From positions 1 through 64,000 of the IMG/VR virus record IMGVR_UViG_3300005253_001115: DNA of 64,000 bases. One strand, written 5' to 3'. The notes beneath the pieces were generated by a model. It was not told the origin of the DNA, ran no database searches, and saw only the letters and a program-made list of their open reading frames with translations. The DNA is from a virus. Position numbers and translations under genes: made by a program. Positions 1-64,000 of this stretch are shown here, piece after piece (positions within the stretch are counted from its first letter, which is position 1; each line of letters opens with the position of its first letter).

Positions 1-45
1 GTTGCAACCCATCAGTCCTCGGTTTGATTCCGAGCAGCGCCTCCA
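1..45 (+). tRNA. tRNA-Ala(TGC), 3' part only
   Basis: The window opens inside this gene. Visible are the anticodon loop GTTGCAA (anticodon TGC at 3-5), the 3' strand of the anticodon stem, the T-arm CTCGG-TTTGATT-CCGAG (18-34), the acceptor strand CAGCGCC and an encoded CCA (43-45). The 5' half is off the window. Confidence 0.75.
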
Positions 46-54
46 AAGCTAGGT

Positions 55-71
55 GACCGCGACATGCGGTC
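55..71 (+). repeat. GACAG-type hairpin, copy A
   Basis: Six-pair stem GACCGC/GCGGTC closed by loop GACAT. First of eight hairpins of the same design found between tRNAs; this copy has T instead of G as the last loop base. It ends 1 base before the next tRNA-like element. Confidence 0.6.
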
Positions 72-72
72 T

Positions 73-150
73 CGCTGGGTGGTGGAAATGGTATACGCAG
101 CCCTGAAAAAGCCGCCGAAAGGCATGCGGGTTCGAGTCCCGCCCCAGCAA
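73..150 (+). tRNA. tRNA with long variable arm, isotype unclear
   Basis: D-arm looks Leu-like (GTGGTGGAAATGGTA), there is a variable-arm hairpin GCC-GCCGAAA-GGC, and the T-arm is GCGGG-TTCGAGT-CCCGC. Acceptor GCTGGG pairs with CCCAGC, with a first-pair mismatch. The anticodon stem is poor; the loop CTGAAAA would read GAA (Phe) if U33 is required, which does not fit a long variable arm. It may be degenerate. Confidence 0.5.
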
Positions 151-274
151 CCTTAGACCGAACCCTTCGCAGGCCGCGAGGAGGGACCTCGGAAGCCCCA
201 TCGCGGCTCCGAAAATGGGCAAGCTGGAAGCCCCAAAGTGTAGCCAGTACGGGCACCTTGACTAAAGACTCTCC

Positions 275-547
275 ATGGACGATACTCTGGTGGAAACCAA
301 GACGAGGTGGAAAGTAGTGGAGATCGTAATTGGTCCGACCAAGACAGCCAAGTGGGCAGAAGGTGATGACTGGGACTGGAAAAAGTCCTTCCTAGAGCTA
401 AAGAAATCTGTGGTACGTGCCGAAGATAAGTGGCACATCCTCCTGAGGGTTGACGAGGGGGAGAAGGACGCAATTTACGCCATGTGCGATGGCCGGTTCC
501 GGGTGGAGACGGTTTTAGAGCACGTAGAAGAGAAGAAGACGGAGTAA
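275..547 (+). CDS. hypothetical protein
   Basis: 90-residue acidic/basic mixed protein rich in Trp and Lys (KWAEGDDWDWKK near residue 30). I do not recognise the family. It starts 12 bases after an ACTAAAGA motif at 261-268 and is followed 3 bases later by the next gene, so the two probably share a transcript. Confidence 0.5.
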   Translation: MDDTLVETKTRWKVVEIVIGPTKTAKWAEGDDWDWKKSFLELKKSVVRAEDKWHILLRVDEGEKDAIYAMCDGRFRVETVLEHVEEKKTE

Positions 548-550
548 TTG

Positions 551-931
551 ATGTGTGGTGGTGACATGACAGGTGTGCCCGAGCTGGGCAGTGAAGAGTG
601 GCAGAGTCAGTGCAATGAAGAGGCGAGCTTCTTGAGCACGTTCGCGGGGGCGCTGGCGCGGGCTACTGATAAGATAGCTGACAACGACCTGCACGCAGAT
701 GCACGTATGTTGCTTGCAGGTGTTATAGACTCGGTTGTTACCGGTCTTGGAGTACACGCCACGGACACTATCGTCCCAGCCGACGGCATGAGATTCTTGT
801 TTATGTACGAGACATGCTGTGACATGATTGACGTAGCCCCGCTGGTTATCAGCGTGGTGACTCCAGCAGGTCGCGAAAAAGAGGTTCTGGGGGCTAGCTA
901 CACTCTACGCCATAACCTGTTGGCCGAATAA
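551..931 (+). CDS. hypothetical protein
   Basis: About 126 residues, no recognised domain. ATG at 551 lies 6 bases after GGAG, better than the upstream in-frame TTG. The protein has an Ala-rich N-terminal helix region and a Met/Cys-rich centre (FMYETCCDMID). Coupled to the preceding gene. Confidence 0.5.
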   Translation: MCGGDMTGVPELGSEEWQSQCNEEASFLSTFAGALARATDKIADNDLHADARMLLAGVIDSVVTGLGVHATDTIVPADGMRFLFMYETCCDMIDVAPLVISVVTPAGREKEVLGASYTLRHNLLAE

Positions 932-944
932 CTAACGATTTCCA

Positions 945-1014
945 TTCTGTATGGTGACGATCTAACACGCTGCGTTTTGACCGCAGAGACCCGGGCCAAA
1001 TCCCGGTTCAGAGT
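945..1014 (+). tRNA. tRNA-Gln(TTG), divergent
   Basis: Perfect anticodon arm CTGCG-TTTTGAC-CGCAG puts TTG at 977-979. The acceptor TTCTGTA/TTCAGAG has one mismatch and one GU, and the T-loop is one base short (CCAAAT). No CCA is encoded. A cleaner tRNA-Gln(TTG) exists at 21693, so this may be a decaying copy. Confidence 0.55.
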
Positions 1015-1017
1015 AGA

Positions 1018-1088
1018 TTAGCTGTGGCTCAGGATGAGCACTCCGGTCTTTAATCTGGAGAGGCAGGGTTCAATCCCCTGACAGTTGA
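1018..1088 (+). tRNA. tRNA with 8-base anticodon loop (Lys-like or TTA)
   Basis: Acceptor TAGCTGT/ACAGTTG (two GU), D-stem GCTC/GAGC and T-arm CAGGG-TTCAATC-CCCTG are all intact. The anticodon stem TCCGG/CTGGA encloses eight bases, TCTTTAAT. TTT (Lys) is read if position 33 is C; TTA is read if U33 is kept. No CCA follows. Confidence 0.55.
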
Positions 1089-1090
1089 AC

Positions 1091-1105
1091 ACCGCGACAG
1101 GCGGT
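1091..1105 (+). repeat. GACAG hairpin, copy B
   Basis: ACCGC-GACAG-GCGGT, 2 bases after the preceding tRNA. The 80 bases that follow (1106-1185) hold two copies of GACCCCGGG that can fold on themselves, and no gene that I can see. Confidence 0.65.
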
Positions 1106-1185
1106 AACCCAGGATGACCCCGGGGAAATGAGCATAGCCTATTCGGCCCAATCTCAGGACCCCGGGAGACTCCTTTCTAGTTTAT

Positions 1186-1269
1186 GCCCGTGTGGTGGAA
1201 TGGCAGACACGGAGGGTTTAAGCCCCTCTGCCGCAAGGCGTGCCGGTTCAAATCCGGCCATGGGTACCA
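1186..1269 (+). tRNA. tRNA-Leu(TAA)
   Basis: Anticodon arm GAGGG-TTTAAGC-CCCTC, long variable arm TGCCGCAAGGCG, T-arm GCCGG-TTCAAAT-CCGGC and encoded CCA. The next CDS begins 14 bases downstream after TAGGAG. Confidence 0.9.
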
Positions 1270-1283
1270 ATTTAGGAGCATAG

Positions 1284-2060
1284 ATGGTACGGGTAGCAAT
1301 TATGCGAGAGCCCTCTCGCAGCTACGCACTCTACTGCAAGCCGGAAACAGGCATCAGCTATTCCAAGGCGCTTCGACAGCACCAGAGGCTCCGTGGCGTC
1401 TATCGCAGACACGGCTACAAAATTGAGCTTCTTCCGAGAAGCTGGAAATACGTAGCAAGCACTTTCACCCAGGACACGGCCTTTGTGTCTGGCGATGAGG
1501 CGTTGCTCACTAATTGCATGTCTTCCTGGCGCACGAAAGAGCCTCGGCACCGGAGTCACCTTCAACGCACATTGGAAAAGTACGTTCGCGTGGTGGGTCA
1601 GATGGGGCTCCCTGCTGAGCTAGACGTGGGCGAGGTCGTCAAGACCGACGACGAATACATAGTGGGTTGCGCCACAAGGGCGGCATACGCAGGTATCCGG
1701 CAAATCCGGCAGAAGCTCAATCTGGACCTCCCAATCAGGACAGCCAAGCGCCAAGATGATGGCATGCCACACCTGGGCTCTGGTCTCAGCTACCTTGGTG
1801 ATGGGTGGTTGCTGGCTTCAGAGCTTTTGGAGGGCTATCCCTTTCTTGCTGCTTACAATGTACTCTGGGTTCCCCAGGGAGATGAAAACGGAGCCAACGT
1901 GGTCCGGTTGGCTGACGGCTGCCTGATCGCTTCCTCCGATTCTCCGTGGACCGTAGGTGCCCTTCGCGACATGGGTTTTGACGTGGAAACCGTCGATCTA
2001 TCCGAGTACAACAAAGCGTGCGGGCACGTTTCTTGCCTTTCCATTAACATCGTCCTATGA
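1284..2060 (+). CDS. DDAH/arginine-deiminase-fold hydrolase
   Basis: 258 residues, the usual size of dimethylarginine dimethylaminohydrolases, which cleave methylated arginine to citrulline in the cytosol. Seen: FTQDTAFV near residue 61, a catalytic-His segment HLGSGLSYLGDG near 164, and the C-terminal GHVSCLSINI with the nucleophilic Cys near 252. The start has TAGGAG 7 bases upstream. The family also holds amidinotransferases and other guanidine-modifying enzymes, so the exact substrate is unknown. It overlaps the next gene by 4 bases (ATGA). Confidence 0.8.
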   Translation: MVRVAIMREPSRSYALYCKPETGISYSKALRQHQRLRGVYRRHGYKIELLPRSWKYVASTFTQDTAFVSGDEALLTNCMSSWRTKEPRHRSHLQRTLEKYVRVVGQMGLPAELDVGEVVKTDDEYIVGCATRAAYAGIRQIRQKLNLDLPIRTAKRQDDGMPHLGSGLSYLGDGWLLASELLEGYPFLAAYNVLWVPQGDENGANVVRLADGCLIASSDSPWTVGALRDMGFDVETVDLSEYNKACGHVSCLSINIVL

Positions 2061-2458
2061 TGGAAGCCCAGCCGATCACATTGCCCAGATCGGCTGTGGC
2101 CTTAGAAACCCGGCACGGGGCTCTGGACCCCTTCGTCACTAACAAGAGTCAAGATCTGCTTGGCCCCAGCATCGGCTATGCTCATTACAAAGGTTGCAGA
2201 ACCGTCGATAGTTTGACCCTGGAAGACCTGTACGTTGAAAGCTCCGCTTTTGTTTCCGCTTGCGGGTGCTCACCCGTCGCCCAGGCCGGGTGTACAGACT
2301 CTAGGTACCGTGTATTGCTCACTGTAGAGGGCTGGCTTGACCCAGGCCGCGTTTATTACGTCAGCGGGTGGCTGGGTGAGGGTCTGTGCGGGCTCGCGCC
2401 AGAGGCGGTGCTTACACGCCGAGAGGCAATCCGGCTCAAGAAGCGGGGTTATCTCTAA
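2057..2458 (+). CDS. hypothetical Cys-containing protein
   Basis: 133 residues, family not recognised. It has a CGCSPVAQAGC segment near the middle that could bind metal, and ends in a basic helix (REAIRLKKRGYL). Its ATG overlaps the stop of the DDAH-like gene, implying translational coupling. Confidence 0.55.
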   Translation: MMEAQPITLPRSAVALETRHGALDPFVTNKSQDLLGPSIGYAHYKGCRTVDSLTLEDLYVESSAFVSACGCSPVAQAGCTDSRYRVLLTVEGWLDPGRVYYVSGWLGEGLCGLAPEAVLTRREAIRLKKRGYL

Positions 2459-2474
2459 GCATGAGGAGTTGAGC

Positions 2475-3167
2475 ATGCTACGTAAATCGAACCGTCCCTA
2501 CACAGACCGAACACCCCGCCAACGGTGGAAGGGGGCACTCTCTCGTTTCAATGCTAATCGCGAGCTTATGGCCCATCTCCCCGAGGGGGTAGAGTTGCCC
2601 GAGCCGTTCGAGGCTACGGCCGAAACCGAGGACAGCTTCTTTACAGATCTCGGAGAGTCCGCCAAGGCGAACTCGGCGTTCCGTCGGGTCGAGTACACCG
2701 GCAACAATATGCAGCTTGTACTAATGACACTCAAGCCCGGGGAAGAGATTGGAGAAGAGGTCCACGAGGCTGTGTCCCAGTTCCTACGTATTGAGCAGGG
2801 CTCGGGGGAGCTGACCCTGGGCGAACAAACCCACGAAATGAAACAGGAATCTGCTGTTGTAGTGCCTGAAGGTACGATTCACAATCTCGTAAACACGGGA
2901 TCAGTTGACATGCACCTTTACTCGATCTATAGTCCTCCGCAACATCCCGCCGGAACAGTCCACGAGACCAAAGAAGAGGCGGACGCCGCAGAGGACCACG
3001 AGGTCGAGGCGGGGATCTATGAGGGCGTAGAGGACATCACAATCAGCGATATTCTTGAGGCGCACGACAAGTGGCAGGCAGAGTCTCCCGGAGACTCTGG
3101 TGCGATTCACAGGTTCGTGGACGACTCCTGGGCAGCCAAGAGAGCAAAAAAAGTGGACGTAGGGTAG
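2475..3167 (+). CDS. cupin-domain protein
   Basis: About 230 residues. A cupin barrel sits roughly at residues 75-150: LKPGEEIGEEVHEAVSQFLRI and, further on, VVVPEGTIHNLVNTGS give His/Glu metal ligands typical of the phosphomannose-isomerase-like cupins. The acidic C-terminal tail is unique. ATG at 2475 follows GAGGAGTT; the longer in-frame extension overlaps the previous gene and lacks an SD. Substrate unknown. Confidence 0.75.
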   Translation: MLRKSNRPYTDRTPRQRWKGALSRFNANRELMAHLPEGVELPEPFEATAETEDSFFTDLGESAKANSAFRRVEYTGNNMQLVLMTLKPGEEIGEEVHEAVSQFLRIEQGSGELTLGEQTHEMKQESAVVVPEGTIHNLVNTGSVDMHLYSIYSPPQHPAGTVHETKEEADAAEDHEVEAGIYEGVEDITISDILEAHDKWQAESPGDSGAIHRFVDDSWAAKRAKKVDVG

Positions 3168-3172
3168 AACAC

Positions 3173-3198
3173 TAAAGACCTTTCGTAGCGGCCGAACC
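3173..3198 (+). promoter_or_regulatory. CTAAAG...GCCGA promoter-like motif
   Basis: TAAAGACC, 10 bases, GCCGAACC. One of the sigma-28-like motifs described in the findings; its spacing is one base short of the others. Confidence 0.35.
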
Positions 3199-3238
3199 CA
3201 TACCCGCGCTACCGGGTGGGTTAGGTGCCGGGGCAGGA

Positions 3239-3272
3239 CCCGCAGTGCCCATGGAATACCTGCGGGGTTTTC
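3239..3272 (+). terminator. intrinsic terminator
   Basis: CCCGCAG (3239) pairs with CTGCGGG (3260), followed by GTTTTC. It would end transcripts from the cupin operon; a new promoter-like motif starts 3 bases after it. Confidence 0.6.
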
Positions 3273-3274
3273 TC

Positions 3275-3301
3275 TAAAGATCTTGAAGAAAGAACCGAAG
3301 G
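3275..3301 (+). promoter_or_regulatory. sigma-28-like promoter candidate
   Basis: TAAAGATC, 11 bases, ACCGAAGG, directly after a terminator and ending at a small ORF. Spacing matches the FliA-type consensus TAAAGTTT-N11-GCCGATAA; the -10 half is imperfect. Confidence 0.4.
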
Positions 3302-3451
3302 ATGAGAATAGCGCGTGATGTTGATCTGGGCAGGCCAAATTTCTGCTTGGGGAGTCGGGTGGAGCGAACCGGGACGAAGTTCAAGCTATCGGCGTGGGCG
3401 ATGCACCCACGGATCGACCTGGGGAGCGGCAGTTGGGACCGGGATGTCTAA
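3302..3451 (+). CDS. small hypothetical protein
   Basis: 49 codons, MRIARDVDLGRPNF at the start, basic, no known family. GAAGGA lies directly before the ATG, so spacing is tight. The residues look protein-like and the frame is open across a region otherwise without a gene. Confidence 0.4.
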   Translation: MRIARDVDLGRPNFCLGSRVERTGTKFKLSAWAMHPRIDLGSGSWDRDV

Positions 3452-3481
3452 ACCGGGCGTGCTCTATGCTGAGGAGGTATC

Positions 3482-3700
3482 ATGGCGAAACCAAAGATGC
3501 AACGACTGGCTTTTGACTTCCCTGCACAGGCCGTCGAAGAACTTGATAGGCTCAGGGCAGAGTTCACGCACCAGGAGACGCGGGCAGATCTCCTGCGAGA
3601 CGCGCTGAAGCTTTACAAGTTCCTGGCCGAGCACCGGGCAGATGGCTACGAGGTGTTGGTGCGCAAGATAGAGGGCGAGAAGATAATAATCGACTTCTAG
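3482..3700 (+). CDS. ribbon-helix-helix-like small protein
   Basis: 72 residues. The pattern LAFDFPAQAVEELDRLRAEF then RADLLRDALKLYKFL is that of a beta strand followed by two helices, as in MetJ/Arc-type DNA-binding proteins. Excellent SD GAGGAGGT 5 bases before the ATG. Possible regulator; target unknown. Confidence 0.6.
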   Translation: MAKPKMQRLAFDFPAQAVEELDRLRAEFTHQETRADLLRDALKLYKFLAEHRADGYEVLVRKIEGEKIIIDF

Positions 3701-3707
3701 GCGACAC

Positions 3708-3734
3708 TAAAGAACTTGCATAGCGGGCCGGTAG
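3708..3734 (+). promoter_or_regulatory. sigma-28-like promoter candidate
   Basis: TAAAGAAC, 11 bases, GCCGGTAG, 30 bases upstream of the next start codon. The -10-like half is weaker than in other copies. Confidence 0.35.
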
Positions 3735-3763
3735 AGGCCGCTCAAATCCTGAAAGGAGATAGC

Positions 3764-3967
3764 ATGAATCAGACCGAGATCACAATGTTTTTCGAAGAGC
3801 ATATCCGTTCAATGGCCCGAGCCACCTCAGTGGCTCGTGTAATGGTTGCGCTGCACAATGTGTGCGTTCACGGCAAAATCTTCGATGAGACTGGTGAGGA
3901 TGTGTCGGAAGAACAACTTGGTGAGCTGTTTGACCATTTCGAGGGCATCCTGGGTATCTTGAAATAG
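3764..3967 (+). CDS. hypothetical protein
   Basis: 67 residues, mostly helical, no known family. ATG at 3764 follows GAAAGGAGATAGC. Its last codons lie in a 24-base direct repeat (3952-3975) that recurs at 4134-4157. Confidence 0.6.
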   Translation: MNQTEITMFFEEHIRSMARATSVARVMVALHNVCVHGKIFDETGEDVSEEQLGELFDHFEGILGILK

Positions 3968-3975
3968 GTGTATCG
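3952..3975 (+). repeat. 24-base direct repeat, copy 1
   Basis: Exact match to 4134-4157. Both copies span a stop codon and the GTG that can start the next reading frame. Confidence 0.8.
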
Positions 3976-3997
3976 AATCCCGAGGCACAGGAGAAAC

Positions 3998-4144
3998 ATG
4001 AGAGACATAATCGTGGGGCTTGGTGCGATTTTAGCGGCGGTTCTTTCCTACACCACGAACCACCACGTAATCTGGGCCATCTGCCACGGTATTCTCAGTT
4101 GGTTCTATGTGGCTTATCGTACTTTGGGGTACGGGGTATCTTGA
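3998..4144 (+). CDS. small membrane protein
   Basis: 48 residues starting MRDIIVGLGAILAAVLSYTT, with one clear transmembrane helix and a second hydrophobic stretch near IWAICHGILSWFYVAY. AGGAGAAAC precedes the ATG. Function unknown; small phage membrane proteins of this kind are common. Confidence 0.6.
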   Translation: MRDIIVGLGAILAAVLSYTTNHHVIWAICHGILSWFYVAYRTLGYGVS

Positions 4145-4157
4145 AATAGGTGTATCG
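4134..4157 (+). repeat. 24-base direct repeat, copy 2
   Basis: Second copy of the repeat at 3952-3975, again across a gene end. It suggests that the small membrane gene between them arrived or was duplicated by recombination. Confidence 0.8.
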
Positions 4158-4458
4158 TTTGTGGTTTTGTCGAAGAAAAACTAGAGCCGCAGCACGCAGA
4201 ATCGAAGAGGTTCTAGCGCGCACGGGAGGTAAATATCTGGATGCTTCAGCGTGGGCGAAGATCCGTGATCTTTCAGAGACTGAAGCACAACAACAGCTCA
4301 ACGAAGGCGTAGCTAAAGGGCTTTTCGAGAGATGTCTTCTGTACACGGGTTCTGAATTCTCTCCTTTCGTGGTTCCGCTGGGCTGGGACGTAAATCCTTC
4401 AGAATTTCGGGAAGTGTTCATCGCTTCAACAAAACGAAAAAGTTCCAGAAAAGACTAA
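4150..4458 (+). CDS. winged-helix-like small protein
   Basis: 102 residues, GTG start inside the direct repeat. The basic N-terminus (RRKTRAAARR) precedes a helical region, YLDASAWAKIRDLSETEAQQQL, that could be a winged helix, but I cannot name the family. The stop codon TAA (4456) is also the start of a TAAAG promoter-like motif. Confidence 0.5.
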   Translation: MYRLWFCRRKTRAAARRIEEVLARTGGKYLDASAWAKIRDLSETEAQQQLNEGVAKGLFERCLLYTGSEFSPFVVPLGWDVNPSEFREVFIASTKRKSSRKD

Positions 4459-4482
4459 AGAACTGCTGCGAACGGCCGAAGA
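4456..4482 (+). promoter_or_regulatory. sigma-28-like promoter candidate
   Basis: TAAAGAAC, 11 bases, GCCGAAGA. The TAA is the stop codon of the upstream gene. No ORF follows for 200 bases, so the product is probably a non-coding RNA. Confidence 0.5.
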
Positions 4483-4484
4483 GT

Positions 4485-4604
4485 AGTATTCGTGCCGGGA
4501 GCTGTCAAAGGTGGCCCGGAAGAGCATGTGGTGGGGTGAAACCTCATCCTGTCGAGTACGCTGCCAAGTAGCCATGTGGGGTCCGTTTCGAGTCCCCGGA
4601 TACA
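4485..4604 (+). ncRNA. candidate structured RNA
   Basis: A 120-base stretch without a convincing ORF. GTATTC (4485) can pair with GGATAC (4599), and inside there is a GGGGT-GAA-ACCTC hairpin and a T-arm-like segment with TTTCGAG. It lies directly behind a promoter-like motif. It may be a free small RNA or a tRNA relic. Confidence 0.35.
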
Positions 4605-4680
4605 TGAAAACGACCACATAAGGGGAGTAGAGACCCCGTTGCTCGATTTTACTGCTGCAAGAGAAAATAGACTAAAGACC

Positions 4681-4709
4681 TTGCAGCGAACGAACAAAGG
4701 TGTTATATA
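4681..4709 (+). promoter_or_regulatory. sigma-70-like promoter candidate
   Basis: TTGCAG, 17 bases, TATATA, with an ACTAAAGA motif just upstream (4670). It would drive the small ORF and terminator that follow. Confidence 0.5.
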
Positions 4710-4715
4710 TACAGC

Positions 4716-4859
4716 ATGGACAACAGAGAACTCAGAACCACCTCAGAAAGCGGTAGCCAGGGCGAGAGCACCGAGACCCTTATTACGGGCGACGGGACCA
4801 CTGTAGCCCCGGCCATAGTGGGACGAGAATGGGCGATGCGCGGTGGTGAGAGCGTGTAG
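4716..4859 (+). CDS. small Ser/Thr/Gly-rich protein or leader
   Basis: 47 residues beginning MDNRELRTTSESGSQGES. There is no SD, and the ATG is about 7 bases after the predicted -10, so translation may be leaderless or absent. It is followed at once by competing hairpins and a U-run, so it could be a leader peptide or part of a small RNA. Confidence 0.35.
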   Translation: MDNRELRTTSESGSQGESTETLITGDGTTVAPAIVGREWAMRGGESV

Positions 4860-4861
4860 TC

Positions 4862-4917
4862 TGGGTACCAAAGAGTTTTTCAAACCCTTGGTACCCGCAG
4901 GTACCGGGGTTTTTTCG
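4862..4917 (+). terminator. tandem hairpins with U-run (terminator/attenuator)
   Basis: GGGTACCAA (near 4864) pairs with TTGGTACCC; the same CCCG can instead pair with the following CGGG before TTTTTT. The two folds exclude each other, the arrangement of an attenuator. Downstream is a small CDS and then tRNA-Met. Confidence 0.5.
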
Positions 4918-4926
4918 TTTAGGAGC

Positions 4927-5070
4927 ATGATGAAGAATCTCACGAGAACTTACGATGCTGGTTGTTGCATAAACCAAGGAGCTATCCCTGTAGGCTGGCG
5001 GCTCGTGGTTTTTGGTTGGGAGATACGTTTAGCTCCGGTGGCTAGAAGGCCGGATTGCGGAGAACATTGA
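4927..5070 (+). CDS. small hypothetical protein
   Basis: 47 residues, MMKNLTRTYDAGCCINQG at the start, then an amphipathic WRLVVFGWEIRLAPVARR segment. AGGAGC precedes the ATG. The stop codon ends at 5070 and tRNA-Met begins at 5071. Confidence 0.5.
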   Translation: MMKNLTRTYDAGCCINQGAIPVGWRLVVFGWEIRLAPVARRPDCGEH

Positions 5071-5145
5071 TGCGGCGTAGTTCAATGGCAGAACAGGGTC
5101 CTCATAAGGCTCATGTCGGTGGTTCGATTCCACCCGTCGCAACCA
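5071..5145 (+). tRNA. tRNA-Met(CAT), elongator type
   Basis: Acceptor TGCGGCG/CGTCGCA, anticodon loop CTCATAA, T-arm GGTGG-TTCGATT-CCACC, encoded CCA. Position 1 is paired, unlike the initiator at 13019. Confidence 0.9.
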
Positions 5146-5158
5146 TTTAGAGGCTTAA

Positions 5159-5551
5159 ATGCACGTAAATGAAATTGGGGCTTTGGCCGAGATCAAAGTA
5201 GCTGCTAGGCTCATGGAGCAGGGGTACATAGTATCTAAGCCTGTTTTTGGTGATGCTCGCTACGACTTGCTGGCAGACAACGGAAGCATACATCGAGTAC
5301 AGTGTAAAAACGGACGTTTACGTAATGGCGTGGTAAAATTCAAGACTAGAAGCCACTGCGCGTTCACAGGCGCGGACAGTCCGTACACTTCGGACGAGAT
5401 CGAATTTTTTGGGGTCTACTGCCCTGAACTGGAAACTGTTTACCTCGTGCCTGTAGGCGACGTTCCTCAGGATAAAGGACATCTTAGAGTGGAGCCCACC
5501 AAAAATGGGCAGGTAAAAGGAATAACGCTAGCAGCTTCGTATCTGCTATAG
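5159..5551 (+). CDS. PD-(D/E)XK endonuclease, homing/resolvase-like
   Basis: 130 residues. GALAEIKVAARLMEQGYIVSK is the leading helix; GDARYDLLADNGS gives the Asp and HRVQCKNG the Q-x-K of a PD-(D/E)XK nuclease, all within the first 60 residues. Related small enzymes include archaeal resolvases and the tRNA-intron homing enzyme I-Ssp6803I. The place right after tRNA-Met and before a tRNA cluster suggests a free-standing tRNA-targeting endonuclease. Expressed from AGAGG upstream of ATG. Confidence 0.65.
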   Translation: MHVNEIGALAEIKVAARLMEQGYIVSKPVFGDARYDLLADNGSIHRVQCKNGRLRNGVVKFKTRSHCAFTGADSPYTSDEIEFFGVYCPELETVYLVPVGDVPQDKGHLRVEPTKNGQVKGITLAASYLL

Positions 5552-5564
5552 GAAAAGGATATTT

Positions 5565-5640
5565 GGGGGCGTAGCTCATTTGGGAGAGCACCTGTTTTGC
5601 AATCAGGAGGTAGTCGGTTCGATCCCGACCGTTTCCACCA
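5565..5640 (+). tRNA. tRNA-Ala(TGC)
   Basis: Anticodon arm CCTGT-TTTGCAA-TCAGG, T-arm GTCGG-TTCGATC-CCGAC, encoded CCA; acceptor has three GU pairs. First of a run of seven tRNAs with 4-25 base spacers. Confidence 0.9.
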
Positions 5641-5646
5641 CATAAT

Positions 5647-5722
5647 GCACCATTAGCTCATTTGGAAGAGCGTCAGATTTCCAATCTGAAGGCGGTCGGA
5701 TCGTAGCCGACATGGTGCTCCA
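5647..5722 (+). tRNA. tRNA-Gly(TCC)
   Basis: Anticodon arm TCAGA-TTTCCAA-TCTGA and acceptor GCACCAT/ATGGTGC, CCA encoded. The T-loop is ATCGTAG rather than TTCGTAG. Confidence 0.88.
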
Positions 5723-5727
5723 TATAA

Positions 5728-5803
<76 letters not shown>

Positions 5804-5807
5804 CTTT

Positions 5808-5883
5808 GGTCCCATAGTTTATCGGTTAGAACACCGGGTTCTCAACCCGGAAAGGGAGGGTTCGATTCCCCCTGGGACTACCA
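5808..5883 (+). tRNA. tRNA-Glu(CTC)
   Basis: Anticodon arm CCGGG-TTCTCAA-CCCGG, acceptor GGTCCCA/TGGGACT, CCA encoded. Paralogue of tRNA-Glu(TTC) at 8737. Confidence 0.9.
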
Positions 5884-5905
5884 TTTAGGAATGAAAGGAA
5901 CATAT

Positions 5906-5982
5906 TGGGGTGTGGCTTACCGGTAAAAGCGCCGAGCTGATATCTCGGAGACAGGCGGGTTCGACTCCCCCGACCCCAACCA
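5906..5982 (+). tRNA. tRNA-Ile(GAT)
   Basis: Anticodon arm CCGAG-CTGATAT-CTCGG, D-loop with GG, encoded CCA. One mismatch each in the T-stem and acceptor stem. Confidence 0.85.
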
Positions 5983-5986
5983 ATTT

Positions 5987-6061
5987 GCCTCTATAGTTCA
6001 ATGGCTAGAATTGCTGTTTTGTACTCAGCGGATCTCAGTTCGATTCTGAGTAGGGGCTCCA
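5987..6061 (+). tRNA. tRNA-Thr(TGT)
   Basis: Acceptor GCCTCTA/TAGGGGC, anticodon loop TTTGTAC in a stem with one T-T mismatch, T-arm CTCAG-TTCGATT-CTGAG, CCA encoded. Confidence 0.85.
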
Positions 6062-6066
6062 CATAT

Positions 6067-6143
6067 ACGGCTGTAGCATAACCGGAGAATGCCCCGCCCT
6101 GCGAAGGCGGAGATTGTAGGTTCGAATCCTATCAGCCGTGCCA
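6067..6143 (+). tRNA. tRNA-Arg(GCG)
   Basis: Acceptor ACGGCTG/CAGCCGT, anticodon arm CCGCC-CTGCGAA-GGCGG, CCA encoded. Confidence 0.9.
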
Positions 6144-6148
6144 CGTCG

Positions 6149-6178
6149 AACTGGAGATGCGGGTTGGATTCCCGCCAG
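6149..6178 (+). other. tRNA minihelix-like relic
   Basis: AACTG pairs with CAGTT around a complete T-arm GCGGG-TTGGATT-CCCGC. There is no D-arm or anticodon arm in between, so only the acceptor/T half of a tRNA is present. Most likely a tRNA 3' remnant; a functional mimic cannot be excluded. Confidence 0.4.
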
Positions 6179-6211
6179 TTGCGCGATTGCGGACTGTAGC
6201 ATAAATGACAA

Positions 6212-6230
6212 GAACCGCGACAGGCGGTTC
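6212..6230 (+). repeat. GACAG hairpin, copy C
   Basis: Seven pairs, GAACCGC-GACAG-GCGGTTC, the longest stem in the family. It is followed by a second small hairpin (GTGA/TCAC) and then tRNA-Trp. Confidence 0.7.
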
Positions 6231-6254
6231 GTGAGTGCGCCGTTCACTTTACAT

Positions 6255-6321
6255 AGGGCGGGATCTGGGATCAGCAGAGCCTCCAAAACTCAGCAGCGGG
6301 GTTCGATTCCTCGTCGCCCTG
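6255..6321 (+). tRNA. tRNA-Trp(CCA), reduced
   Basis: Acceptor AGGGCGG/TCGCCCT and T-arm CGGGG-TTCGATT-CCTCG are good. The anticodon loop CTCCAAA reads Trp, but its stem has two mismatches, and the D-arm is only GATC-TGG-GATC. At 67 bases with no CCA it is short, perhaps degenerate. Confidence 0.55.
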
Positions 6322-6354
6322 CGACTTTACTAAAGGAAAGAATGGAGAAGAGAC

Positions 6355-6912
6355 ATGAGTGGCAGCATCCTAGACAAGCGGTGGTTGACCCTGCACAAGG
6401 TTGAGGTAGAGGACATTTGCGTCTCTATTGCCGATCTGAACGCTGGGGAAAATCGCCCGGTCCACATCGGAACCGATGCGCAGAAGCACGGCAAGTTCTT
6501 GGATTTCGTCACGGCTGTGGTTGTGCTCGACCCCGGAAAGGGCGGACGTGTGTTCTACTGCAAGACGCGCGAGAAGCACATCAACAGCTTGCAGCACAAG
6601 CTCTTCACGGAGGTTGGCTTGAGCCTGGAGATTGCTCAGGCGCTTTGTGAGCATATCGACGCAGACCAGATTCAGGTTCACGTCGATGCGAACACCAACC
6701 TCAAGTGGGACTCCGGTAAGTATCACCAGCAGCTAGCGGGCATGGTTGTAGGTAGTGGCTTCAAGGCTGTCCTCAAGCCAGACGCCTGGGCAGCCTCGCA
6801 CGTTGCTGACCATGCTGTAAACGGCAAGAACGAGTCCTCGTCAACACGCCGCAGGAATAAGAAGGCCAGCAAGAGGGCAGGAAAGGCCGGTAAGAAGAGG
6901 TCGAAGAAGTAA
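6355..6912 (+). CDS. YkuK-like RNase H-fold protein (DUF458)
   Basis: 185 residues. HIGTDAQKHG near residue 36, GRVFYCKTREKH near 65, QVHVDANTNLKWDSGKYHQQ near 103 and KPDAWAASHVADHAVNG near 140 follow the RNase H-like YkuK family, with the expected Asp residues. A Lys/Arg-rich tail of about 30 residues ends the protein and may bind RNA or DNA. It lies among tRNA genes, so an RNA substrate is possible but unproven. Confidence 0.7.
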   Translation: MSGSILDKRWLTLHKVEVEDICVSIADLNAGENRPVHIGTDAQKHGKFLDFVTAVVVLDPGKGGRVFYCKTREKHINSLQHKLFTEVGLSLEIAQALCEHIDADQIQVHVDANTNLKWDSGKYHQQLAGMVVGSGFKAVLKPDAWAASHVADHAVNGKNESSSTRRRNKKASKRAGKAGKKRSKK

Positions 6913-6921
6913 ATGAGTTTT

Positions 6922-6998
6922 GCCGCCGTAGCTCAATTGGATAGAGCATTCGGTTTCGACCCGAAAGGCTGGGGGTTCAAGTCCCTTCGGCGGTGCCA
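6922..6998 (+). tRNA. tRNA-Arg(TCG)
   Basis: Anticodon arm TTCGG-TTTCGAC-CCGAA, acceptor GCCGCCG/CGGCGGT, CCA encoded. The last A of CCA (6998) is the first base of the ATG of the next CDS. Confidence 0.9.
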
Positions 6999-7441
6999 TG
7001 AAATATCCTGAGAAAGGAGACAAGTTTTGGTTCGTCCATGCCGGTTACCCGATAATTATCAGGGTGACCGTTATGGACAGCCATCATGGGGAAGTGGACA
7101 TTGACGAACCTGTCGGATTTGACTTAGAGTACACCGACCTGTACACTACGCTTGAAGAGGCAGCAGATGTTTTCTATAGAGACATGGAAGAGGCCAAGCT
7201 GCTCTGGGACGAGGACTTTCCAGGCCAGGGTCAGGTAGAGTTCGAGGAAGACTACACACTAGAGAAATATCGCGAAGACGTTGGTTACACCCTTCGAGTC
7301 TACGATGAGGAAGACGGGAAACAGCATACCCCACAGGGCTGGCCGGACAAGAGCGAGGACGAATGGTTCTCGTTGCGGGAAGTTCGAGAAATCCGAGGGA
7401 CGGACAGATCAGCGTTTGAGGAACTATACGGGGGCAGTTAG
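6998..7441 (+). CDS. hypothetical protein between two tRNAs
   Basis: 147 residues, acidic, family not recognised; starts MKYPEKGDKFWFVHAG. The ATG shares a base with the CCA of tRNA-Arg(TCG), and the stop codon lies in the acceptor stem of tRNA-Val(GAC). There is no room for an SD outside the tRNA, so tRNA processing must compete with translation of this gene. An internal ATG is possible but none has an SD. Confidence 0.6.
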   Translation: MKYPEKGDKFWFVHAGYPIIIRVTVMDSHHGEVDIDEPVGFDLEYTDLYTTLEEAADVFYRDMEEAKLLWDEDFPGQGQVEFEEDYTLEKYREDVGYTLRVYDEEDGKQHTPQGWPDKSEDEWFSLREVREIRGTDRSAFEELYGGS

Positions 7442-7509
7442 CTCAGTCAGGCCAGAGCGCCGCCTTGACATGGCGGAGGTCACAGGTTCAAGTCCTGTAC
7501 TGCCCACCA
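7432..7509 (+). tRNA. tRNA-Val(GAC)
   Basis: Anticodon arm CCGCC-TTGACAT-GGCGG, acceptor GGGCAGT/ACTGCCC, CCA encoded. Overlaps the preceding CDS by 10 bases. Confidence 0.9.
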
Positions 7510-7524
7510 AATTTGGAGATTGCT

Positions 7525-7821
7525 GTGAACTTGCTGGATTGGATGCGCAAACGAAAGAGCACGCTCGGAGAGGCTAGCGGGGAACGAGTAAATGAGTCTA
7601 TCGGCAACCACGACAGGTTGTTGGCAGGGTTACCGCCGCAGAGGAAGGCGTGGCTGATTGACACGGATGGTCAGAAACACTACCACGATATAGACATTCG
7701 AGACAACACACCGAGCCAAGAGGTCCGAGTAAGGCTACACAAGATAGACGCAGACATCGAGGAGAAGGTTTACGAGTACGACAAAGAAGTAGACGGCTGG
7801 CTGATTTACTATCAGGTTTGA
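7525..7821 (+). CDS. hypothetical protein
   Basis: About 98 residues from GTG at 7525, which follows TTTGGAG by 7 bases; upstream in-frame codons lie in the tRNA. Charged, no recognised domain. The stop ends at 7821 and tRNA-Arg(TCT) starts at 7822. Confidence 0.6.
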   Translation: MNLLDWMRKRKSTLGEASGERVNESIGNHDRLLAGLPPQRKAWLIDTDGQKHYHDIDIRDNTPSQEVRVRLHKIDADIEEKVYEYDKEVDGWLIYYQV

Positions 7822-7898
7822 GGCCCCTTAGCTCAACTGGACAGAGCAACGGTTTTCTACACCGTAGGTTGAGGGTTCGAATCCTTCAGGGGCTACCA
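7822..7898 (+). tRNA. tRNA-Arg(TCT)
   Basis: Anticodon arm ACGGT-TTTCTAC-ACCGT, acceptor GGCCCCT/AGGGGCT, CCA encoded. Confidence 0.9.
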
Positions 7899-7912
7899 AT
7901 TTGGAGATGTTG

Positions 7913-8101
7913 ATGTTAGACATACAAGCAGTACGACAGATTAACGGGGACTTGAGAATAGACGATGGGGACGAGGGGCCTCTTCTGACAATTCAATTTT
8001 TCGCGGAGTTTGCGAGCGGGTTTTCGAACGAGGATAAGGATCAAGTTTTGGAGGTGGTGGTCGATAAGCTCGTGGAGCTTCTAGCAGATCGCGATGAGTG
8101 A
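7913..8101 (+). CDS. small acidic protein
   Basis: 62 residues from ATG 7913, 6 bases after TTTGGAG. Acidic, with a C-terminal amphipathic helix (LEVVVDKLVELLADRDE). It overlaps the next gene by 8 bases. No family recognised. Confidence 0.5.
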   Translation: MLDIQAVRQINGDLRIDDGDEGPLLTIQFFAEFASGFSNEDKDQVLEVVVDKLVELLADRDE

Positions 8102-8609
8102 ATACGGTCGGTACATGGAAGCTAACCTTCTCATCGAGAAGAATGACGGTTCTGACTGGACAGACGCGGAAGTAGAAGATCTGGTAGAAAAGCTGGTTTA
8201 CGACAATATGGAACACGGACTTATGGTTGGCGGTGGCATACAGCCCATGAGGACCAGAAAAGACGAATGTGACTATTGCGAGGACCCGGGACATAAAGAC
8301 ATCAGCGAAGAAGAACGTTGTGAAACGTGCGGTGGATCAGGCCGCAAACACGAGGAAGAACCAACTTCTGACCCTGAGGCAGAGCAAGAGTGGAAAGACA
8401 TATACGCTCCTATAGCTCAACGGACAGAGCAGTCCCCCCCTAAGGGAAAGGCTGAAGGTTCGAATCCTTCTAGGAGCGCCAATGTTCGGAACAGATGTGA
8501 TCGAGAAAGCGATGGAGAACCTGGGGACCAAGGTGGCCAAGGCGACAATAGCGGGGTTCGAGATTGGTGCGAAGATCCTGGGCGAGACCATAGCGGCGAA
8601 AATGGATGA
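8094..8609 (+). CDS. DnaJ-type zinc-ribbon protein, runs into tRNA
   Basis: The first 100 or so residues look real, with CDYCEDPGH and CETCGGSG making a DnaJ-like zinc centre near residues 61-85. No stop occurs before tRNA-Arg(CCT), so the frame continues through the tRNA and into the next gene. The end given is formal; the original C-terminus was probably lost when the tRNA landed here. Confidence 0.4.
   Translation: MSEYGRYMEANLLIEKNDGSDWTDAEVEDLVEKLVYDNMEHGLMVGGGIQPMRTRKDECDYCEDPGHKDISEEERCETCGGSGRKHEEEPTSDPEAEQEWKDIYAPIAQRTEQSPPKGKAEGSNPSRSANVRNRCDRESDGEPGDQGGQGDNSGVRDWCEDPGRDHSGENG
8406..8481 (+). tRNA. tRNA-Arg(CCT) with C33
   Basis: Acceptor GCTCCTA/TAGGAGC, D-stem GCTC/GAGC, CCA encoded. 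Loop CCCCTAA gives anticodon CCT with C, not U, at position 33. The next CDS begins on the base after CCA. Confidence 0.75.
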
Positions 8610-8679
8610 GCTGCACGAGAGAGAACAGCTCGCTCATCGTCAGGAAGAGGAACGGGAAGCGCACAGGCACAGTCCTTAG
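8482..8679 (+). CDS. small helical protein
   Basis: 65 residues starting MFGTDVIEKAMENLG; a hydrophobic Ala/Gly-rich first half and a Glu/Arg/His coiled-coil tail. The ATG directly follows the CCA of a tRNA, so no free SD exists. Function unknown. Confidence 0.5.
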   Translation: MFGTDVIEKAMENLGTKVAKATIAGFEIGAKILGETIAAKMDELHEREQLAHRQEEEREAHRHSP

Positions 8680-8736
8680 GAAGAAATGTACCCTTAAAGC
8701 AGCAGAAAGGCGCTTAAAGGGCGATTAAAGCACCAG

Positions 8737-8811
8737 GGTCCCATAGTTTACTGGCTAGAATTCCGGGTTTTCACCCCGGGGAAGGGGGATCGAAACCCCC
8801 TGGGATCACCA
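8737..8811 (+). tRNA. tRNA-Glu(TTC)
   Basis: Anticodon arm CCGGG-TTTTCAC-CCCGG, acceptor GGTCCCA/TGGGATC, CCA encoded. Confidence 0.9.
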
Positions 8812-8824
8812 TTTATGCGAATAT

Positions 8825-8904
8825 AGGGTCGTATCCCCTCCGTCTTATAAGCGGTAGAAAGGGTAACTGGTTACATGTGGGTTCAAGTCCCACCGGCCCC
8901 ACCA
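8825..8904 (+). tRNA. aberrant tRNA, possible Ile(TAT)
   Basis: T-arm GTGGG-TTCAAGT-CCCAC, acceptor GGGTCG/CGGCCC and CCA are normal. There is no normal D-arm: a CCGT-CTTATAA-GCGG arm (anticodon TAT by U33) comes early, then a D-loop-like GCGGTAGAAAGG, then GTAAC-TG-GTTAC. It is either a type II tRNA with a lost D-arm, or rearranged. Confidence 0.4.
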
Positions 8905-8931
8905 TTATCCCTTCCTTAGGGGAAGTTTTAC

Positions 8932-9007
8932 ACCGGTGTAACTCAGTGGCCAGAGTGCCTCTTTTACACGGAGGAAGTCGTCGGTTCAACTCCGGCCACC
9001 GGTACCA
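8932..9007 (+). tRNA. tRNA-Val(TAC)
   Basis: Acceptor ACCGGTG/CACCGGT, anticodon arm CCTCT-TTTACAC-GGAGG, CCA encoded. Confidence 0.9.
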
Positions 9008-9012
9008 TATAC

Positions 9013-9087
9013 GCGGGTATAGCTCAGTGGTAGAGCATCTTGTTGCCAACGAGAAGGCCGGGGGTTCGAGCCCCCCTACCCGCTCCA
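9013..9087 (+). tRNA. tRNA-Gly(GCC)
   Basis: Acceptor GCGGGTA/TACCCGC, anticodon arm TCTTG-TTGCCAA-CGAGA, CCA encoded. Confidence 0.9.
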
Positions 9088-9092
9088 AACAC

Positions 9093-9168
9093 GCCCGTTT
9101 GGTGATAACGGTTAGCATTAGCCCCTGGTATGGGCTAGGAAAGGGTTCGACTCCCTTAACGGGCTCCA
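9093..9168 (+). tRNA. tRNA-Thr(GGT)
   Basis: Acceptor GCCCGTT/AACGGGC, anticodon arm AGCCC-CTGGTAT-GGGCT, CCA encoded. Confidence 0.9.
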
Positions 9169-9272
9169 TTTTGTTTTGACCGTTACCAGAAGAAGCGGCG
9201 AACGGGAAGGTAAAACAGAAAGGAGGATACATGTTTATCACAATCTAGCCCGTAATGGGCCAGGAGGATAGC

Positions 9273-9554
9273 ATGTATCGACGAGAGAGAGATCTGGCGC
9301 ACACGTTGTGGGCGCAAAGACGCTTTGCTACAGTGCGGTCTTGGGGGTGGTGGGGAGACGTTTTTCCCGATCTTGGAGAGTGGGCGTCCCAGAGTGGCCG
9401 CTTTCGTAAAGAAACTAGGCTTGGGTGCCCGAACGGTCGTAGTAAGTGCGGAGTGTGCAGCGGAGGGGTTCGAGAACCTACTCGCCAGGAAGTCCGCTCA
9501 AATATTGACTTTGAAGAATACCGAAAGGAGGTAGACATGTCAGCGTTTCAATAG
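9273..9554 (+). CDS. small conserved-type Cys protein
   Basis: 93 residues from ATG 9273 after AGGAGGATAGC. RFRKETRLGCPNGRSKCGVCSGG has a CxNGRxxCGxC metal-binding look, followed by PTRQEVRSNIDFEEYRKE. I have the impression of a widespread small phage/bacterial family but cannot name it. Confidence 0.6.
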   Translation: MYRRERDLAHTLWAQRRFATVRSWGWWGDVFPDLGEWASQSGRFRKETRLGCPNGRSKCGVCSGGVREPTRQEVRSNIDFEEYRKEVDMSAFQ

Positions 9555-9569
9555 TAAGGAGAAACTGAC

Positions 9570-10163
9570 ATGTATGTTATCGAACCCGCTCTCTGTCGAG
9601 AGCAGGAAATCTATCTGTATTGCTGTGGGAGACTTTCCCGCACTTTCTACGGCCTTCATCACTTGTGTGAGGAATTGTCCGTTGACTTTATCGAGAAGTG
9701 GGTAGGCGAACATTACGGCGAACAGATTAAGATCGTCACCAAGAGGGCTCACGGGCTCCATTGGCCCAAAGACAGGGCAAAGTGGGAGTACCAATTCCCC
9801 GAAGAGTTCTACATCGAACCTGCGATGTACATTGTTCGAACGGATGAAGGAGAGAAACTCACTTCCGATTTCTTGAAGAAGGCGTGCAGCCTATTCTATT
9901 ACAATCGTCGTTACGCTCGCCGGGACTATTACAAGCCCCGGATGGGCCGGAAGACTCAGTGGTGCTACGGAAATTACCGAGCACCCAAGATCACTAACGA
10001 GAAGCGTCAGGCTTTCTGCATCAAGGAAGATGGCGAACCTCCGATTCGCGCTCGTCGAAACATTACCAATTTGACGGACGCCTGGGACGACACTAGCAGA
10101 CACAACGATGCGTGCTGGAAGACCCAGTACAAGAAGAGGAAGAGACAGTATCGACCTAAGTAG
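9570..10163 (+). CDS. hypothetical protein
   Basis: 197 residues, rich in Tyr, Trp and Arg, with a basic tail (KTQYKKRKRQYRPK). Family not recognised. AAGGAG is 8 bases before the ATG. The aromatic/basic make-up suits nucleic acid binding, which is inference only. Confidence 0.6.
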   Translation: MYVIEPALCREQEIYLYCCGRLSRTFYGLHHLCEELSVDFIEKWVGEHYGEQIKIVTKRAHGLHWPKDRAKWEYQFPEEFYIEPAMYIVRTDEGEKLTSDFLKKACSLFYYNRRYARRDYYKPRMGRKTQWCYGNYRAPKITNEKRQAFCIKEDGEPPIRARRNITNLTDAWDDTSRHNDACWKTQYKKRKRQYRPK

Positions 10164-10164
10164 T

Positions 10165-10247
10165 ACGCAGGTCCAGTATGGTACGTTCCCGGGGATTCCG
10201 GTTCGAGTCCGGTAATGGTTCAGGGCACTCTAGAATGTCCACTGCGT
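10165..10247 (+). other. tRNA-like folded segment
   Basis: ACGCAG (10165) pairs with CTGCGT near 10246. Inside are a D-loop-like AGTATGGTA, a T-arm TCCGG-TTCGAGT-CCGGT, and then GGGCA-CTCTAGAA-TGTCC, an anticodon-like arm whose loop contains CTA. The order (T-arm before the anticodon-like arm) is not that of a normal tRNA. Confidence 0.35.
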
Positions 10248-10252
10248 CAAAT

Positions 10253-10327
10253 GCTGCCATAGCTTAACAGGTAAAGTACGCCACTCGTAATGGCGCGTTC
10301 GGGGTTCGAGTCCTCGTGGCAGCTCCA
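10253..10327 (+). tRNA. tRNA-Thr(CGT)
   Basis: Acceptor GCTGCCA/TGGCAGC, anticodon arm CGCCA-CTCGTAA-TGGCG, CCA encoded. Third threonine tRNA in the window. Confidence 0.9.
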
Positions 10328-10344
10328 TACACTAAAGGAAGTGC

Positions 10345-10626
10345 ATGATTCATTTCCTTCGAGACAAGAACAACCACACTATCGTTGACGTAGAGGCACT
10401 CCCCAGCGACATCAAGTGTGTTATCGTTATAGAGCGCTTCGCTGAGAAGCTGCTGAGCCTTTCAGACGCCCTGCGTCCGCTTTTCATTGCCGACATGCAA
10501 CTGATTCAGGAGATTCGCGGGTACCTCTTCGAGAAGAATACGTGGAAGGAGACCCCGGACGAGATAGCACGAAACTGGCTCATTCCTGTTGCACAGCGGT
10601 GGGATCTAGTGTACGTTACGGACTGA
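10345..10626 (+). CDS. hypothetical protein
   Basis: 93 residues, helical, beginning MIHFLRDKNNHTIVDVEALP. TAAAGGAAG precedes the ATG by 5 bases. No known family. Confidence 0.55.
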   Translation: MIHFLRDKNNHTIVDVEALPSDIKCVIVIERFAEKLLSLSDALRPLFIADMQLIQEIRGYLFEKNTWKETPDEIARNWLIPVAQRWDLVYVTD

Positions 10627-10640
10627 TTGAGGAGCGATAT

Positions 10641-10907
10641 ATGGGTTTATCTATGGGCGACTTACTGCTAGATTCGGAAAGAAAGGTACTAAGTGCTTTT
10701 GAAGCGATTCTCGCGGAAGATTATGAAGAAACACGTAAAGCAAACAGGAAGTTTTTTATTGACGTGTTAAAAGCTTGTAAGGCTTCTGAAGAGAGGCTCC
10801 TGGCGAGATTTAGCGAGCAACTGGATGGACTTGAGCGCAGACTTGAGCTGTTGGAAAATCCAGACAAATTGTGTAGCCTTGAAGACATGAGGGAGATATC
10901 ATCCTGA
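10641..10907 (+). CDS. coiled-coil hypothetical protein
   Basis: 88 residues from ATG 10641 after GAGGAGCG. The C-terminal half (ARFSEQLDGLERRLELLENP) is a coiled coil. Its stop overlaps the CTG proposed as the start of the macro-domain gene. Confidence 0.55.
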   Translation: MGLSMGDLLLDSERKVLSAFEAILAEDYEETRKANRKFFIDVLKACKASEERLLARFSEQLDGLERRLELLENPDKLCSLEDMREISS

Positions 10908-11347
10908 TCCTTCTCCAGAAGGACATCACAACAGTACAGGCCCCCGCCCTCATCGCGCACGGAGTGAACTGCTCCGACGTGATGGGGAGTGGGGTGGCCC
11001 GAGCCATCTACATGAGGTGGCCGACCGTGAAGGCCATGTACCACAAGGAAGGTTCGATGCGGCTGGGAGATGCCCAGTTCGTAGAGGTAGAAGATGGGCT
11101 GGTGGTGGCTAACTGCTTCACCCAGTCTGAGTACGGTAGAAGCGGAGAGCGTTACGCAGCTCCGGGTGCCATTAAGATGGCTCTATCAACGGCAGCCTGT
11201 GTGGCAATGGACCGAGGTCTGGACAAGGTACACATCCCCAGGATCGGCTCTGGTCTTGGGGGCTTGGATTGGTACGAGGACGTGGTTCCGGCTCTATTGG
11301 AGATCGAGAAGCACGCTCCCATTAACTTCGTAGTTTGTGATGTCTGA
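10904..11347 (+). CDS. macro-domain protein (ADP-ribose binding)
   Basis: 147 residues if it starts at CTG 10904. ILLQKDITTVQA, then HGVNCSDVMGSGVA (substrate loop 1) and IGSGLGGLDW (loop 2) are hallmarks of macro domains, which bind or hydrolyse ADP-ribose derivatives. The first strand and the essential GVNC lie upstream of the first ATG/GTG, so a non-standard start is required. CTG sits 8 bases after AGGGAG and overlaps the previous stop as CTGA. It may counter host ADP-ribosylation or process NAD metabolites. Confidence 0.8.
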   Translation: MILLQKDITTVQAPALIAHGVNCSDVMGSGVARAIYMRWPTVKAMYHKEGSMRLGDAQFVEVEDGLVVANCFTQSEYGRSGERYAAPGAIKMALSTAACVAMDRGLDKVHIPRIGSGLGGLDWYEDVVPALLEIEKHAPINFVVCDV

Positions 11348-11606
11348 AGAATTTGACATTATGTGGTACGGCTCTGGCGGCACACCGGGCTCGAAGGGCC
11401 TCATGACGAAAGAAGCTGCGGAAGTGTACGCCCGGACGCTGGAAGCCACAGACCGCGTTATTGGGTGGAAAGCTGGAACTTGCCAATCAGTATTTCAGTT
11501 CTGGGCGCTGGGGAATGGGGAGGCGATGGAGCTTCCGCACAACGAGGAACCCCCTACAGGGCGCAGAGCGGCAATTAAATGGCAGAAGGCGAGGAGACCG
11601 AAATGA
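11340..11606 (+). CDS. hypothetical protein with RRxAIxxQKAR tail
   Basis: 88 residues, family unknown. The C-terminus GRRAAIKWQKARRPK resembles the ends of otherwise unrelated genes at 20671, 24228 and 30356. Overlaps the macro gene by 8 bases and the next gene by 4. Confidence 0.55.
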   Translation: MSEEFDIMWYGSGGTPGSKGLMTKEAAEVYARTLEATDRVIGWKAGTCQSVFQFWALGNGEAMELPHNEEPPTGRRAAIKWQKARRPK

Positions 11607-11692
11607 GAATGTTGTGGTTCAGGTTCAAGACTTTAGTGCTTATAGCTGCGGGCTGGGCGCTGGCCTTCGTCGTGTACAAAATTATGGGGTAA
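11603..11692 (+). CDS. 29-residue membrane protein
   Basis: MRMLWFRFKTLVLIAAGWAL... is a basic N-terminus and a single transmembrane helix. Translation is coupled by ATGA overlap. Too short for family assignment. Confidence 0.45.
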   Translation: MRMLWFRFKTLVLIAAGWALAFVVYKIMG

Positions 11693-11701
11693 GGCACGCA
11701 A

Positions 11702-11995
11702 ATGTTCGAAAGACTAGATCTGCTATCCCAGCACCCTACCGACAAGGCGCTGGATATCCTGTACGAAGAATTCGACAAAGCTCTGCTGGCTGGGGAATTT
11801 GAGGCAGTTGACATTTACATGCGGCACGCTATAGTGAGTCGCTATCGGGTAGAGACCTTGGTGGGTTTTTTGACGATTTCCTTCCAATGGAAAGACCATC
11901 TAAAGGAACGGCCGGGTTTCTACGCTAGAGTAAAGGCTCGCGTAGAGAAGAGTTACCCAGATAGGGCAGAGAAGATCTTGATGGGGCTAGAGTAG
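11702..11995 (+). CDS. hypothetical helical protein
   Basis: 97 residues, helical, starting MFERLDLLSQHPTDKALD. The helix pairs suggest a repeat-type fold, but no family is clear. Confidence 0.55.
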   Translation: MFERLDLLSQHPTDKALDILYEEFDKALLAGEFEAVDIYMRHAIVSRYRVETLVGFLTISFQWKDHLKERPGFYARVKARVEKSYPDRAEKILMGLE

Positions 11996-12005
11996 AGGAG
12001 TTGGC

Positions 12006-12173
12006 GTGGGCGAAAAATGTGAAAAGTGCGATCATGGTGAGCATGCGCCCGGCAAGTGCGAAGTCCTCCACGTCTATGCGAGAGGCCCGAACGACCCGCC
12101 GGGGAATCGGCGCTGTTTGTGCGGATACGTTTTTGAAGACTTCACCACCCAGAGCAACGGAGATGCAGAATGA
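12006..12173 (+). CDS. small zinc-ribbon protein
   Basis: 55 residues, GTG start 5 bases after AGAGGAG. CEKCDHGEHAPGKC and RCLCG form a likely zinc site. It ends in an ATGA overlap with the next gene. Confidence 0.5.
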   Translation: MGEKCEKCDHGEHAPGKCEVLHVYARGPNDPPGNRRCLCGYVFEDFTTQSNGDAE

Positions 12174-12754
12174 GTCTGGTACCGCACAAGTGCAGATGTG
12201 GGCAGTGTTTTCTGGAGATGCCGGAGACAGTACCACAGTCCAGAGGAGGACTGTTTGACCAACTCATGGTGCTAACTGCGGTGGCTGGGCACTTACAGCG
12301 GTCAGGAGAGCATCATTCAGCAGAGACGATTATAGAGGTGCAGGACAAGCTTTACACTGGGCTAGCGGCTGCACTACGAAAGGCAGAAAAGGGGGCGATA
12401 GCTCAGCAGGGAGAGCGCTTGAATATTCAAGAGGTCCGGGGTTCGAGCCCCCGTCGCTCCACCATTATTTCTGACTTCTTGGCGTCACTTCGTATGTACG
12501 AGTTCAACGCGATGGATTGCGGGTCCAGGCGGGTAATAAAGCTGTCCGTGGACGATATTGAGAAAGATTTCCTCGATGAGCTAAAGTTTGTGGACCAACT
12601 TCCCGAAGATGGTATCACAGGAAGAGCCCTGGAGCTTGCGGACCTTGTGTCCGATATGATCTGGGGCGGAGCTAGAGGCTGGGAACGCGCAGATCAGGAG
12701 CAGTTTGAGCACTTGAAGCGTGAAGCCGGGAAGAGAATGAAAGTAACCAACTGA
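12170..12754 (+). CDS. hypothetical protein containing an in-frame tRNA relic
   Basis: 194 codons. N-terminal part begins MSLVPHKCRCGQC (zinc-like Cys cluster); residues about 75-98 are encoded by a tRNA-shaped segment; the rest (SVDDIEKDFLDELKFVDQL...) is a normal acidic helical protein. The tRNA lacks exactly three bases, so the frame stays open. Either two genes were fused, or the downstream part starts at ATG 12494, which has no SD. Confidence 0.5.
   Translation: MSLVPHKCRCGQCFLEMPETVPQSRGGLFDQLMVLTAVAGHLQRSGEHHSAETIIEVQDKLYTGLAAALRKAEKGAIAQQGERLNIQEVRGSSPRRSTIISDFLASLRMYEFNAMDCGSRRVIKLSVDDIEKDFLDELKFVDQLPEDGITGRALELADLVSDMIWGGARGWERADQEQFEHLKREAGKRMKVTN
12392..12464 (+). pseudogene. tRNA lacking its anticodon (Ala-like)
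   Basis: Acceptor GGGGCGA/TCGCTCC, D-stem GCTC/GAGC, T-arm CCGGG/CGGGG-type and CCA are intact. The anticodon arm is CTTGAATATTCAAG, the same as tRNA-Ala(GGC) at 5728 (CTTGAATGGCATTCAAG) minus GGC. It cannot decode. Confidence 0.75.
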
Positions 12755-12773
12755 AACAGTTGAGGAAATCACG

Positions 12774-12965
12774 ATGGCCGGTACAAAGACTCAGAACAAG
12801 AACATGGGCAAGCGCGGAACGACGCAGCGCGACCGGTTCCTCACGGGCACGGACACGCCTGTGATTCGCATCATGCTAGGCGGCAAGCGGCGCTTTGTGT
12901 GGGGAGTCAAGAACACAGATGGCGGATACCGCCACGTCGATATTGCAGAAACCGAGCTTCGATAG
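12774..12965 (+). CDS. small basic protein
   Basis: 63 residues, MAGTKTQNKNMGKRGTTQRD at the start, very basic, then a possible beta-hairpin RRFVWGVKNTDGGYRHVDI. TTGAGGAAATCACG precedes the ATG. It may bind nucleic acid. Confidence 0.55.
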   Translation: MAGTKTQNKNMGKRGTTQRDRFLTGTDTPVIRIMLGGKRRFVWGVKNTDGGYRHVDIAETELR

Positions 12966-13018
12966 TCTCGGGTGGTTATCTAAAGACATGGACGAAAAGT
13001 GCATCTAACAGAATTTGA

Positions 13019-13095
13019 CGCGGGGTAGAGAAGTCTGGCATCTCGCAAGGCTCATAACCTTGAGATCGGAGGTTCGAATCCTTCTCCCGCTACCA
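13019..13095 (+). tRNA. initiator tRNA-fMet(CAT)
   Basis: Begins CGCGGGGTAGAG, close to bacterial initiator tRNA; C1 faces T72 and cannot pair, the mark of initiators. Anticodon arm CAAGG-CTCATAA-CCTTG, T-arm GGAGG-TTCGAAT-CCTTC, CCA encoded. The three G-C pairs usual in initiator anticodon stems are only partly kept. Confidence 0.8.
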
Positions 13096-13126
13096 TTTTA
13101 CGGCTTATCCTTAGGCTGTAGAAGAA

Positions 13127-13141
13127 GCCGCGACAGGCGGC
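13127..13141 (+). repeat. GACAG hairpin, copy D
   Basis: GCCGC-GACAG-GCGGC, 31 bases after the initiator tRNA. Between here and copy E (13142-13259) I see small hairpins such as TGGTT-GCGG-AACCA but no gene. Confidence 0.65.
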
Positions 13142-13259
13142 ACAGACCGCCTCCAGAGGGGCTTCGAGGAAGGGAAATCCCGACAACAAAGTCCGCCCTG
13201 GTTGCGGAACCAATGTAGCTCGGTCAGTAGGCTTCCTTTTGTGCATGTAATGTGCATGT

Positions 13260-13276
13260 GGTCGCGACAGGCGACC
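13260..13276 (+). repeat. GACAG hairpin, copy E
   Basis: GGTCGC-GACAG-GCGACC. The outer pairs differ from other copies but still pair (compensatory change). Confidence 0.65.
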
Positions 13277-13306
13277 GCGGTAATAACGATATTATGACCC
13301 AACAAT

Positions 13307-13356
13307 ACCCGCCAAGCCTCTCTACGATGCTCAAACCGGCGGGTTTTTGTTTTTTC
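13307..13356 (+). terminator. intrinsic terminator
   Basis: ACCCGCC (13307) pairs with GGCGGGT (13338), followed by TTTTTGTTTTTT. Ends the tRNA transcript before the next protein gene. Confidence 0.75.
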
Positions 13357-13374
13357 CTGTGTTATTTCAACCAC

Positions 13375-13542
13375 ATGGACGATAAAGAGATCGAGATTGC
13401 CATTGACCAGTGGATTCGTGAGGTAGATTCTGCTAACCTAGAGCCTGAGGAGCTTGCTCTCTCTTTCCAGGCTCTCTGCACGGAGTTCGACATTCCTGAA
13501 GACCTTGGAAAGAAATTTGTTGCTTCAGCACTAGAAGACTAA
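13375..13542 (+). CDS. small acidic protein
   Basis: 55 residues from ATG 13375; the longer frame overlaps the terminator. MDDKEIEIAIDQWIREVDSA suggests helices. No SD is visible. The stop TAA is the first part of a TAAAGTTC promoter-like box. Confidence 0.45.
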   Translation: MDDKEIEIAIDQWIREVDSANLEPEELALSFQALCTEFDIPEDLGKKFVASALED

Positions 13543-13566
13543 AGTTCCTCAGTGTGCGGCCGATAT
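13540..13566 (+). promoter_or_regulatory. sigma-28-like promoter, best match
   Basis: TAAAGTTC, exactly 11 bases, GCCGATAT: near-perfect to the FliA/WhiG consensus TAAAGTTT-N11-GCCGATAA. It lies 20 bases before the next ATG. Confidence 0.6.
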
Positions 13567-13585
13567 ACTTCTGTGGAGAACCCGA

Positions 13586-14125
13586 ATGTCTGTTAAACGA
13601 GCGGTAGGTTATTGTGAGAAAGTGAACTGTGAGGACTACGCCAAGGGCGTATTCCTGCTCAACCACGGGGATACCTTCTACTGCCCCAGGTGCCGAGACA
13701 TAGGTGCTGTGGTAGCAGAGAGAGGCATCCATAGTGCAAAAGACGGTGTATCTTTCAAGGAAGTCAGGGTTGAATTCAACTACGACCCTATCAACAGACG
13801 TTTCAAAGAAATCGGTATCGTCCGAGACGAGTCGATCTGGGGCTCTGGCAGTACATACACGCTGCTCAGTCCTCTCATCAAGACCGAGAAGAGAGCCCTC
13901 AAGGTTGCAGAAGCGATCCTGGCCAATCTCCAGCGCTATGCAGACATTCTGGATGACGGCATTCCCAGAACCACCGAGACCATTGTATCTTTCGATGATG
14001 ATATCAGCGTCTTCACGGACAAGATGAGGCGTCTTGGTGCGGAGTGGGAGAACTCGAATCTCTCAATAAAAAGGCACGTCCGAGCGTGCAAGGATAAAGG
14101 GACTGCATGGCAAGAAATGGCATGA
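13586..14125 (+). CDS. hypothetical protein with N-terminal zinc site
   Basis: 179 residues. CEKVNCEDYAKG and FYCPRCRDIG near residues 10-40 form a zinc ribbon like those in other phage proteins of unknown role. The rest is mixed alpha/beta. It overlaps the IF-1 gene by 19 bases. Confidence 0.6.
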   Translation: MSVKRAVGYCEKVNCEDYAKGVFLLNHGDTFYCPRCRDIGAVVAERGIHSAKDGVSFKEVRVEFNYDPINRRFKEIGIVRDESIWGSGSTYTLLSPLIKTEKRALKVAEAILANLQRYADILDDGIPRTTETIVSFDDDISVFTDKMRRLGAEWENSNLSIKRHVRACKDKGTAWQEMA

Positions 14126-14328
14126 TCGAAGTAGAGGGCTCCGTGGAGAAGATCCTCGGTGGCGGAATCTACGACGTTTCGGTGGACGGGTCTACTAGAC
14201 ATGTCATGGCCAAGCTGAGCGGTCGCCTACGCCAGTATCGAATCCGGGTCCTCCCCGGAGACAAGGTACGACTCGAAGTCTCGGAAGCCGACACTACAAA
14301 AGGCTTCATCGTTTACAGAATTGGCTAA
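14107..14328 (+). CDS. infA: translation initiation factor IF-1
   Basis: 73 residues, the normal IF-1 length (about 72). IEVEGSVEKIL, HVMAKLSGRLRQYRIRVLPGDKV and the closing GFIVYRIG follow bacterial IF-1, an OB-fold protein that binds the 30S A site and helps IF-2/IF-3 select the initiator tRNA. The GKMR/FIRI RNA-binding stretch is GRLRQYRIRVLPGD here. It starts within the end of the previous gene. With the phage initiator tRNA at 13019 this points to control of initiation. Confidence 0.85.
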   Translation: MARNGMIEVEGSVEKILGGGIYDVSVDGSTRHVMAKLSGRLRQYRIRVLPGDKVRLEVSEADTTKGFIVYRIG

Positions 14329-14353
14329 AGTTCTGACCTGTCCCTGCCGATGA
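14326..14353 (+). promoter_or_regulatory. sigma-28-like promoter candidate
   Basis: TAAAGTTC, 12 bases, GCCGATGA. The TAA is the infA stop codon. A purine-rich SD (AGGAGGGGAAGGAG) follows. Confidence 0.5.
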
Positions 14354-14372
14354 GGAGGGGAAGGAGAGCATC

Positions 14373-14543
14373 ATGGTCAAAGTGTACATCATCGAGAGCG
14401 AGCGAGGCTGGGGCCAGAAGATTGACGAGGTGAAAGAGTTCGACACTCTGGAGCTTGCGGAAACCTTCGTGACTGAATTCAACTCTCACAACACCGAAGA
14501 GAAGGTCCCGGACTGGTACATGCGGGCGGAAGTGGTTCGATGA
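14373..14543 (+). CDS. small conserved-type phage protein
   Basis: 56 residues, MVKVYIIESERGWGQKIDEV at the start and VPDWYMRAEVVR at the end; compact alpha/beta. I have the impression of similar small proteins in other phages but know no function. Strong SD AAGGAG. Confidence 0.6.
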   Translation: MVKVYIIESERGWGQKIDEVKEFDTLELAETFVTEFNSHNTEEKVPDWYMRAEVVR

Positions 14544-14734
14544 TCGAGCTATCCCCCTTCGTGGTTGCTATCCTGGGCATTTTCGCTATCATCGGGTTCA
14601 TCGATGTTGTGGGGCGGTTTTCGTCTCCCCGTCGAACCCGAATACGGGTGGATGGAACTGTAAACAGCAAGAGGCATCTACTGGCATGTGGCCTGATCTC
14701 CCAGGCACACCGCCAGGGAGACCCAGAGTTCTAG
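14540..14734 (+). CDS. small membrane protein
   Basis: 64 residues with one transmembrane helix near residues 6-24 (FVVAILGIFAIIGFIDVV) and a basic tail. ATGA overlap with the previous gene. Confidence 0.5.
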   Translation: MIELSPFVVAILGIFAIIGFIDVVGRFSSPRRTRIRVDGTVNSKRHLLACGLISQAHRQGDPEF

Positions 14735-14964
14735 TGGCACAGCGTAAGTCGTGCGAAGGAAAAGACGGTAGGACCCTTAGAAAGGGTTCGCGTGTCGAGA
14801 TTCATGCACACACGACGGAGAGCGGCTGGCACATGAGTGGCTTTTTTGGTAAGGTACTGGAAGTATTGCACGATGAGAAGGGTCCATACCTTCGGATCAA
14901 GCTAAAAGGCACTCGTAAAGGTGCGGAGAGGCTTGCCCGAGCGTACAACATAACTAGACGTTAA
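14734..14964 (+). CDS. small SH3-like basic protein
   Basis: About 76 residues from GTG 14734, which overlaps the previous stop; ATG 14686 is an alternative. KGSRVEIHAHTTESGWHMSG then GKVLEVLHDEKGPYLRIKL looks like a small beta-barrel. Function unknown. Confidence 0.45.
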   Translation: MAQRKSCEGKDGRTLRKGSRVEIHAHTTESGWHMSGFFGKVLEVLHDEKGPYLRIKLKGTRKGAERLARAYNITRR

Positions 14965-14978
14965 AGGGGTCCGGGCAG

Positions 14979-15059
14979 ATGAAAATAATCGCTTACAGGG
15001 GCGTACAGAGCAGCACCCTGGGGGAAACATGGGCTGGGCAAGAGGGTCTGAGCTTGTAG
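14979..15059 (+). CDS. 26-residue micro-ORF
   Basis: MKIIAYRGVQSSTLGETWAG..., overlapped by the next gene. A weak GGGGTCCGGGC lies upstream. Only tentative. Confidence 0.25.
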   Translation: MKIIAYRGVQSSTLGETWAGQEGLSL

Positions 15060-15250
15060 GGCGCGTAGCGCGAGTTTTGGTTGGCGTGGTAGAAACCCCC
15101 GAATGTCGGCGGGAAATCTACGAAGAGCTGGTTCAGGTGGCCCTGGACTTCGATTGTGACACGCTGGATGAGTGCCGAGGGATTGACACTGAACTGGACG
15201 CTGCGATTGACGAGCACTGGGGACCTTACGACAACGAGGAAGAAGACTAA
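15029..15250 (+). CDS. small acidic protein
   Basis: 73 residues; helical, ending in acidic DEHWGPYDNEEED. SD GGGGGAAAC. The stop overlaps the next ATG (TAATG). Confidence 0.5.
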   Translation: MGWARGSELVGRVARVLVGVVETPECRREIYEELVQVALDFDCDTLDECRGIDTELDAAIDEHWGPYDNEEED

Positions 15251-15444
15251 TGGGGCTTGTGCTTACAATCATTTATGTGGCTATTGGCGTCTCCCTAGCC
15301 AATCATATGGAGTACACGGACGGATTGAAGGGAATCCAGGCTCCTGCTAGATTTTTCGTGCTAGCAGCCGCTTGGCCGTTGCTGGTTTTTTATTGTTTGA
15401 AGTGTCTTGCCGACGGCACTGCCACGCTTCGGAGAAGGGGATGA
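15250..15444 (+). CDS. membrane protein
   Basis: 64 residues with two hydrophobic helices (VLTIIYVAIGVSLA; FFVLAAAWPLLVFYCL). Unknown function; part of a chain of overlapping membrane micro-genes. Confidence 0.5.
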   Translation: MGLVLTIIYVAIGVSLANHMEYTDGLKGIQAPARFFVLAAAWPLLVFYCLKCLADGTATLRRRG

Positions 15445-15515
15445 TTTACTCAGGTCGAGTACATAAGATTGGTTTTTGCGCTATTCGTTGCTGGCTGTGG
15501 GTTGCCTTCTTGTGA
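15441..15515 (+). CDS. 24-residue membrane micro-ORF
   Basis: MIYSGRVHKIGFCAIRCWLW... is a basic start then a short hydrophobic helix. It has ATGA overlap upstream and TGATG overlap downstream, and is supported mainly by this coupling. Confidence 0.3.
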   Translation: MIYSGRVHKIGFCAIRCWLWVAFL

Positions 15516-15649
15516 TGCAACACCCTATCACTGGCGCACGGTGGCTAGACTGTGGCTTGTTGCTCGTGGCTGCGGACTTCTTCGGACTACTTAACTTGAA
15601 TGGCTGGGGCGGCAAGCGCCGTAACTGGGCTGGGGAGTTGACACCATAA
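15515..15649 (+). CDS. 44-residue membrane-associated protein
   Basis: MQHPITGARWLDCGLLLVAA..., one hydrophobic helix and a basic tail. The stop overlaps the next ATG. Confidence 0.4.
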   Translation: MQHPITGARWLDCGLLLVAADFFGLLNLNGWGGKRRNWAGELTP

Positions 15650-16242
15650 TGGGTTGGGACCAAGAGATATCGCGACAGGATGTACAGGGACTCCTTTTGG
15701 ACCTTCTCGGGGTAGATCCGAACGAGTTGCTCCGGCAGGTGATCGAGCAGAAGCTCGCTGGGCTGGGGCTATCCTACGAGGTCGAGGAAGATCCCGCACG
15801 GGAAGAAGGTGATGGTATGGTCCACAGCTTCCACCCTCGGAAGATCACGTTCTCAGACGGCCGGGTTTTCGTGGAAACCATCACGGAAAGCGTCCGCAGT
15901 GACGATTGGGGCAGCGACCACTACGGATTCGTGGAGGCCGGAAAGCCCTACAAGATCCTGCACGTTGACTATAACGATAACGGCGAGGGGGACGAACCGA
16001 AGGTCACTGAGGAAATAATTCCGGGGTCCGATGGTAATGTAACTTCCCTCGATGAGATTCGTGAGAAGGGGAACGCGCTGACTCCGGGCATGGGGGACGA
16101 GATCAGCGACTTCTTCGATTCCCAGGGAATCACCTCCTTCGAGTTTGCGCCTGCCGAGGAGTGTGGCGGCGGACTCTGTGCAGCCTGCGGCGATGCCGAC
16201 GGACCTTCCAAGGTCTGCGACTGTCCGAACTGTCATGTCTGA
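15649..16242 (+). CDS. hypothetical protein with C-terminal zinc cluster
   Basis: 197 residues, acidic. Ends in ECGGGLCAACGDADG and CDCPNCHV, six cysteines likely to bind zinc. The middle looks like a beta-rich domain. No family recognised. Confidence 0.55.
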   Translation: MGWDQEISRQDVQGLLLDLLGVDPNELLRQVIEQKLAGLGLSYEVEEDPAREEGDGMVHSFHPRKITFSDGRVFVETITESVRSDDWGSDHYGFVEAGKPYKILHVDYNDNGEGDEPKVTEEIIPGSDGNVTSLDEIREKGNALTPGMGDEISDFFDSQGITSFEFAPAEECGGGLCAACGDADGPSKVCDCPNCHV

Positions 16243-16573
16243 GTCCGTAATCGACAGCGGGAAGCTGATCCCAGTTGACCTGACCAGGGAAGAGGCTCTC
16301 GCAGAATGCGAACGTCTCGGGCTGGAATGGATTTTGGAGACTTACGAAGACGCCAAGGAAGCCCTGTGTTGTGAGACTGAAGAGTACGCAGACATTGAGG
16401 GACTGGGGTTCTGCCGGGTCGAAGGCTTCAAGACTGAAGATCCTACTACTGATTGGTGTACCCTATCGAAGAATGAGGACGGGAGCTACGACTTCCGGGC
16501 TAGCTACTACAACGGCGGGGCACATTGGACGGAGCTTGTCGAAGGGGCCTGGAGGAAGCCGAGGAATGGATAA
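16235..16573 (+). CDS. hypothetical acidic protein
   Basis: 112 residues from ATG 16235, overlapping the upstream stop. Rich in Trp, Cys and Glu. The sequence ends WRKPRNG. Unknown function. Confidence 0.5.
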   Translation: MSESVIDSGKLIPVDLTREEALAECERLGLEWILETYEDAKEALCCETEEYADIEGLGFCRVEGFKTEDPTTDWCTLSKNEDGSYDFRASYYNGGAHWTELVEGAWRKPRNG

Positions 16574-16700
16574 AGAACATCGGCATCCCAACGTATGGCC
16601 CGCTAAGTTGGGAACCCAGCCAGCACGGCATACAGTGACCGATCTTCTTAACCCTAATTTGCTTACCTACTACCACCTTGCTTCGAGTGACAGTAGATAG
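16566..16700 (+). CDS. 44-residue hypothetical protein
   Basis: MDKEHRHPNVWPAKLGTQPA..., overlapping the previous gene by 8 bases. Polar, no known family. Confidence 0.4.
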   Translation: MDKEHRHPNVWPAKLGTQPARHTVTDLLNPNLLTYYHLASSDSR

Positions 16701-16736
16701 GATAGGCCCCGGTCGGCACCTTTTTGTTAGCCTGTA

Positions 16737-17024
16737 ATGATTGTTGCGTACCACGGCACTAGCCGGGAGAATGTTGATTCCATTTTGAAAGAAGGATTTC
16801 GAGTAGGTACCTATTTTGCCTATGCTATCGAAAATGCTAGAAAATTTGGTGGAGAGTGTGTTTTTGCTGCACAGTTCAACGAAGACGGATTTCGTGGGGA
16901 TAATGACGGATGGCAGTTTCATCTTCGCGATCCTCTAGCGCCAAGCGAAATTCTGTGGTTTGGGTCGTCTACATCCTGCGGTGCTCCGACGGCACGCTGT
17001 ACACCGGGTACACGAACGACATAG
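16737..17024 (+). CDS. ADP-ribosyltransferase-like fold protein
   Basis: 95 residues. [18 protein letters not shown] and [19 protein letters not shown] resemble the HGT...YxxxAxxxA pattern of ART/KptA-type NAD-using enzymes. The last 25 residues are read from the GIY-YIG gene in another frame, so the true end may have been displaced. Small for the family; an inactive relic is possible. Confidence 0.45.
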
Positions 17025-17221
17025 AGGCTAGGCTAAAGAAGCACAATGCCGGAAAAGGCGCGAAGTACACTAGAAGTAGGCTACCAACAGTAGTCTGCTA
17101 CACCTCCCGGTGGGGCAGTAAGTCGCTCGCTATGCGTTGTGAGGCTGACATTAAGAAGAAGACGCGAGCCCAGAAGCTAGCTCTCATTGAAGATCGAGAC
17201 GAATGGGGCTATGGTGACTAA
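16955..17221 (+). CDS. GIY-YIG endonuclease (UPF0213/SLX1-like)
   Basis: About 88 residues from GTG 16955. [27 protein letters not shown] holds the GIY-YIG pair and Arg, and [22 protein letters not shown] the Glu helix, as in the YhbQ/UPF0213 single-domain group. Overlaps the ART-like gene by 70 bases, suggesting recent insertion. Confidence 0.75.
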
Positions 17222-17232
17222 AAGGAAACCGA

Positions 17233-17658
17233 ATGGACATCAGTAAGACATCGAGTACGTATCGAAAATATGTAGCAGGAGCCAAGAGCTACGCAAGGTT
17301 TTTCGATAAGCACTTCTTCAGCAGCGACATGGAAAGTGTTGGCTTTTGCTCTATGATGCGGACCATTTACTTCTGGAGACCCCTCATCGCCACTACCCGC
17401 GTACTGATGATGGCTATGACGGTTGTGATAGTCTGCGCGGCTTTTTACCTCAAATCGACGGAGATCCTAGCGGGTATTGTGGTATTCCTTTTGCTTGCCC
17501 TGCTTGTCTGGGTGGCCAAGATAGCGGTTTTGGCTGGTGGGGATTACTTCGACTCAGCAGACGAGTCTCTATTATTTCAGTGGGCAAAAGCCTCACACGA
17601 CAAGGTTTGTCCGCTCGTTACCTTTACCCCCACGGAGGAAGAAAAATGCGACGAATAG
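17233..17658 (+). CDS. membrane protein with two helices
   Basis: 141 residues. Hydrophobic helices at about 57-78 (TTRVLMMAMTVVIVCAAFYL) and 84-105 (LAGIVVFLLLALLVWVAKIAV), with polar ends in the cytoplasm by charge. Function unknown. Confidence 0.6.
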   Translation: MDISKTSSTYRKYVAGAKSYARFFDKHFFSSDMESVGFCSMMRTIYFWRPLIATTRVLMMAMTVVIVCAAFYLKSTEILAGIVVFLLLALLVWVAKIAVLAGGDYFDSADESLLFQWAKASHDKVCPLVTFTPTEEEKCDE

Positions 17659-17783
17659 CTTTGATTATCAAAGAGTGGTATGTCGTCCCCGGTGGTATGG
17701 TGGTGTCGATTCCCTTTTTACTGGCCATCGTTCTACTGTGCGTAGGTGCCGTCGGCCAAGCTACCCTTAAATTGATTTTTTAG
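17646..17783 (+). CDS. 45-residue membrane protein
   Basis: MRRIALIIKEWYVVPGGMVV, then one transmembrane helix SIPFLLAIVLLCVGAVG. Overlaps the previous gene by 13 bases. Confidence 0.45.
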   Translation: MRRIALIIKEWYVVPGGMVVSIPFLLAIVLLCVGAVGQATLKLIF

Positions 17784-17789
17784 GAGAAT

Positions 17790-18398
17790 ATGATGTTTGA
17801 AGTTGGTCTTTTGGTCGCGGGCTTTTTGGCTCTTCCCTGGTACGTTCTGAGTATCTTGGTGATCGTCTTTCTATGTGACGTTGGGGCGGCATCGAAGGAT
17901 GAGTTCGCTTTCGCCACTGGAGCAATTATCGTAGGGCTGCTTCTTGTCTCTGGTCTAGGCTGGTGGACAGAGGGCTTCAATCCTCTTGGGTGGGCATGGA
18001 ACAATCCAGTGGATGTGATTACTGGCTTCGTGGCCTACTCGTTGATCGGGTGTCTCTGGAGTGTTGCCAAGTGGAAGCTGTTTCTCCGCAAGTCGTTCAA
18101 GCGTTCTGAGAAGAAATTCGAAGAGGCCCTGACCAACTTCCAACGCATGCTGGACGAGGTGGCAAACGGGACTAGGCACCACGCGCCCACTGACCCGCCG
18201 AAGAAGACACGACCGAGCGAGTCGTTCGCCAGCGAGAACGCCGGTCGCCTGACGGGCTGGATTTTTCACTGGCCTTTCTCGGTTCTGGGTGTTCTGGTCG
18301 GTGACGTTATCATCCGGTTCGCGGACACTTGCTACAAGGCGCTGCACGGACTGTTCGAGCGCATGGCTCGGGCGCAGTTTGCGGGGTATGAGGAATGA
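17790..18398 (+). CDS. polytopic membrane protein
   Basis: 202 residues with about four hydrophobic helices: three in the first 95 residues and one near residues 155-170. A coiled-coil linker lies between. TTAGGAGAATATG start. It may insert in the host inner membrane; role unknown. Confidence 0.6.
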   Translation: MMFEVGLLVAGFLALPWYVLSILVIVFLCDVGAASKDEFAFATGAIIVGLLLVSGLGWWTEGFNPLGWAWNNPVDVITGFVAYSLIGCLWSVAKWKLFLRKSFKRSEKKFEEALTNFQRMLDEVANGTRHHAPTDPPKKTRPSESFASENAGRLTGWIFHWPFSVLGVLVGDVIIRFADTCYKALHGLFERMARAQFAGYEE

Positions 18399-18607
18399 GA
18401 AACCCCAAAGAGGCTTTGACCAAAGCAGGGTATGAGGCGTACCGGGCACATTTGTGGAACCTGCGGGAAGCTTTGTTCTTCCTTACGGGACACGCTGAGG
18501 ACCTGGAGCTAGATGCTCTTGACGACGGAGAACTGTGCAGAGGGCTGTATACCCTTGAGGGGGCCTTGCACACGCATAGGTTGGTATTGTTGGGCGAGTC
18601 CCGATGA
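18395..18607 (+). CDS. small helical protein
   Basis: 70 residues starting MRNPKEALTKAGYEAYRAHL; helical and acidic. ATGA overlaps at both ends. Confidence 0.5.
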   Translation: MRNPKEALTKAGYEAYRAHLWNLREALFFLTGHAEDLELDALDDGELCRGLYTLEGALHTHRLVLLGESR

Positions 18608-18996
18608 GGAATGAACCTACCTGTGAATGTATCGTCGATGGCTGCAAAAACCGTATCTCTGCCTTGGACGACCAATTCTGGTGCGGTGAGCACGGTGGAG
18701 AGACAATGTACGAGATGACAGACCGTAAGGGTTTGGTCGCTGCACAGAAAGCCCTGCGTCAGGAGCAGCACGGCACAAAGGAGGTACAGGGCACGCCGAT
18801 CGACGAGAATAAACCCATGACTGTTTCTGAGATGATAAGCGTGGTCGCTTACGAGCAGGGTACGGATGTTCTGGGCGGCACCGAGGAGGTGGAGATTCCC
18901 GACCCAGCTCCTACCAATTTGACCACTATCTTGACCACTACGGCCAGCGTAACGATTACCAAGCCCCGCGAAGCGAACCGTTTGAAGGCGCGGTAA
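18604..18996 (+). CDS. zinc-binding hypothetical protein
   Basis: 130 residues. CECIVDGCKNRI and FWCGEHGGE form a zinc finger of the type also seen at the start of the HNH proteins here. A Thr-rich C-terminal stretch (LTTILTTTASVTIT) ends in basic REANRLKAR. Confidence 0.5.
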   Translation: MRNEPTCECIVDGCKNRISALDDQFWCGEHGGETMYEMTDRKGLVAAQKALRQEQHGTKEVQGTPIDENKPMTVSEMISVVAYEQGTDVLGGTEEVEIPDPAPTNLTTILTTTASVTITKPREANRLKAR

Positions 18997-19277
18997 TGCT
19001 CTGTACGATATGCTGTAAATGCGGCAGGTGGTACGGCCCCTGGTACGAGGAGCCCAGAAACTGCCTTGGCCAGTGGTATTTTGACGAGGCCGGGAAGCAG
19101 CGCTACAATAGTTGCGATCATTTGCGCTGTGGGGGTTGCGGGAAGGGGGACTTTCCCCTACCCTGTGAAGGTGAGAAAAAGGTGCTGAAAGCTCCTGGGG
19201 GCGCTCCTAGGAAAAAGTTCAATCGAAAGAAGAAAAAAAACAAGAATCGGAACAGAAATCGCTCAAGAAATGGCTAG
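18996..19277 (+). CDS. Cys-rich protein with Lys/Arg/Asn tail
   Basis: 93 residues. At least seven cysteines in the first 60 residues (CTICCKCGRW, CGGCGKGD), then a tail of K, R and N. Probably zinc and nucleic-acid binding. A-rich codons in the tail differ from the surroundings. Confidence 0.5.
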   Translation: MLCTICCKCGRWYGPWYEEPRNCLGQWYFDEAGKQRYNSCDHLRCGGCGKGDFPLPCEGEKKVLKAPGGAPRKKFNRKKKKNKNRNRNRSRNG

Positions 19278-19289
19278 GCTGTCCGATAC

Positions 19290-19484
19290 TACACTAAAGA
19301 GCTTGTGCATCGCGAAAACTTTTCGGGTGCTTATATATTGGATACAATGATGGTCTCAGTAAAACAGTCCCAATCGAAGCCGAGTCAGCCCAGTAATCCT
19401 GGGCAGGAGACTGGTGTGCTGTAGCTCGAACTGAAACGAGCGACTTTTCGCGCCCCGGCCTCCAACGACCGGGGCGTTTTTTTT
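19290..19484 (+). ncRNA. candidate small RNA with own terminator
   Basis: Between genes: an ACTAAAGA motif (19290), a TTTTCG-N17-TACAAT promoter-like pair, hairpins CCCAG.../CTGGG and GCTCG/CGAGC, then a strong terminator. A 25-codon ORF from 19347 (MMVSVKQSQSKPSQPSNPGQ) is possible but has no SD. Layout parallels 4669-4917. Confidence 0.4.
19451..19484 (+). terminator. strong intrinsic terminator
   Basis: CGCCCCGG, loop, CCGGGGCG followed by eight T. Perfect eight-pair stem. Confidence 0.85.
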
Positions 19485-19496
19485 GGAGGTACCGTT

Positions 19497-19910
19497 TTGG
19501 CTGGAAGAAATAAATCACCCAATTGTAAAAATGGTCACCCGTTTACAAAAGAGAACACGCAAGTACGGCCTAACGGCGCTCGCAGATGCCGTACCTGCCA
19601 TAGAGCGGAAAACCGAAAATACGATAGAGCAAATGTACTGAAGAGGCGTGAAGGGCAACTCAAGATCAAGTACGATATTTCTGCTTACGACTACGAAGAA
19701 ATGCTGCGCAGGCAAGGTAATGTTTGCGCTATATGCAAAGAAGGTTCTGATAAAGTTTTTCATGTAGATCACGATCATTGTACTGGGGAAGTTCGTGGAT
19801 TGCTGTGCAAGCCATGTAACGTTGGTTTGGGTTGGTTCAGGGATAACCGGAAAGCGCTTTTGGAAGCTTCAGAATACTTGCTTCAAGACTCCAGAAGTGG
19901 CCAAAAATAA
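19497..19910 (+). CDS. recombination endonuclease VII-like protein
   Basis: 137 residues, TTG start 8 bases after GGAGG. CKNGHPF and CRTCHRAEN open the protein; CAICKEGSDKVFHVDHDHC near residues 79-97 and GLLCKPCNVGLGWFRDN form the zinc/HxDHxH core of the T4 endonuclease VII (gp49) family, which cleaves branched DNA. Free-standing homing use is equally likely in this setting. Confidence 0.8.
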   Translation: MAGRNKSPNCKNGHPFTKENTQVRPNGARRCRTCHRAENRKYDRANVLKRREGQLKIKYDISAYDYEEMLRRQGNVCAICKEGSDKVFHVDHDHCTGEVRGLLCKPCNVGLGWFRDNRKALLEASEYLLQDSRSGQK

Positions 19911-19980
19911 GAAGGCAAAAGGATTTTATTGCGACCGTTCCTGTATGGCGCGGGATTTCGGACGCGGAAGAAGTAAATGT

Positions 19981-20055
19981 TCCCCGTAATGCACAAGGCG
20001 TGCAGTCGTCCTGTTAAGGCGTATGAGCTAGGTTCGATTCCTAGACGGGGAGCCA
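19981..20055 (+). tRNA. tRNA-Asn(GTT)
   Basis: Acceptor TCCCCGT/ACGGGGA, anticodon loop CTGTTAA, T-arm CTAGG-TTCGATT-CCTAG, CCA encoded. Confidence 0.85.
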
Positions 20056-20077
20056 ATTTAAGGCAAACAAAGGTCAT

Positions 20078-20151
20078 ATCCCGGTCGCCAGAGAGGCGGT
20101 ACGGGTATCGCGACAGGCGATAAGGTAGGCTAGCGTTTGTATAGCCGGGAA
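20078..20151 (+). other. cloverleaf-like RNA enclosing GACAG hairpin F
   Basis: ATCCCGG pairs with CCGGGAA (6 of 7); inside are CGCC-AGAGA-GGCG, the GACAG hairpin, and GGCTA/TAGCC competing with the outer stem. No T-loop consensus. It may be a degenerate tRNA or a distinct structured RNA. Confidence 0.35.
20106..20122 (+). repeat. GACAG hairpin, copy F
   Basis: TATCGC-GACAG-GCGATA; the outer three pairs are A-T rich versus G-C in other copies, yet stay paired. Confidence 0.7.
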
Positions 20152-20165
20152 GTTCTTTGCTCCCG

Positions 20166-20238
20166 GCCCTTATAACTCAATTGGCAGAGTGCCGGGCCTG
20201 AAGCCCGGATGTTGCAGGTTCGAGTCCTGCTAAGGGCC
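20166..20238 (+). tRNA. tRNA, loop CCTGAAG (TGA or GAA)
   Basis: All stems are perfect: acceptor GCCCTTA/TAAGGGC, D-stem ACTC/GAGT, anticodon stem CCGGG/CCCGG, T-arm GCAGG-TTCGAGT-CCTGC. By position the anticodon is TGA (Ser) with C33, but the variable loop is short, unlike Ser. A GAA (Phe) reading needs a shifted loop. Confidence 0.65.
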
Positions 20239-20247
20239 ACAGAGAGT

Positions 20248-20262
20248 GCCGCGACAGGCGGC
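20248..20262 (+). repeat. GACAG hairpin, copy G
   Basis: GCCGC-GACAG-GCGGC, 9 bases after the preceding tRNA and 21 before tRNA-Pro(CGG). Confidence 0.65.
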
Positions 20263-20283
20263 GAGCGACCGGCAACAGTTTAA

Positions 20284-20360
20284 CAGGGTGTAGTTCAGTC
20301 TGGAAGAATCCTCCCCTCGGAAGGGAGAGGTCGTTGGTTCAAATCCAACCACCCTGACCA
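20284..20360 (+). tRNA. tRNA-Pro(CGG)
   Basis: Acceptor CAGGGTG/CACCCTG, anticodon arm CTCCC-CTCGGAA-GGGAG, CCA encoded. Confidence 0.9.
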
Positions 20361-20380
20361 TTTGATTACGAAAGGATAAA

Positions 20381-20652
20381 CAGACGGGCGGACAATCGCT
20401 CCAAGGAGAGGAAAGTCGGGACTGCACGGTACAGCCTAGAGGGTAACACCCTTCCACCGTGAGGTGCGTGACGGCAACAGAGACGAGCCTATTTGGTTAG
20501 GTTGAAACGGGCGACAGCGTGGGCGCAGCAACCGAAAGCAGGGGACATTGATCGTACCAGAGAGTCCCCGGGTATCGGGCAAAGATTCTAGTGGTAACAC
20601 TAGAGCAAGACGAATGATTGTCGATAACAGAATCCCGCTTATAGCCCATCTG
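20381..20652 (+). ncRNA. rnpB: RNase P RNA, compact
   Basis: 272 bases. Universal blocks are present: GAGGAAAGTCGGGA (20408), GGCAACAGAGA, and GATAACAGAATCCCGCTTATAG near the 3' end. P4 forms as AAG-T-CGGGA (20413) with TCCCG-CTT (20633): eight pairs around the universal bulged U, with both strands changed together relative to E. coli. P2 is GACAATC/GATTGTC (20391/20616). P1 is CAGACGGGC/GCCCATCTG with one mismatch. P3 is almost absent. It cuts 5' leaders from pre-tRNA, with a host protein subunit presumably. No open frame crosses it. Confidence 0.93.
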
Positions 20653-20670
20653 CAATTTTAGGAGAAGAAC

Positions 20671-21108
20671 ATGTTGGCATTGGAAGATTTGGCAGGAGCT
20701 GACGAAACATTGGTTCGTGACCATATCGTGTGCGAGTTCGAGATCGAGGAGAAGGAGCTTGACGGATTCGAGGTCTTGATTGCTTACGAGAGTTGCGGTA
20801 GTTGGGGTTGCGATTCGAGCAACTGGTTCTTGCTCCGCAAGGACGGGCAGTTGTACGAGAACCACGGCTCGCACTGCTCGTGCAACGGGTTCGAGGAGCA
20901 GTGGGCTCCTGAGGAGACGAGCGTTGATTACTTGTTGTCGGAGAAGTTCTACTTTCCGTCGGGTGGGTACGACACCAACGGAAACGAAGAGGCCGTGAGT
21001 CGAGAGATTCGCCGTTTTTTTACAGTGACAGAAGCGACTGGCCGAAGGGCTGCAATCGCTGCACAGAAGGCACGGGCCGCAAACCCGTACATTGAAACGG
21101 AGGAATAG
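20671..21108 (+). CDS. conserved-type phage protein, RRxAIxxQKAR tail
   Basis: 145 residues. YESCGSWGCDSSNWFLLRKD and HGSHCSCNGFEEQW give a well-structured Cys/Trp-rich domain. The C-terminal ATGRRAAIAAQKARAANP repeats the tail seen at 11340, 24228 and 30356. SD GGAGAAGAAC, directly after rnpB, so the RNA's 3' end may be made by processing of a joint transcript. Confidence 0.6.
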   Translation: MLALEDLAGADETLVRDHIVCEFEIEEKELDGFEVLIAYESCGSWGCDSSNWFLLRKDGQLYENHGSHCSCNGFEEQWAPEETSVDYLLSEKFYFPSGGYDTNGNEEAVSREIRRFFTVTEATGRRAAIAAQKARAANPYIETEE

Positions 21109-21114
21109 AAATAT

Positions 21115-21191
21115 TGGGAACTAGCTCAACTGGCTAGAGCGTCGGTCTCTGACACCGAAGGTTCTGGGTTCGAACCCCAGGTTCCCAACCA
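21115..21191 (+). tRNA. tRNA-Gln(CTG)
   Basis: Acceptor TGGGAAC/GTTCCCA, anticodon arm TCGGT-CTCTGAC-ACCGA, CCA encoded. Confidence 0.9.
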
Positions 21192-21199
21192 TACATTAT

Positions 21200-21275
21200 G
21201 GACCCCTAGCTCAACAGGTAGAGCGGCTGTCTCTTAAACAGCAGGTTCAGGGTTCGAGTCCCTGGGGGTTCACCA
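21200..21275 (+). tRNA. tRNA-Lys(CTT)
   Basis: Acceptor GGACCCC/GGGGTTC, anticodon arm GCTGT-CTCTTAA-ACAGC, CCA encoded. Confidence 0.9.
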
Positions 21276-21280
21276 TATAT

Positions 21281-21324
21281 CCGGGTGTAGCGCAGTCTGG
21301 TAGCGCGCCTGCTTTGGGAGCAGG
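21281..21324 (+). pseudogene. 5' half of tRNA-Pro(TGG)
   Basis: Acceptor 5' strand, D-arm GCGCAGTCTGGTAGCGC and anticodon arm CCTGC-TTTGGGA-GCAGG are present; the T-arm and 3' acceptor are missing. Sequence then continues into an HNH fragment. An intact tRNA-Pro(TGG) follows at 21422. Confidence 0.75.
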
Positions 21325-21326
21325 AT

Positions 21327-21419
21327 TTGGGTGGCACTACTTGCCCAGAAAACTTACAGCCTTTGTGCCTTAATTGCCATAGAGACAAAACGGTACAGGA
21401 GTCGAAAAATAGAAAATGA
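21327..21419 (+). pseudogene. HNH endonuclease C-terminal fragment
   Basis: The frame ending in TGA 21417 reads TTCPENLQPLCLNCHRDKTV, the typical end of an HNH motif. No N-terminal part exists. It sits exactly between the broken and intact tRNA-Pro genes. Confidence 0.65.
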
Positions 21420-21421
21420 TT

Positions 21422-21496
21422 CGGGGTATGGCGCAGAGGCAGCGCGCCGCGTTTGGGACGCGGAGGTCGAGATTTCGAAATTCTCTACCCCGACCA
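21422..21496 (+). tRNA. tRNA-Pro(TGG)
   Basis: Acceptor CGGGGTA/TACCCCG, D-stem GCGC/GCGC, anticodon arm CCGCG-TTTGGGA-CGCGG, CCA encoded. Confidence 0.88.
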
Positions 21497-21503
21497 TACA
21501 TAA

Positions 21504-21591
21504 GGACCGGTAGCAAAATTGGCTGAATGCAGCGGACTTTTAACCCGCAGGAGAAATCCCACTGTGAGTTCGAATCTCACCCGGTTCACCA
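21504..21591 (+). tRNA. tRNA-Lys(TTT)-like with extra-arm hairpin
   Basis: Acceptor GGACCGG/CCGGTTC, anticodon loop CTTTTAA in stem GCGG/CCGC, T-arm GTGAG-TTCGAAT-CTCAC, CCA encoded. The variable region is 15 bases with a GGA-GAAA-TCC hairpin, a type II feature not normal for Lys; Leu identity cannot be excluded. Confidence 0.7.
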
Positions 21592-21597
21592 TATTAA

Positions 21598-21685
21598 GGA
21601 AGAGTGGCAGATAGGAATCGCGCCCGGTTGCTAACCGGAGGCCGGGGGCAACCCCGAGTGGGATCGTTACCCACCTCTTCCGCCA
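21598..21685 (+). tRNA. tRNA-Ser(GCT)
   Basis: Acceptor GGAAGAG/CTCTTCC, loop TTGCTAA, long variable arm with GGGG/CCCC, CCA encoded. T-loop ATCGTTA is unusual. Confidence 0.85.
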
Positions 21686-21692
21686 TACATAT

Positions 21693-21767
21693 TGGGGTGT
21701 CATCCAACGGCTAGGATACCGCTCTTTGAAAGCGAGGATAAAGGTTCGACTCCTTTCACCCCATCCA
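21693..21767 (+). tRNA. tRNA-Gln(TTG)
   Basis: Acceptor TGGGGTG/CACCCCA, anticodon loop CTTTGAA, CCA encoded. Confidence 0.87.
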
Positions 21768-21770
21768 TTT

Positions 21771-21856
21771 AGAAGGTACCGTGCAGGGCACAAACTGGGC
21801 TTGAACCCCAGGGCATCGCGAGAGCGGTGGGAGATCGTTACTTCTACCTTCTGCCA
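21771..21856 (+). tRNA. tRNA-Ser(TGA)
   Basis: Acceptor AGAAGGT/ACCTTCT, anticodon arm CTGGG-CTTGAAC-CCCAG, long variable arm, CCA encoded. Its last 18 bases are in a 20-base repeat also found at 21954. Confidence 0.85.
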
Positions 21857-21858
21857 TA
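21839..21858 (+). repeat. 20-base direct repeat, copy 1
   Basis: 3' end of tRNA-Ser(TGA); exact match to 21954-21973. Confidence 0.85.
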
Positions 21859-21864
21859 CAGCCA

Positions 21865-21952
21865 GGAAGAGTGACAGAGCGGCTATTGTGCCTGTTTCGA
21901 AAACAGTGGCCTGGGCGAGAGCCCAGCGGGGGTTCGAGTCCTCCCTCTTCCG
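21865..21952 (+). tRNA. tRNA-Ser(CGA)
   Basis: Acceptor GGAAGAG/CTCTTCC, loop TTCGAAA, long variable arm with TGGGC/GCCCA, T-arm GGGGG-TTCGAGT-CCTCC. No CCA encoded (G then GTA). Confidence 0.85.
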
Positions 21953-21953
21953 G

Positions 21954-21973
21954 TACTTCTACCTTCTGCCATA
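21954..21973 (+). repeat. 20-base direct repeat, copy 2
   Basis: Detached copy of the tRNA-Ser(TGA) 3' end, placed after tRNA-Ser(CGA). Confidence 0.85.
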
Positions 21974-22016
21974 TTGGGTGTCGTTCCTACGTATTATTTG
22001 TATGTAGGGGACTGAA

Positions 22017-22430
22017 ATGGCTCGTGTTTTTGACAATCAGCCGGATACAATATATCCAATTACAGCGCCCACGCGCCGTAAACTGGCTGTAGCTCTGGAA
22101 GATACGGAAGCAGCCAATGAGCTTGTTGACGCCATAGATTCTTCCAGATCTGTTGAGATTTCTCAGGTGTCCTTGCATCATACAGCCCTAGCCATAGATG
22201 ACGTTATTTTATGCGACGCGACCAACGGGCCAGTTGTCGTTACTCTTTTCCCTGCAACAGAAGCCAACTCCGGGAAAGTCCTAGAGATCAAGAAAATCGA
22301 CCCCACAGGAAACATTGTGACTGTGGACGGCAATGGCGCTAACATAGATGGTGGTCCGACTGCTGTGTTAACCATTCAGTTTGAAACAATCACAATTGTT
22401 ACTGCCGCTTCGGCATGGTGGATACTATGA
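22017..22430 (+). CDS. virion appendage domain protein
   Basis: 137 residues. AIDDVILCDATNGPVVVTLFPA, then GKVLEIKKIDPTGNIVTVDGNG and a closing WWIL match the small beta-rich domain often found in tail-fibre and decoration proteins. ATG after GGGGACTGAA. Lower GC than the tRNA region. Confidence 0.6.
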   Translation: MARVFDNQPDTIYPITAPTRRKLAVALEDTEAANELVDAIDSSRSVEISQVSLHHTALAIDDVILCDATNGPVVVTLFPATEANSGKVLEIKKIDPTGNIVTVDGNGANIDGGPTAVLTIQFETITIVTAASAWWIL

Positions 22431-23626
22431 CATACAGACCCTTTGTTGAAGACAGCAAGGCTGCTTTTGGAGAACTTCAGATATCGGAGTTGTCCCCAGT
22501 CTTTCAGAATACTTTTGAATACACGGTGGATAATACTGAGTTGCTTACCAACACCGTTGTTGCTGGTGGCACGGTAACTCAAGCAAACGGAATGGGGACG
22601 GTAGGTACCTCAACAACGACAGCAAGTACCGCATTGATGGAATCTAGGCAACATGCAAGATATCATGCTGGACAAGGCGGTCTATCAAGATTCACTGCCC
22701 TTTGGTCTGCTCCGGTAGAGGGCACTGAGATGTATGTTGGACTAGCGGACGAGATTGGCTCTATTGCTGCTTTTGAGAATGGTTTTATGGTAGGGTACGA
22801 TGGAGTTACGTTCGGCTTCCATAGGTTTCAGAACGACACCAAGATTACTATAGCATTATCCGAGTGGGATGATCCGCTAGACGGATCAGGCCCTAGTGGC
22901 ATGACTATAAACACAGCCATGTTGAACGTTTTTCAGATTCAATTCCAATATTTAGGAGCGGGACCAATTAAGATCTTCATAGAGGATGATACTAACGGCA
23001 AATTTATCTTGGCCCACACAGTGAGTTATGTCAATCAGAATACTGAACCGTCCGTCCATAATCCTAATTTCCACCACATCATGTGGGTAAACAACGGCGG
23101 CACAACAAGCGATATGATTATCAGGTCAGGCTCTTTCGGTTTCTACATCGAGGGAAGAACAGATTTGATACAACTTCATCAGCCTCAATTTGCTTCCGGC
23201 ACTCAGCAAAAAACCAGTGTCACAGATGAGGTTGCCATTTTAACGATCAGAAACAAGACTACATACGCCTCGAAGACGAATTTCATAGATATTTTGATTC
23301 AAGGATTATTGGGTGCCATTGATGCAAATCAAGCGTCTAATATTGGGGTAGTTCGAATTGTCAAAAATGCAACACTTGGGGGTGCTCCTGATTATTCGGA
23401 CATAAACTCTAGTGATTCAGTGGTAGAGATGGATACCGATGGAACCGACGTGACAGGTGGACAGGAGTTGATAGGTACTCCGCTTTCTGGACAAAATGAT
23501 AAAGACGATAGAGACGTTACCGATTTGAAAATCATTCTGAATCCAGGGGATACCTTGACTGTTGCAGGCTCCAGTGGCAATAGTGCTACAATGGCTGGAG
23601 GCATTCTTTGGCGGGAGCTGTTCTAG
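22427..23626 (+). CDS. tail fibre/receptor-type protein
   Basis: About 399 residues, Thr/Gly/Asn-rich and beta-dominated with no Cys cluster, coupled to the previous gene by ATGA. Regions such as MYVGLADEIGSIAAFENGFMV and the C-terminal PGDTLTVAGSSGN fit adsorption proteins. No catalytic motif is seen; assignment rests on composition and neighbour. Confidence 0.5.
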   Translation: MTYRPFVEDSKAAFGELQISELSPVFQNTFEYTVDNTELLTNTVVAGGTVTQANGMGTVGTSTTTASTALMESRQHARYHAGQGGLSRFTALWSAPVEGTEMYVGLADEIGSIAAFENGFMVGYDGVTFGFHRFQNDTKITIALSEWDDPLDGSGPSGMTINTAMLNVFQIQFQYLGAGPIKIFIEDDTNGKFILAHTVSYVNQNTEPSVHNPNFHHIMWVNNGGTTSDMIIRSGSFGFYIEGRTDLIQLHQPQFASGTQQKTSVTDEVAILTIRNKTTYASKTNFIDILIQGLLGAIDANQASNIGVVRIVKNATLGGAPDYSDINSSDSVVEMDTDGTDVTGGQELIGTPLSGQNDKDDRDVTDLKIILNPGDTLTVAGSSGNSATMAGGILWRELF

Positions 23627-23647
23627 CACCTACACTAAAGGGTAACC

Positions 23648-23929
23648 ATGCAAGAGGTGCCCGATATCAATCTAATCCCCCACGAGGGCGACATTATCTG
23701 CGACGAGTGCAGACAGGAGGCAAGTTTTCTGATCGGTCCCGAGCCGATAAATGACGGCAAGAACAGGTGCAAAGCATGCTTTGGGCAGCATTATCCACAG
23801 TACAAGGACGCCGTGACAGACTTTTCTGACCTCCTAGACTTGATGCTGGAGATGCAGTCGCGTATGATGACGACGGACATGATGCACGAATTATACGGGA
23901 ACCAAGAGGAACCCGAAGAAAAGGATTAA
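23648..23929 (+). CDS. zinc-finger hypothetical protein
   Basis: 93 residues. CDECRQEASF and RCKACFGQHY give a C4-type zinc site near residues 18-45; acidic C-terminus. Stop codon ends 1 base before tRNA-Ser(GGA). Confidence 0.6.
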   Translation: MQEVPDINLIPHEGDIICDECRQEASFLIGPEPINDGKNRCKACFGQHYPQYKDAVTDFSDLLDLMLEMQSRMMTTDMMHELYGNQEEPEEKD

Positions 23930-24017
23930 GGAGAGTTGCCAGAGAGGCCAAATGGGCTTGCTTGGAAAGCAATGCGCGGTAAAACGCACGGGGGTTCGAC
24001 TCCCCCACTCTCCGCCA
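23930..24017 (+). tRNA. tRNA-Ser(GGA)
   Basis: Acceptor GGAGAGT/ACTCTCC, anticodon loop TTGGAAA in TTGC/GCAA, long variable arm, T-arm GGGGG-TTCGACT-CCCCC, CCA encoded. Confidence 0.88.
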
Positions 24018-24018
24018 C

Positions 24019-24118
24019 AATGAAGTCAGAAATCCGAGTTCGAGTCCCGGCGGGGATCTTACCGCGACAGGCGGTTGATGTTCCCTGTAGGTTAATTGGT
24101 AAACCACTGGCGCATTTA
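24019..24118 (+). tRNA. candidate circularly permuted tRNA-His
   Basis: The 3' half comes first: GTCAG (24025), T-arm CCGAG-TTCGAGT-CCCGG, acceptor CGGGGAT and C (24058). A linker with GACAG hairpin H follows, then a canonical 5' half: G TTCCCTG (24080), TA, D-arm GGTT-AATTGGTA-AACC, A, CTGGC (24107). Acceptor halves pair 6 of 7 plus G-1:C73 (a tRNA-His identity pair); anticodon stem CTGGC/GTCAG pairs fully. Joining GCA with TGAA gives anticodon ATG, His. No other His tRNA is in the window. Confidence 0.5.
24061..24075 (+). repeat. GACAG hairpin, copy H
   Basis: ACCGC-GACAG-GCGGT, in the linker of the proposed permuted tRNA. Confidence 0.65.
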
Positions 24119-24122
24119 CAGA

Positions 24123-24156
24123 TGGGAGATTGGCTACCCGAGGAGCCAATCTCCCA
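24123..24156 (+). terminator. 13-pair perfect hairpin
   Basis: TGGGAGATTGGCT and AGCCAATCTCCCA pair without mismatch around ACCCGAGG. There is no U-run, so it may be a Rho-blocking or processing hairpin rather than an intrinsic terminator. It directly follows the permuted tRNA candidate. Confidence 0.6.
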
Positions 24157-24164
24157 CAATAGAC

Positions 24165-24203
24165 TAAAGATCTCCTGACAGGTGCCGATGAGTATTGTAT
24201 ACT
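24165..24203 (+). promoter_or_regulatory. overlapping promoter signals
   Basis: TAAAGATC-N11-GCCGATGA (24165-24191) overlaps a sigma-70-like CTGACA-N17-TATACT (24175-24203). Twenty-four bases later the next gene starts. Confidence 0.6.
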
Positions 24204-24227
24204 GTCACCAAATCACGGGAGACTCTA

Positions 24228-24590
24228 ATGAGCAAAAGACCGAAGATCAACCACCTGGCCCGGCTGGGCCTGGAACCCCACCCCCACAGCACGCATACCC
24301 TCGACAATGCGCGCAGGCGGGACGTTGAGATTCTAGGCCGTCGCTCTCGTAAGGAGTGGCCCTGTGCCGACCCCAAGTGCAGCGTAGGCTTCGACATTGA
24401 TCTTGACGAGGTGTACATCGAGCATTTCGTGGGAACCTCGCGGTACGGAGGTGAGCACTTCCAGTACCACGTTGCATGCGCAATCAATAAGCAGGTCGTT
24501 CGACCTGTAGAGGGTGCCATCGACAAGGGTAACAATCGCCGACAAGCAATTCAGGCGCAACGCGCACGAAAGGCAGCCAATGCTGGTTAG
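24228..24590 (+). CDS. zinc-finger protein with RRxAIxxQRAR tail
   Basis: 120 residues from ATG 24228 after GGGAGACT. CADPKCSVGFDIDLDEVYIE and YHVACA make a C-C-H-C zinc site somewhat like PARP-type fingers. Ends NNRRQAIQAQRARKAANAG; the last codons lie in a 26-base repeat. Confidence 0.55.
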   Translation: MSKRPKINHLARLGLEPHPHSTHTLDNARRRDVEILGRRSRKEWPCADPKCSVGFDIDLDEVYIEHFVGTSRYGGEHFQYHVACAINKQVVRPVEGAIDKGNNRRQAIQAQRARKAANAG

Positions 24591-24593
24591 ACT
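24568..24593 (+). repeat. 26-base direct repeat, copy 1
   Basis: Exact match to 25111-25136. It contains ATGCTGGTTAGACT, which looks like the start of the metallophosphoesterase gene found after copy 2. Confidence 0.85.
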
Positions 24594-24614
24594 CGTCCTT
24601 GAGGAGAACACACA

Positions 24615-25133
24615 GTGAGCAAGGTTCTTCAAAAGATCGGAACTATACGCACGACTGCCGAGCGTTTCGGCGTACCCACCGAAGGCATCCCAACGGAGCG
24701 GCATAATACCCTTGTATTCGTCAACCACAGGTTGCGCTCGACCCTAGGTAGCGCAAACTGGGTCGGAAAGTTTTGCTGGATCGAGATACACAAGTTAGTT
24801 TTCGCGAACCCCGAGCAAATGCGCGAGACGCTGGCACACGAGATTGCGCATGCCATGCAGGGTCCCGGCCACGGTCACAGCCAGCGATGGGAAGCAACCG
24901 CAAAGTCTCTCGGAAGTAAGGGCAAAAGACACGCTTCGCGCGAAGCTTGCGAAGCTATTGGAATCAGGGATACCTACCGCGTGGTAGCGCATTGCGAGAG
25001 ATGCGGCAGTGAATTCAAACGGGCCCGTGCCCCCGATAAACGCAAACAGTACACGCATATTAGGTGCGGCGGTGATATTGTCCTCGACTCGGAATACATC
25101 GAGGACAATAGAAAGGCAGCCAATGCTGGTTAG
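24615..25133 (+). CDS. SprT-like zinc metallopeptidase
   Basis: 172 residues, GTG start after GAGGAG. LAHEIAHAMQGPGHGHSQRW near residue 75 is the HExxH zinc motif with the third His; AHCERCGSEFKRA and RCGGD form the C-terminal zinc ribbon of SprT/Spartan proteins, which in hosts degrade DNA-protein crosslinks. The gene is bracketed by 26-base direct repeats and shares its C-terminal RKAANAG with the upstream gene because of the repeat. Confidence 0.8.
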   Translation: MSKVLQKIGTIRTTAERFGVPTEGIPTERHNTLVFVNHRLRSTLGSANWVGKFCWIEIHKLVFANPEQMRETLAHEIAHAMQGPGHGHSQRWEATAKSLGSKGKRHASREACEAIGIRDTYRVVAHCERCGSEFKRARAPDKRKQYTHIRCGGDIVLDSEYIEDNRKAANAG

Positions 25134-25136
25134 ACT
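25111..25136 (+). repeat. 26-base direct repeat, copy 2
   Basis: Second copy of the repeat at 24568-24593; spans the end of the SprT gene and the start of the phosphoesterase gene. Confidence 0.85.
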
Positions 25137-25905
25137 GGTTTCAGATTTGCACCTTGAGTTCGGAAAGGACTGGGAGCCTGTGGTTCCTGAACTACCCGAG
25201 GACAGCGAGTCTGTTCTTGTGGTAGCCGGGGACATCGACACGGGTCTGGACGCTTGCGACTTTCTCCAGCAGGTTGCCCATCGGTTCTTGCACACGATTT
25301 ACGTTCTTGGCAACCACGATTTCTACAGAGGCAATGATCTCCACCTTCTGCCCGGATATGTTCGAGAGGAGTTGAGCGACTTCCCCAATATCACCCTTCT
25401 GGAGAACGAGACTCTGGTTGTGGGCAATGTCCGGTTCTTGGGGACTACCCTCTGGACCAATATGGCGAACGAGAATCCGACTGTCATGCTCATTATCGAG
25501 CAGGGCATGGCGGACTACGGGCAAATCAAGAAGAACGGCGGGGAGAGGATATTCGCCCCTGACACGATTGCTATACACAAGTTGGCAGTGAAATTTCTCG
25601 AAGAGGAGTTGCCGAAGGAGCACGATGGTCCGACCATAGTCGTCACACATCACCTTCCTAGCTTCCAAAGCGTACACCCCATGTACCATCGACCGGGGGT
25701 GAATGCTATCAATCCCGGGTTCTACTCCAGCTTGGATGGGTTGCTGGTTGACCACGACATTGCTTACTGGCTTCACGGCCACACGCACGCGACCGTAGAA
25801 TACGAGATCGAAGGCACTAGAGTACGAATGAACCCGCTTGGGTACGCGCCGGTAGAGCGTAAAGAGAATCCGCAATTTTCACCAACATGGAGAATCGAAG
25901 TATGA
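25123..25905 (+). CDS. calcineurin-like metallophosphoesterase
   Basis: 260 residues from ATG 25123. Motifs in order: SDLHLEF, GDIDTG, GNHDFYRG, THHLPSF and GHTHATVEY, the full dimetal set. Such enzymes hydrolyse phosphodiesters or phosphomonoesters; in phages some act on NAD-derived or cyclic nucleotides. Substrate unknown. The start is in the 26-base repeat. Confidence 0.85.
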   Translation: MLVRLVSDLHLEFGKDWEPVVPELPEDSESVLVVAGDIDTGLDACDFLQQVAHRFLHTIYVLGNHDFYRGNDLHLLPGYVREELSDFPNITLLENETLVVGNVRFLGTTLWTNMANENPTVMLIIEQGMADYGQIKKNGGERIFAPDTIAIHKLAVKFLEEELPKEHDGPTIVVTHHLPSFQSVHPMYHRPGVNAINPGFYSSLDGLLVDHDIAYWLHGHTHATVEYEIEGTRVRMNPLGYAPVERKENPQFSPTWRIEV

Positions 25906-26267
25906 GTGGAGAAACCAAGGAAGACAAGTTTGACCGACTATTCCGACATGCCGACGCGATGTTCGATCGGGCGGAAAAGATGTTCGCGAATTTTCCGTGG
26001 AGCAAGCCGCCCAGCAACGACGGCTTCTTCACTAGAACCGTAACATACGTGCCCCTTGAGGATGAAGAGGAAGTCGAGCCCTGCAACGACCCCAGCGAGT
26101 ACAAGTTGGTCAAGACACCAACAGCCTTCGAGAGCAAGGAAGCCATCGAAGAGTGGCTGAACGGTTTCGGTGCAGAGGGCTGGGACCTGAACTGTTTCGA
26201 GTTCGGGTATGCGATCTTTTCACGGTACGTGGAGGACGAGGACGAGGATGAAGCGGAGGTGGAATGA
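25902..26267 (+). CDS. acidic hypothetical protein
   Basis: 121 residues, ATGA overlaps at both ends. The end is a run of E/D residues; TPTAFESKEAIEEWLNGFG and the EGWDLNCFEFGYAIF motif suggest a small alpha/beta domain. Unknown function. Confidence 0.55.
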   Translation: MSGETKEDKFDRLFRHADAMFDRAEKMFANFPWSKPPSNDGFFTRTVTYVPLEDEEEVEPCNDPSEYKLVKTPTAFESKEAIEEWLNGFGAEGWDLNCFEFGYAIFSRYVEDEDEDEAEVE

Positions 26268-26581
26268 CCACTGTAATTCATATTCGAGACACCCCGCCGG
26301 GATACAAGGACAACCCGGACTACGTGTACATCGGACGCCCCAGCAAGTGGGGTAATCCTTACCCGGTGAGCATGGGTCGGACCGCCTGTATTGATCTGTT
26401 TCGAGAGCATGTGACTTCCGATCCACGGTTGCTGGAGGCTCTCTCCGAACTACGGGGAAAGACCCTGGTCTGCTATTGTAAGCCCCAGGCTTGTCACGGG
26501 GATGTGCTAGCTGAACTGGCTGATGCCAAGCAGAAGGAGGACGAAGATGAAGCGGAAGAATCAGAGTCCGAGGGAGTATAG
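26264..26581 (+). CDS. DUF4326 protein
   Basis: 105 residues. VYIGRPSKWGNPYPVSMGRT and GKTLVCYCKPQACHGDVLAELA are the two conserved segments of DUF4326, a small Cys/His family common in phages with no settled function. Overlaps both neighbours. Confidence 0.75.
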   Translation: MTTVIHIRDTPPGYKDNPDYVYIGRPSKWGNPYPVSMGRTACIDLFREHVTSDPRLLEALSELRGKTLVCYCKPQACHGDVLAELADAKQKEDEDEAEESESEGV

Positions 26582-26855
26582 TCTACAGCATTGCAAGGAT
26601 CGTGCGCGCGAGCGTTACGCTTTCGAGCTTCTGGACAACGACTACGACGTTCTATGTAACTCTGTTAGGGAAGAGTTGGTGGGCGACTGCTTTATAGGCG
26701 GGATCTCTAGGTTGAAAAAGGTCAACCAAGAGGGTTCGCAATACACCTTTATCGTGGTCCTAAGGGGCAGAGAACTGGTTGTGGTATTTGACGCTGGGCG
26801 CTCATTAGTTACCACTCTTTTGCCGCCGGAGCAGTTTTCTGAGCATTTGAGCTAA
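26547..26855 (+). CDS. hypothetical protein
   Basis: 102 residues from ATG 26547, 7 bases after AAGGAGG. HCKDRARERYAFELLDNDYD followed by beta strands (YTFIVVLRGRELVVVFDAG) recalls small toxin-like RNase or phage regulators, but I cannot assign it. Stop codon merges with the next promoter box. Confidence 0.5.
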   Translation: MKRKNQSPREYSLQHCKDRARERYAFELLDNDYDVLCNSVREELVGDCFIGGISRLKKVNQEGSQYTFIVVLRGRELVVVFDAGRSLVTTLLPPEQFSEHLS

Positions 26856-26879
26856 AGACTTCGGCCGAGAGACCGATAG
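26853..26879 (+). promoter_or_regulatory. sigma-28-like promoter candidate
   Basis: TAAAGACT, 11 bases, ACCGATAG; TAA is the upstream stop. The next ATG is 8 bases later, so transcripts would have almost no leader. Confidence 0.5.
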
Positions 26880-26886
26880 ATAAGGT

Positions 26887-27339
26887 ATGAGTAGTGGAGC
26901 AGAACACAATAGAGGAGCCCTAGTTGCCGGTGGGTTAGTCATGCTTGCCTGTGTAGTAACAGGAGTTGCGTTTGATCCTAGATTAGGTACTATTGCCGCA
27001 GTATCGTTTCTGTTTGGCGTTTTCATGTTGAGCCCGGATCTGGATCTACGGAACAGTTCCCCAACTAAGCGCTGGGGTCCTCTTCGACTCTTATGGCGAT
27101 TCTACTCTAAAACACATGCACACAGAGGCATTAGCCATAGTATGCTCTTTGGCACTTTGGAGCGTGTCCTGTACATGTCTTCCGTTCTTCTGCTGATTGG
27201 CTATTGCTGGCACGGGTTCAACGTAGAATTTTTCAGCGATGTGCAAGTAATGGCGCAAGCATATCCATTAGAAATGCTTACCTCGTTCACAGGCATGTGG
27301 GTAGCAAATACAGTACACATCGTACAAGACGGGATGTAA
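26887..27339 (+). CDS. DUF2227-like membrane protein
   Basis: 150 residues, about four hydrophobic helices. FMLSPDLDLRNSS and HRGISHSM with a later HIVQD match the metal-binding membrane families DUF2227/YdjM. Function unknown. Confidence 0.65.
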   Translation: MSSGAEHNRGALVAGGLVMLACVVTGVAFDPRLGTIAAVSFLFGVFMLSPDLDLRNSSPTKRWGPLRLLWRFYSKTHAHRGISHSMLFGTLERVLYMSSVLLLIGYCWHGFNVEFFSDVQVMAQAYPLEMLTSFTGMWVANTVHIVQDGM

Positions 27340-27474
27340 ATGATGGACAACATTGAAACACTCAAAGTAGATCTCCGTTGGCAGCTTTCCTTCGAAGAAA
27401 TTGACTGGGACTATTTCATGGAAACCGTAGAAAGGGCTAGGGCTGCTCAACAGGCGCTACTGGATCAGCAATGA
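27340..27474 (+). CDS. 44-residue protein
   Basis: MMDNIETLKVDLRWQLSFEE..., helical. Starts on the base after the previous stop and overlaps the next ATG by ATGA. Confidence 0.45.
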   Translation: MMDNIETLKVDLRWQLSFEEIDWDYFMETVERARAAQQALLDQQ

Positions 27475-27695
27475 GCAAAGGATATCGGAAAATATCCGTC
27501 GGTGGTGTGAATTACGAGTATAAGGTAGGGCGCGCTCACGTAGACATCAGACCCCCTGGGGGGGCACGCATGACGCCGGACTTACGCCAGGTGACGGGGC
27601 TTACCTGGGACGAAATCGAGCGCGGGACGTGGAAGCGGTATTTCAGCGTCACGCCGCAACAAATTAGAGAGTACATTGAAGGAAGACAGACATGA
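27471..27695 (+). CDS. hypothetical small protein
   Basis: 74 residues starting MSKGYRKISVGGVNYEYKVG; beta-rich N-terminus and a helical end. Overlaps neighbours by ATGA. Confidence 0.55.
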   Translation: MSKGYRKISVGGVNYEYKVGRAHVDIRPPGGARMTPDLRQVTGLTWDEIERGTWKRYFSVTPQQIREYIEGRQT

Positions 27696-27877
27696 GCAAA
27701 CCCAGTAGCAAACCTCTGGTTCGATGCACAGGGAAAGAGTGCTCCATTCACTGCCCACACAGCCTACCACATGAAAAGTGGGGCGAACTGAAGACATGTA
27801 CTCTCTGGGGAGAATGTTCAGAGAGTGAGAAAAAGATTCGTTGCGTGAAAGTGAAAGAAGGAGAACACGATGAATGA
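27692..27877 (+). CDS. Cys-rich small protein
   Basis: 61 residues with six cysteines (CTGKECSIHCPHSL, CTLWGEC), probably metal binding. Overlaps the next gene by 8 bases. Confidence 0.5.
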   Translation: MSKPSSKPLVRCTGKECSIHCPHSLPHEKWGELKTCTLWGECSESEKKIRCVKVKEGEHDE

Positions 27878-28046
27878 CCGAAACTGTGCGGTCCGAGAGA
27901 GAATCGGAGACGGCGTTTCAGTTGGGCGCTGCTGGATTTACACAGACGAGGCTGAGGGTACTCTGACGTGCCCCAGACACGGAGATGTAACAAGTATTCA
28001 GAAGCGCTTCAGCGAGACTGGGGAGCTTGGAGAAGACCCGAGATGA
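27870..28046 (+). CDS. 58-residue zinc-like protein
   Basis: MNDRNCAVRERIGDGVSVGR..., later TLTCPRHGDVTSI. AAGGAGAACACG precedes the ATG. It ends in an ATGA overlap with rtcB, so its translation probably feeds rtcB. Confidence 0.5.
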   Translation: MNDRNCAVRERIGDGVSVGRCWIYTDEAEGTLTCPRHGDVTSIQKRFSETGELGEDPR

Positions 28047-29272
28047 GTGACTACGACGTATTTCAGGGTGGCGTGCCGATCAAGGCATGGACGAAGGGCG
28101 TGCCGATTGAGTCGGCGGCTCTCGATCAGTTGAAGAATGTGGCGGCTCTGCCGTTCATTCACAAGTGGGTAGCAGTGATGCCGGACGTTCACTTCGGGCG
28201 TGGTGCTACCGTTGGCTCGGTCATTCCGACCAAGGGGGCTATCATTCCGGCGGCTGTCGGTGTGGACATTGGTTGCGGCATGGTCGCCGTGCGAACGGGA
28301 CTCGTGTCTCACGACCTTCCGACCAACTTGAAGAAGTGGCGTCTAGCTATCGAAGAGGCTGTGCCGCACGGCGCAGTCAAGGGTGCTTCCCACGATCGTG
28401 GCGGATTCTCTCCGGGCGCTCTTCCGAAGACGAACTCTCGTCTGTGGCAGAACAAGTTGGCGAATCGTTACGCTACCATTATGGGAAAGCACAAGTCGGT
28501 TGCTCACAAGGCTGGTCCACACCAGCTTGGTACGCTTGGGGGCGGTAACCACTTCATCGAGATTTGCCTGGATGAGGCGGATCGCGTGTGGCTGATGCTG
28601 CACTCGGGTAGCCGTGGCCTTGGCAACAAGATCGGAATGTACTTCACCGATCTGGCAAAGAAGGAGATGAAGATTCACTTCGTGAACTTGCCGGACAAGG
28701 ATCTTGCATATCTGCCGGAGGGTACGCAGCACTTCGATGACTACATCGAGGCGATGACGTGGGCGCAGGACTTTGCTCAGTTCAACCGCGACCTTATGGT
28801 TCTTCAGGTGTTCGATGCCTTGAAGCGCGAGGGCGGAGTTCCGCAGAAGAAGCTCTTGACTCACGATGTGGCAGTCAATTGCCATCACAATTACAGCGCT
28901 CGCGAGAACCACTACGGACAGAACGTGTGGCTCACTCGTAAGGGAGCAGTGTGCGCGCGCAAGGGCGTCATGGGAATCATCCCGGGTTCGATGGGTACCA
29001 AGTCCTTCATTGTAGAGGGCAAGGGTAACCCGGAGAGCTTTGACTCGTGCTCGCACGGGGCTGGTCGCATCATGAGCCGCTCGAAGGCAAAGAAGACGTT
29101 CACGCTGGACGACCACATCAAGGCAACGGAGGGGGTCGAGTGTCGCAAGGACGAAGGAGTCATTGATGAGACGCCGGGAGCTTATAAGGATATCGACGCT
29201 GTTATGGCAGCGCAGGCATCTTTGGTGGACATCAAGCATACGCTTCGTCAGGTGCTCTGTGTCAAGGGCTAA
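28043..29272 (+). CDS. rtcB: RNA-splicing ligase RtcB
   Basis: 409 residues from ATG 28043. MPDVHFGRGATVGSVIPTKG, then VGVDIGCGMVAVRTG (Mn-binding Asp/Cys), GTLGGGNHFIEICLDE, LMLHSGSRGLGN, HDVAVNCHHNYS and the guanylylation His in SCSHGAGRIMSRSKA are all present. RtcB joins 3'-phosphate or 2',3'-cyclic phosphate to 5'-OH ends. Length is typical of the shorter bacterial forms. In this tRNA-rich phage it could mend tRNAs cut by host anticodon nucleases or join split tRNA halves. Confidence 0.95.
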   Translation: MSDYDVFQGGVPIKAWTKGVPIESAALDQLKNVAALPFIHKWVAVMPDVHFGRGATVGSVIPTKGAIIPAAVGVDIGCGMVAVRTGLVSHDLPTNLKKWRLAIEEAVPHGAVKGASHDRGGFSPGALPKTNSRLWQNKLANRYATIMGKHKSVAHKAGPHQLGTLGGGNHFIEICLDEADRVWLMLHSGSRGLGNKIGMYFTDLAKKEMKIHFVNLPDKDLAYLPEGTQHFDDYIEAMTWAQDFAQFNRDLMVLQVFDALKREGGVPQKKLLTHDVAVNCHHNYSARENHYGQNVWLTRKGAVCARKGVMGIIPGSMGTKSFIVEGKGNPESFDSCSHGAGRIMSRSKAKKTFTLDDHIKATEGVECRKDEGVIDETPGAYKDIDAVMAAQASLVDIKHTLRQVLCVKG

Positions 29273-29357
29273 TCTGGTTGCCGTAAAGAGGCAAGATAAG
29301 AATGGAAAGATGGTAACCAAGTGGGTTCGACCTGAAGGTGTAAATCCGCCTTCTTAG
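29259..29357 (+). CDS. small basic ORF
   Basis: 32 codons from GTG 29259: VSRANLVAVKRQDKNGKMV..., basic. Overlaps the rtcB end by 14 bases. Only weak SD, so tentative. Confidence 0.3.
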   Translation: MSRANLVAVKRQDKNGKMVTKWVRPEGVNPPS

Positions 29358-29410
29358 TCCAACACACATGGCGGCTACAAAGTTGCTTCTGGGGTAGGAA
29401 AGGGAACACA

Positions 29411-29674
29411 ATGTCGCAGCAGGAACATGACGCTAGAGTCAGAGATCGCCTTTCTTGGCGCTTTATCCAACACAAGGAAGACGCCTGCCCCAAATGTCAC
29501 GGAGCAGGGGTTCGTATGTATCCCAATACTGCAACATGGGACAATAGACCTGGAATGGTATCTGGCCAAGCATTCACAGGAGATGTTTGTGACAAGTGTT
29601 GGGGAAGTGGGGATAAATATCGCCCTTGGCCCTCGCATCGAGAATTCAGAGAATTGAAAGAAGCAAATGGCTAG
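29411..29674 (+). CDS. DnaJ-type zinc-ribbon protein
   Basis: 87 residues. CPKCHGAGVRMY and CDKCWGSGDKY are two CxxCxGxG motifs as in the DnaJ zinc centre, here without J domain. Ends ELKEANG. Overlaps the next gene. Confidence 0.6.
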   Translation: MSQQEHDARVRDRLSWRFIQHKEDACPKCHGAGVRMYPNTATWDNRPGMVSGQAFTGDVCDKCWGSGDKYRPWPSHREFRELKEANG

Positions 29675-29771
29675 TCCCGCAACGTGGAAAGATTACGCGC
29701 TGGGGTTTGGCCTCATCATGCTTATGCTAGGATTTACGGCAGGCTTCATAGTAGGTGTGACATGGCACTAG
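29667..29771 (+). CDS. 34-residue membrane protein
   Basis: MASPATWKDYALGFGLIMLM..., a single hydrophobic helix. Overlaps both neighbours, which supports translation. Confidence 0.45.
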   Translation: MASPATWKDYALGFGLIMLMLGFTAGFIVGVTWH

Positions 29772-29998
29772 GAGATGAACTTCACTACGAGATCTGCCCG
29801 ATGCTGTTCGATTATCGCATCATCAAGACCGACGGATACATTGTCACAGACAATTGGTTATACGACGATCTTGATGATGCGGTCACGGCCTTAGTGCAGA
29901 TGGAAGAAGGCAAGGAACCAGAGGGCTGGTTCCGCCATATCGAGACTGGGCGGCGTCGCCCCGGTGGGAATGCGTCCAAGGAGTACATAAACCCGTGA
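29762..29998 (+). CDS. hypothetical protein
   Basis: 78 residues from ATG 29762 (the longer frame has no SD and overlaps the membrane ORF). DELHYEICPMLFDYRIIKTD then WLYDDLDDAVTALVQMEEG; small alpha/beta. Unknown. Confidence 0.5.
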   Translation: MALGDELHYEICPMLFDYRIIKTDGYIVTDNWLYDDLDDAVTALVQMEEGKEPEGWFRHIETGRRRPGGNASKEYINP

Positions 29999-30375
29999 GC
30001 CATTCAGGCATGAGCCATTACATTGTATGCGCACATTGCGGCAAGACCTACAATACCCATGATTCGTGGCAGGCTGGCGACCACGAGAACGAAGCATGTA
30101 CCGCTGTCCAGCACGGTTTTTGCGATACCTGCGGAGGTAATGGAGCACTACACATAGCCGAAACCGGAGAGGCAGTCCACACAGATCAGACAGAGTGCAT
30201 CAGGTTTCTAACGGAGCAGGTTAAATACATGGAGCAGTACCGCCTTGAGCACGACACGAGGTATTGCGAACTGGAGAAAGCTGTGGAGGGTTTGGTCAAT
30301 GGCCGCAAGGCTGCCTTGGCGGAATCCCGGACACTAAAGGCAATACGAAACTCCGATGCCGCTGTATCACGTTAA
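29995..30375 (+). CDS. zinc-finger plus coiled-coil protein
   Basis: 126 residues. CAHCGKTYNTHDSW and CDTCGGNGALH form the zinc part (residues 12-55), followed by a coiled coil (QVKYMEQYRLEHDTRYCELE). Unknown role. Confidence 0.55.
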   Translation: MSHSGMSHYIVCAHCGKTYNTHDSWQAGDHENEACTAVQHGFCDTCGGNGALHIAETGEAVHTDQTECIRFLTEQVKYMEQYRLEHDTRYCELEKAVEGLVNGRKAALAESRTLKAIRNSDAAVSR

Positions 30376-30643
30376 TGTTTCCGTCGTTGTAGGCGACCAG
30401 CATCTCACCTTTTCGAAGGTAGTAGAAGCAAAAGGTTCAGTTGCTGGTCCCATTAAGCTAACGGTGGCTAGGCTCCCGGGCGTGTATCAGCGTGAAGAAG
30501 CCCCTTCCGACATTGGGAGTTCCAGCAGGTGCTATGCAGGGCACGCAAGTGACCTTACTCTAATTCACGGAGAGGTACCAGAGCCGGAACCCATCACCGA
30601 TCGTCGAGGGGCGATTAGAGACCAGAAAGCACGCAATGGATAA
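30356..30643 (+). CDS. hypothetical protein with RRxAIxxQKAR tail
   Basis: 95 residues, beta-rich N-terminus (YHVNVSVVVGDQHLTF). Ends TDRRGAIRDQKARNG, the shared tail. Overlaps neighbours by 20 and 8 bases. Confidence 0.55.
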   Translation: MPLYHVNVSVVVGDQHLTFSKVVEAKGSVAGPIKLTVARLPGVYQREEAPSDIGSSSRCYAGHASDLTLIHGEVPEPEPITDRRGAIRDQKARNG

Positions 30644-30938
30644 AGTGATGGAATTGAAAGCCCAGCTCTCCACCGCCGAAGCTGAGCGGGATGCTGCGCG
30701 GGAGGAGGCGGGGATGAGTGATGCAGCATTTGTAACGCTTCTGGCTGCCAGCACAAAACAAGATGATGAACTCACCAGGCTGCGCGTCCTGGTTGAGGAG
30801 CGGAAAGCAGGAACACCTCACCACCACGATCGAGACTATCCGGGTTGCAAGGTAGCTGTAGACGCTCTCTACAGGAAGCGTGACGAACTCCAAGCCACCG
30901 TCGCCGCCCATGTAAAGGCTGCGGCAGAGCTAGCCTAG
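30636..30938 (+). CDS. coiled-coil protein
   Basis: 100 residues, MDKVMELKAQLSTAEAERDA at the start; heptads through most of the length, with a PHHHDRDYPGC insert that may bind metal. Confidence 0.55.
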   Translation: MDKVMELKAQLSTAEAERDAAREEAGMSDAAFVTLLAASTKQDDELTRLRVLVEERKAGTPHHHDRDYPGCKVAVDALYRKRDELQATVAAHVKAAAELA

Positions 30939-30947
30939 AGAGATTCA

Positions 30948-31361
30948 ATGGGTGACGTAAAGGTAGTATTCACGAACGGCTGTTTCGACCTACTGCACGT
31001 TGGTCATATTCGGTATCTGGCTGCGGCTAAGCTACATGGGGACTGGCTCATCGTAGGGCTGAACTCGGACGAAAGTTTCCGCCGACACAAGGGCAGGAAT
31101 CCCATCAACTGTGAGCAGTGGCGCTACGAGATGCTGATGGCTTTGGGGTGTGTGGACGAGGTGCGAATCTTCGATGAAGACACGCCGGAGAGGCTTCTCT
31201 CAGAGATCGAGCCAAATATCCTAGTAAAGGGCGCAGATTACAAGCCCGAAGACGTACTCGGGCGTGAGCACGCAAAGAAGGTGCTGTGCCTGGAGGTTGG
31301 TGCGCAGGTCCATACGAGCGATCTTTTCGAGAAGATCAGAATACACTTTCAAGGAGTTTGA
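30948..31361 (+). CDS. cytidylyl/adenylyltransferase (HldE-C/TagD-like)
   Basis: 137 residues. FTNGCFDLLHVGHIRYLAAA carries the HxGH motif and NSDESFRRHKGRNPI the second motif; the pattern is that of the RfaE/HldE C-terminal domain and glycerol-3-phosphate cytidylyltransferase. It joins a sugar- or glycerol-phosphate to a nucleotide. Its place in phage biology is unknown; surface sugar modification is one idea. Confidence 0.8.
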   Translation: MGDVKVVFTNGCFDLLHVGHIRYLAAAKLHGDWLIVGLNSDESFRRHKGRNPINCEQWRYEMLMALGCVDEVRIFDEDTPERLLSEIEPNILVKGADYKPEDVLGREHAKKVLCLEVGAQVHTSDLFEKIRIHFQGV

Positions 31362-31362
31362 T

Positions 31363-31464
31363 ATGATGATAAATTGCAAACGCTGCGGAATCCTTACCAA
31401 AGATTTTCTGTACCACTGGCTCTGGTGTCGTAATTGTCGCTTGAAGCACCAAAATGGTAGATAA
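31363..31464 (+). CDS. 33-residue zinc-finger protein
   Basis: MMINCKRCGILTKDFLYHWL... with two CxxC pairs. AAGGAG 6 bases before the ATG. Last + strand gene before the convergent minus-strand module. Confidence 0.5.
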   Translation: MMINCKRCGILTKDFLYHWLWCRNCRLKHQNGR

Positions 31465-31465
31465 A

Positions 31466-32071
31466 CTAAGAGACCTCTGCCATGCACTGGTGGGTTCGCT
31501 TCATCCATCCGTGGAGAAACACGATCATTTCAGGCTTGTTCTTGACGAGGCGGCAGAGAAAACCTACCCGCTCCATTACGACAGCCTGGGCGACGGCGTT
31601 CTCGCCATCTTTCTCCACGGCTGAGGCAACCTTCTTCAGCGTGTTCGGCCCGATAGCACCATCGACTCCGGCTCCGACTACCTTCTGGAGTGTCTTGGCG
31701 GAGCGGCTGGTGCCAGAATTCACTGCGTAGTCCATCACGGCTAGAGCAATGGCGGGAGCTAGGTCGTCCCCGTGGATTTTGTTCCAATACTTCTCCCGGT
31801 AGATGTCCTTCGCCCCCTCTTCCGTGAGGTTCTTGATGTCTACGTCGGGGTGCGACCGCTTGGCGATGCCGAAATTCGTCTCACCTCCGGGATCGGACTC
31901 GTGATTTGTGTAGCCACCTTCCCACCGCAGAGTAAACTTCATAGCTCTTTCAAATTTGTCCATTTCAGGCTCCTCGGGTATAACCGGACGCACAGCTTGG
32001 GAAGGAACCGGCTGGGGCTTAGTGTTCCCCCGCTTGTCCAAAAAGCTCATGATCCAGTCAAAAAATCCCAT
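31466..32071 (-). CDS. endolysin, GH108 muramidase type
   Basis: 201 residues. KFTLRWEGGYTNHESDPGGETNFGI holds the catalytic Glu of the glycoside hydrolase 108 fold, and the C-terminal part (AVMDYAVNSGTSRSAKTLQ, GVDGAIGPNTLKKV) is the matching peptidoglycan-binding-like domain. Cleaves cell-wall glycan at lysis. The hydrophobic start (MGFFDWIMSFLDKRG) may act as a signal-arrest or membrane-associating segment. ATG 32071 is the first good start; its SD is weak. Confidence 0.85.
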   Translation of the reverse strand: MGFFDWIMSFLDKRGNTKPQPVPSQAVRPVIPEEPEMDKFERAMKFTLRWEGGYTNHESDPGGETNFGIAKRSHPDVDIKNLTEEGAKDIYREKYWNKIHGDDLAPAIALAVMDYAVNSGTSRSAKTLQKVVGAGVDGAIGPNTLKKVASAVEKDGENAVAQAVVMERVGFLCRLVKNKPEMIVFLHGWMKRTHQCMAEVS

Positions 32072-32091
32072 ACTGGAGAGATAATGGTGAG

Positions 32092-35000
32092 TTAGGGTCG
32101 AGGCTCCTGCTCGTACTCGATCGGCATACCAGCGGACTGGATGAGCTGCTGAACGCGGGCGAACAGGTCGTCGGCACCGTCGTGCTCGGAGGACTTGTCC
32201 AGAGCCTCCAGACGGGGCGTGATACCAAGTAGCCACTCGGGAGGACCGTCAATCACGATTCCGCCGTGACGCTCGAACCTGTGGCTCCTGAGGGCCATAA
32301 TTGCCGGACTTACTTCCTCGAAAAGGGGGCTCATGATTACGATACGCTCCCCCACGGGACCCTTAGGATCGACCGCAATAGCCATTTTCTGGTTTGGCAT
32401 TAGCGGTTGAACCTGCTTCTGTTCGACATTTGCGTCATCGTCAGCTTGGATGGGGTCGATCGGAACTTCTCGCTCGTTTCTGTGATTCACGGATGGTCCT
32501 ATTCCCGGGCGTTCCTCTTCCAGAGGAGTGCTGTATTCCTTCGGGAAGATGGCGTCGATGTCCATCAGGTCTTCCATAGTTCGCGCCGCTTCCGTGGCTG
32601 CGGGGTAAATGTTCTCTTCGGGCTCCTCGATACTCATGAAGCCAGACTTCTTGCCTGTAAAGTCCATGTCCCAGTACGGACGGATCTTGGTGCCGCCACC
32701 ACGACCGCCTCGTCCCCGCTCTCCGTGATTCATGTCATCACCGCCCGGATTTTGTCCGCCGGGTCCATGCATGTTCGTGGGGTCGAGAGTTGAAGTAGCT
32801 TTGTCTGCATCGTCGTGGTCGTCGTAGAAATCAGGGTGCTCCACAAGATGATCCTTAGTCACCTCCTTAGCTATGCCTCTATCTACACCGTGTTCCCACA
32901 CTTCAATATCTGTGCCTGTCTTTAGCGCCTCGGGGTCGAAGGCAGAATCCGGCATGCCATCAGCCCTACCGCCAGGAAGCAGCTCTTCTTGAGCGCAAGC
33001 CTTGAACATGTTGCGCTCTGGGTCCGGGTAGTTCTGTACGGGCAGGAATCCTGTCTCTTGGTCTGCACCACGAGGCTTAATCATCGGGGCACGGTCGAGA
33101 CCGCCGCCACCTGGCTTACGAACTATCTGTCCGGGGAAGCTGGAGGGAGGGGACTCTTCGGCACTTCTAGTGGGGGACGGGTGCGGAGTGGAAGTCTCGG
33201 GCATCTGTGGCAACGGAAGCTCTACAGGCAAGAAGCCCCGGTCCTTGTTGTTGGGTGTCTCGTATGCTTCAGCAGGGTCGCCTTCCCAGTCCGGGAAGAC
33301 ACCGGTTTCTGGTGTCATGCCGTTCGGGCTGGGCTCAAGCTCCTCCATTTGGTGCGGCGTAGACCCGCCGAACCCGTCACGGCCAAGAGGCCCTTCTAGG
33401 GGATGGTTCGAGAATCTAGATCCTCGATCGAAGTCCTTGACGCCGGGATACTCTTCGGCGCGCTTGTGTAGGCGCTGGGGCTCCGCCGTGGCTAGGCCCG
33501 GATGCTGGGATTCACCCTTCTTGTCAGCGGGCCACTCGTAAAGATTCCACAAGAGGAAATCATCTTGCGTCTTGTCTGGGTCTGTTCGGAATGAGCTAGG
33601 GCCTACACCTGTGCCGAATACTCCGCTCTTGGTGTTACCCTTCTTGCGCTCTTCTCTATAGTTCCCGTCGAAGCATTCTTCACCTTCGCGGATATGCGAG
33701 TCCCCACATTCATTCATGTTCTTCTCCTGAGAACCGCCCTCCTCCGAGCGGTCCTTCAAAAAACGAGTAGCCAATTCGATCAGCTTGTCCGGGTCTGTTA
33801 TTGCTGTCTCGTCCTCAATCGAACGAGTCAGAGCCAGGAACTTGCCCATATCGGGTCCGGGCTTGAAGCCCTTCGCGATTAGGTGCTTACCCGAAACAGA
33901 GTCTACCAGCTTCCCGCCTGGGGCAGCTACAGAAGTGACATGCTGGTGGTAGTCCTCAAGGAACTTGTCCTGGGAACTTACGTCCCTGCGCAGGGCTTCC
34001 TCGGTTGTTCTGCCCAACACATCAGCCTTCGACAAGGCCGCAAGCAGCTCGGGGCTAACATCGGCATCACCCAATGTGCGACCCAGCTTCCTGTAGCCTT
34101 TGCGGCCACTGGTTCCGGGAAGGATCGCCGGGCGCAAGTGGGTATCAACTAGAGTCTCAACCTGCTTAATTAGAGCCAGTGGTGCTTTCATCCTGCCCAA
34201 GAACGCGCGAGTAGGCTCGATGCCAGCCTCTTCGTGTCCACGGGAGGTAATGTACCCGTCGATCTCCTCAGTAGAGACCGGCTTTCCAAAGTCGTGTGCC
34301 AGAGCCCCAAGCATTAGGGGGAGATCGAACGCAGGATCGCCAGTGCGCTGTTTTGCAGCCTCATCGAGAACCAGCAGGGTGTGGACGTAAACGTCCCCCT
34401 CGGGGTGCCACTTAGGTTCCTGCGGAACACCCAGTAGCGCCTCGATCTCCGGGAAGTAGCGGAGCAGGTTTGCCTGATGCAGCACCTCAATTCCCTTACT
34501 CGGTTTTTGGCCCTTTAGGAGCATCTTGGAGAACTCCGGCAGGATACGCTCACCCGGGAGCTGCTCAAGCGGCTGTGCGGCCACGAGTTGAAGTGTCTGG
34601 GGGTCTACATCAAAGTCAAAACGCGCAGCGAACTGGGCCACTCTGAGGGCTCGTAACGGGTCGTCAGAGAACGTGTTGACATCTGCGGCACGCAGGATTC
34701 CTGCCTTGAGGTCAGCGACACCGTTTAAGGGGTCAATGATCTCGTCTGTTAAAGGGTCTTTCGAAAGGGCGTTGATCGTGAGATCGCGCCTGCGGGCAGC
34801 GTCTTCCACGCTCATGGTAGGATCAGGAATTACATCAAAGCCTTTGTGCCCCTCTCCGGTCTTCTTCTCGCGGCGAGGGAGTGCAACGTCCCAGTCAAGC
34901 TCTTGGATGTTCAGCACGCCGAACTGCTGTCCGACCTCTTTTACATTACCAAACCGGGAAAGGATCTCGTTGACCTTCTCCATGGGGAGACCGAAGACCT

Positions 35001-35133
35001 CGAAGTCCACGTCTTTGCTTGGGAGGCCGAGTAGCTCATCTCGCACGATGCCCCCGACGAGCAAGGCTACCCCTCCCGCGCCTTCAACAGCGCGTGCGAA
35101 TGCCTCGACCAGAGCTTTTTCATTCGGATTCAC
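32092..35133 (-). CDS. CCA-adding enzyme with giant C-terminal extension
   Basis: About 1013 residues from GTG 35133 (AGGAAT upstream). Nucleotidyltransferase motif LVGGIVRDELLGLPSKDVDFEVFG, the RRDLTINAL flexible loop, then a KH-like neck and an HD domain (HTLLVL..., LAHDFGKPV, RGHEEAG) place it with bacterial tRNA nucleotidyltransferases, normally about 400-480 residues. From roughly residue 473 on it is a polar, Pro/Gly-rich, disordered tail of 540 residues that ends in a small folded-looking part (GGIVIDGPPEWLLGITPRL). An internal ATG (33717) with AGGAGAAG SD could make the tail alone. Confidence 0.85.
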   Translation of the reverse strand: MNPNEKALVEAFARAVEGAGGVALLVGGIVRDELLGLPSKDVDFEVFGLPMEKVNEILSRFGNVKEVGQQFGVLNIQELDWDVALPRREKKTGEGHKGFDVIPDPTMSVEDAARRRDLTINALSKDPLTDEIIDPLNGVADLKAGILRAADVNTFSDDPLRALRVAQFAARFDFDVDPQTLQLVAAQPLEQLPGERILPEFSKMLLKGQKPSKGIEVLHQANLLRYFPEIEALLGVPQEPKWHPEGDVYVHTLLVLDEAAKQRTGDPAFDLPLMLGALAHDFGKPVSTEEIDGYITSRGHEEAGIEPTRAFLGRMKAPLALIKQVETLVDTHLRPAILPGTSGRKGYRKLGRTLGDADVSPELLAALSKADVLGRTTEEALRRDVSSQDKFLEDYHQHVTSVAAPGGKLVDSVSGKHLIAKGFKPGPDMGKFLALTRSIEDETAITDPDKLIELATRFLKDRSEEGGSQEKNMNECGDSHIREGEECFDGNYREERKKGNTKSGVFGTGVGPSSFRTDPDKTQDDFLLWNLYEWPADKKGESQHPGLATAEPQRLHKRAEEYPGVKDFDRGSRFSNHPLEGPLGRDGFGGSTPHQMEELEPSPNGMTPETGVFPDWEGDPAEAYETPNNKDRGFLPVELPLPQMPETSTPHPSPTRSAEESPPSSFPGQIVRKPGGGGLDRAPMIKPRGADQETGFLPVQNYPDPERNMFKACAQEELLPGGRADGMPDSAFDPEALKTGTDIEVWEHGVDRGIAKEVTKDHLVEHPDFYDDHDDADKATSTLDPTNMHGPGGQNPGGDDMNHGERGRGGRGGGTKIRPYWDMDFTGKKSGFMSIEEPEENIYPAATEAARTMEDLMDIDAIFPKEYSTPLEEERPGIGPSVNHRNEREVPIDPIQADDDANVEQKQVQPLMPNQKMAIAVDPKGPVGERIVIMSPLFEEVSPAIMALRSHRFERHGGIVIDGPPEWLLGITPRLEALDKSSEHDGADDLFARVQQLIQSAGMPIEYEQEPRP

Positions 35134-35725
35134 GAGAATATTCCTGTATTTCTTCCTCATCCGCATAGCGGCTATGTGTGCGAATCCTGTGGCAATTTGC
35201 ACATACTAATTGACATCTCTCTAACTCTTTTTGGATTACATCGTTTGTTGCACCCATGTGTATTAGCTTACTTACGCTGGTATGTCCGGGAGAATCACTG
35301 ATATTGTCAAAATCAAAAACGAAAGAAGGGAAGGTATTATTGCAATCATAGCATTTACCTCCATGCTGGAGGACTAATTTATTCTTTCGGCGCTTTGTGC
35401 GTACCCTTTCCCAGTGAGCATGGCAATAGCCTTTGGCTATATGCTTAGCAGTACAATTTGTAATGCGGCAGCCCTGCTTGCCGTCTTTTTCCTGTGTTTC
35501 TTGGTCTAATGGGGTTTCTTGTCTTAGGCGCTGATAGTGAAAAAGGCAATATCCCCGAGACCCGTGCTTTCTTTCGCACCCTTCAACAGTACATCCTTGT
35601 TTTCCGTCTGTTTTTCTTATTTCCTGGTGAAGCGGTGTTCCGCGCTCCATACGATCATAATGTAACTCACAATATCCGTGTCCGTAGTGTTTCCTCTCAC
35701 AATCACTTATTTTGCATATTCTCAT
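35120..35725 (-). CDS. HNH endonuclease with triple zinc repeats
   Basis: 201 residues. Three tandem modules of the form CxxxxCxxKHxxxGYCxxHYxR (residues 1-30, 44-70, 85-115), then the HNH core with CYDCNNTFPSFVFDFDNI and CQLVCANCHRIRTHSRY. Inserted between a virion gene and the CCA gene, coupled to both by overlap. A deleted relative lies at 52172. Confidence 0.8.
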   Translation of the reverse strand: MRICKISDCERKHYGHGYCELHYDRMERGTPLHQEIRKTDGKQGCTVEGCERKHGSRGYCLFHYQRLRQETPLDQETQEKDGKQGCRITNCTAKHIAKGYCHAHWERVRTKRRKNKLVLQHGGKCYDCNNTFPSFVFDFDNISDSPGHTSVSKLIHMGATNDVIQKELERCQLVCANCHRIRTHSRYADEEEIQEYSRESE

Positions 35726-37479
35726 CTGCGGGGTCTCTTCAAGAATGTTGCTCTGACGAACTCAGAGTCGAGGCTACCAGAGACATTCGAATCCGCCCCT
35801 AGCTGCACGCTTGTTGCTGTAATACCTGTCATATCGGGAACCGTGGCTGCCAAGTCCTCTATCAGAGTAACGCCATCTACGGAAATTCGCAACAGCGAAC
35901 TACTCCATTCGGCGACTACCTCAGTAATTTTACCACTAACCCACGAGGTTGGCGTAGGTGTAGTAATGGTTCCGGTTGTAGCGGCATCCTGAACCAGTAA
36001 CGTAAGTGTTCCGTCTACATTTACCTTTAATGCAACACCGTTAACCAGCGTGATGGGGTCCCTGGTGTCGAAGACCCACTTAGGTTCGGTAGGTGTGGCC
36101 TCGAATCCGATCGCTAGACTGAACACGGCTGCGCCTTCCACCATATCGAAGGGCACATCTGGAGCAAACGACAGGTTGTCTGTAGCCCGAATCTCGTCAG
36201 TAAGGACCTGCGATGTGGCAAAAGGCGTGTGGGAAATGCTGGGCACGGCCAGTCGCACGGTAACATAGTCACCCTGGTTGACGCTACCGATCTCCAGACG
36301 CCAAGAGAATTTCTCGGTAGTAGCCGGGTACTCGGAAGGCTGAGCCTGGATACTGAACGGCTTCAAAGGGCGGGCATTGAATAGGTCTGCGGGATTGAGG
36401 CTGACCGACTTAGCGGGCAAAGCACGGTCAGCGAAATCGAAGAAGTTAAGGATGAGCTTGACCTCGGTGATGTCGCTGTCCGGGGCCACTTTTTCCATAC
36501 CTGCTAGCAAGGACAGGGCGATAGGCTTCGTGATGTCGAACAGGATAGGCTCTGCTAGGCCGAAGCTGGCAGTGCTGAACGGAGAGATGCTTACAGGGCT
36601 GGCACCGTTTACCTGAATGCTCCAAACATTTGCGTCAAACCCGTCTCCTTGTAGCTTCTGTACACCGCTCTTGATGATAGAGATGCCTGGAGAGTCCATG
36701 GTGTAGCTATCTGGGAAGAATCCAGTCCCACAAGGGATCGTAGAGGAGCCGGTGAACAGGTTATTTGGAAGAAGCTGAATGGAGCCTTGTTCTGTGAACG
36801 TTGATGTACCCAGCTCCCACGGAGGAGTGTCGATTGTCTGGAACGATAGAGACCCTGGTTTCGGTAACAAGCGTTCGCCACCACCAAGGTACACTAGTTG
36901 ACCAGCAAGTTGGGCATCGGACTTGATCTCTGCAAGCTTCTCGAAGTTGATGTCCGCCCACACGGAGTTCACGATAGTAGGCTCCGGGATGACTGTCTGG
37001 TTAACGCCAAGCTCGATAGGTGTGTGGGGAGAAACATCAGCATAGGGCTCATCTCGCTCCTTCTCCTTATCAAGGTGCCAGGAGCGGTTGGGTGTAGAAC
37101 CGACCACCGAAGTGCTGGGTTGGTCGGAGAATGTTCCTTGTTCCTTCATCACAGCAGTCACGCTTGTAGTTAGGCTCTGACCATCTAGATCCAGAGAGAC
37201 TCTAGCTTCAAGGTTGGTAGAAACTGCTGGGTTGATGAAGAATACTGCGAAATAACCGTCTTGGTTGGCGGCGGACTTGGTAAAGGTTACCTTCTCTAGA
37301 GCTACCTCGACCAGTCCGGTCTGCGCCGTATTGTAGACATTGAAAAGCTGCACCTCTCCCGAGATGACATCAGCAGGATGAAAGAAGTCGTCACACGGAC
37401 TGACTACGTAGACCTGTACTGTGACTACGTTGCTGTCAACGTTATGATACGCAGCGATTTTTGCTTCGAGAGTAGCCAT
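35722..37479 (-). CDS. virion protein with LamG-like domain
   Basis: 585 residues, beta-rich, almost free of Cys. The last 150 residues (FSLAIGFEATPTEPKWVFDT, LRISVDGVTLIEDLAA, VQLGADSNVSGSL) read like a concanavalin/LamG sandwich that may bind sugars. Probably a tail or fibre component. Stop overlaps the HNH start. Confidence 0.6.
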   Translation of the reverse strand: MATLEAKIAAYHNVDSNVVTVQVYVVSPCDDFFHPADVISGEVQLFNVYNTAQTGLVEVALEKVTFTKSAANQDGYFAVFFINPAVSTNLEARVSLDLDGQSLTTSVTAVMKEQGTFSDQPSTSVVGSTPNRSWHLDKEKERDEPYADVSPHTPIELGVNQTVIPEPTIVNSVWADINFEKLAEIKSDAQLAGQLVYLGGGERLLPKPGSLSFQTIDTPPWELGTSTFTEQGSIQLLPNNLFTGSSTIPCGTGFFPDSYTMDSPGISIIKSGVQKLQGDGFDANVWSIQVNGASPVSISPFSTASFGLAEPILFDITKPIALSLLAGMEKVAPDSDITEVKLILNFFDFADRALPAKSVSLNPADLFNARPLKPFSIQAQPSEYPATTEKFSWRLEIGSVNQGDYVTVRLAVPSISHTPFATSQVLTDEIRATDNLSFAPDVPFDMVEGAAVFSLAIGFEATPTEPKWVFDTRDPITLVNGVALKVNVDGTLTLLVQDAATTGTITTPTPTSWVSGKITEVVAEWSSSLLRISVDGVTLIEDLAATVPDMTGITATSVQLGADSNVSGSLDSEFVRATFLKRPRR

Positions 37480-37490
37480 AGTGTTGTACC

Positions 37491-37525
37491 AAAAAGAGCC
37501 AGCCTGGGTGGGAACCCGGGCTGGC
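37491..37525 (-). terminator. intrinsic terminator, minus strand
   Basis: GCCAGCC/GGCTGGC stem followed on the minus strand by TCTTTTT. It separates the small membrane gene from the LamG-type gene. Confidence 0.75.
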
Positions 37526-37552
37526 CCCGTGGGTAGTCCAAAATTGGACTAT

Positions 37553-37753
37553 TTACTTCGTAACGCCGTCTTGCTTCGGAAGCAACTTCACGCCACCGAG
37601 TGTGAGCACCTTGGCAACCATGTCCAGAACCTTGACGATGATGGTATCGTCCTTGGTGCCGGGAATCAGTCGCTTGGCAAGCTCAGCCAGGGCCACAATA
37701 GCGCCCCAAGACAGTGCAATAGTTTCGGCATTTGCCGTTACCCAGTCCAACAT
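37553..37753 (-). CDS. small membrane protein, holin-like
   Basis: 66 residues from ATG 37753, after AAGGGAGAATAGAT. One hydrophobic helix (ETIALSWGAIVALAELA) and a second amphipathic region. Size and closeness to lysis and tail genes suit a holin, but this is not proven. Confidence 0.5.
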   Translation of the reverse strand: MLDWVTANAETIALSWGAIVALAELAKRLIPGTKDDTIIVKVLDMVAKVLTLGGVKLLPKQDGVTK

Positions 37754-37811
37754 ATCTATTCTCCCTTCGAAGGTGAAGAAGCCCAAACCCTGGGCTCTCT
37801 GTAGAGATAAC

Positions 37812-38723
37812 CTATAGAATCTCGGTGGGCCATTTGCGGGAAAGCTCTGGTGTTTTGATAGCGTGGAGCGCTTTGAGCATTTTGACGGCTCTGGAGCCTA
37901 CTAGGGTAAAATCGTGAGTGGTGTTCCTGTTCACGTTCACATTAGCATGGTGCTCAGGCACCAGTTTGGTGGCTATGTCGCGTACCCACTCACAGGTCAT
38001 TCTGGTCCCTGATACTTTCCAAACGGATAAACCCTTCGTATTGTGTGTAAGGCAACCGTCTGCGTCGTACAGACCCTTCAGGTACGCTAAATTCAGGGGG
38101 TGCTCTAGGTCCGGTGGGGACAACGTGTGGCTCTTGTTGGGAACTACGTTGAACTGCTGTAGATTTTTGACCCACTGGGATGAGCTTATCGCCACAGAGT
38201 ACATCTGACCTCCTCGTGGCGCTTTGTACTCTCGTACCTTGCCTGCGAACTTTGTTACCGCCTTGAATCCGTCAATAAGCTCTCTATCCTTCAACGATAG
38301 TCGTATTACACCATTGATGACGTTTCCGTCGCCTGCGAGGAGACCTGCCCAGTAGGAATTGATGACGTTTGGGTCCTTGAAGAACTCGTCGTTTACTTTG
38401 TAGCGCCGTCCTTGATTGTTCTCGCGATTAGGGTTCTTGGCAACTAGGTCTTTGATCCACCCGTAGACAGTTGGTTTGCTTACGTCGAGCTGTACAGAAA
38501 CCTTATCTAACGAGCTTCCGTTCGAGTACAAAGCCCTGGCGGCTTCGCGTTGCGTCTCCTGCTTGGGCGTCCGTCGCGTGAGTTTAACCCGTGTCTCTGG
38601 TTCCGGCAGGTCTCTTGTCCATCTCCAAATGGTTTGCCTCAGGGTACCTGTGCGCTTGATGATCTCTTTGACTGGGATGCCTTCTGCCCACAGTTCTCTA
38701 ACTTCTGTCTTTCGCTTATCCAT
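37812..38723 (-). CDS. LAGLIDADG homing endonuclease with HTH repeats
   Basis: 303 residues. Two helix-turn-helix modules open the protein (GIPVKEIIKRTGTLRQTIWRW; SSLDKVSVQLDVSKPTVYGW). WAGLLAGDGNVINGVIRLSL and LKGLYDADGCLTHN are the two LAGLIDADG helices with catalytic Asp. Free-standing, between virion genes, under its own AT-rich leader and SD AAGGAGG. Confidence 0.88.
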   Translation of the reverse strand: MDKRKTEVRELWAEGIPVKEIIKRTGTLRQTIWRWTRDLPEPETRVKLTRRTPKQETQREAARALYSNGSSLDKVSVQLDVSKPTVYGWIKDLVAKNPNRENNQGRRYKVNDEFFKDPNVINSYWAGLLAGDGNVINGVIRLSLKDRELIDGFKAVTKFAGKVREYKAPRGGQMYSVAISSSQWVKNLQQFNVVPNKSHTLSPPDLEHPLNLAYLKGLYDADGCLTHNTKGLSVWKVSGTRMTCEWVRDIATKLVPEHHANVNVNRNTTHDFTLVGSRAVKMLKALHAIKTPELSRKWPTEIL

Positions 38724-38824
38724 GAATATCCTCCTTGTAGACTCTTTAGTCTATTGGAGATATAATCCTTGAAGTGCGAAATAATTCTAATATGAAGATA
38801 ATCTTCTAAGTAGTTGATTTTACT
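38724..38824 (-). promoter_or_regulatory. AT-rich leader with ACTAAAGA motif
   Basis: Minus-strand intergenic region, unusually AT-rich. It holds GGATTATATCTCC and then ACTAAAGAGTCTACAAGGAGG just before the homing endonuclease start. A promoter is likely; exact boxes are uncertain. Confidence 0.35.
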
Positions 38825-40051
38825 CTATAATATGCCAATATTGGACAAAGTTTGCATTATGTCACCGCTGGAAAACGTGCCCATCGGGAAAGTGAACCGA
38901 TTCAGCGCACGGAACCCCATAGGCTTTCCAGCGAAGTTACCCACGGAACTTGTTGCACGGATGAATCCCAGCTTCGCGGGGCTAACCGAATCACTCAAGT
39001 AATCCCGGAACCTGTTGATGGCTTCAGCCAGCATCGGAGCATGGTCGTAATCTAGTGTTACCGTCTGGCCAGAGAAGGAAAACGCTAGATCCACTTCCAT
39101 GAGATACTGTGCGTTTAATCCGTACCACGCGGCAGCCAGGAGAATGAATGAGTTGAACTGAGATCCCCCAATAAACGACATTTGCCAAGCGGTGATCGGG
39201 TAGGTTACATTGACGATTTCCAGACCCCTGTCGAGATACTCAACAAGGTCGGAGTCCTCGTAAGCCTGTACACGTCCACGTTGCTTTTGGAACTTGTCGA
39301 TTAACTGGCGTAGCTGTACGGTCATATTGAGGATAGGTCCGTCAACTGACCGAATTAGTTGGAATTGCGTCTCTTCAGCAGCGGCAATGTTCTGCCGGAC
39401 GCTCCACAAAGAGACGTATGCGCAGTTGGGCGTAGACAGCACACCCGCAGGAATAGTGTAGTAGTACAGGTAGCTGTCGCCGAACTCTACCTCTTGGATC
39501 TGACCGTTGTCTAGCGTAACAATGGTAGACGTTCCTTGAGGTCCAATGGCCACGCTCTTTCCAGACGTACTGCCAAGTATCAGCTCCAAGGCCAAAGTAC
39601 CGCCGTTCGCGATGTCGATCCTCTCTGTACGCTGGATCTGTACTCGAAGCTCTCGGCTGACCAGGCTTAGGATACACTGGCTCCGGTCCTCGGAAGCCGT
39701 TACAACGATATCCTGAACATCGAATTCGTGAGTGATCTCAGCCTGCTCGTTGGTGTTCGTTACGATGAACGCCTTGAACTGATATCGGTTGTTGGGGTTA
39801 GACAACATAGCGTCATTGGCGACCGTCCACGTTGTAGCGTACTCACCTACTCCCCCGTCTGCTTGTAGAACACCAGTTTGTACAGCCACTCCGTTGGGAT
39901 CTAGAATCTCGTAGGAAGGGTACCTAAGAGGGTCCTTGGGGATGAGAGGGGTAGTTTTGGAACCGTCGGTGAAGAACCCTATACGGAATACCTGGGAAGT
40001 GCCCCGCGTTAGTAGTCGGGGGATGTCATCGGATTCACTAAGGAATGCCAT
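38825..40051 (-). CDS. virion/tail structural protein
   Basis: 408 residues. N-terminal half beta-rich (TTPLIPKDPLRYPSYEILDP), then helices (NMTVQLRQLIDKFQKQRGRV), then AWQMSFIGGSQFNSFILLAA. No enzyme motif. Located in a block of similar genes, coupled by a one-base overlap to the upstream gene. Role by context only. Confidence 0.5.
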   Translation of the reverse strand: MAFLSESDDIPRLLTRGTSQVFRIGFFTDGSKTTPLIPKDPLRYPSYEILDPNGVAVQTGVLQADGGVGEYATTWTVANDAMLSNPNNRYQFKAFIVTNTNEQAEITHEFDVQDIVVTASEDRSQCILSLVSRELRVQIQRTERIDIANGGTLALELILGSTSGKSVAIGPQGTSTIVTLDNGQIQEVEFGDSYLYYYTIPAGVLSTPNCAYVSLWSVRQNIAAAEETQFQLIRSVDGPILNMTVQLRQLIDKFQKQRGRVQAYEDSDLVEYLDRGLEIVNVTYPITAWQMSFIGGSQFNSFILLAAAWYGLNAQYLMEVDLAFSFSGQTVTLDYDHAPMLAEAINRFRDYLSDSVSPAKLGFIRATSSVGNFAGKPMGFRALNRFTFPMGTFSSGDIMQTLSNIGIL

Positions 40052-40725
40052 TATAACTCCTTCGGAACTTTGCGGGATGCTAGGTACGTAGTCTCGGGCA
40101 CGAATACAATCCCGATATCATTCTCTAGCGAGTATACTCTGTGTCGCAATGTATCGTGCGTTCCCATAGCCATAGTCACGTCGTTCTTCAACCCTTCTAG
40201 AAACCTTTCAGAGAAGCCGCGAAAAACTCCCCCTGCAAAGTCCACGTCGTATGGGAAGTCTTCTGCCTGTATGTTTACCGTGACCGTATCTCCCCAGCCT
40301 TCTGCTCTGCCGTACTTTCCCTGGAGGTATGCAAGGTTGGTCTTTACAGCTATCCCGTCAATATCGAAGTACGGAAGCATGCTGTACGCCATGAAGTTCT
40401 TGATGACCGCAGCGGCGTAGTTGATGGAGGGGAGAGGGTAGACCCCGAGTTCACAGGCAGGTATCTTTTGATGCGTTACAGTGAACCCCAGGTCTTGATC
40501 CCCCGCTTCGTTCAGCTTGTAGACTACTGCGACCCACAAGTCTACAGGCATGTTCAGTAAGTTCTGCAAATCCGTCATGTGGATATAGAAGGCCGAACAC
40601 AGGGTGTAGTCTATGTCTACACCCTGGTCCGACTCATAAGAGACGCCAATGGGCCTTCTAGCCTCTGACAGCAAGGTATGCGCCAGAGTCACGCCAATGC
40701 GTTGTGCGAGCTTTGCAGCTTCCAT
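40051..40725 (-). CDS. virion/tail-type protein
   Basis: 224 residues, mixed alpha/beta. LWVAVVYKLNEAGDQDLGFT and the closing VPETTYLASRKVPKEL are distinctive, but I do not know the family. Stop and next start overlap. Confidence 0.5.
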   Translation of the reverse strand: MEAAKLAQRIGVTLAHTLLSEARRPIGVSYESDQGVDIDYTLCSAFYIHMTDLQNLLNMPVDLWVAVVYKLNEAGDQDLGFTVTHQKIPACELGVYPLPSINYAAAVIKNFMAYSMLPYFDIDGIAVKTNLAYLQGKYGRAEGWGDTVTVNIQAEDFPYDVDFAGGVFRGFSERFLEGLKNDVTMAMGTHDTLRHRVYSLENDIGIVFVPETTYLASRKVPKEL

Positions 40726-40750
40726 AAACCGAGACTCTCCTGTCTACGGT

Positions 40751-41842
40751 TTACGCAATTCCCACTACCAGATCCGAGAGGAGATCAGGGTGCAGGATGT
40801 ACGCTACCGGTGAAGCGTCATTGATCGAGGTGAATACTCGAAGAACGCCGAACTGGAAAGTACCGTATCGGATGTTGGTCCGAGTGTCCACGGCAGAGGC
40901 ATCCAGCGCAATGACCGTATCGCCCGTAGCTAGGGAAGAAGCGCCGACCGTAGCACCAACTGCCGTAGCCTGCGTGAAATCTAGTTCCGTGTTGGCTTCC
41001 GTCACGTCAACTTCGCCAGCAGCACCGAGCCCGTCAGAGACAAGAGCAATCTGCGCTCCGATACTTACAGCTTCACCAGAGCTTAGCTGGCTGTTGGTTT
41101 CCGCAATCACCTCGGCCTTCGTCAAGGTAGCCGAAGAGTACACAACCGCATCCACGCCCCCGTTGTCCATGTCAACACTGAGAGTGGTGTCGTTCGACAT
41201 GTCGAAGGTCTCACCCGTGGCACCGACAGCAATTGCCTGCGAGTCCGTGATTAGTAGATCTGCGATACCTTGGTCAACGCCATGGATCTCACCAGTAGCA
41301 CCACCGCCACCAACACGATCACCGAACTTCGCTCGAACATCGTAGCTTTGGTCAGAAGCAGCAATCTTCTCTGTGAAGTTACGAATAACGACGTTGGAAC
41401 CCCGGGCCTTCAGCTTGGCTGCTCGGGTAGCGAGAGCGTCACCAGAGCCCTTGAGCTGGTCAGAGTTGTCTACACCGGACACGAAGTCGATGAGGTCGAA
41501 CGGGTTCTTTACCACACCATGCACGTCGGCGTCGATGAAGTTCTCACTCGGGGGTTCGCCTGTATAAGCAGCCTTGAGGGCGACGTAGTTGGCAGCGCTG
41601 ATGAGCGCTGCTACCGGGTCAGCAACGGTCACACCGATGCCACTCACGTTGGTGGAGTTACCACCACCTGTGCGGCGTCGCAGGATGTCGATTCCAGTGG
41701 TAGATTCGGCCAGAACAGACATGGGACCTGTGCCTGCCTCAATGTCCTTGAGGATCTTGGGGAGGCGGGACTTTCCGTTTGAATGTCCCTCGTAGATCTC
41801 CTCATACGTGAGATCCGTCTTTGCGTTGATCGTAATGGTCAT
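40751..41842 (-). CDS. virion structural protein, Ala/Thr/Val-rich
   Basis: 363 residues. Starts MTITINAKTDLTYEEIYEGH; the centre has several GATGE and AVGATVGASS segments, a composition of sheath or tube-type and decoration proteins. Abundant-protein codon use and strong AAGGAGCAAC SD suggest high expression. Confidence 0.5.
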   Translation of the reverse strand: MTITINAKTDLTYEEIYEGHSNGKSRLPKILKDIEAGTGPMSVLAESTTGIDILRRRTGGGNSTNVSGIGVTVADPVAALISAANYVALKAAYTGEPPSENFIDADVHGVVKNPFDLIDFVSGVDNSDQLKGSGDALATRAAKLKARGSNVVIRNFTEKIAASDQSYDVRAKFGDRVGGGGATGEIHGVDQGIADLLITDSQAIAVGATGETFDMSNDTTLSVDMDNGGVDAVVYSSATLTKAEVIAETNSQLSSGEAVSIGAQIALVSDGLGAAGEVDVTEANTELDFTQATAVGATVGASSLATGDTVIALDASAVDTRTNIRYGTFQFGVLRVFTSINDASPVAYILHPDLLSDLVVGIA

Positions 41843-41941
41843 TTTGTTGCTCCTTAGAACGCATCTGGACTGTCGCCAGCAACGTCATTCTAAAGGCTCT
41901 CAGCAAACGGGGCGTTTTGGCCTTCTACTTCAATAGATAAG

Positions 41942-42940
41942 CTATGTCTGCCCGACAGGTACGTTCACATAGGGTTCGAACGTCTGGACCAATCTGAGGG
42001 TCGTGTCGTGGCTCGTGAGGATGTTCAGGGGCCTGTTCGGGCTGGAATCGACCACTTTCCACAGCTCTTGGTCCCGACAGCGGAAAACGAAGTCCTCCAC
42101 GCCCACTTTGGGGACACTGCTGTCAAAAAAGGCCGTGATAGTTTGCCAGGAGTCGTAGATTCCGAACTCCGCCAGGGTGATACTCTCCCTATCTCGGGGG
42201 AGGTCAATCCGAATGCGAAGATCGTCCATCAGCTTGGACCGCAGGAAGAAATGAGACATGATGGGGTTCGCGTCACTTAGGGTTGCCCGAGAGAACTCAA
42301 ACCGGAATGTGAGCTTCTGGTCGCCGATTCTGGCGTTTAGGCTAGCGTAAGTGACCGGAACAAAATCGGTTTCGTCGGCTGACTTGACGAAAGCTTCGAT
42401 GCTGTTGTTCTGGGTTATCGTAGTCGATCTCACGACCATCTTGAAGACATCGGCAATCCCAAGGGATTGGCGGATCGCTACGTCGGCCTCAATATACCCT
42501 TCCAGGGCGGTATCGTCCAGTCCCAGGAGCACTGGGCGGGCCTGTAGCTCGAAAAGGGGTCTTACATTAACACATCGGAGGCTGGGGTGGGTCACGTCGA
42601 TGGTCAGATCGGTCGTGCCGAACTTCGAGTAACCACCAACGATTCCGGTTCCGTAGCAGATCTGGCACTGTCCGTCCGGGGAAGATTCCACGATGAAGCA
42701 GGAGCAGCGACGGCCTGTCAGTTTACGCTGGAAAAACAGCGTGTCCACCCGGTCTACAGAGAGAGCATCGCGGGTACGAGACTGGATTCTAGGAATCAGA
42801 TCTAGAAGTGCAACTTGGTGCGGATAATCCTCTTTTGCTTGGGTTTTGTCGAAGACGTGATTGTCTCGATTGACCTGATGAGCATCGGTCGTGCGGACGT
42901 TATCGGCTTTTCTGAGCATACGCGCCTCCCCTGAAGACAT
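41942..42940 (-). CDS. neck/tail-type protein with zinc site
   Basis: 332 residues. RRCSCFIVESSPDGQCQICYGTG is a C4 zinc knuckle near residue 75; the rest is beta-rich (PLFELQARPVLLGLDD, RFEFSRATLSDANP). Similar zinc-knuckle proteins occur near phage necks. First gene of the minus-strand block. Confidence 0.5.
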   Translation of the reverse strand: MSSGEARMLRKADNVRTTDAHQVNRDNHVFDKTQAKEDYPHQVALLDLIPRIQSRTRDALSVDRVDTLFFQRKLTGRRCSCFIVESSPDGQCQICYGTGIVGGYSKFGTTDLTIDVTHPSLRCVNVRPLFELQARPVLLGLDDTALEGYIEADVAIRQSLGIADVFKMVVRSTTITQNNSIEAFVKSADETDFVPVTYASLNARIGDQKLTFRFEFSRATLSDANPIMSHFFLRSKLMDDLRIRIDLPRDRESITLAEFGIYDSWQTITAFFDSSVPKVGVEDFVFRCRDQELWKVVDSSPNRPLNILTSHDTTLRLVQTFEPYVNVPVGQT

Positions 42941-42969
42941 AAGTTATCTCTAGGGTGGAGGAGTGTGTC

Positions 42970-43356
42970 GTGTCCCAACCCAAGTTCTTCAGAGCCGACG
43001 ATGACGAGGAGGAGGGAGAGCGCCCTAAGCCCGCTCCCGGCGACTGGTTCGGCACTTCAGACCAGAAATTCCGTGCAAAGACCCCTACGTTCTCGTTCAC
43101 GAACGGGCTTGACCCTCACGGAACAGACGGCTGGCGCGATTTCTTCAAAGGGAGTCAGCCACGAGACCCGCTGTGGAACCCTCTGCTGTCGCCAGACAAG
43201 AAAGCAGAGACGATCCGGTTTCGAGACAAGAACTCAGACCGAGAGGAGATGATCTGGGTTCTTGAACACGCTGCCGAGATATTTGAAGCGGGAGGTCACA
43301 CTGACCTAGCTGCTGAGTGCGAAACGCTTTGCGAGCTGGCATATTTGGAGGACTAG
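42970..43356 (+). CDS. hypothetical acidic protein
   Basis: 128 residues, GTG 42970 with GGAGGAG upstream. Contains DWFGTSDQKFRAKTPTFSFT and FFKGSQPRDPLWNPLLSPD; helical C-terminus. Divergent from the minus-strand block, so the promoters lie in 42941-42969. Unknown function. Confidence 0.5.
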   Translation: MSQPKFFRADDDEEEGERPKPAPGDWFGTSDQKFRAKTPTFSFTNGLDPHGTDGWRDFFKGSQPRDPLWNPLLSPDKKAETIRFRDKNSDREEMIWVLEHAAEIFEAGGHTDLAAECETLCELAYLED

Positions 43357-43358
43357 AA

Positions 43359-43721
43359 ATGAAGGCTAGATATTTGATTCCCGCCATGCTGGCGGTTCTT
43401 TTCATGAGTAGCGGTTGTATTACACATTACGATCCGATCTCTATCGAGCAGCTTTCCCAGAAGAACCAGCAGGTGACTTCGATTACCGAGTCGGTGTGCG
43501 AGGACTTCTACGCCGGGGCGCATGCCTTTGGCGAGGGCCCCGAGCGCGCGTACCCCTGGCTTGGCCGGGCTCGCGAGGTAGATGACGCGAATGTGGTCAT
43601 GCGCAAACAGGGTGTAGTATGCTACTCGTCTACTACTAGAGATCTTTCATCTGACGGCGAGAATCGACTCTTGAACGCTTTCAAGCGTACTTGGCGCAGC
43701 GCTGAGGAGGTCATCAAGTAA
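43359..43721 (+). CDS. lipoprotein
   Basis: 120 residues. MKARYLIPAMLAVLFMSSGC is a signal peptide with lipobox ending at Cys20. The mature part is short and helical. It would be anchored in a membrane and could be a spanin-like or superinfection-exclusion protein. SD TTTGGAGGA. Confidence 0.7.
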   Translation: MKARYLIPAMLAVLFMSSGCITHYDPISIEQLSQKNQQVTSITESVCEDFYAGAHAFGEGPERAYPWLGRAREVDDANVVMRKQGVVCYSSTTRDLSSDGENRLLNAFKRTWRSAEEVIK

Positions 43722-44215
43722 TGAAGTGGTTAATCGAAGCTATCAAGACTCTTATCGCTTACCTGTCTGTAGAGTCTAAGAAATCCAACAATCCTGTGAC
43801 GGATATTACGAACTTCCTGGGCGACAAGGCTGTGAAGCTAGGGGGCGTTACTGGCGTTCTGGCGAGCTTTGGGGCTGAAATTGGCGGGGCTGCTATCAAC
43901 GAAGCGATTGCTTTCGTGAAGACCCACAAGACAACGCTCTTCCAGATGACGAAGAAGGAGATGAAGTACCTGTGGGGCAACATCTTCAAGAACAAGGGTG
44001 AGTTCGATGAGAAGGCGTACAAAGCATTCGTCGCCGGGCTCGATGAAGAACTATTGATCGCCGAGGCCGAGGCTAATGCTGACGCCATGGGAAAGATCGC
44101 AGATCGCGTTGCCAAAAAGAAAGAGCTGGCTGTGGACCTGAAGCACAAGCTTAGCGTGCTGGCCCGGTTCGCTTTGGCCAAGGCAATCAGCATCGCGTCT
44201 CACGGGATACTCTAA
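43721..44215 (+). CDS. helical hypothetical protein
   Basis: 164 residues, Ala/Lys-rich, with a hydrophobic stretch KLGGVTGVLASFGAEIGGAA. The ATG overlaps the upstream stop (TAATG). It may work with the lipoprotein at the membrane. Confidence 0.5.
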   Translation: MKWLIEAIKTLIAYLSVESKKSNNPVTDITNFLGDKAVKLGGVTGVLASFGAEIGGAAINEAIAFVKTHKTTLFQMTKKEMKYLWGNIFKNKGEFDEKAYKAFVAGLDEELLIAEAEANADAMGKIADRVAKKKELAVDLKHKLSVLARFALAKAISIASHGIL

Positions 44216-44216
44216 G

Positions 44217-44768
44217 CTATTTGGACGACTTCTTTCGGACCCGAGCTTTCTTGGGCTCTCGACCAACGAAGGGGTAGCGCTTCAATCGCTTCACACGCTT
44301 GAGAAGCTTCCCCTTTTCGTTTAGCTTTCCTTCCATCGTATACACAGCAATGGCGAGCGCGTCGGCCTCGTGTACACTGAGGTGGTTGAAATGCGATTTC
44401 ATGGTCTCGACCCTACCGTAGCGGCTGTTCAGGTAGTTCTTCCACGAAGCGGAAGTAATTAGCTCTGTGGGGATTCCTCTGCTAGAGTTTACCGTGCAGA
44501 GAATACCCAGCATGATGTTGATGTACTCGCCCACCACTCCGCCGTTGCTTCCGGGTCTGGCCATGAATCTCTCCGCCACGACCAGATCAGGCTTGTGCTT
44601 CTCCAACAGAGTAAAATAGCGGTTCCTGAAGCCCTTCGATTCCTTCTCGAAAGCATCCCGCTTCAAGTCCTTGATGCACAGGATGTAACCCGCTTCCAGA
44701 ACCTTCGTGTCCTCCATTACGGCGAACGCGAAATTTATCTTGCCTGGGTCTAGTGCTAGGATCTTCAT
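44217..44768 (-). CDS. RuvC-like Holliday junction resolvase
   Basis: 183 residues. ILALDPGKINFAFAVME (first Asp), DLVVAERFM (Glu), and SVHEADALAIAVYT (last Asp) are the RuvC/RNase H-fold catalytic set. A basic tail (KRVKRLKRYPFVGREPKK) follows. Resolves branched DNA before packaging. It is alone on the minus strand between + strand genes. Confidence 0.8.
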   Translation of the reverse strand: MKILALDPGKINFAFAVMEDTKVLEAGYILCIKDLKRDAFEKESKGFRNRYFTLLEKHKPDLVVAERFMARPGSNGGVVGEYINIMLGILCTVNSSRGIPTELITSASWKNYLNSRYGRVETMKSHFNHLSVHEADALAIAVYTMEGKLNEKGKLLKRVKRLKRYPFVGREPKKARVRKKSSK

Positions 44769-44853
44769 GTGATGGTTATCCAGCCCGGTTTGACACTCAT
44801 ACTAAAGATAACCGTAGGGGTGGGGTACTTTTGATTACACTCTTGGAGAAAGA

Positions 44854-45453
44854 ATGTCAGGAAAATCAGTAGCTTCAGAGCTGGGGCAAATTCTTCGCAG
44901 CCTGCCCCAGATGAACGCTGAGGAACGAGAGATCGCAGTAGAGCGGCTGGCAATTTTCGGGGTAGAACCCCCAGAGGGTCCTGTGCGTCGTCCGGGCGTG
45001 GAGTGCCCTTTTACGCAAATGCAGGTCGTAAGTCCCTGTAATTTAACGAAATGCAAGTATCACATTGAAAACGAGTGGTCTAGGAACTGCCTACTGGAGT
45101 ACCTTGAGGTGCAAGGTAGCGAGTCTCTGGCTGTGGAGGAGATTGCGTTCCTGTATAGCACCCCAACCGAGAAAGTCGAAGGCGTAATTAAGCAAGCGAT
45201 GCTGCAACTACGCGAAAACTCTAAGGAAACTATGGGTATCGTGGGGGGCTTTGAGAAGTCCGAGACACCCGATATTCAGGTGAATTTGGAAGAGGATGAC
45301 GATTTCGTCATTACTGCCGCGACCTTAGCGCCCCAGTTCCTAGAAAAGGTGAATGTTGCTCTGGAATCGGCCGCGCCTGCGGCTGACGTTTTCAACCACC
45401 CCGCCATTAGACTTTTGGGCATACTTGACACTATTATTGGCGAACTAGACTAA
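44854..45453 (+). CDS. zinc/HTH protein, possible sigma-region-4-like
   Basis: 199 residues. CPFTQMQVVSPCNLTKCKYH is a Cys/His site near residue 50. RNCLLEYLEVQGSESLAVEEI then AFLYSTPTEKVEGVIKQAM reads as a helix-turn-helix like region 4 of sigma factors. It precedes the head genes, the place of late regulators in many phages. The region-4 reading is a guess from pattern. Confidence 0.4.
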   Translation: MSGKSVASELGQILRSLPQMNAEEREIAVERLAIFGVEPPEGPVRRPGVECPFTQMQVVSPCNLTKCKYHIENEWSRNCLLEYLEVQGSESLAVEEIAFLYSTPTEKVEGVIKQAMLQLRENSKETMGIVGGFEKSETPDIQVNLEEDDDFVITAATLAPQFLEKVNVALESAAPAADVFNHPAIRLLGILDTIIGELD

Positions 45454-45510
45454 GAAGAGACCTTATTATCTACATGTAGGAGTCTAACGCACTTGCGGGG
45501 AGAGAACTGT

Positions 45511-46311
45511 ATGTCTAATTCCGACAACTCGATTGATCGAGAGCAGCGAATGCTAGCTCGCCTTCGAGGTAAGATGGCCAGCAAGGTAGGACACCGGGCT
45601 GATCTGTACCTCGGTGATTACCGAACCATCAACCAGACCACGGCCCAGATCCTCATTGGTTACGGAGACCGTTTTGGCATTCCCACGGGAAATGACCTCA
45701 CGGATTTCATGGTCAAGAGTTTCGCTGGACAGATTGTCCCGCAAATGGCAACCGCCAAGGTCCACGGTGATATCGAAGCAATTTCGGTTGTAGCTGAGAT
45801 CTACCGCCCCACTCGTCGTCTCGAAGAGGCGAACTCGATGACGGCCATCGCCAGCACCCAGTATGTCGATTCCGATATGGGAGAGACCTGGGAAGTGATG
45901 GGAGACGAGGAAACCAAGTACCTCGCTCGTGTCATGAAGGACGACATTGGGGCGATTCTTCAGGAGCGCCGCAACCGGATGACATCGCAGTTCACCGGCA
46001 AGGTCTGTCTAGCTAACGCGCTATCGGCTGGTATCAATCAGGTCGAGCAGGGCGCTCTGGTCCGCTTCTACTGGAACAGCTCAGTCCTACAGGGCGAGGT
46101 TACCCAGGTTCAGGAGAATGGCATCAAGATCAACGCCGAGGATGGCGGCACCTTCACGGTGCCCCGCGAGGCGGTGACTGAGGTTCTTCGCTGGAGCAGC
46201 AAGACCGAGAACAACCTGAAGGAAACCCTTGGCGATTATTTCGAAAAAGCCTACGGTTTCGAGGATTACGGTCAGCAGCTAGCGAGAGACCTTAACGGCA
46301 GGTACAGATAG
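45511..46311 (+). CDS. hypothetical head-module protein
   Basis: 266 residues from ATG 45511 (GGGGAGAGAACTGT upstream). Acidic helical protein with a beta-rich middle (GALVRFYWNSSVLQGEVTQV, KINAEDGGTFTVPREAV). Function unknown; first of a run of coupled genes leading to terminase. Confidence 0.5.
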   Translation: MSNSDNSIDREQRMLARLRGKMASKVGHRADLYLGDYRTINQTTAQILIGYGDRFGIPTGNDLTDFMVKSFAGQIVPQMATAKVHGDIEAISVVAEIYRPTRRLEEANSMTAIASTQYVDSDMGETWEVMGDEETKYLARVMKDDIGAILQERRNRMTSQFTGKVCLANALSAGINQVEQGALVRFYWNSSVLQGEVTQVQENGIKINAEDGGTFTVPREAVTEVLRWSSKTENNLKETLGDYFEKAYGFEDYGQQLARDLNGRYR

Positions 46312-46334
46312 ACTTCTTAGGGACAGGGAACACC

Positions 46335-46871
46335 ATGTCCGATGAGCGAGCTTTATCTAAGCCCCCTATTCTGCCTAAGGTTCCGACGGTTGATGAGCCT
46401 CCGCAACTCTCTCCCATTCCCCCGGTGGAGTTGCTTGATCGTCCTGACCTCTCAGACCAGAAGCTAGAGAACCGCCCAGAAATGGACGACTCTTTGCGCG
46501 GTAAGCGTGGGGGTGAGTTCAAGTCACCCTATATGCACAACCTACGCCGGGACCCGTCTCGCCAAAAGCGTGAAGATACGGAGCAGAGAGATCAGCTCCA
46601 CGATCTAAGGAAGCAGCGCAAAGAGATCGACAAGCAGATCAACGATATCCGAAATCAGGATACTAGGATCAACCCCTACAACGTCAATACACATGTAGCG
46701 ATTACGACCGATGCTATCATTGCCGACTTGCGTAACATGGAGCAATCACCGTGGAGCGGCGAGCTTAGCACGCAGCGTGGCTACTCTCCGCTGCATACGT
46801 TGTTCAACGACCAGTTCAGCGTGTCAGAAGAAGATGAGGAGTGGGAAAATGAACTACTTCTTGACTGCTGA
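46335..46871 (+). CDS. Pro-rich/coiled-coil protein
   Basis: 178 residues. Proline-rich start (LSKPPILPKVPTVDEPPQLS), then a charged coiled coil (QLHDLRKQRKEIDKQINDIR). Perhaps a scaffold or adaptor. Overlaps the next gene. Confidence 0.5.
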   Translation: MSDERALSKPPILPKVPTVDEPPQLSPIPPVELLDRPDLSDQKLENRPEMDDSLRGKRGGEFKSPYMHNLRRDPSRQKREDTEQRDQLHDLRKQRKEIDKQINDIRNQDTRINPYNVNTHVAITTDAIIADLRNMEQSPWSGELSTQRGYSPLHTLFNDQFSVSEEDEEWENELLLDC

Positions 46872-47196
46872 TGACATTAAGACTGGGCGGAAGTGCCTTC
46901 TTAACGGAAGGATCGTAACACCTATTGGCATGCGCGGACGCAAAGTAAAGCTTGCTGAGGACGGACAGTGGCATCTCCACACTTTACTACAACCTCTTAC
47001 GCAGGACCAGATACGAGAAGAACTAATCTCCACAATGGCTGATTTGGTAGAGGGCAAGAGCATCTCCACCATGAAGGCTAAAGGGAGGGGAGTGGAGTTT
47101 GTTCTTAATGACAATACACGGGTAGGGCTTACTATCACTGCGGGAGAAAATCTGGAGCTTAGCGTGCTCGATTCCGACGGCAAAAGGATACTGTAG
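46849..47196 (+). CDS. hypothetical protein
   Basis: 115 residues from ATG 46849 (GAGGAGTGGGAAA). MNYFLTADDIKTGRKCLLNG, then beta strands; ends VLDSDGKRIL. Unknown. Confidence 0.5.
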   Translation: MNYFLTADDIKTGRKCLLNGRIVTPIGMRGRKVKLAEDGQWHLHTLLQPLTQDQIREELISTMADLVEGKSISTMKAKGRGVEFVLNDNTRVGLTITAGENLELSVLDSDGKRIL

Positions 47197-47826
47197 ATGC
47201 CCAGACCCAAAAGGACGCCGAAGGACAAAGACGCAGCCTCGGAGGCTCTACTGGACAACCTCACGAAAAAGGGTCAGGTCAAGGAAGAGCGTGACGAAGC
47301 TAACGATGACCCGTTTCTAGACCAAGACGGTGACATGCGTGTAGTCCCAACAAATGCGGATCTGTCGGGTCTGGTTTCGGACGAAGCCTCTATTAACTCT
47401 CTCCCGTTCAAAGAAATTCTCCGAAGAAATCTACAGGTTACACTGCGCGCCACCGAAATGGCCGAACTTGCTTACCACGCCAATCCTCGGCAGGGTACTG
47501 CTACAGCCCTAACCTCGATGCAGAATTTGGCAACGGATCTCATCAAGGCCATCGAGGAGCGTCAAGATCCTATGGACTTGGCTTCTGAGGTTGAGGAAGC
47601 TGTTATCCAGCCCATGATTGCAGAGTTCATCAAGATTCTAACGTCCGAGGCTGAGCGCAAGCGTTCCGCTTTGATGGCTATTACACCCGCCGAGAATGCT
47701 GGTGTCGTTTCACACGAGATGCGGGATCTTCTGGCAGGCATCAGAGGTGGTATGGACGAAGCATACGATGATGGTCGCCGAAAGCTAGAAGACCTCCTGT
47801 GCTCCAAGATCAAGAAGACTAAGTAA
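47197..47826 (+). CDS. putative terminase small-subunit-position protein
   Basis: 209 residues, basic start (MPRPKRTPKDKD) then helices. It ends one base into the large terminase gene (TAATG), the usual place of the small subunit, but no HTH is clear. Assignment by position only. Confidence 0.4.
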   Translation: MPRPKRTPKDKDAASEALLDNLTKKGQVKEERDEANDDPFLDQDGDMRVVPTNADLSGLVSDEASINSLPFKEILRRNLQVTLRATEMAELAYHANPRQGTATALTSMQNLATDLIKAIEERQDPMDLASEVEEAVIQPMIAEFIKILTSEAERKRSALMAITPAENAGVVSHEMRDLLAGIRGGMDEAYDDGRRKLEDLLCSKIKKTK

Positions 47827-49820
47827 TGGCGAAGGCTGCGGCAGAACAATGGTCACCGTCAAGTATGGTGGATGCGGCCCTGGCTTCTGACCTTGACCCT
47901 GGAATTTTCTCTACCATTGATGAGGGAGATGTACCCAAGTCTGGGAACTTTCTTGACTTCTGCATTAACAAGAAGTTCCTTAACGTACTGCCCTACCCCA
48001 GACAGGTCGAAGTGGGACTAATGTTCTTCGAGGAATATTGTCCCGACTGCTCGAACCCTGCTTGGCTTTTTGGTGACGAACGGGATCTAGATCTGTTCGA
48101 CCAACCAATGGGAGAGATCCTAGAAAACATCAAATTGCTTGAGTTTGGCGTGTGCCCTAAATGCGGGCAGAATCGTAATGACTTCGTAAAGAAGGGATAC
48201 TTCCATAACCCATACGAACTGGCTGGATGCGCTGGACAGCGTTCCGGCAAGTCCGCAGTTATCGCCATGATTGCTGCCTATGTCCTTCATAGGTATTTGT
48301 GCATTCCTGATCCTATTCGCACCTTAGGTCTGCTGTCGTCCTCTCAGCTATACATGAGTATGACCGCCATTTCCGCCGGTCAGGCCGAAGCGTCCTTGTG
48401 GACTCCCTTCAAGGAATACGTCGATCAGGCTCCTTGGTTTGTGGAGTACCACAAGCTTCTAGCTGATACAGGAGAGCGTCTAGGGACGGAACTACTACAT
48501 CGACCTAGAACATTCCTCGTGTACCAACACAAGCGCATCGCTTGTATGTACGAAGCACCTAATAAGCGTCGTCTTCGTGGTAAGACTCGTTTCTTCACTG
48601 CAATTGATGAGATCGGATGGATGGAGGCGGATGCCGCCAAGCAGTCTGTAACTATGTCTGCTGACGAAATTTCCGCTTCTCTAGACAACTCTTTGCGAAC
48701 CGTCCGATCTATGGTCGAGACCCTGCGCGAAAAGCGTAATCTCTTCAACCTACCAGACGGCTACGCCTGCAACATCTCCAGCCCCTCCGACAAGAACGAC
48801 CGTATCATGCGGTCTGTGCGTTCCGCTCGCACCAATCGGAAGATCTACGCTTACCATTACCCGACCTGGGAAGCAAACCCATTCATTTCCCGTGCCAGCC
48901 TACAGCCCGAGTACGACAAGAGCAAGATGGTGGCCGAACGAGATTTCGGTGCCGTACCCCCGTTGGCAAATGATCCGTTCATTGACAACCCGAATTGCGT
49001 CGATCTTATGATCGTGCCGGATCACAAGCACAATCTGATTCAAGTCAAGATGGCATATAACACGGACGACTTTGGCAACAAGACGAAGTACGCCTCCGTG
49101 AAGGTCCCACACATCGACAAGCGAAAGCCTAGAATGCTTCTCGTGGATGCTGGAGAGAAGCGTAATCACTTTGCCGTTATGCTTATGACCTGGGACACGA
49201 AGATGAACCGTGCCCGAGTCGATTACGTTTTCGATGTTCCGCCGGAGGAGGGTATTCCGATCAATTTCGCTTTGATGTGGGAGCACTGCTTCCTACCGCT
49301 GGTACAGGGCTTGCTCATCAAGCACATGTTCTCGGATACATGGAACAGCACGGACTTGGTACAGAAGCTCCGACAGCACAAGGTAATGTCAGAGCAATAC
49401 ACTTTGAAATTCATGGACTTAATAGAGATAGCTGCACGTCTAAGCTCCGGCGAGCTGATGCTACCGAAGCCCGAGCTTCCCGTAGAGGATCTGAGGCTGA
49501 CCTACGAGAATCCGACCGAGTTCGTAGACGGGAAGCCCATTCTTGGTCTGATTTTACAGATGTTGACGGTTAGGCAGGTAGGACGACGGGTCGTAAAGCC
49601 AGTAAATGGCGAAGATGATATGTTCCGAGCCTTGGCTTTGGGCATGTATCACATCATCCGACCGGAGATCAAGAGGATCTACGCTGTGGATGCCGCAGGC
49701 GGGGCTGGTGGCAATCTGGGGGTTATCTCTAGTAGGAGTGCGGGGTCTGCCGGAATTGACCCAAGAAAACGCACATCAGGCGCTATTTTAGCGACAAAGC
49801 GCGGTTATCGCAACCGATAG
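47826..49820 (+). CDS. terminase large subunit
   Basis: 664 residues. CAGQRSGKSAVIAMIAAY (Walker A) near 142, KTRFFTAIDEIGWM (Walker B) near 257, and nuclease-domain RMLLVDAGEKRNHFAVMLMTW with later Asp residues. A zinc-like CPDCSNPAWL/CPKCGQN pair sits before the ATPase. Packages DNA into the prohead. Confidence 0.9.
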   Translation: MAKAAAEQWSPSSMVDAALASDLDPGIFSTIDEGDVPKSGNFLDFCINKKFLNVLPYPRQVEVGLMFFEEYCPDCSNPAWLFGDERDLDLFDQPMGEILENIKLLEFGVCPKCGQNRNDFVKKGYFHNPYELAGCAGQRSGKSAVIAMIAAYVLHRYLCIPDPIRTLGLLSSSQLYMSMTAISAGQAEASLWTPFKEYVDQAPWFVEYHKLLADTGERLGTELLHRPRTFLVYQHKRIACMYEAPNKRRLRGKTRFFTAIDEIGWMEADAAKQSVTMSADEISASLDNSLRTVRSMVETLREKRNLFNLPDGYACNISSPSDKNDRIMRSVRSARTNRKIYAYHYPTWEANPFISRASLQPEYDKSKMVAERDFGAVPPLANDPFIDNPNCVDLMIVPDHKHNLIQVKMAYNTDDFGNKTKYASVKVPHIDKRKPRMLLVDAGEKRNHFAVMLMTWDTKMNRARVDYVFDVPPEEGIPINFALMWEHCFLPLVQGLLIKHMFSDTWNSTDLVQKLRQHKVMSEQYTLKFMDLIEIAARLSSGELMLPKPELPVEDLRLTYENPTEFVDGKPILGLILQMLTVRQVGRRVVKPVNGEDDMFRALALGMYHIIRPEIKRIYAVDAAGGAGGNLGVISSRSAGSAGIDPRKRTSGAILATKRGYRNR

Positions 49821-49830
49821 GAGGGCTCTC

Positions 49831-50142
49831 GTGGACGATTTCGTATCCAAGGTAGCGCAAAGACTAAAGCTTTCTAAGGACCAGACACGTAAACTTCGCA
49901 CCACTGCGCAGGTTGCGGGTGTTGACTCCGAGAAGAAAGTGGAGGCTGTTCTAGCAGGTATTCAGCGGGGCGAGGCTAATGTTGCTGCGGCGAATCAGGC
50001 CCTTGTTCAGCCGGTGGAGTATCCGTCTCGCGTAGACGAATGTCCGATCTGCTATGCACGGATGACACCTGTAACCATTGCTGGCGCGAGACCTGCGTTC
50101 TTTTGCCCCGTCCACAACGTCTGCATGCCGACGACCGAGTAA
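49831..50142 (+). CDS. zinc-finger head-module protein
   Basis: 103 residues, GTG start after GGAGGGCTCTC. Helical first part and a CPICYARMTPVTIAGARPAF... FCPVH zinc site at the end. Between terminase and portal; unknown role. Confidence 0.55.
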   Translation: MDDFVSKVAQRLKLSKDQTRKLRTTAQVAGVDSEKKVEAVLAGIQRGEANVAAANQALVQPVEYPSRVDECPICYARMTPVTIAGARPAFFCPVHNVCMPTTE

Positions 50143-50145
50143 TCA

Positions 50146-52170
50146 ATGAAGTTTCATTTTGGACAAGGACGCGCCCGGACACCCCACGGAAGCCCCGGGG
50201 GGCGTATTGGCAAGACCAGGACTGCAACTGCTGGTGTTAGTAGTGGTAGTGGCATTGGTCCCGGCAGCGGTGGTGGTGGCGGAGGTTCAGGCTTCGGCGG
50301 AGGCGGAAACTATGATGTTTCTCGCTTCAATCCTGTCCACGACAATCTAGAAATTGGATCGGTAATTGAAGATTGGATGCCCCGAGACCAAACTGGTCTC
50401 AACCAGATGTGGCGTCTGATTTATTTGCGCGACGCAATTGTTGGTCCGGCAGTCGATCTCTACTCCAACCTGCCGTACTCTGAGTGCAGGTTGACGGGTA
50501 TTGACGATCCGGCTATCATGCGCGTCTATCAGGATACCATGGAGCGCCTGGACATCGTAACGATGATGCCAGAGCTGGTCCGTGAATTCCTCATGATTGG
50601 GCGATTCTGCTCATCCCTCATCTTCGACCGGCGTCAGGGCGTGTTCACGGACTGGACCACCCACGACCCGGACTTCCTGCGCATCGAGCCCATCCCTGTT
50701 CGTGGCTTCGACCCCAAGATTGACCTTGTAGCGTCTCCGGCGCTAAAGAACTTTCTCCATTCTATGGACCCACGGGACATGGCGGTAAGAGACAACCTCC
50801 CGCTTGAGTTCTTCGATGAGTTCGAGAAGACGGGGACCTACAAGCTGAATCCTCTGAACACCTTGTTTGTGCCACGGCGCGCGAACCCCTACGATTACGT
50901 CGGTACGTCGTTCTTGACCCGTATCGTTAGTTTTTGGGCATTGGAGAAGTCTCTCATCGAGAGCACAGTAACCAATGCCCGACGCCGCACACGTTCTATC
51001 CTTCACGTCACAGCGGGCCTTGACAACATGTGGGAGCCCACAGAAGACGAGTTGGAGGCTATATCCGGTCTATTTATCCAGGCTGACGAGGACCCGGTAG
51101 GCGCTGTTGTAACCACCCGCACAGGTGTCGAGACTAACGAGGTCAAGGCGGGTATGGACTTCTGGAAACTCTCCGATGAGTGGGCCTTTCTTACAGAGGG
51201 CAAGATGCGCGCCCTCGGTATCTCGGACGCCTTTCTTAGTGGTGACGCGACCTACAATAACATGGAGACCGCCCTGTCGGTGTTTATGGAGTCTCTACGG
51301 ACCCTGCGAGCCTACATGGACCGTCGCGTCTTCTACGAGAAGGTCTTTGCCACTATCGCCCGTGTTCACGGATTCATCAAGCCCGATGCCAGAAGTCGCC
51401 ATCTCCGAGGCCCACGTATTGGTCAGACGCTAGAGTACAAGAACGCTATCAAGATCCCCCGCGAAGACCTTCTCATGCCAAAGATCGTCTGGGACAAGAA
51501 GCTCCAGCCCGAAGGCGATATGAACTTCCTTGAGATGCTTCAGTCAGCCGATGACGCTGGCGTTCCGGTCACGTTGAAGCAGTGGGCCTCTGGTGCCGGT
51601 CTCAACCTAGAAGAGATGATGGAAGAGTTGGAAGAGGACTCTCGCTACCGCAAGATGACAGCGGAGTGGCGCAAGCAGTTCACGGGAGACCAAGCCCTAG
51701 AGCAGGAAGTGATGTCCAGCCTTGGACTCCGCTCGATCCCTGTGTGGGACGATCAGCACAACTTTCTGATATTGTCCTCTGACGAGGCCCTAGACGTTAT
51801 TGAGCACTTCACAAAGAGCCGACGTAATCTAGCCAAGCTCCGCAGTCCCGACGAAACCATGCGCACAATTAGTAGCCTGTTGGACGGAAATTCTATGAAG
51901 ACTGAGCTTATGGGTTATCTTCTAAGGCGGCTAGGAATCGGTAAAGCCCTCCCTATGGAGGACAATACCTACGAGGCTATTTCCGAGCACCTGTTCAAGA
52001 TTGGTACACAAACGGAGAGCGGCAAAAAGAAGAAGGCGGTACACGCTGAGTTCGAGACATTGGCGAAGATGATGACACCTCAGTTTTCCGACGGAGAGAA
52101 GAGCAAGCTTCTCGCCACGGCGACTAGGGATGTCTCACCGTTCTCTGCAAGTTCCGTGACGGGGAGTTAA
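50146..52170 (+). CDS. portal protein
   Basis: 674 residues. After a Gly-rich N-terminal tail (GSGIGPGSGGGGGGSG) comes the portal body: WRLIYLRDAIVGPAVDLYSN, FEKTGTYKLNPLNTLFVPRR, and long helices. Order terminase-portal-protease and size support the call. Forms the dodecameric DNA channel. Confidence 0.85.
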   Translation: MKFHFGQGRARTPHGSPGGRIGKTRTATAGVSSGSGIGPGSGGGGGGSGFGGGGNYDVSRFNPVHDNLEIGSVIEDWMPRDQTGLNQMWRLIYLRDAIVGPAVDLYSNLPYSECRLTGIDDPAIMRVYQDTMERLDIVTMMPELVREFLMIGRFCSSLIFDRRQGVFTDWTTHDPDFLRIEPIPVRGFDPKIDLVASPALKNFLHSMDPRDMAVRDNLPLEFFDEFEKTGTYKLNPLNTLFVPRRANPYDYVGTSFLTRIVSFWALEKSLIESTVTNARRRTRSILHVTAGLDNMWEPTEDELEAISGLFIQADEDPVGAVVTTRTGVETNEVKAGMDFWKLSDEWAFLTEGKMRALGISDAFLSGDATYNNMETALSVFMESLRTLRAYMDRRVFYEKVFATIARVHGFIKPDARSRHLRGPRIGQTLEYKNAIKIPREDLLMPKIVWDKKLQPEGDMNFLEMLQSADDAGVPVTLKQWASGAGLNLEEMMEELEEDSRYRKMTAEWRKQFTGDQALEQEVMSSLGLRSIPVWDDQHNFLILSSDEALDVIEHFTKSRRNLAKLRSPDETMRTISSLLDGNSMKTELMGYLLRRLGIGKALPMEDNTYEAISEHLFKIGTQTESGKKKKAVHAEFETLAKMMTPQFSDGEKSKLLATATRDVSPFSASSVTGS

Positions 52171-52171
52171 C

Positions 52172-52310
52172 ATGCGAATTTGTAGTATAGACGGATGTGA
52201 GCGCAAGCATTATTTACAAAGAATTGAAGAGGTGCGAAATGGTATGTTCTAACTGCCATCGAATGAGAACGTATTCTAGATATGAGCAGCTTGAGCTTGG
52301 GGGGCTCTAA
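52172..52310 (+). pseudogene. HNH endonuclease relic
   Basis: The start MRICSIDGCERKHY equals the start of the HNH protein at 35725, and another frame reads KELKRCEMVCSNCHRMRTYS, equal to its C-terminal part. The middle is deleted. It lies between portal and the SOD-like gene. Confidence 0.8.
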
Positions 52311-53290
52311 TGCAACCGAAACACTACAAATTTGAAAATTTGGAATCTTCCCTCAGCACCAAGATGTTCGAGGATCACTGGAAGCTCTATGAGCGAGCAG
52401 TGGAGAGCCTGAATGAGACCATGACAAAGCTATCCAACCCGTATGACCCGGAGCGCCTCCGCTCTGCCTCTACGGCTTCTGGTGAATGGCGCGACATCGA
52501 GAACGACAAGACAAGCCTGTCGAACTCTGCAATGCTTCACGAGCTATTCTTCGAGAACGTACTCATGCCCCCGCAGAGCGCCCCGATGCCTGCCGGACCT
52601 ATGTTCACCTCGTTGGTACAGTCTGAGTTCCCTCACGTCAAGGCTACTGATTTCTGGTCGCATGTCATCAAGCCCACAGCTAAGGCTGCTCGCGGCTGGT
52701 GCATTGTTGGCTGGGATACGGTGAACTCCAAGATGGACGTTACCATGATGGACGGGGACTTCGGTCCGTGTCTCGTGGGCCTGTACCCCATTTTGGTGAT
52801 AGACACCTCCGAGCACGCTTATGCACCGCAGTATGGCATTGACAAGGGCACGTACCTTGAGCATATCGCCAAAAGCATCAACTGGAGCATCATTGAGCAC
52901 CGTGTCGGTGTCATCCACAGCGCCTCTGAGCTGATGCGAACAGCTATCCCCGAGCAGGCCGAAGACTACGTTCGAGACATGCTGGAAGAGCAGAAGGACG
53001 ATTTCGGGTTCCCGGACAAAGAGTCCTACAACGAACAGGGCCTACCGCCCGCAGTCGGGCTGGATTCGCGAAACGAGAAGTCTATTTCACCCAATCCCCG
53101 AGTTCAGAGTTCTGTAGCAGACGGCCAGGGTGGCGTAACGTTGGCTGACCTAGAAGCAGCTAGGGACAGGATTAAGGCACTTGCCAAAGTAACCTTCAGA
53201 TCCGAAGACTCCATGTATGACGAGGAAGTACGCGGGAAAAGCGCGGACTTTCGGGAGGCTCTATGGGACAGGCTTCGAGAGGAAGAGTAA
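52310..53290 (+). CDS. Fe/Mn superoxide-dismutase-like virion protein
   Basis: 326 residues. Within residues 20-210: HWKLYERAVESLNETM, SAMLHELFFENV, GWCIVGWDTVNSKMDV, VIDTSEHAYAPQYGIDKGTY and INWSIIEHRV follow the SodA/SodB pattern. Ligands His (LHELFF), Asp and His (DTSEH) are present; the first His of the four appears replaced. The long acidic C-terminus is extra. It could be a real SOD or a recycled fold in the head. Confidence 0.7.
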   Translation: MQPKHYKFENLESSLSTKMFEDHWKLYERAVESLNETMTKLSNPYDPERLRSASTASGEWRDIENDKTSLSNSAMLHELFFENVLMPPQSAPMPAGPMFTSLVQSEFPHVKATDFWSHVIKPTAKAARGWCIVGWDTVNSKMDVTMMDGDFGPCLVGLYPILVIDTSEHAYAPQYGIDKGTYLEHIAKSINWSIIEHRVGVIHSASELMRTAIPEQAEDYVRDMLEEQKDDFGFPDKESYNEQGLPPAVGLDSRNEKSISPNPRVQSSVADGQGGVTLADLEAARDRIKALAKVTFRSEDSMYDEEVRGKSADFREALWDRLREEE

Positions 53291-54238
53291 ATGAGCAATC
53301 AATCAGACATCAGGAAAATTACGGAATTGGCTGGCGCAGCTATCGTTCTCGGGTTTGCAGAAGATATTGTAACCCTGAATGAGGTTCTGGCTTTTGATAT
53401 GCGGTTCAATCTCCGACACCCCAAGCTGGCAGCTATCTACATGCTTGAAATCCCCATCAATGGGTGCAACTTCGAGGTCGTAAAGCGAGATGGTCAGCGT
53501 TACCACGTAGGCGGTGACATCGCTGGCAAGATTCTTGGCGAAGAGAAGGCATACATGGGCACGCTGGAGAATGTAGCGACGCAGGCCAAGGAGCAGTCCG
53601 GCCTCATAAAGCAGTTCTGCCGCAAGTGTGACCTGTTTAACCAGCTCTATCCCCAGGAAGCGCTGGAGCAGGCACAGAAGGATCGGGCTAAGGCTATGGA
53701 GGAGCAGTATCTTCAGCAGGCAGGAGGAGTCCTGTCCCGTCTAGCGAAGGCCGATAAGAAGCTCCCAGAAATGCCCGTCAACCCGGCCAAGCCGTCTCCG
53801 GTTTCGGCTGCTGTGGCGGACCGTCTTCGCTCGAAGCTCCGAACGAACTGTGAGATCCAGTACACTGTAGCACAGACTCACCTGGGAAAGTGGCTAGATT
53901 TTCTTCGTAGCAAGCGTGGCCAGGTTCTCAGCAAGACCGAGAATTTCCGGGATTCTGATCCCACGGGTACCCTGAAGTTCGAGGCCGTAGGTGGCAAGCT
54001 GGTGCTGTCCCGAGAAGGAGAAAAACTGGGAGAGTGGGATGATTACGCCGAGGCGTACAAATTCATGCGATTGGGAGCCAATACGCTCCCGAATATCATG
54101 CTCCCTCTGACGGATGAGTCCTACGAGAGGACGATCTCCAGTATCCCTGTAGAGGAAGACATGCTGCGGCAGGCCATTGGAACCCAGGTTACCGAGAAAA
54201 TCTGCACAGCTTCTCTGTGGGAAAGGCTGAATTCGTAG
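53291..54238 (+). CDS. hypothetical head-module protein
   Basis: 315 residues, helical. KQFCRKCDLFNQLYPQEA has a CxxC, and a Pro-rich linker (EMPVNPAKPSPVSA) divides two halves. Starts on the base after the upstream stop. Unknown. Confidence 0.5.
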   Translation: MSNQSDIRKITELAGAAIVLGFAEDIVTLNEVLAFDMRFNLRHPKLAAIYMLEIPINGCNFEVVKRDGQRYHVGGDIAGKILGEEKAYMGTLENVATQAKEQSGLIKQFCRKCDLFNQLYPQEALEQAQKDRAKAMEEQYLQQAGGVLSRLAKADKKLPEMPVNPAKPSPVSAAVADRLRSKLRTNCEIQYTVAQTHLGKWLDFLRSKRGQVLSKTENFRDSDPTGTLKFEAVGGKLVLSREGEKLGEWDDYAEAYKFMRLGANTLPNIMLPLTDESYERTISSIPVEEDMLRQAIGTQVTEKICTASLWERLNS

Positions 54239-54273
54239 CTTATATTCTAAGTACCAGCCGCTAGGGGGGGAAA

Positions 54274-55014
54274 ATGGCAGATAACGAGCCCACTATCGTA
54301 CACGGTTCGGTCGTTACGGCCGAATCTAGTATCGAAGCCCACAAGAAGTCATACCAGTATGACAAGGGACGTGGCGTTACGGCTAGTGTTCTTCAAGGTA
54401 AGGAAATCTCCAGTAACTTCAAGCGAGACATTGACGTGTCTTGGCTTCAGGCTGCGGCGGACACCTACCGGATCAGTGGTGACATCAATGATTACGTCAT
54501 TGTAGACATTCCGTCGGTAACGATTGACATCCCGAATCGAAATCTCCAGGCGTTCCCATACGAAGAGGTTTCATTTTTCGACAACATGCAGGGTTCGCTA
54601 GTGTATCAGACGTTCACTGGACGCCCGACGCACGTTGACCATCAGAATTCTGACCCCCTTGAGGCTAAGGGCGTCCATTTTGACTCTACCCTCCAGTTCG
54701 TTCCTGCATACAACGTATGGAAGATTAGGACTCTTGCTGGTTTCGACCGCACAAAGGACCAGAAGCTTGTATCCGACATCTTGACTGGTCGCCGAAATGG
54801 CTACTCGATGGGTGCGCTGGTACAGAACTTCGTGTGCTCCAACTGTGGCGAGGTCGAGGTCATCAAGAAGCCTTGCCGGTGCATGGCTATGGGCAAAGGC
54901 TCTATCGTGGATGGTCGCCTTGTATATCAGCTTTGCGCCGGAGTACAGTTCTTTGAGCAGTCCTCAGTAGAGGACCCGGCAGACCCTACGGCCGTGACAG
55001 ACTCGGTTAGGTAA
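54274..55014 (+). CDS. prohead protease
   Basis: 246 residues. FTGRPTHVDHQNSDPLEAKG (catalytic His) and RRNGYSMGALVQNF (nucleophile Ser in G-x-S-M-G) match T4 gp21-type prohead proteases. A zinc knuckle CSNCGEVEVIKKPCRC follows. It processes scaffold and capsid during head maturation. SD GGGGGG upstream. Confidence 0.8.
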   Translation: MADNEPTIVHGSVVTAESSIEAHKKSYQYDKGRGVTASVLQGKEISSNFKRDIDVSWLQAAADTYRISGDINDYVIVDIPSVTIDIPNRNLQAFPYEEVSFFDNMQGSLVYQTFTGRPTHVDHQNSDPLEAKGVHFDSTLQFVPAYNVWKIRTLAGFDRTKDQKLVSDILTGRRNGYSMGALVQNFVCSNCGEVEVIKKPCRCMAMGKGSIVDGRLVYQLCAGVQFFEQSSVEDPADPTAVTDSVR

Positions 55015-55018
55015 CGAT

Positions 55019-55786
55019 ATGCCGTGGCAAAGTAAAAAGCAGCAGCGGTGGGGACATAGCCCCGCAGGCAAGAAAGAACTGTCCAAGAAGGAAATCAAGG
55101 AATTTGATGACGCTACGGATTTCGATTCCCTGAAGGATGAGGCTACTGGGGGTAAGGGACCTACACGACGACAAGGAAGCGGACAGAAGACGCCGGAGTC
55201 TGTAAAGAATCTGCGGCGATCTAGTCGCGAGATCCACAAGGACGTAAACCAGAACAGTGCTGGCCCCCAGACCTCCAAGAAGGGCGACAGGGGTTATAAC
55301 CGCAAGCAGAAGCACAAGAATAGTGACGACGAGACGATTAGCGAGGAGCTTACAATGGTGGATGAGACATATCGTGGCGTAGGTTTCCCGATGGCTGAGA
55401 CACTGAGCTGGAAGACCTCTGCGCGCAGGGGCAGCGGAACTTCTTCGGCTGGCGACGACGACGAAACCCCGGTAGTTGACACACCCGGTTTCCCGCCTAC
55501 CAAGGAAGGTGGCGGCGATGTTCCCGACGATGGGGCGGCGTGGGGCTCTTCAATAGCAGCAGACCTTACATGGTCCACACACAAGTCTGAGACATTCAAC
55601 GACGACGGTGAAAAGGGCGGTGTGTCATCCTGGGGCCTGAAATCCATTATCGACCGTGGCGTCAAGACCCACGAGAAGCCCTCTGGGGCAAAGCGTATTG
55701 AAGACGCCGAGAACCAGACTACGAAGCGCGAAATTCCGGGAAAGCAGTTCAAGTCCTACTCGATGGTTGGAGCGTTTTACTGGTAA
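55019..55786 (+). CDS. hydrophilic head-module protein
   Basis: 255 residues, almost wholly polar, starts MPWQSKKQQRWGHSPAGKK. Regions rich in Lys/Glu and later Gly/Asp/Thr; a probable scaffold-associated or packaged protein. Ends at the GIY-YIG start with one-base overlap. Confidence 0.5.
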   Translation: MPWQSKKQQRWGHSPAGKKELSKKEIKEFDDATDFDSLKDEATGGKGPTRRQGSGQKTPESVKNLRRSSREIHKDVNQNSAGPQTSKKGDRGYNRKQKHKNSDDETISEELTMVDETYRGVGFPMAETLSWKTSARRGSGTSSAGDDDETPVVDTPGFPPTKEGGGDVPDDGAAWGSSIAADLTWSTHKSETFNDDGEKGGVSSWGLKSIIDRGVKTHEKPSGAKRIEDAENQTTKREIPGKQFKSYSMVGAFYW

Positions 55787-56496
55787 TGAGTGAAGAGAAG
55801 CCTTACGGGATTGTTTACGTGCTGACTTCGCCTAGCGGGAAGCAGTACGTGGGCCAGACAGTCAAAACTTTGAAGCACCGTCTCCGAAAACATAGATCCC
55901 TAGCAGAAGGTAGGTTTCAAAATTCAGCTATTGCTGGGGCTGTTAGGAAGTACGGTATAGACGCTTTTGAAAGTTGTGTAATAGCAATAGCATCTTCGCA
56001 AAGGGAGTTAGACGCTCTAGAGATTCGCCATATTGCAGAACAGGGTACTATTGCTCCCAATGGTTATAATCTTCTCGCTGGCGGCTCTGGTGGTCGTGTG
56101 CATCATAAAGACACGAGAGAAAAGCTTAGAAAGGCTGCCACAGGTAGAAAGGCTTCTGACGAAACTAGACGTAAAATGTCTGAGTCCAACAAGGGCGATA
56201 AGAACGGGTTTTACGGAAGGAAACATTCCGAAGAAACAAAATTGAAGATGCGCGTCCACAAAAGAACACCAGAGCACGCAGCTAAACTGGGTTCCGCCAA
56301 AGCAGGTACAGTTCTAACACAGGAACATAAAACCAAAATAGGTGAAGGAATTAGGAAATTTTGGGACGAGAAAGGTAGAAGCCCCCTAAATCACAGCACA
56401 TACGCAGGGTACCGAAAGGGCTGCAAATGCCGTCCCTGCCTAGACGCTAATTCTTCTTACCACAAAGCACGGAGAGAGCGAAAGCTCGCTGAGTAA
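55786..56496 (+). CDS. GIY-YIG homing endonuclease with NUMOD3 repeats
   Basis: 236 residues. GIVYVLTSPSGKQYVGQTVK (GIY-YIG), LKHRLRKHRS (Arg), LDALEIRHIAEQG (Glu), then repeated NUMOD3-like DNA-contact motifs TREKLRKAATGRKAS, TRRKMSESNKGDKNG, TKLKMRVHKRTPEH. Like T4 SegA. It has lower GC than neighbours and lies just before an intein-containing gene. Confidence 0.88.
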   Translation: MSEEKPYGIVYVLTSPSGKQYVGQTVKTLKHRLRKHRSLAEGRFQNSAIAGAVRKYGIDAFESCVIAIASSQRELDALEIRHIAEQGTIAPNGYNLLAGGSGGRVHHKDTREKLRKAATGRKASDETRRKMSESNKGDKNGFYGRKHSEETKLKMRVHKRTPEHAAKLGSAKAGTVLTQEHKTKIGEGIRKFWDEKGRSPLNHSTYAGYRKGCKCRPCLDANSSYHKARRERKLAE

Positions 56497-56497
56497 T

Positions 56498-57388
56498 ATG
56501 GACAACAAAACGCTAGCACACAGATTGAACTGGAAGGTTCTTGGTTACGGACATGGCGGGTATCATTATAACCCACATGTGTGTATAGCACAAGGGTCTT
56601 TAGTGTACACACCAGAAGGAACAATTTCTATCGAAGAATGCGTTCCCGGAATGCTTGTTTTTCAGTGTGATGAAGAGCGAATGTGTCTCAGCACCACGAC
56701 AGTTAGAACAGTGTACAGTCACGGCATTCAGTCAGTATTTCGTGTCATTTCTGAGACGGGAGACGAGATTACAGCTACAGTAGACCACAAGTTTTTGTTT
56801 GAAAATGGCTGGTTGTCCTTGAAAGAAGCCGTGGGCCTAACGGACGATGAGTTTCCTCACGCCACTAAATACCCGAAATTCCAGATGTTGTCGGCGAGGG
56901 GGGACATTGTTGTCACGAAGATGATTAGCGTGGAATTTGTAGGAAACGTCCCTGTTTATGATATTGAGGTGGAGTCAGAGTACCATAATTTCATCTGTGA
57001 AGGTTATGTGACTCACAATTCAAAGCCCGTAGCCCTCGAACCCATTGGTGAGGAAGGCGGATATTCATATTTCGGTCCGCCCCCAGATGGCGGCTTCAGT
57101 TACGGATTATTTTCCGACGGCGAAAACACCATAGCTTCACAGATGGCCCTAGAGGTATTCAGCCCTCATAATGGGAAGCTCATGAAGTACCGGGGACCCG
57201 TCCCTTTTGAGGAAGTGCAGAAGGCAATGAGCGGCTCTAAGTTCGCGAATTTGCTGCATTCTTGCGGAACCTGCTCATCCTCCTACGTAACATCTTCCGA
57301 TCACGCCCAGAACTGCCACTGCCCATCCTGCGGGACATTGAGTGACTATGGCAGTGCCTTGATGCGCGGTCGTAAAAACAGACGATAA
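56498..57388 (+). CDS. head-module protein with mini-intein
   Basis: 296 residues including an intein at residues 29-174. The spliced product would be about 150 residues, starting MDNKTLAHRLNWKVLGYGHG, with a C-terminal zinc site (CGTCSSSY, CHCPSCG). Unknown function of the host protein. The intein has splicing blocks but no endonuclease. Confidence 0.7.
   Translation: MDNKTLAHRLNWKVLGYGHGGYHYNPHVCIAQGSLVYTPEGTISIEECVPGMLVFQCDEERMCLSTTTVRTVYSHGIQSVFRVISETGDEITATVDHKFLFENGWLSLKEAVGLTDDEFPHATKYPKFQMLSARGDIVVTKMISVEFVGNVPVYDIEVESEYHNFICEGYVTHNSKPVALEPIGEEGGYSYFGPPPDGGFSYGLFSDGENTIASQMALEVFSPHNGKLMKYRGPVPFEEVQKAMSGSKFANLLHSCGTCSSSYVTSSDHAQNCHCPSCGTLSDYGSALMRGRKNRR
56582..57019 (+). mobile_element. 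mini-intein (146 residues)
   Basis: Block A CIAQGSLVYTPEGTISIEEC begins with Cys29; block B is GDEITATVDHKFL; block F is VPVYDIEVESEYHNFIC; block G is GYVTHN followed by Ser175. All residues for protein splicing are there. No LAGLIDADG or HNH domain is inserted. Confidence 0.85.
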
Positions 57389-57417
57389 TTTACCCTTTTT
57401 GGGTGCTTATCTATAAT
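57389..57417 (+). promoter_or_regulatory. sigma-70-like promoter
   Basis: TTTACC, 17 bases, TATAAT, right after the intein gene and 120 bases before the scaffold-like gene. The segment GGGTGCTTAT is shared with the region at 19326. Confidence 0.6.
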
Positions 57418-57537
57418 AGAGCAGCAAAGCCCGCCTGCTATGACAAAGGCTCGGGTGTGGGTCCATTGATTCCTCATCTGAAAACGCAAAGCGATCCCGA
57501 GCCCAGAGAACTAAGTTCTAAAAAGAGGAAAAACACA

Positions 57538-59985
57538 ATGGCTTCAGAAAGAATGAATTTGAACAAGATTCGAAAGGCCCTCGGCAAGCAGGTAGTTGCT
57601 GGTGATCCGGGCGCGCTAGACCCCGCAGTCGGTCCCGGCGGCGGCACACACAACACTGATATCGAGATTGCAGATGACGTGGTAAAGCTGGTTGACACCA
57701 ACTCTCCTAGCACGCCTGATCTCGAAACTCGCGCCTACGAAGGTGGCACAGAGGATGACGGCTCTGCCGACACCCCGCCCTACGACGGCGACGCCTCTGT
57801 AGACGGCAACCCCGTGATTCCCGACACGATGGCAGCAACCGGCGGACGTGGCAACACGAAGCTTGGTGGCCCCATTGGCGGTGAGCCTCAGGGTGTAAAT
57901 GAAGATGCAAACGCCATCGAAGCTCAGGAAGATGCTGACGCAGGCGACGCACAAAAGAATAGTGGCGGCGGCGGACCGAGCGTTCAGCTTCCCGATACTC
58001 TGGAGGACGACCTTTCCGTGGCTCCCAACGACCCTCACGCTTCTGTACAGGCTCTCACGACCGACGACATCGCTGACCTCCGCAAGATCGTGGCGGAAGA
58101 TGCCGAGTCCAACGTCGCGAAGGCAGTCAAGGCCCTCCAGTGGCTTGACCGCAACCCTAACCACGCACAGCGACAGCAGGTTCGCGCTGGCATCGACGCC
58201 TGGAAGCCCCGCCCCGAGATCGCTCGCGAAGCTCAGGCCCGATATGGCTTTGCATTCCTGCACACCGAAGCTGCTGCTGCTCCAGAGAGCGCAGATTACA
58301 CCCGCAAGGTTCTATCCTGGCTCAAGAAGTTTGTGACTGCTCGCAAGATCACGATCGCTTCTGAGTTCCTCAAGAGCAAGGACGCCCAGGCCGAACCCAA
58401 GCTTGCTTCTCAGATTCAGTCTTGGTTGGTTAAAGCTGTGGATCAGGTTCGTGAGAACAGAGAAGATGTTGGCATTGATGACATCACCCTTTACGGTCCC
58501 CAGAACGACTCCCCATCCCACAAGCCTGCCGCTTCTGACGATGGTTTCGATGAGCCCAAGGTTGTGAGCCTAGACGACGTTCCGTTCCTCGACCCCGAGC
58601 GCCATCCTGCACAGGCTGGTTCTGAGGTTGACGAGCAGTCCGGCACTCCGGCACAAGACGGAAACGCTGTAGATGGCGACTCTTTCGACGCCAAGGGCCA
58701 CGATCGCGCCAAGGAGAGCAATCTCCCGACCGCCGGTCACAAGGCTACGGCAATGCCCCCGACGGACCCGATGGCTCAGCCCCCGGCTCCGGTAGAGGCT
58801 CCCCCGGTTCCCGGAATGCCTGACCCGATGGCTGACCCGCTTGGAATGCCCCCGGCTCCCGGAATGAACCCGATGGCTGACCCGATGGCTATGGACCCGA
58901 TGGCTATGGACCCGATGGCTATGGACCCGATGGCTATGGAGGCACCGCCCGAGATGCCCATGGGTGACGAGATGATTCCTGGGATTCCCCCGGTTCTGCC
59001 CGAAGGCGAGCCTGAGCTTCCGATGGAAGGAATGGGCGGTGAGATGGGTGGCGGCGGAATGCCGATGGCCCCAGCCGCTGGCCCTGACGCCGGTATGGAA
59101 CAATCCCTTGAAGAGTGGCTACAGCAAGAGCTTATGGCCCCGGAGGTAGGTATGGACCCCGCCCAGTCCGCTCATGTTGAAATGCTCTCGAACTTCGAGG
59201 ACATCGGAATCGTCGCCGCAGAGGACGTAGTAATGTCCCTCTACAACGCCGATCAGGAAAACCCGCACTGGAACATCGACATTAACGGTCGCCCCGTTGC
59301 CCGCGTCGAGCTTGCTGCTCAGCCGAAGCCTGAGGAGGTCCGTTCGACGTTCCTCTCCGGTCCCTACGCTGAGAACATTGCTCAGGCGATGGCCAAGGTC
59401 GGCGTTGTTGACGTTCTGAGTGCAATCAACGCAAAGCCTTACGCTGCGAAGATTGAGGTTGGTAAGTTGGCCAAGAAGATCCGAGCCAAGGTTGAGGAAG
59501 AGATGGAAGAGAAGCTGGCTGAAGCAGTCGGTACCCTCCGAGATCGTTTCCTTACCGCCGCACGAATCGCCCTCGCCGGTTACAACAACAACTTCTTCCG
59601 TGGCGAAGATCATCAGCTCAAGGCTGCGATCTGGAGCGAGCTTGGACGCATTGGTGTCCGGGACGCTGCTGGCCTCATTGAGGCTAGTTTCGATGAGGGG
59701 TCCGTACCCTTCTTCGAGTCGGTCATGGCGAAGGCTGAAGAACTCATGGACCTGCCCGACGAAGCGCGTGACGCAATCGCCAAGGCAATCCCTGAGAGCA
59801 ACTCCCTTGTGGAGGCAGGTGCCTCGACTGGGAACAACCTGCCCATGCACGAAGACATGGCATCACAGCTCGAAGCGGGAAATATGCCGTTCACGAACCC
59901 GGCAGCGCCGGTCGTGGCATCCCGAGGCGACGTGACTGCCGGTCTCCGAAAGCGGGTACGATTGTCAACATTCCGGTCCAGCTAA
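57538..59985 (+). CDS. scaffold/prohead-core-like protein with MDPMA repeats
   Basis: 815 residues from ATG 57538. Acidic, Ala/Pro/Met-rich; residues about 400-500 hold Pro-Met tracts and tandem MDPMA (58864-58940). The last 250 residues are helical (IGKLAKKIRAKVEEEMEEKL-like region). Position between protease and capsid and its composition fit a core/scaffold cleaved by the protease. Confidence 0.6.
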   Translation: MASERMNLNKIRKALGKQVVAGDPGALDPAVGPGGGTHNTDIEIADDVVKLVDTNSPSTPDLETRAYEGGTEDDGSADTPPYDGDASVDGNPVIPDTMAATGGRGNTKLGGPIGGEPQGVNEDANAIEAQEDADAGDAQKNSGGGGPSVQLPDTLEDDLSVAPNDPHASVQALTTDDIADLRKIVAEDAESNVAKAVKALQWLDRNPNHAQRQQVRAGIDAWKPRPEIAREAQARYGFAFLHTEAAAAPESADYTRKVLSWLKKFVTARKITIASEFLKSKDAQAEPKLASQIQSWLVKAVDQVRENREDVGIDDITLYGPQNDSPSHKPAASDDGFDEPKVVSLDDVPFLDPERHPAQAGSEVDEQSGTPAQDGNAVDGDSFDAKGHDRAKESNLPTAGHKATAMPPTDPMAQPPAPVEAPPVPGMPDPMADPLGMPPAPGMNPMADPMAMDPMAMDPMAMDPMAMEAPPEMPMGDEMIPGIPPVLPEGEPELPMEGMGGEMGGGGMPMAPAAGPDAGMEQSLEEWLQQELMAPEVGMDPAQSAHVEMLSNFEDIGIVAAEDVVMSLYNADQENPHWNIDINGRPVARVELAAQPKPEEVRSTFLSGPYAENIAQAMAKVGVVDVLSAINAKPYAAKIEVGKLAKKIRAKVEEEMEEKLAEAVGTLRDRFLTAARIALAGYNNNFFRGEDHQLKAAIWSELGRIGVRDAAGLIEASFDEGSVPFFESVMAKAEELMDLPDEARDAIAKAIPESNSLVEAGASTGNNLPMHEDMASQLEAGNMPFTNPAAPVVASRGDVTAGLRKRVRLSTFRSS
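58864..58940 (+). repeat. 15-base coding tandem repeat
   Basis: ATGGACCCGATGGCT is repeated three times plus partial units, encoding MDPMA. Number of units is likely to vary between relatives. Confidence 0.8.
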
Positions 59986-60017
59986 GCTAGACCACAAGGA
60001 TAAAAGGAAATTAAATC

Positions 60018-60770
60018 ATGGGATACGATCTAAAACGATCTCACTTCAGCCTAGTGCTGGAGAAAGTAGTTCAGGCTGGTCAGGTTATCACGGAAGAGGG
60101 TGTACTGCTCTATGCCGCTCTTGACGCTGCCACGGGTACGGAAGTTGTTCTTCCGTCCGACGAGAGCGCAGGGGTTATCGCAGGCTTTGCCATTCGCGAC
60201 AACGCTGACCACGCCACCACGTCCGAAGTAGAGAGCATCACGGTTCCGGCCAGCGCTCCCTATCAGGTTCAGCTTCGCAACAACAACCTTGTTGCATCCA
60301 CCCCGGCTGACGGTTCGACGGCGCAGCTATCGGCTATTCTGGACGATGGTACTACCCAGATGACCAACGCAAATGATAGCTCTGGTGGAGCTAACTCCGT
60401 TGGTGTCGATGACGTGACTGGTCTTCTGGACTTCGACGTGGCTCGTGCTGGTGAAACTATCGTGGTGACCTATCGGTACAACCTCACGGTTGCTGAGAGC
60501 CGCCTCAAGTTCTTCCAGCGCAACATCAATAACGAGGCTTCCACCCTGTTCGGTCAGGTTGGTGTCGGTATGGGACACGGTGAGATCTTCACCGACCAGT
60601 TCGACGCTACCGTCGAATGGAGCACTAGCCCGACCATTGCGTCCGGTGCAGGTGGTACTCTTACCGTAGGCGGTTCCGGTGCTGTTCTTGACGCTCGCGT
60701 CATCAGCGTGCCGAACGTGAACAACCCGCTTCTCGGAGTCAGCTTCGACATCGGCGGCTCTGTCGCGTAA
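60018..60770 (+). CDS. head decoration-like protein
   Basis: 250 residues, beta-rich, no Cys. GQVITEEGVLLYAALDAATG and AGFAIRDNADHATT look like phage head-stabilising/decoration domains; located directly before the capsid gene with AAGGAAAT SD. Role by context. Confidence 0.6.
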   Translation: MGYDLKRSHFSLVLEKVVQAGQVITEEGVLLYAALDAATGTEVVLPSDESAGVIAGFAIRDNADHATTSEVESITVPASAPYQVQLRNNNLVASTPADGSTAQLSAILDDGTTQMTNANDSSGGANSVGVDDVTGLLDFDVARAGETIVVTYRYNLTVAESRLKFFQRNINNEASTLFGQVGVGMGHGEIFTDQFDATVEWSTSPTIASGAGGTLTVGGSGAVLDARVISVPNVNNPLLGVSFDIGGSVA

Positions 60771-60934
60771 GTCGTAGTGTAGCAATATAGCGGGACGGTC
60801 GGAAGGCCGTTCCGCTTGATACACCCTTACCTCCCCTGAGCGGGGGAGGCTGATTTATCTCGGATTATTTGAACGCTCACGGTGTAAAGAAATTTCAGAC
60901 TTACTAACTCTTGGACTACTATAGGAGAAAACAA
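60771..60934 (+). other. intergenic leader of capsid gene
   Basis: No gene. Two hairpins: ACGG/CCGT near 60796 and CCTCCCC/GGGGAGG near 60831. Neither has a clear U-run; they may protect or process the capsid mRNA. ATAGGAGAAAACAA supplies the SD at the end. Confidence 0.45.
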
Positions 60935-62068
60935 ATGTCTAAGAACCCCTATCTAGCTCGCCCGGCATACGTCGGACGCAACGGGGATGCGCTCGTAGAT
61001 GGTGGCCATAAAGCTGGCCGCGTTTCGCGAGCAGGCACCGTGATTCAGTCAAATACTGAGTCTGCTGTTGCAGGTAATGGCGAGATCAACGCAGGAAGCA
61101 AGCGTGAGCTGATGCAGGCCATCAGTTCGCTACAGCGCGCGGTGTCAGTCGGTGAAGTCCGACAGGCTTCGCAGCAAGAGCAGTACGGCGATGTCGTACA
61201 GGCTCGACGTGAGCTGGTCGAGGCTGCCTACGCCGACAAGAACGGTGAAGGTTGGCAGGTACTCGGCGAGGTAATCGGTGAAGAGATCTGGGAGACCCTA
61301 GGTCGTGAAGGCTTCGCCCGCAAGACTCTTCTCATCAAGCCCCTGGGCAAGGGTGAGACTGGTCGATTGCGCGTCCGCCGCAAGGATGTGATTTCGTTCT
61401 TCGCCACAAGCGATCCGAACGTCATTGCTTCCAGCGTCCGACAGTTCTACATCTACCCGCCCGAGTTCTACTTGATCGCGCACATTACGATCGAGGACAA
61501 GGAGATTGAGCAAGCTTCTGGCGATCTTCTGGACGACAAGTACCAAGACGGTCTTGAGCAGATCATGGTCAACGAGGATAACGTTTGGCGTAACCTCATC
61601 AATGCTGCCGCTGGCGCATCGAATGACCTGTTCCTGTTCAACACCTTCACGCCCACGGTATTCTCCACCATGCGTACACAGATTGCGCGTTGGGGTATCC
61701 CGGTAACTGGTGCGGTCATCGCCTTCGACCTCTGGGACGACATCATTGCTGACACTGAGTTCAGCACTTGGTTCGACCCGGTATCGAAGCACGAGATCGT
61801 TCTTGAAGGTTCCCTCGGCAGCATCCTTGGTGTTAATCTCATCACGGACGCCTTCCGCCACGATACCTTGCAGGTGTTGCAGCCCGGTGAAGTTTACTTC
61901 GTCGGTGCCCCGCAGACCCTCGGTGGTATTACGCAGCGTAAGGAACTCGCCACTGAGAGCATCAACAAGTACAACCAGGGCAAGCCGGAGCGCGGCTGGT
62001 TCATGGAGACCATAGAGGGAATGTCAATTGTGAATTCCCGAGCAGTTACACGCGGTAACCGCGTATAG
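60935..62068 (+). CDS. major capsid protein (HK97-like)
   Basis: 377 residues from ATG 60935 (TAGGAGAAAACAA). Helical N-terminal delta-like domain with EVRQASQQEQYGDVV, then E-loop/P-domain type sequence; VFSTMRTQIARWGIPVTGAV and QVLQPGEVYFVGAPQTLGG are typical of T4/jumbo-phage capsids. Strong terminator follows. Assembles the head shell. Confidence 0.8.
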   Translation: MSKNPYLARPAYVGRNGDALVDGGHKAGRVSRAGTVIQSNTESAVAGNGEINAGSKRELMQAISSLQRAVSVGEVRQASQQEQYGDVVQARRELVEAAYADKNGEGWQVLGEVIGEEIWETLGREGFARKTLLIKPLGKGETGRLRVRRKDVISFFATSDPNVIASSVRQFYIYPPEFYLIAHITIEDKEIEQASGDLLDDKYQDGLEQIMVNEDNVWRNLINAAAGASNDLFLFNTFTPTVFSTMRTQIARWGIPVTGAVIAFDLWDDIIADTEFSTWFDPVSKHEIVLEGSLGSILGVNLITDAFRHDTLQVLQPGEVYFVGAPQTLGGITQRKELATESINKYNQGKPERGWFMETIEGMSIVNSRAVTRGNRV

Positions 62069-62130
62069 TTGCTGGTCCGTGTAATAACAGTTACGACTGT
62101 AGTTGCACATTCCATTTGGTTCCAAAAGAG

Positions 62131-62162
62131 GAGGCCGGAGGCAGTGCCTCCGGCCTCTTTTT
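62131..62162 (+). terminator. strong intrinsic terminator
   Basis: GAGGCCGGAGGC-AGT-GCCTCCGGCCTC then TTTTTG: 12 perfect pairs with a 3-base loop, 62 bases after the capsid stop. Confidence 0.9.
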
Positions 62163-62186
62163 GTTGCAGTACACTAAAGTAACCTC

Positions 62187-62879
62187 ATGGATGAATTGAA
62201 GTTTTGTAGAGGTTGCTCCCAAGATTTACCAAAGGCCGAGTTTGCCAAGCGTGCAGATCGACCACTAGGTACGTCGAGCCGATGCAAGAAATGTCTCAGT
62301 GCGGACCTCAGGAAGAAGTACCAAGACCCCGAATTCGCAGAGAAGGACATAGCAAGAGCTTCCAAGTGGGCTAAGGACAACCCAGAGAAGCATGTAGCCA
62401 GAACTACAAACTGGAAGAAACAGAACCCGGAAAAAGTGTCCAAGCAGCAAAAGCGCTGGTACGACGACAACAAAGAAAGAGTCAGAGACAACCAGAGAAC
62501 CTACGAGAAAGAGAGATACAACACAGACCCGAACTACATGCTCCGAAAGCGTCTCAGAAGCCGAATGTACGACATTTTCAGGTCTGAGACAAGGAACGGA
62601 AAGAAAGCAGGATCGCACGTAAGAGACCTAGGGTGTTCTATAACACAGCTTATCTCTTACATGGAGGACAAGTTTACACCAGAAATGACCTGGGACAACC
62701 ACGGAGCACTCTGGGAGATAGACCACGTTGTACCGCTGGCCAATTTTGACTTGACGGACAGGAACCAGTTTCTAGAGGCGTGCCACTTTACCAATTTACA
62801 ACCCTTAGGAATTGATGAACACTTGGAAAAGACCACAAGAGAATTGGCGGACACATGCAACCTTTCAACTGGTCAATAA
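62187..62879 (+). CDS. HNH endonuclease
   Basis: 230 residues. CRGCSQDLPKAEF and RCKKCLSADLRKKY (zinc) at the start, basic coiled coil, then LWEIDHVVPLANFDLTDRNQ and HFTNLQPL as the HNH core. Probably a homing enzyme inserted after the capsid gene. Overlaps the next gene. Confidence 0.85.
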   Translation: MDELKFCRGCSQDLPKAEFAKRADRPLGTSSRCKKCLSADLRKKYQDPEFAEKDIARASKWAKDNPEKHVARTTNWKKQNPEKVSKQQKRWYDDNKERVRDNQRTYEKERYNTDPNYMLRKRLRSRMYDIFRSETRNGKKAGSHVRDLGCSITQLISYMEDKFTPEMTWDNHGALWEIDHVVPLANFDLTDRNQFLEACHFTNLQPLGIDEHLEKTTRELADTCNLSTGQ

Positions 62880-63094
62880 AGGCATTCAACTTTGGTTCTA
62901 AAGATGGCTCGTACAAGCTGAGAATTGAGGAAGCAGAAGACAACATTTCTATGGGTGTAGAGATGTTGAAAAGGGTCAAGCAGTCGGGTGCGCCCGAGGC
63001 TACCTCTGAGCAGATTGAACAGATAGCAGGTGAACTTAGTTCTACCTTAGACAAACTTCGCCAACTACGTACCAACATGAAATCCATGATATAG
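62855..63094 (+). CDS. helical hypothetical protein
   Basis: 79 residues, MQPFNWSIKAFNFGSKDGSY at the start then a helix-rich part. Unknown. Start overlaps the HNH end. Confidence 0.5.
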   Translation: MQPFNWSIKAFNFGSKDGSYKLRIEEAEDNISMGVEMLKRVKQSGAPEATSEQIEQIAGELSSTLDKLRQLRTNMKSMI

Positions 63095-63104
63095 GAGACC
63101 CAGA

Positions 63105-63422
63105 ATGACTCGGGCACAAAGACTTCTTACATTGGCCTACAAGGCCCACCAGCGCGGCGAGGAAACCATCGCAGCACGCATTACTGCGTTTGCTTTTGCC
63201 GAGCCGGATTCAGCACAGATTTTCGAGAAGATTACTTCTGATAAGACCTCGGGGACCTCCGAGGTTGATCGTGCTGAAGCTACAATCCGAGCTGCCGAAG
63301 CTACTACTAAGGGTGCTATCTTTAGTGGTAGAGGGAGCAATGCGCTCTTGGCAATCGCGGAGAAGGCCCACAGAGACGGTCTTCCCAAGATAGCCGCAGC
63401 AATCGCTAACGCAGCCAGATAA
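63105..63422 (+). CDS. hypothetical protein with internal repeat
   Basis: 105 residues. N-terminal LLTLAYKAHQRGEETIAARI and C-terminal LLAIAEKAHRDGLPKIAAAI resemble each other, suggesting a duplicated helical hairpin. SD TAGGAGACCC. Confidence 0.5.
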   Translation: MTRAQRLLTLAYKAHQRGEETIAARITAFAFAEPDSAQIFEKITSDKTSGTSEVDRAEATIRAAEATTKGAIFSGRGSNALLAIAEKAHRDGLPKIAAAIANAAR

Positions 63423-63455
63423 TCGGTCTGCCACCCTCTCTAAAGGGAGACTACA

Positions 63456-64000
63456 ATGGCCGATCCGACAGGCAGCGTAGGCGGAACATTTGGCGCTGGA
63501 CCCGGCGAGACTCCGGGCGAGCGTATCTTCCAATCGGTTGATACGCTTGCTCGACTTGCCACTATTCAAACAGCCGTAGATCGCACACTCATTCTCGTTG
63601 AGGGCGAGCAGGGCGGTCTGCTTTATCGTATGGACAAGCAGGCAACTGTACCGGGCTCCAACGAAGTTGCAGCCCCGAACGGTGGTGTGTGGAAGCTAGT
63701 CAATCTGGGTGGTGTCCAGGGAAATACAGGCGAAACTGGCCCCGCAGGCGCTCCCACGGGCGTCACAGGAGAGACTGGCGCTTCCGGCCCCCAAGGTGTC
63801 GTAGGTTCGCAAGGTATCCAAGGTGACATAGGTACTACCGGACCCAACGGCGAGACGGGAGCCCAAGGCACCGCAGGCGTCAACGGACTCCTAGGTGAAG
63901 TTGGACCCACGGGTTCGGGCGGAACTGGCAACACTGGCAATACTGGCGTGGATGGTTTCGGTAACACAGGACACACAGGAAATACTGGACCGGCTGGCGT
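63456..64000 (+). CDS. collagen-like tail fibre, 3' end missing
   Basis: At least 181 residues, open at the window end. The first 85 residues form a head domain ([20 protein letters not shown]); from about residue 88 on it is Gly-X-Y triplets ([10 protein letters not shown]...). Collagen-like fibres occur in phage tails and head fibres. AAAGGGAG precedes the ATG by 8 bases. Confidence 0.8.

Follow-up and report, generated by a model that had tools for sequence, protein, structure and literature searches.

The window analysed here, a stretch of 64,000 nucleotides (positions 1 to 64,000 of IMG/VR virus record IMGVR_UViG_3300005253_001115), contains a single RNase P RNA, which was identified by Rfam search on the plus strand amid tRNA genes (Table 1). 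The complete record of 266,640 bp could be assigned to a phage on the basis of a large terminase, a portal protein and a connector (PHROGs profiles); outside the window its genes were examined by profile search only. The Rfam tRNA model identified 34 tRNAs in the whole record, all within 73-24014 and all on the same strand, and ARAGORN identified 33, with CCA encoded in 30 of them. A preliminary description of the locus, made from the sequence alone, had counted about 38 tRNA loci, which is too many, and had stated that most phage tRNAs encode CCA, which is correct. A scan for sigma-70 promoters and terminators around the RNase P RNA gene gave no sites in excess of those in shuffled sequences.

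Some other features of the window were observed. One tRNA (12392-12464, plus strand) has a short anticodon loop and an anticodon left unnamed by ARAGORN (two bases, ta). An abiF RNA is found at 13308-13344 on the plus strand (RF03085, 59 bits with a gathering threshold of 37), near two ORFs without Pfam match (13252-13539 and 13586-14122). A 73-residue ORF at 14107-14328 (plus strand) is IF-1-like (PF01176, E 1.5e-16), the ORF of the CCA-adding enzyme has about 570 residues outside recognised domains, and an ORF at 37812-38723 (minus strand) combines LAGLIDADG and helix-turn-helix domains, resembling a homing endonuclease, with a weak Terminase_5 match.

Table 1. Features of the window around and within the RNase P RNA gene, in order of position (L066 is the related phage RNA described in the text).
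Feature	Position	Strand	Evidence and remarks
Upstream tRNA cluster, 17 tRNAs	5071..10327	+	ARAGORN
tRNA-like gene, Ser(UGA)	20165..20240	+	ARAGORN; no CCA encoded at called end
tRNA-Pro(CGG), CCA encoded	20284..20360	+	20 nt upstream of RNase P RNA; same neighbour in L066
RNase P RNA, class A (almost certain)	20380..20657	+	RF00010 149.4 bits, E 4.1e-46; alignment
P1 5' strand	20381..20390	+	Partner strand 20642 and 20644-20652; one C.A mismatch
P2 5' strand GACAAUC	20391..20397	+	Perfect 7 bp with 20616-20622 GAUUGUC
P3, 3 bp, CAAG loop	20399..20408	+	Rfam alignment, pair check
CR-I GAGGAAAGUC	20408..20425	+	Includes P4 5' strand 20413-20421 (bulged U20416) and P5 5' strand 20422-20425
P6 5' strand GGUAC	20428..20432	+	Pseudoknot partner GUACC 20554-20558, in P16 loop
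P8 hairpin	20439..20453	+	Rfam alignment, pair check
P9 hairpin, GUGA (GNRA) tetraloop	20455..20466	+	Rfam alignment, pair check
Specificity domain ACAGAGACGA..UGAAACGGGC	20478..20520	+	4-bp P12 (20488-491/20498-501); no P13 or P14
P15 (CCGA/UCGG) 20532-535/20575-578 around P16 (GGGGAC/GUCCCC) 20541-546/20564-569	20532..20578	+	
P18 hairpin, GUAA (GNRA) tetraloop	20587..20604	+	Loop is GUGA in L066
CR-V ACAGAAUCCCGCUUA	20627..20641	+	Holds P4 3' strand 20633-20640
Downstream tRNA cluster, 8 tRNAs	21115..21952	+	ARAGORN; several spacers of 3-8 nt
RtcB tRNA ligase	27968..29272	+	PF01139 E 2.6e-127; phrog_1075
CCA-adding enzyme / tRNA nucleotidyltransferase, ORF of 1036 aa	32092..35202	-	PF01743, PF12627; phrog_2244 E 4e-78
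Large terminase	47826..49820	+	phrog_17415 E 1.4e-145
Portal protein	50146..52170	+	phrog_16240 E 1.2e-123

The RNase P RNA matches Rfam model RF00010 over its full length (model positions 1-367) with 149.4 bits against a gathering threshold of 100, and with E-values of 4.1e-46 in a search of the window and 4.5e-48 in a search of 700 bp. It is the only RF00010 match in the entire record. Its length is 272-278 nt, the outermost P1 pair being 20381-20652. The criteria for membership of class A comprised this covariance-model match, the P4 core, the P6 pseudoknot of J5/7 with the P16/17 arm (a hallmark of type A), a GGU in the P15 internal loop for the 3' CCA of tRNA, and the helices P13 and P14. 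The first is satisfied, as is the second, with eight P4 pairs, U20416 and both CR-I and CR-V; P4 cells are 100% paired in five phage RNAs (see below). The P6 criterion is met by 5 bp that covary, and the GGU criterion by J16/15. Only the criterion of P13 plus P14 is not fulfilled, since the Rfam alignment has 0 nt between GAAA and CGGGC. These helices are not obligatory for class A, as a motif without P13 and P14 is also found in bacteria (see also PMC8172020). The element is almost certainly a class A, bacterial-type RNase P RNA.

The anatomy of the RNA was read from the Rfam alignment, and each helix was also checked pair by pair. Helices P1-P5, P7-P12, P15, P16 and P18 are present, together with the P6 pseudoknot; P10/P11 are short, and P13, P14 and P17 are absent. 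P6 is missing both from the Rfam alignment and from the preliminary description; among five phage RNAs three of its five pairs show changes on both sides, and 92% of its cells are paired. The sequence of J16/15 is GGGUA (20570-574), and therefore a GGU (20571-573) for tRNA CCA is present, which fits the encoding of CCA in 30 of the 33 tRNAs. P4 is formed by CGGGA/UCCCG. Most structural claims of the preliminary description held: an RNase P RNA at 20381-20652, limits that coincide exactly with the outermost P1 pair; universal class A blocks at both ends (CR-I and CR-V); formation of P1 and P2, confirmed pair by pair; near-loss of P3, which has 3 bp; and a P4 in which both strands have changed together (CGGGA/TCCCG) with eight pairs and the bulged U kept. 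The check that it had proposed, a search with the RF00010 covariance model in which absence of a match would have been a refutation, was run and gave the full-length match well above gathering. Two of its structural claims failed. The hairpin GGGGAC/GTCCCC at 20541-20569, described as P15-type, is P16, enclosed by P15; and the GGU, said not to be obvious, is placed in J16/15 by the Rfam alignment, so that a missing GGU was rejected.

A close relative, L066, is the RNA of a 184-kb viral contig with a 91% identical TerL, and is likewise located after a tRNA-Pro(CGG). The two RNAs are identical at 245 of 278 positions (88%) and differ at 33. Eleven listed pairs have changed between them, including six double compensations, one repaired mismatch and one broken basal pair. 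At the P1 pair 20387-20646 the GC of the window RNA corresponds to AU in L066, the P1 mismatch 20385-20648 of the window RNA is repaired in L066, and the P12 pairs 20490-20499 and 20491-20498 are double-changed. When the same number of changes was placed at random 20,000 times (under a simple model that presupposes a transition bias), there were never more than four doubles and never as few as one broken pair. P6 is not included in this count and contributes two further double changes. As a separate observation, CR-V of L066 (L066:1501-1777) reads ACAUAA, with U replacing the near-universal G of ACAGAA.

The same analysis was extended to five phage RNAs, namely the window RNA, L066, L197 (from a 379-kb record), L020 and L195. 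Changes on both sides were found in 45 of 76 pairs, against 18.7 in shuffles and 4-11 with slid strands, and P18 shows them in all seven of its pairs. Paired cells amount to 92.8%, compared to 38-43% in the slid controls. Five RNAs of common descent make up a sample of modest size, and the window sequence itself served to draw the structure; however, the slid controls preserve relatedness and yet score far lower. The RNA therefore evolves under selection for the class A structure.

The altered P4 pair might have been taken as phage-specific, but this was rejected, as at least 119 bacterial genome stretches have an altered P4 pair at that place, 23 of them with GGGACU/UCCCG as in the window. 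What stands out in phages is the variety of P4, with CGGGA, CCAGA, CAGGA, CUCCG, CCCCG and CCAGC each accompanied by a matching 3' strand; in L195 the near-universal AAGU has also changed. The AAAGU of the P4 5' strand, otherwise near-universal, is altered in L195:1627-1930, L198:13508-13836, L202 and L205:5068-5413, and in L195 these changes are matched by 3' changes.

RNase P RNA is a recurrent gene of uncultured large phages, with dozens of cases in IMG/VR; its description as a rare gene for a phage was overstated. A pattern spanning CR-I...CR-V retrieved 59 stretches from IMG/VR, and a pattern of the P13/P14-less type brought further ones (the set was not de-duplicated and contains some prophage or host stretches). 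The covariance model confirmed an RNase P RNA in all 49 records searched, in 44 of them above the cut-off. At least three tRNAs surround the RNA at 48 of 65 viral loci, whereas as many were present in only two of 119 stretches examined in a bacterial control. The tRNAs at these loci are almost all on the strand of the RNase P RNA (765 of 767), and at 37 of the 48 loci a tRNA lies within 60 nt, in several cases 1-10 nt away on one side, although for most of the 65 loci the RNA ends are estimates from CR-I and CR-V. A terminase was found in 21 of 50 records bearing an RNase P RNA, using one profile alone. Three terminase matches (G028, G029 and G037) contain an in-frame TGA, TAG or TAA, for which stop reassignment, an intron or an error are possible explanations. 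Two phage tRNA arrays holding an RNase P RNA also contain a tmRNA (L004:376-694 and L204:10752-11100).

Cultured phages offer only distant TerL relatives (PaBG, NCTB and AD1, about 31-35% identical), and RF00010 has no match in these three jumbo phages. Of the blastn matches opened in a collection of cultured phages, two lie amid host genes and one belongs to a faecal clone without annotation; since blastn is not a covariance model, divergent cases in cultured phages could have been missed. Bacterial contamination, which explains the opened cultured-phage matches, was rejected for the present record on the basis of its phage terminase and portal and the arrangement in L066. A stretch of Microcystis phage MaAM05 (L191, MW495066.1) carries fliM, fabI and glyS together with an RNase P-like match and looks bacterial. 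Among bacteria, one genome of Terrisporobacter mayombei was observed to have two RF00010 matches (L085 and L132, 301 and 297 bits).

Concerning origin, a P13/P14-less motif, ACAGNGACGA-hairpin-UGAAACGGGC, was found in seven of 399 sampled Pseudomonadota genomes (L207-L213). A tree of 77 RNAs places the window RNA in a phage-only clade consisting of the five RNAs named above (support 99/98), which sits inside a larger group containing P13/P14-less Pseudomonadota RNAs. The phage label requires ten changes on the tree, at least five of them on well supported branches. The tree is limited by the short RNA, weak deep branches and a biased bacterial sample, most of which was picked for altered P4, and our conclusions are therefore confined to repeated capture and long phage carriage of the window lineage. 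Capture of such RNase P RNA genes by phages is likely to have happened repeatedly, and the window lineage is likely to have been phage-borne for a long time.

The RNase P protein (PF00825) was detected neither in the 266,640-bp record nor in 49 other records, while the same search was positive for 10 of the 14 genomes used as controls; a strongly diverged RNase P protein could have escaped detection, and the record may be incomplete. The RnpA partner is thus not found encoded alongside the RNA, and its supply by the host is a possibility.

We propose, as the likely explanation, that the RNA is the catalytic subunit of a phage RNase P that acts as a hybrid with host RnpA in processing phage tRNAs; its activity, expression and protein binding are inferred. 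In this view the gene would have been captured from a bacterium, probably one with RNA of the P13/P14-less type, and then inherited within the phage lineage. The RNA would be transcribed together with phage tRNAs and fold, host RnpA would bind it, and the hybrid holoenzyme would remove the 5' leaders of the phage tRNAs, with the GGU reading the mostly encoded CCA. Completion and repair of these tRNAs would fall to the CCA-adding enzyme and RtcB of the phage. Where the RNA of a relative is followed by a tRNA at a distance of 2-10 nt, cleavage at the latter may release the 3' end of the ribozyme as well. The location in the tRNA region, on the same strand and 20 nt after a tRNA, supports a processing role. 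The private tRNA maturation put forward in the preliminary description remains an inference, without cleavage data and without an encoded RNase P protein. Other points count against our explanation: a host with its own RNase P has no obvious need of a second RNA, leaving the advantage unexplained; compatibility with host RnpA cannot be judged, as the host is unknown; and L066 has replaced a near-universal G.

The alternative that survives best, albeit an unlikely one, is a ribozyme acting as RNA only, or with an unrecognised phage protein, independently of host RnpA and perhaps mainly in cis on the surrounding tRNA transcripts. It is favoured by the absence of a detectable RNase P protein gene in this and the other records, and by direct abutment on tRNAs at many loci. 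In vitro, high Mg2+ allows class A RNAs to act without protein. However, bacterial RNase P RNA requires its protein in cells, reduced RNAs without P13, P14 and P17 should need protein more, and no tRNA lies directly downstream in the window, the next one beginning at 21115. It is very improbable that the RNA is a decoy or dominant-negative molecule that sequesters the RnpA of the host or the substrates of host RNase P and so shuts down host tRNA maturation. This would explain the retention of an RNA-only gene without an encoded protein partner, but a decoy needs no active site, whereas the catalytic core, P4 with its bulged U, J5/15, J18/2 and the GGU are retained and the helices covary; moreover, the location in a tRNA array suits a processing role. 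There is even less to recommend a recently captured host rnpB carried as a passive passenger without phage function. Capture of host genes by phages does occur, and the state changes on well supported branches of the RNA tree indicate that exchange has recurred, but this reading is already contradicted by the covariation, and also by the supported phage-only clade, the compensatory divergence and the same place kept in L066. An assembly or binning artefact placing bacterial DNA in a viral record, which has a precedent in the RNase P matches beside bacterial genes in cultured-phage records, is practically ruled out by the flanking tRNAs, by the phage terminase, portal and connector on the same record, and by the independent 184-kb viral contig with the same arrangement.

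The hybrid enzyme of phage RNA and host protein, which we prefer, can be taken further, to a bolder reading that we can neither favour nor disfavour at present. Large phages would run RNase P lineages of their own, arising from several bacterial captures followed by diversification in phages; the hybrid enzyme would be specialised either for the tRNA transcripts of the phage or for infections during which the host's own RNase P RNA is lost or inhibited, and where genes are tightly arrayed the ribozyme would free itself through cleavage of the adjacent tRNAs. RNase P RNA is one of the ribozymes central to cellular life. If the hybrid-enzyme reading is true, phages take over tRNA maturation, beyond the supply of tRNAs, and offer, in their reduced and diversified RNase P RNAs, a large natural set in which compensatory changes extend even to P4 and which would be useful for the study of RNA-protein compatibility and of minimal ribozymes.

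No description of a phage-encoded RNase P RNA was found in the open-access literature searched, in which two papers on rnpB annotation are likewise silent about phages and viruses; as subscription papers and preprints were not covered, this absence is no proof of priority. Among known systems, RNase P RNAs of CPR bacteria not unusually lack P13, P14, P16 and P17, and loss of P12 is very rare, being known from Mycoplasma fermentans (PMC8172020); the GGU (UGG) motif is missing from many CPR RNAs (PMC8172020), whereas the phage RNA retains it together with a 4-bp P12. Mycobacteria may carry second or third rnpB copies, one with differences in the specificity domain, that are thought to be horizontally acquired (PMC9569102). 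Unlike the phage gene, these extra copies are on bacterial genomes, and a phage origin was traced for extra tmRNA copies but not for rnpB (PMC9569102). Phage tRNA arrays with tmRNA, as in L004 and L204, are alike in array setting but differ in RNA and function. With bacterial class A RNAs (RF00010) the phage RNA shares the full-length model, CR-I and CR-V, the bulged U of P4, the J16/15 GGU and the GNRA tetraloops on P9 and P18; it differs in its length of only 272-278 nt, in the absence of P13, P14 and P17, in a P3 of 3 bp, and in that no protein gene was found. The seven Pseudomonadota RNAs (L207-L213) share its specificity-domain motif and are tree neighbours of the window clade. They are nevertheless longer (328-391 nt by Rfam limits), have no tRNA in the approximately 3 kb examined around each RNA, and in six of the seven cases have GGAACG or GGAAGG in CR-I, where the phage RNA has GGAAAG.
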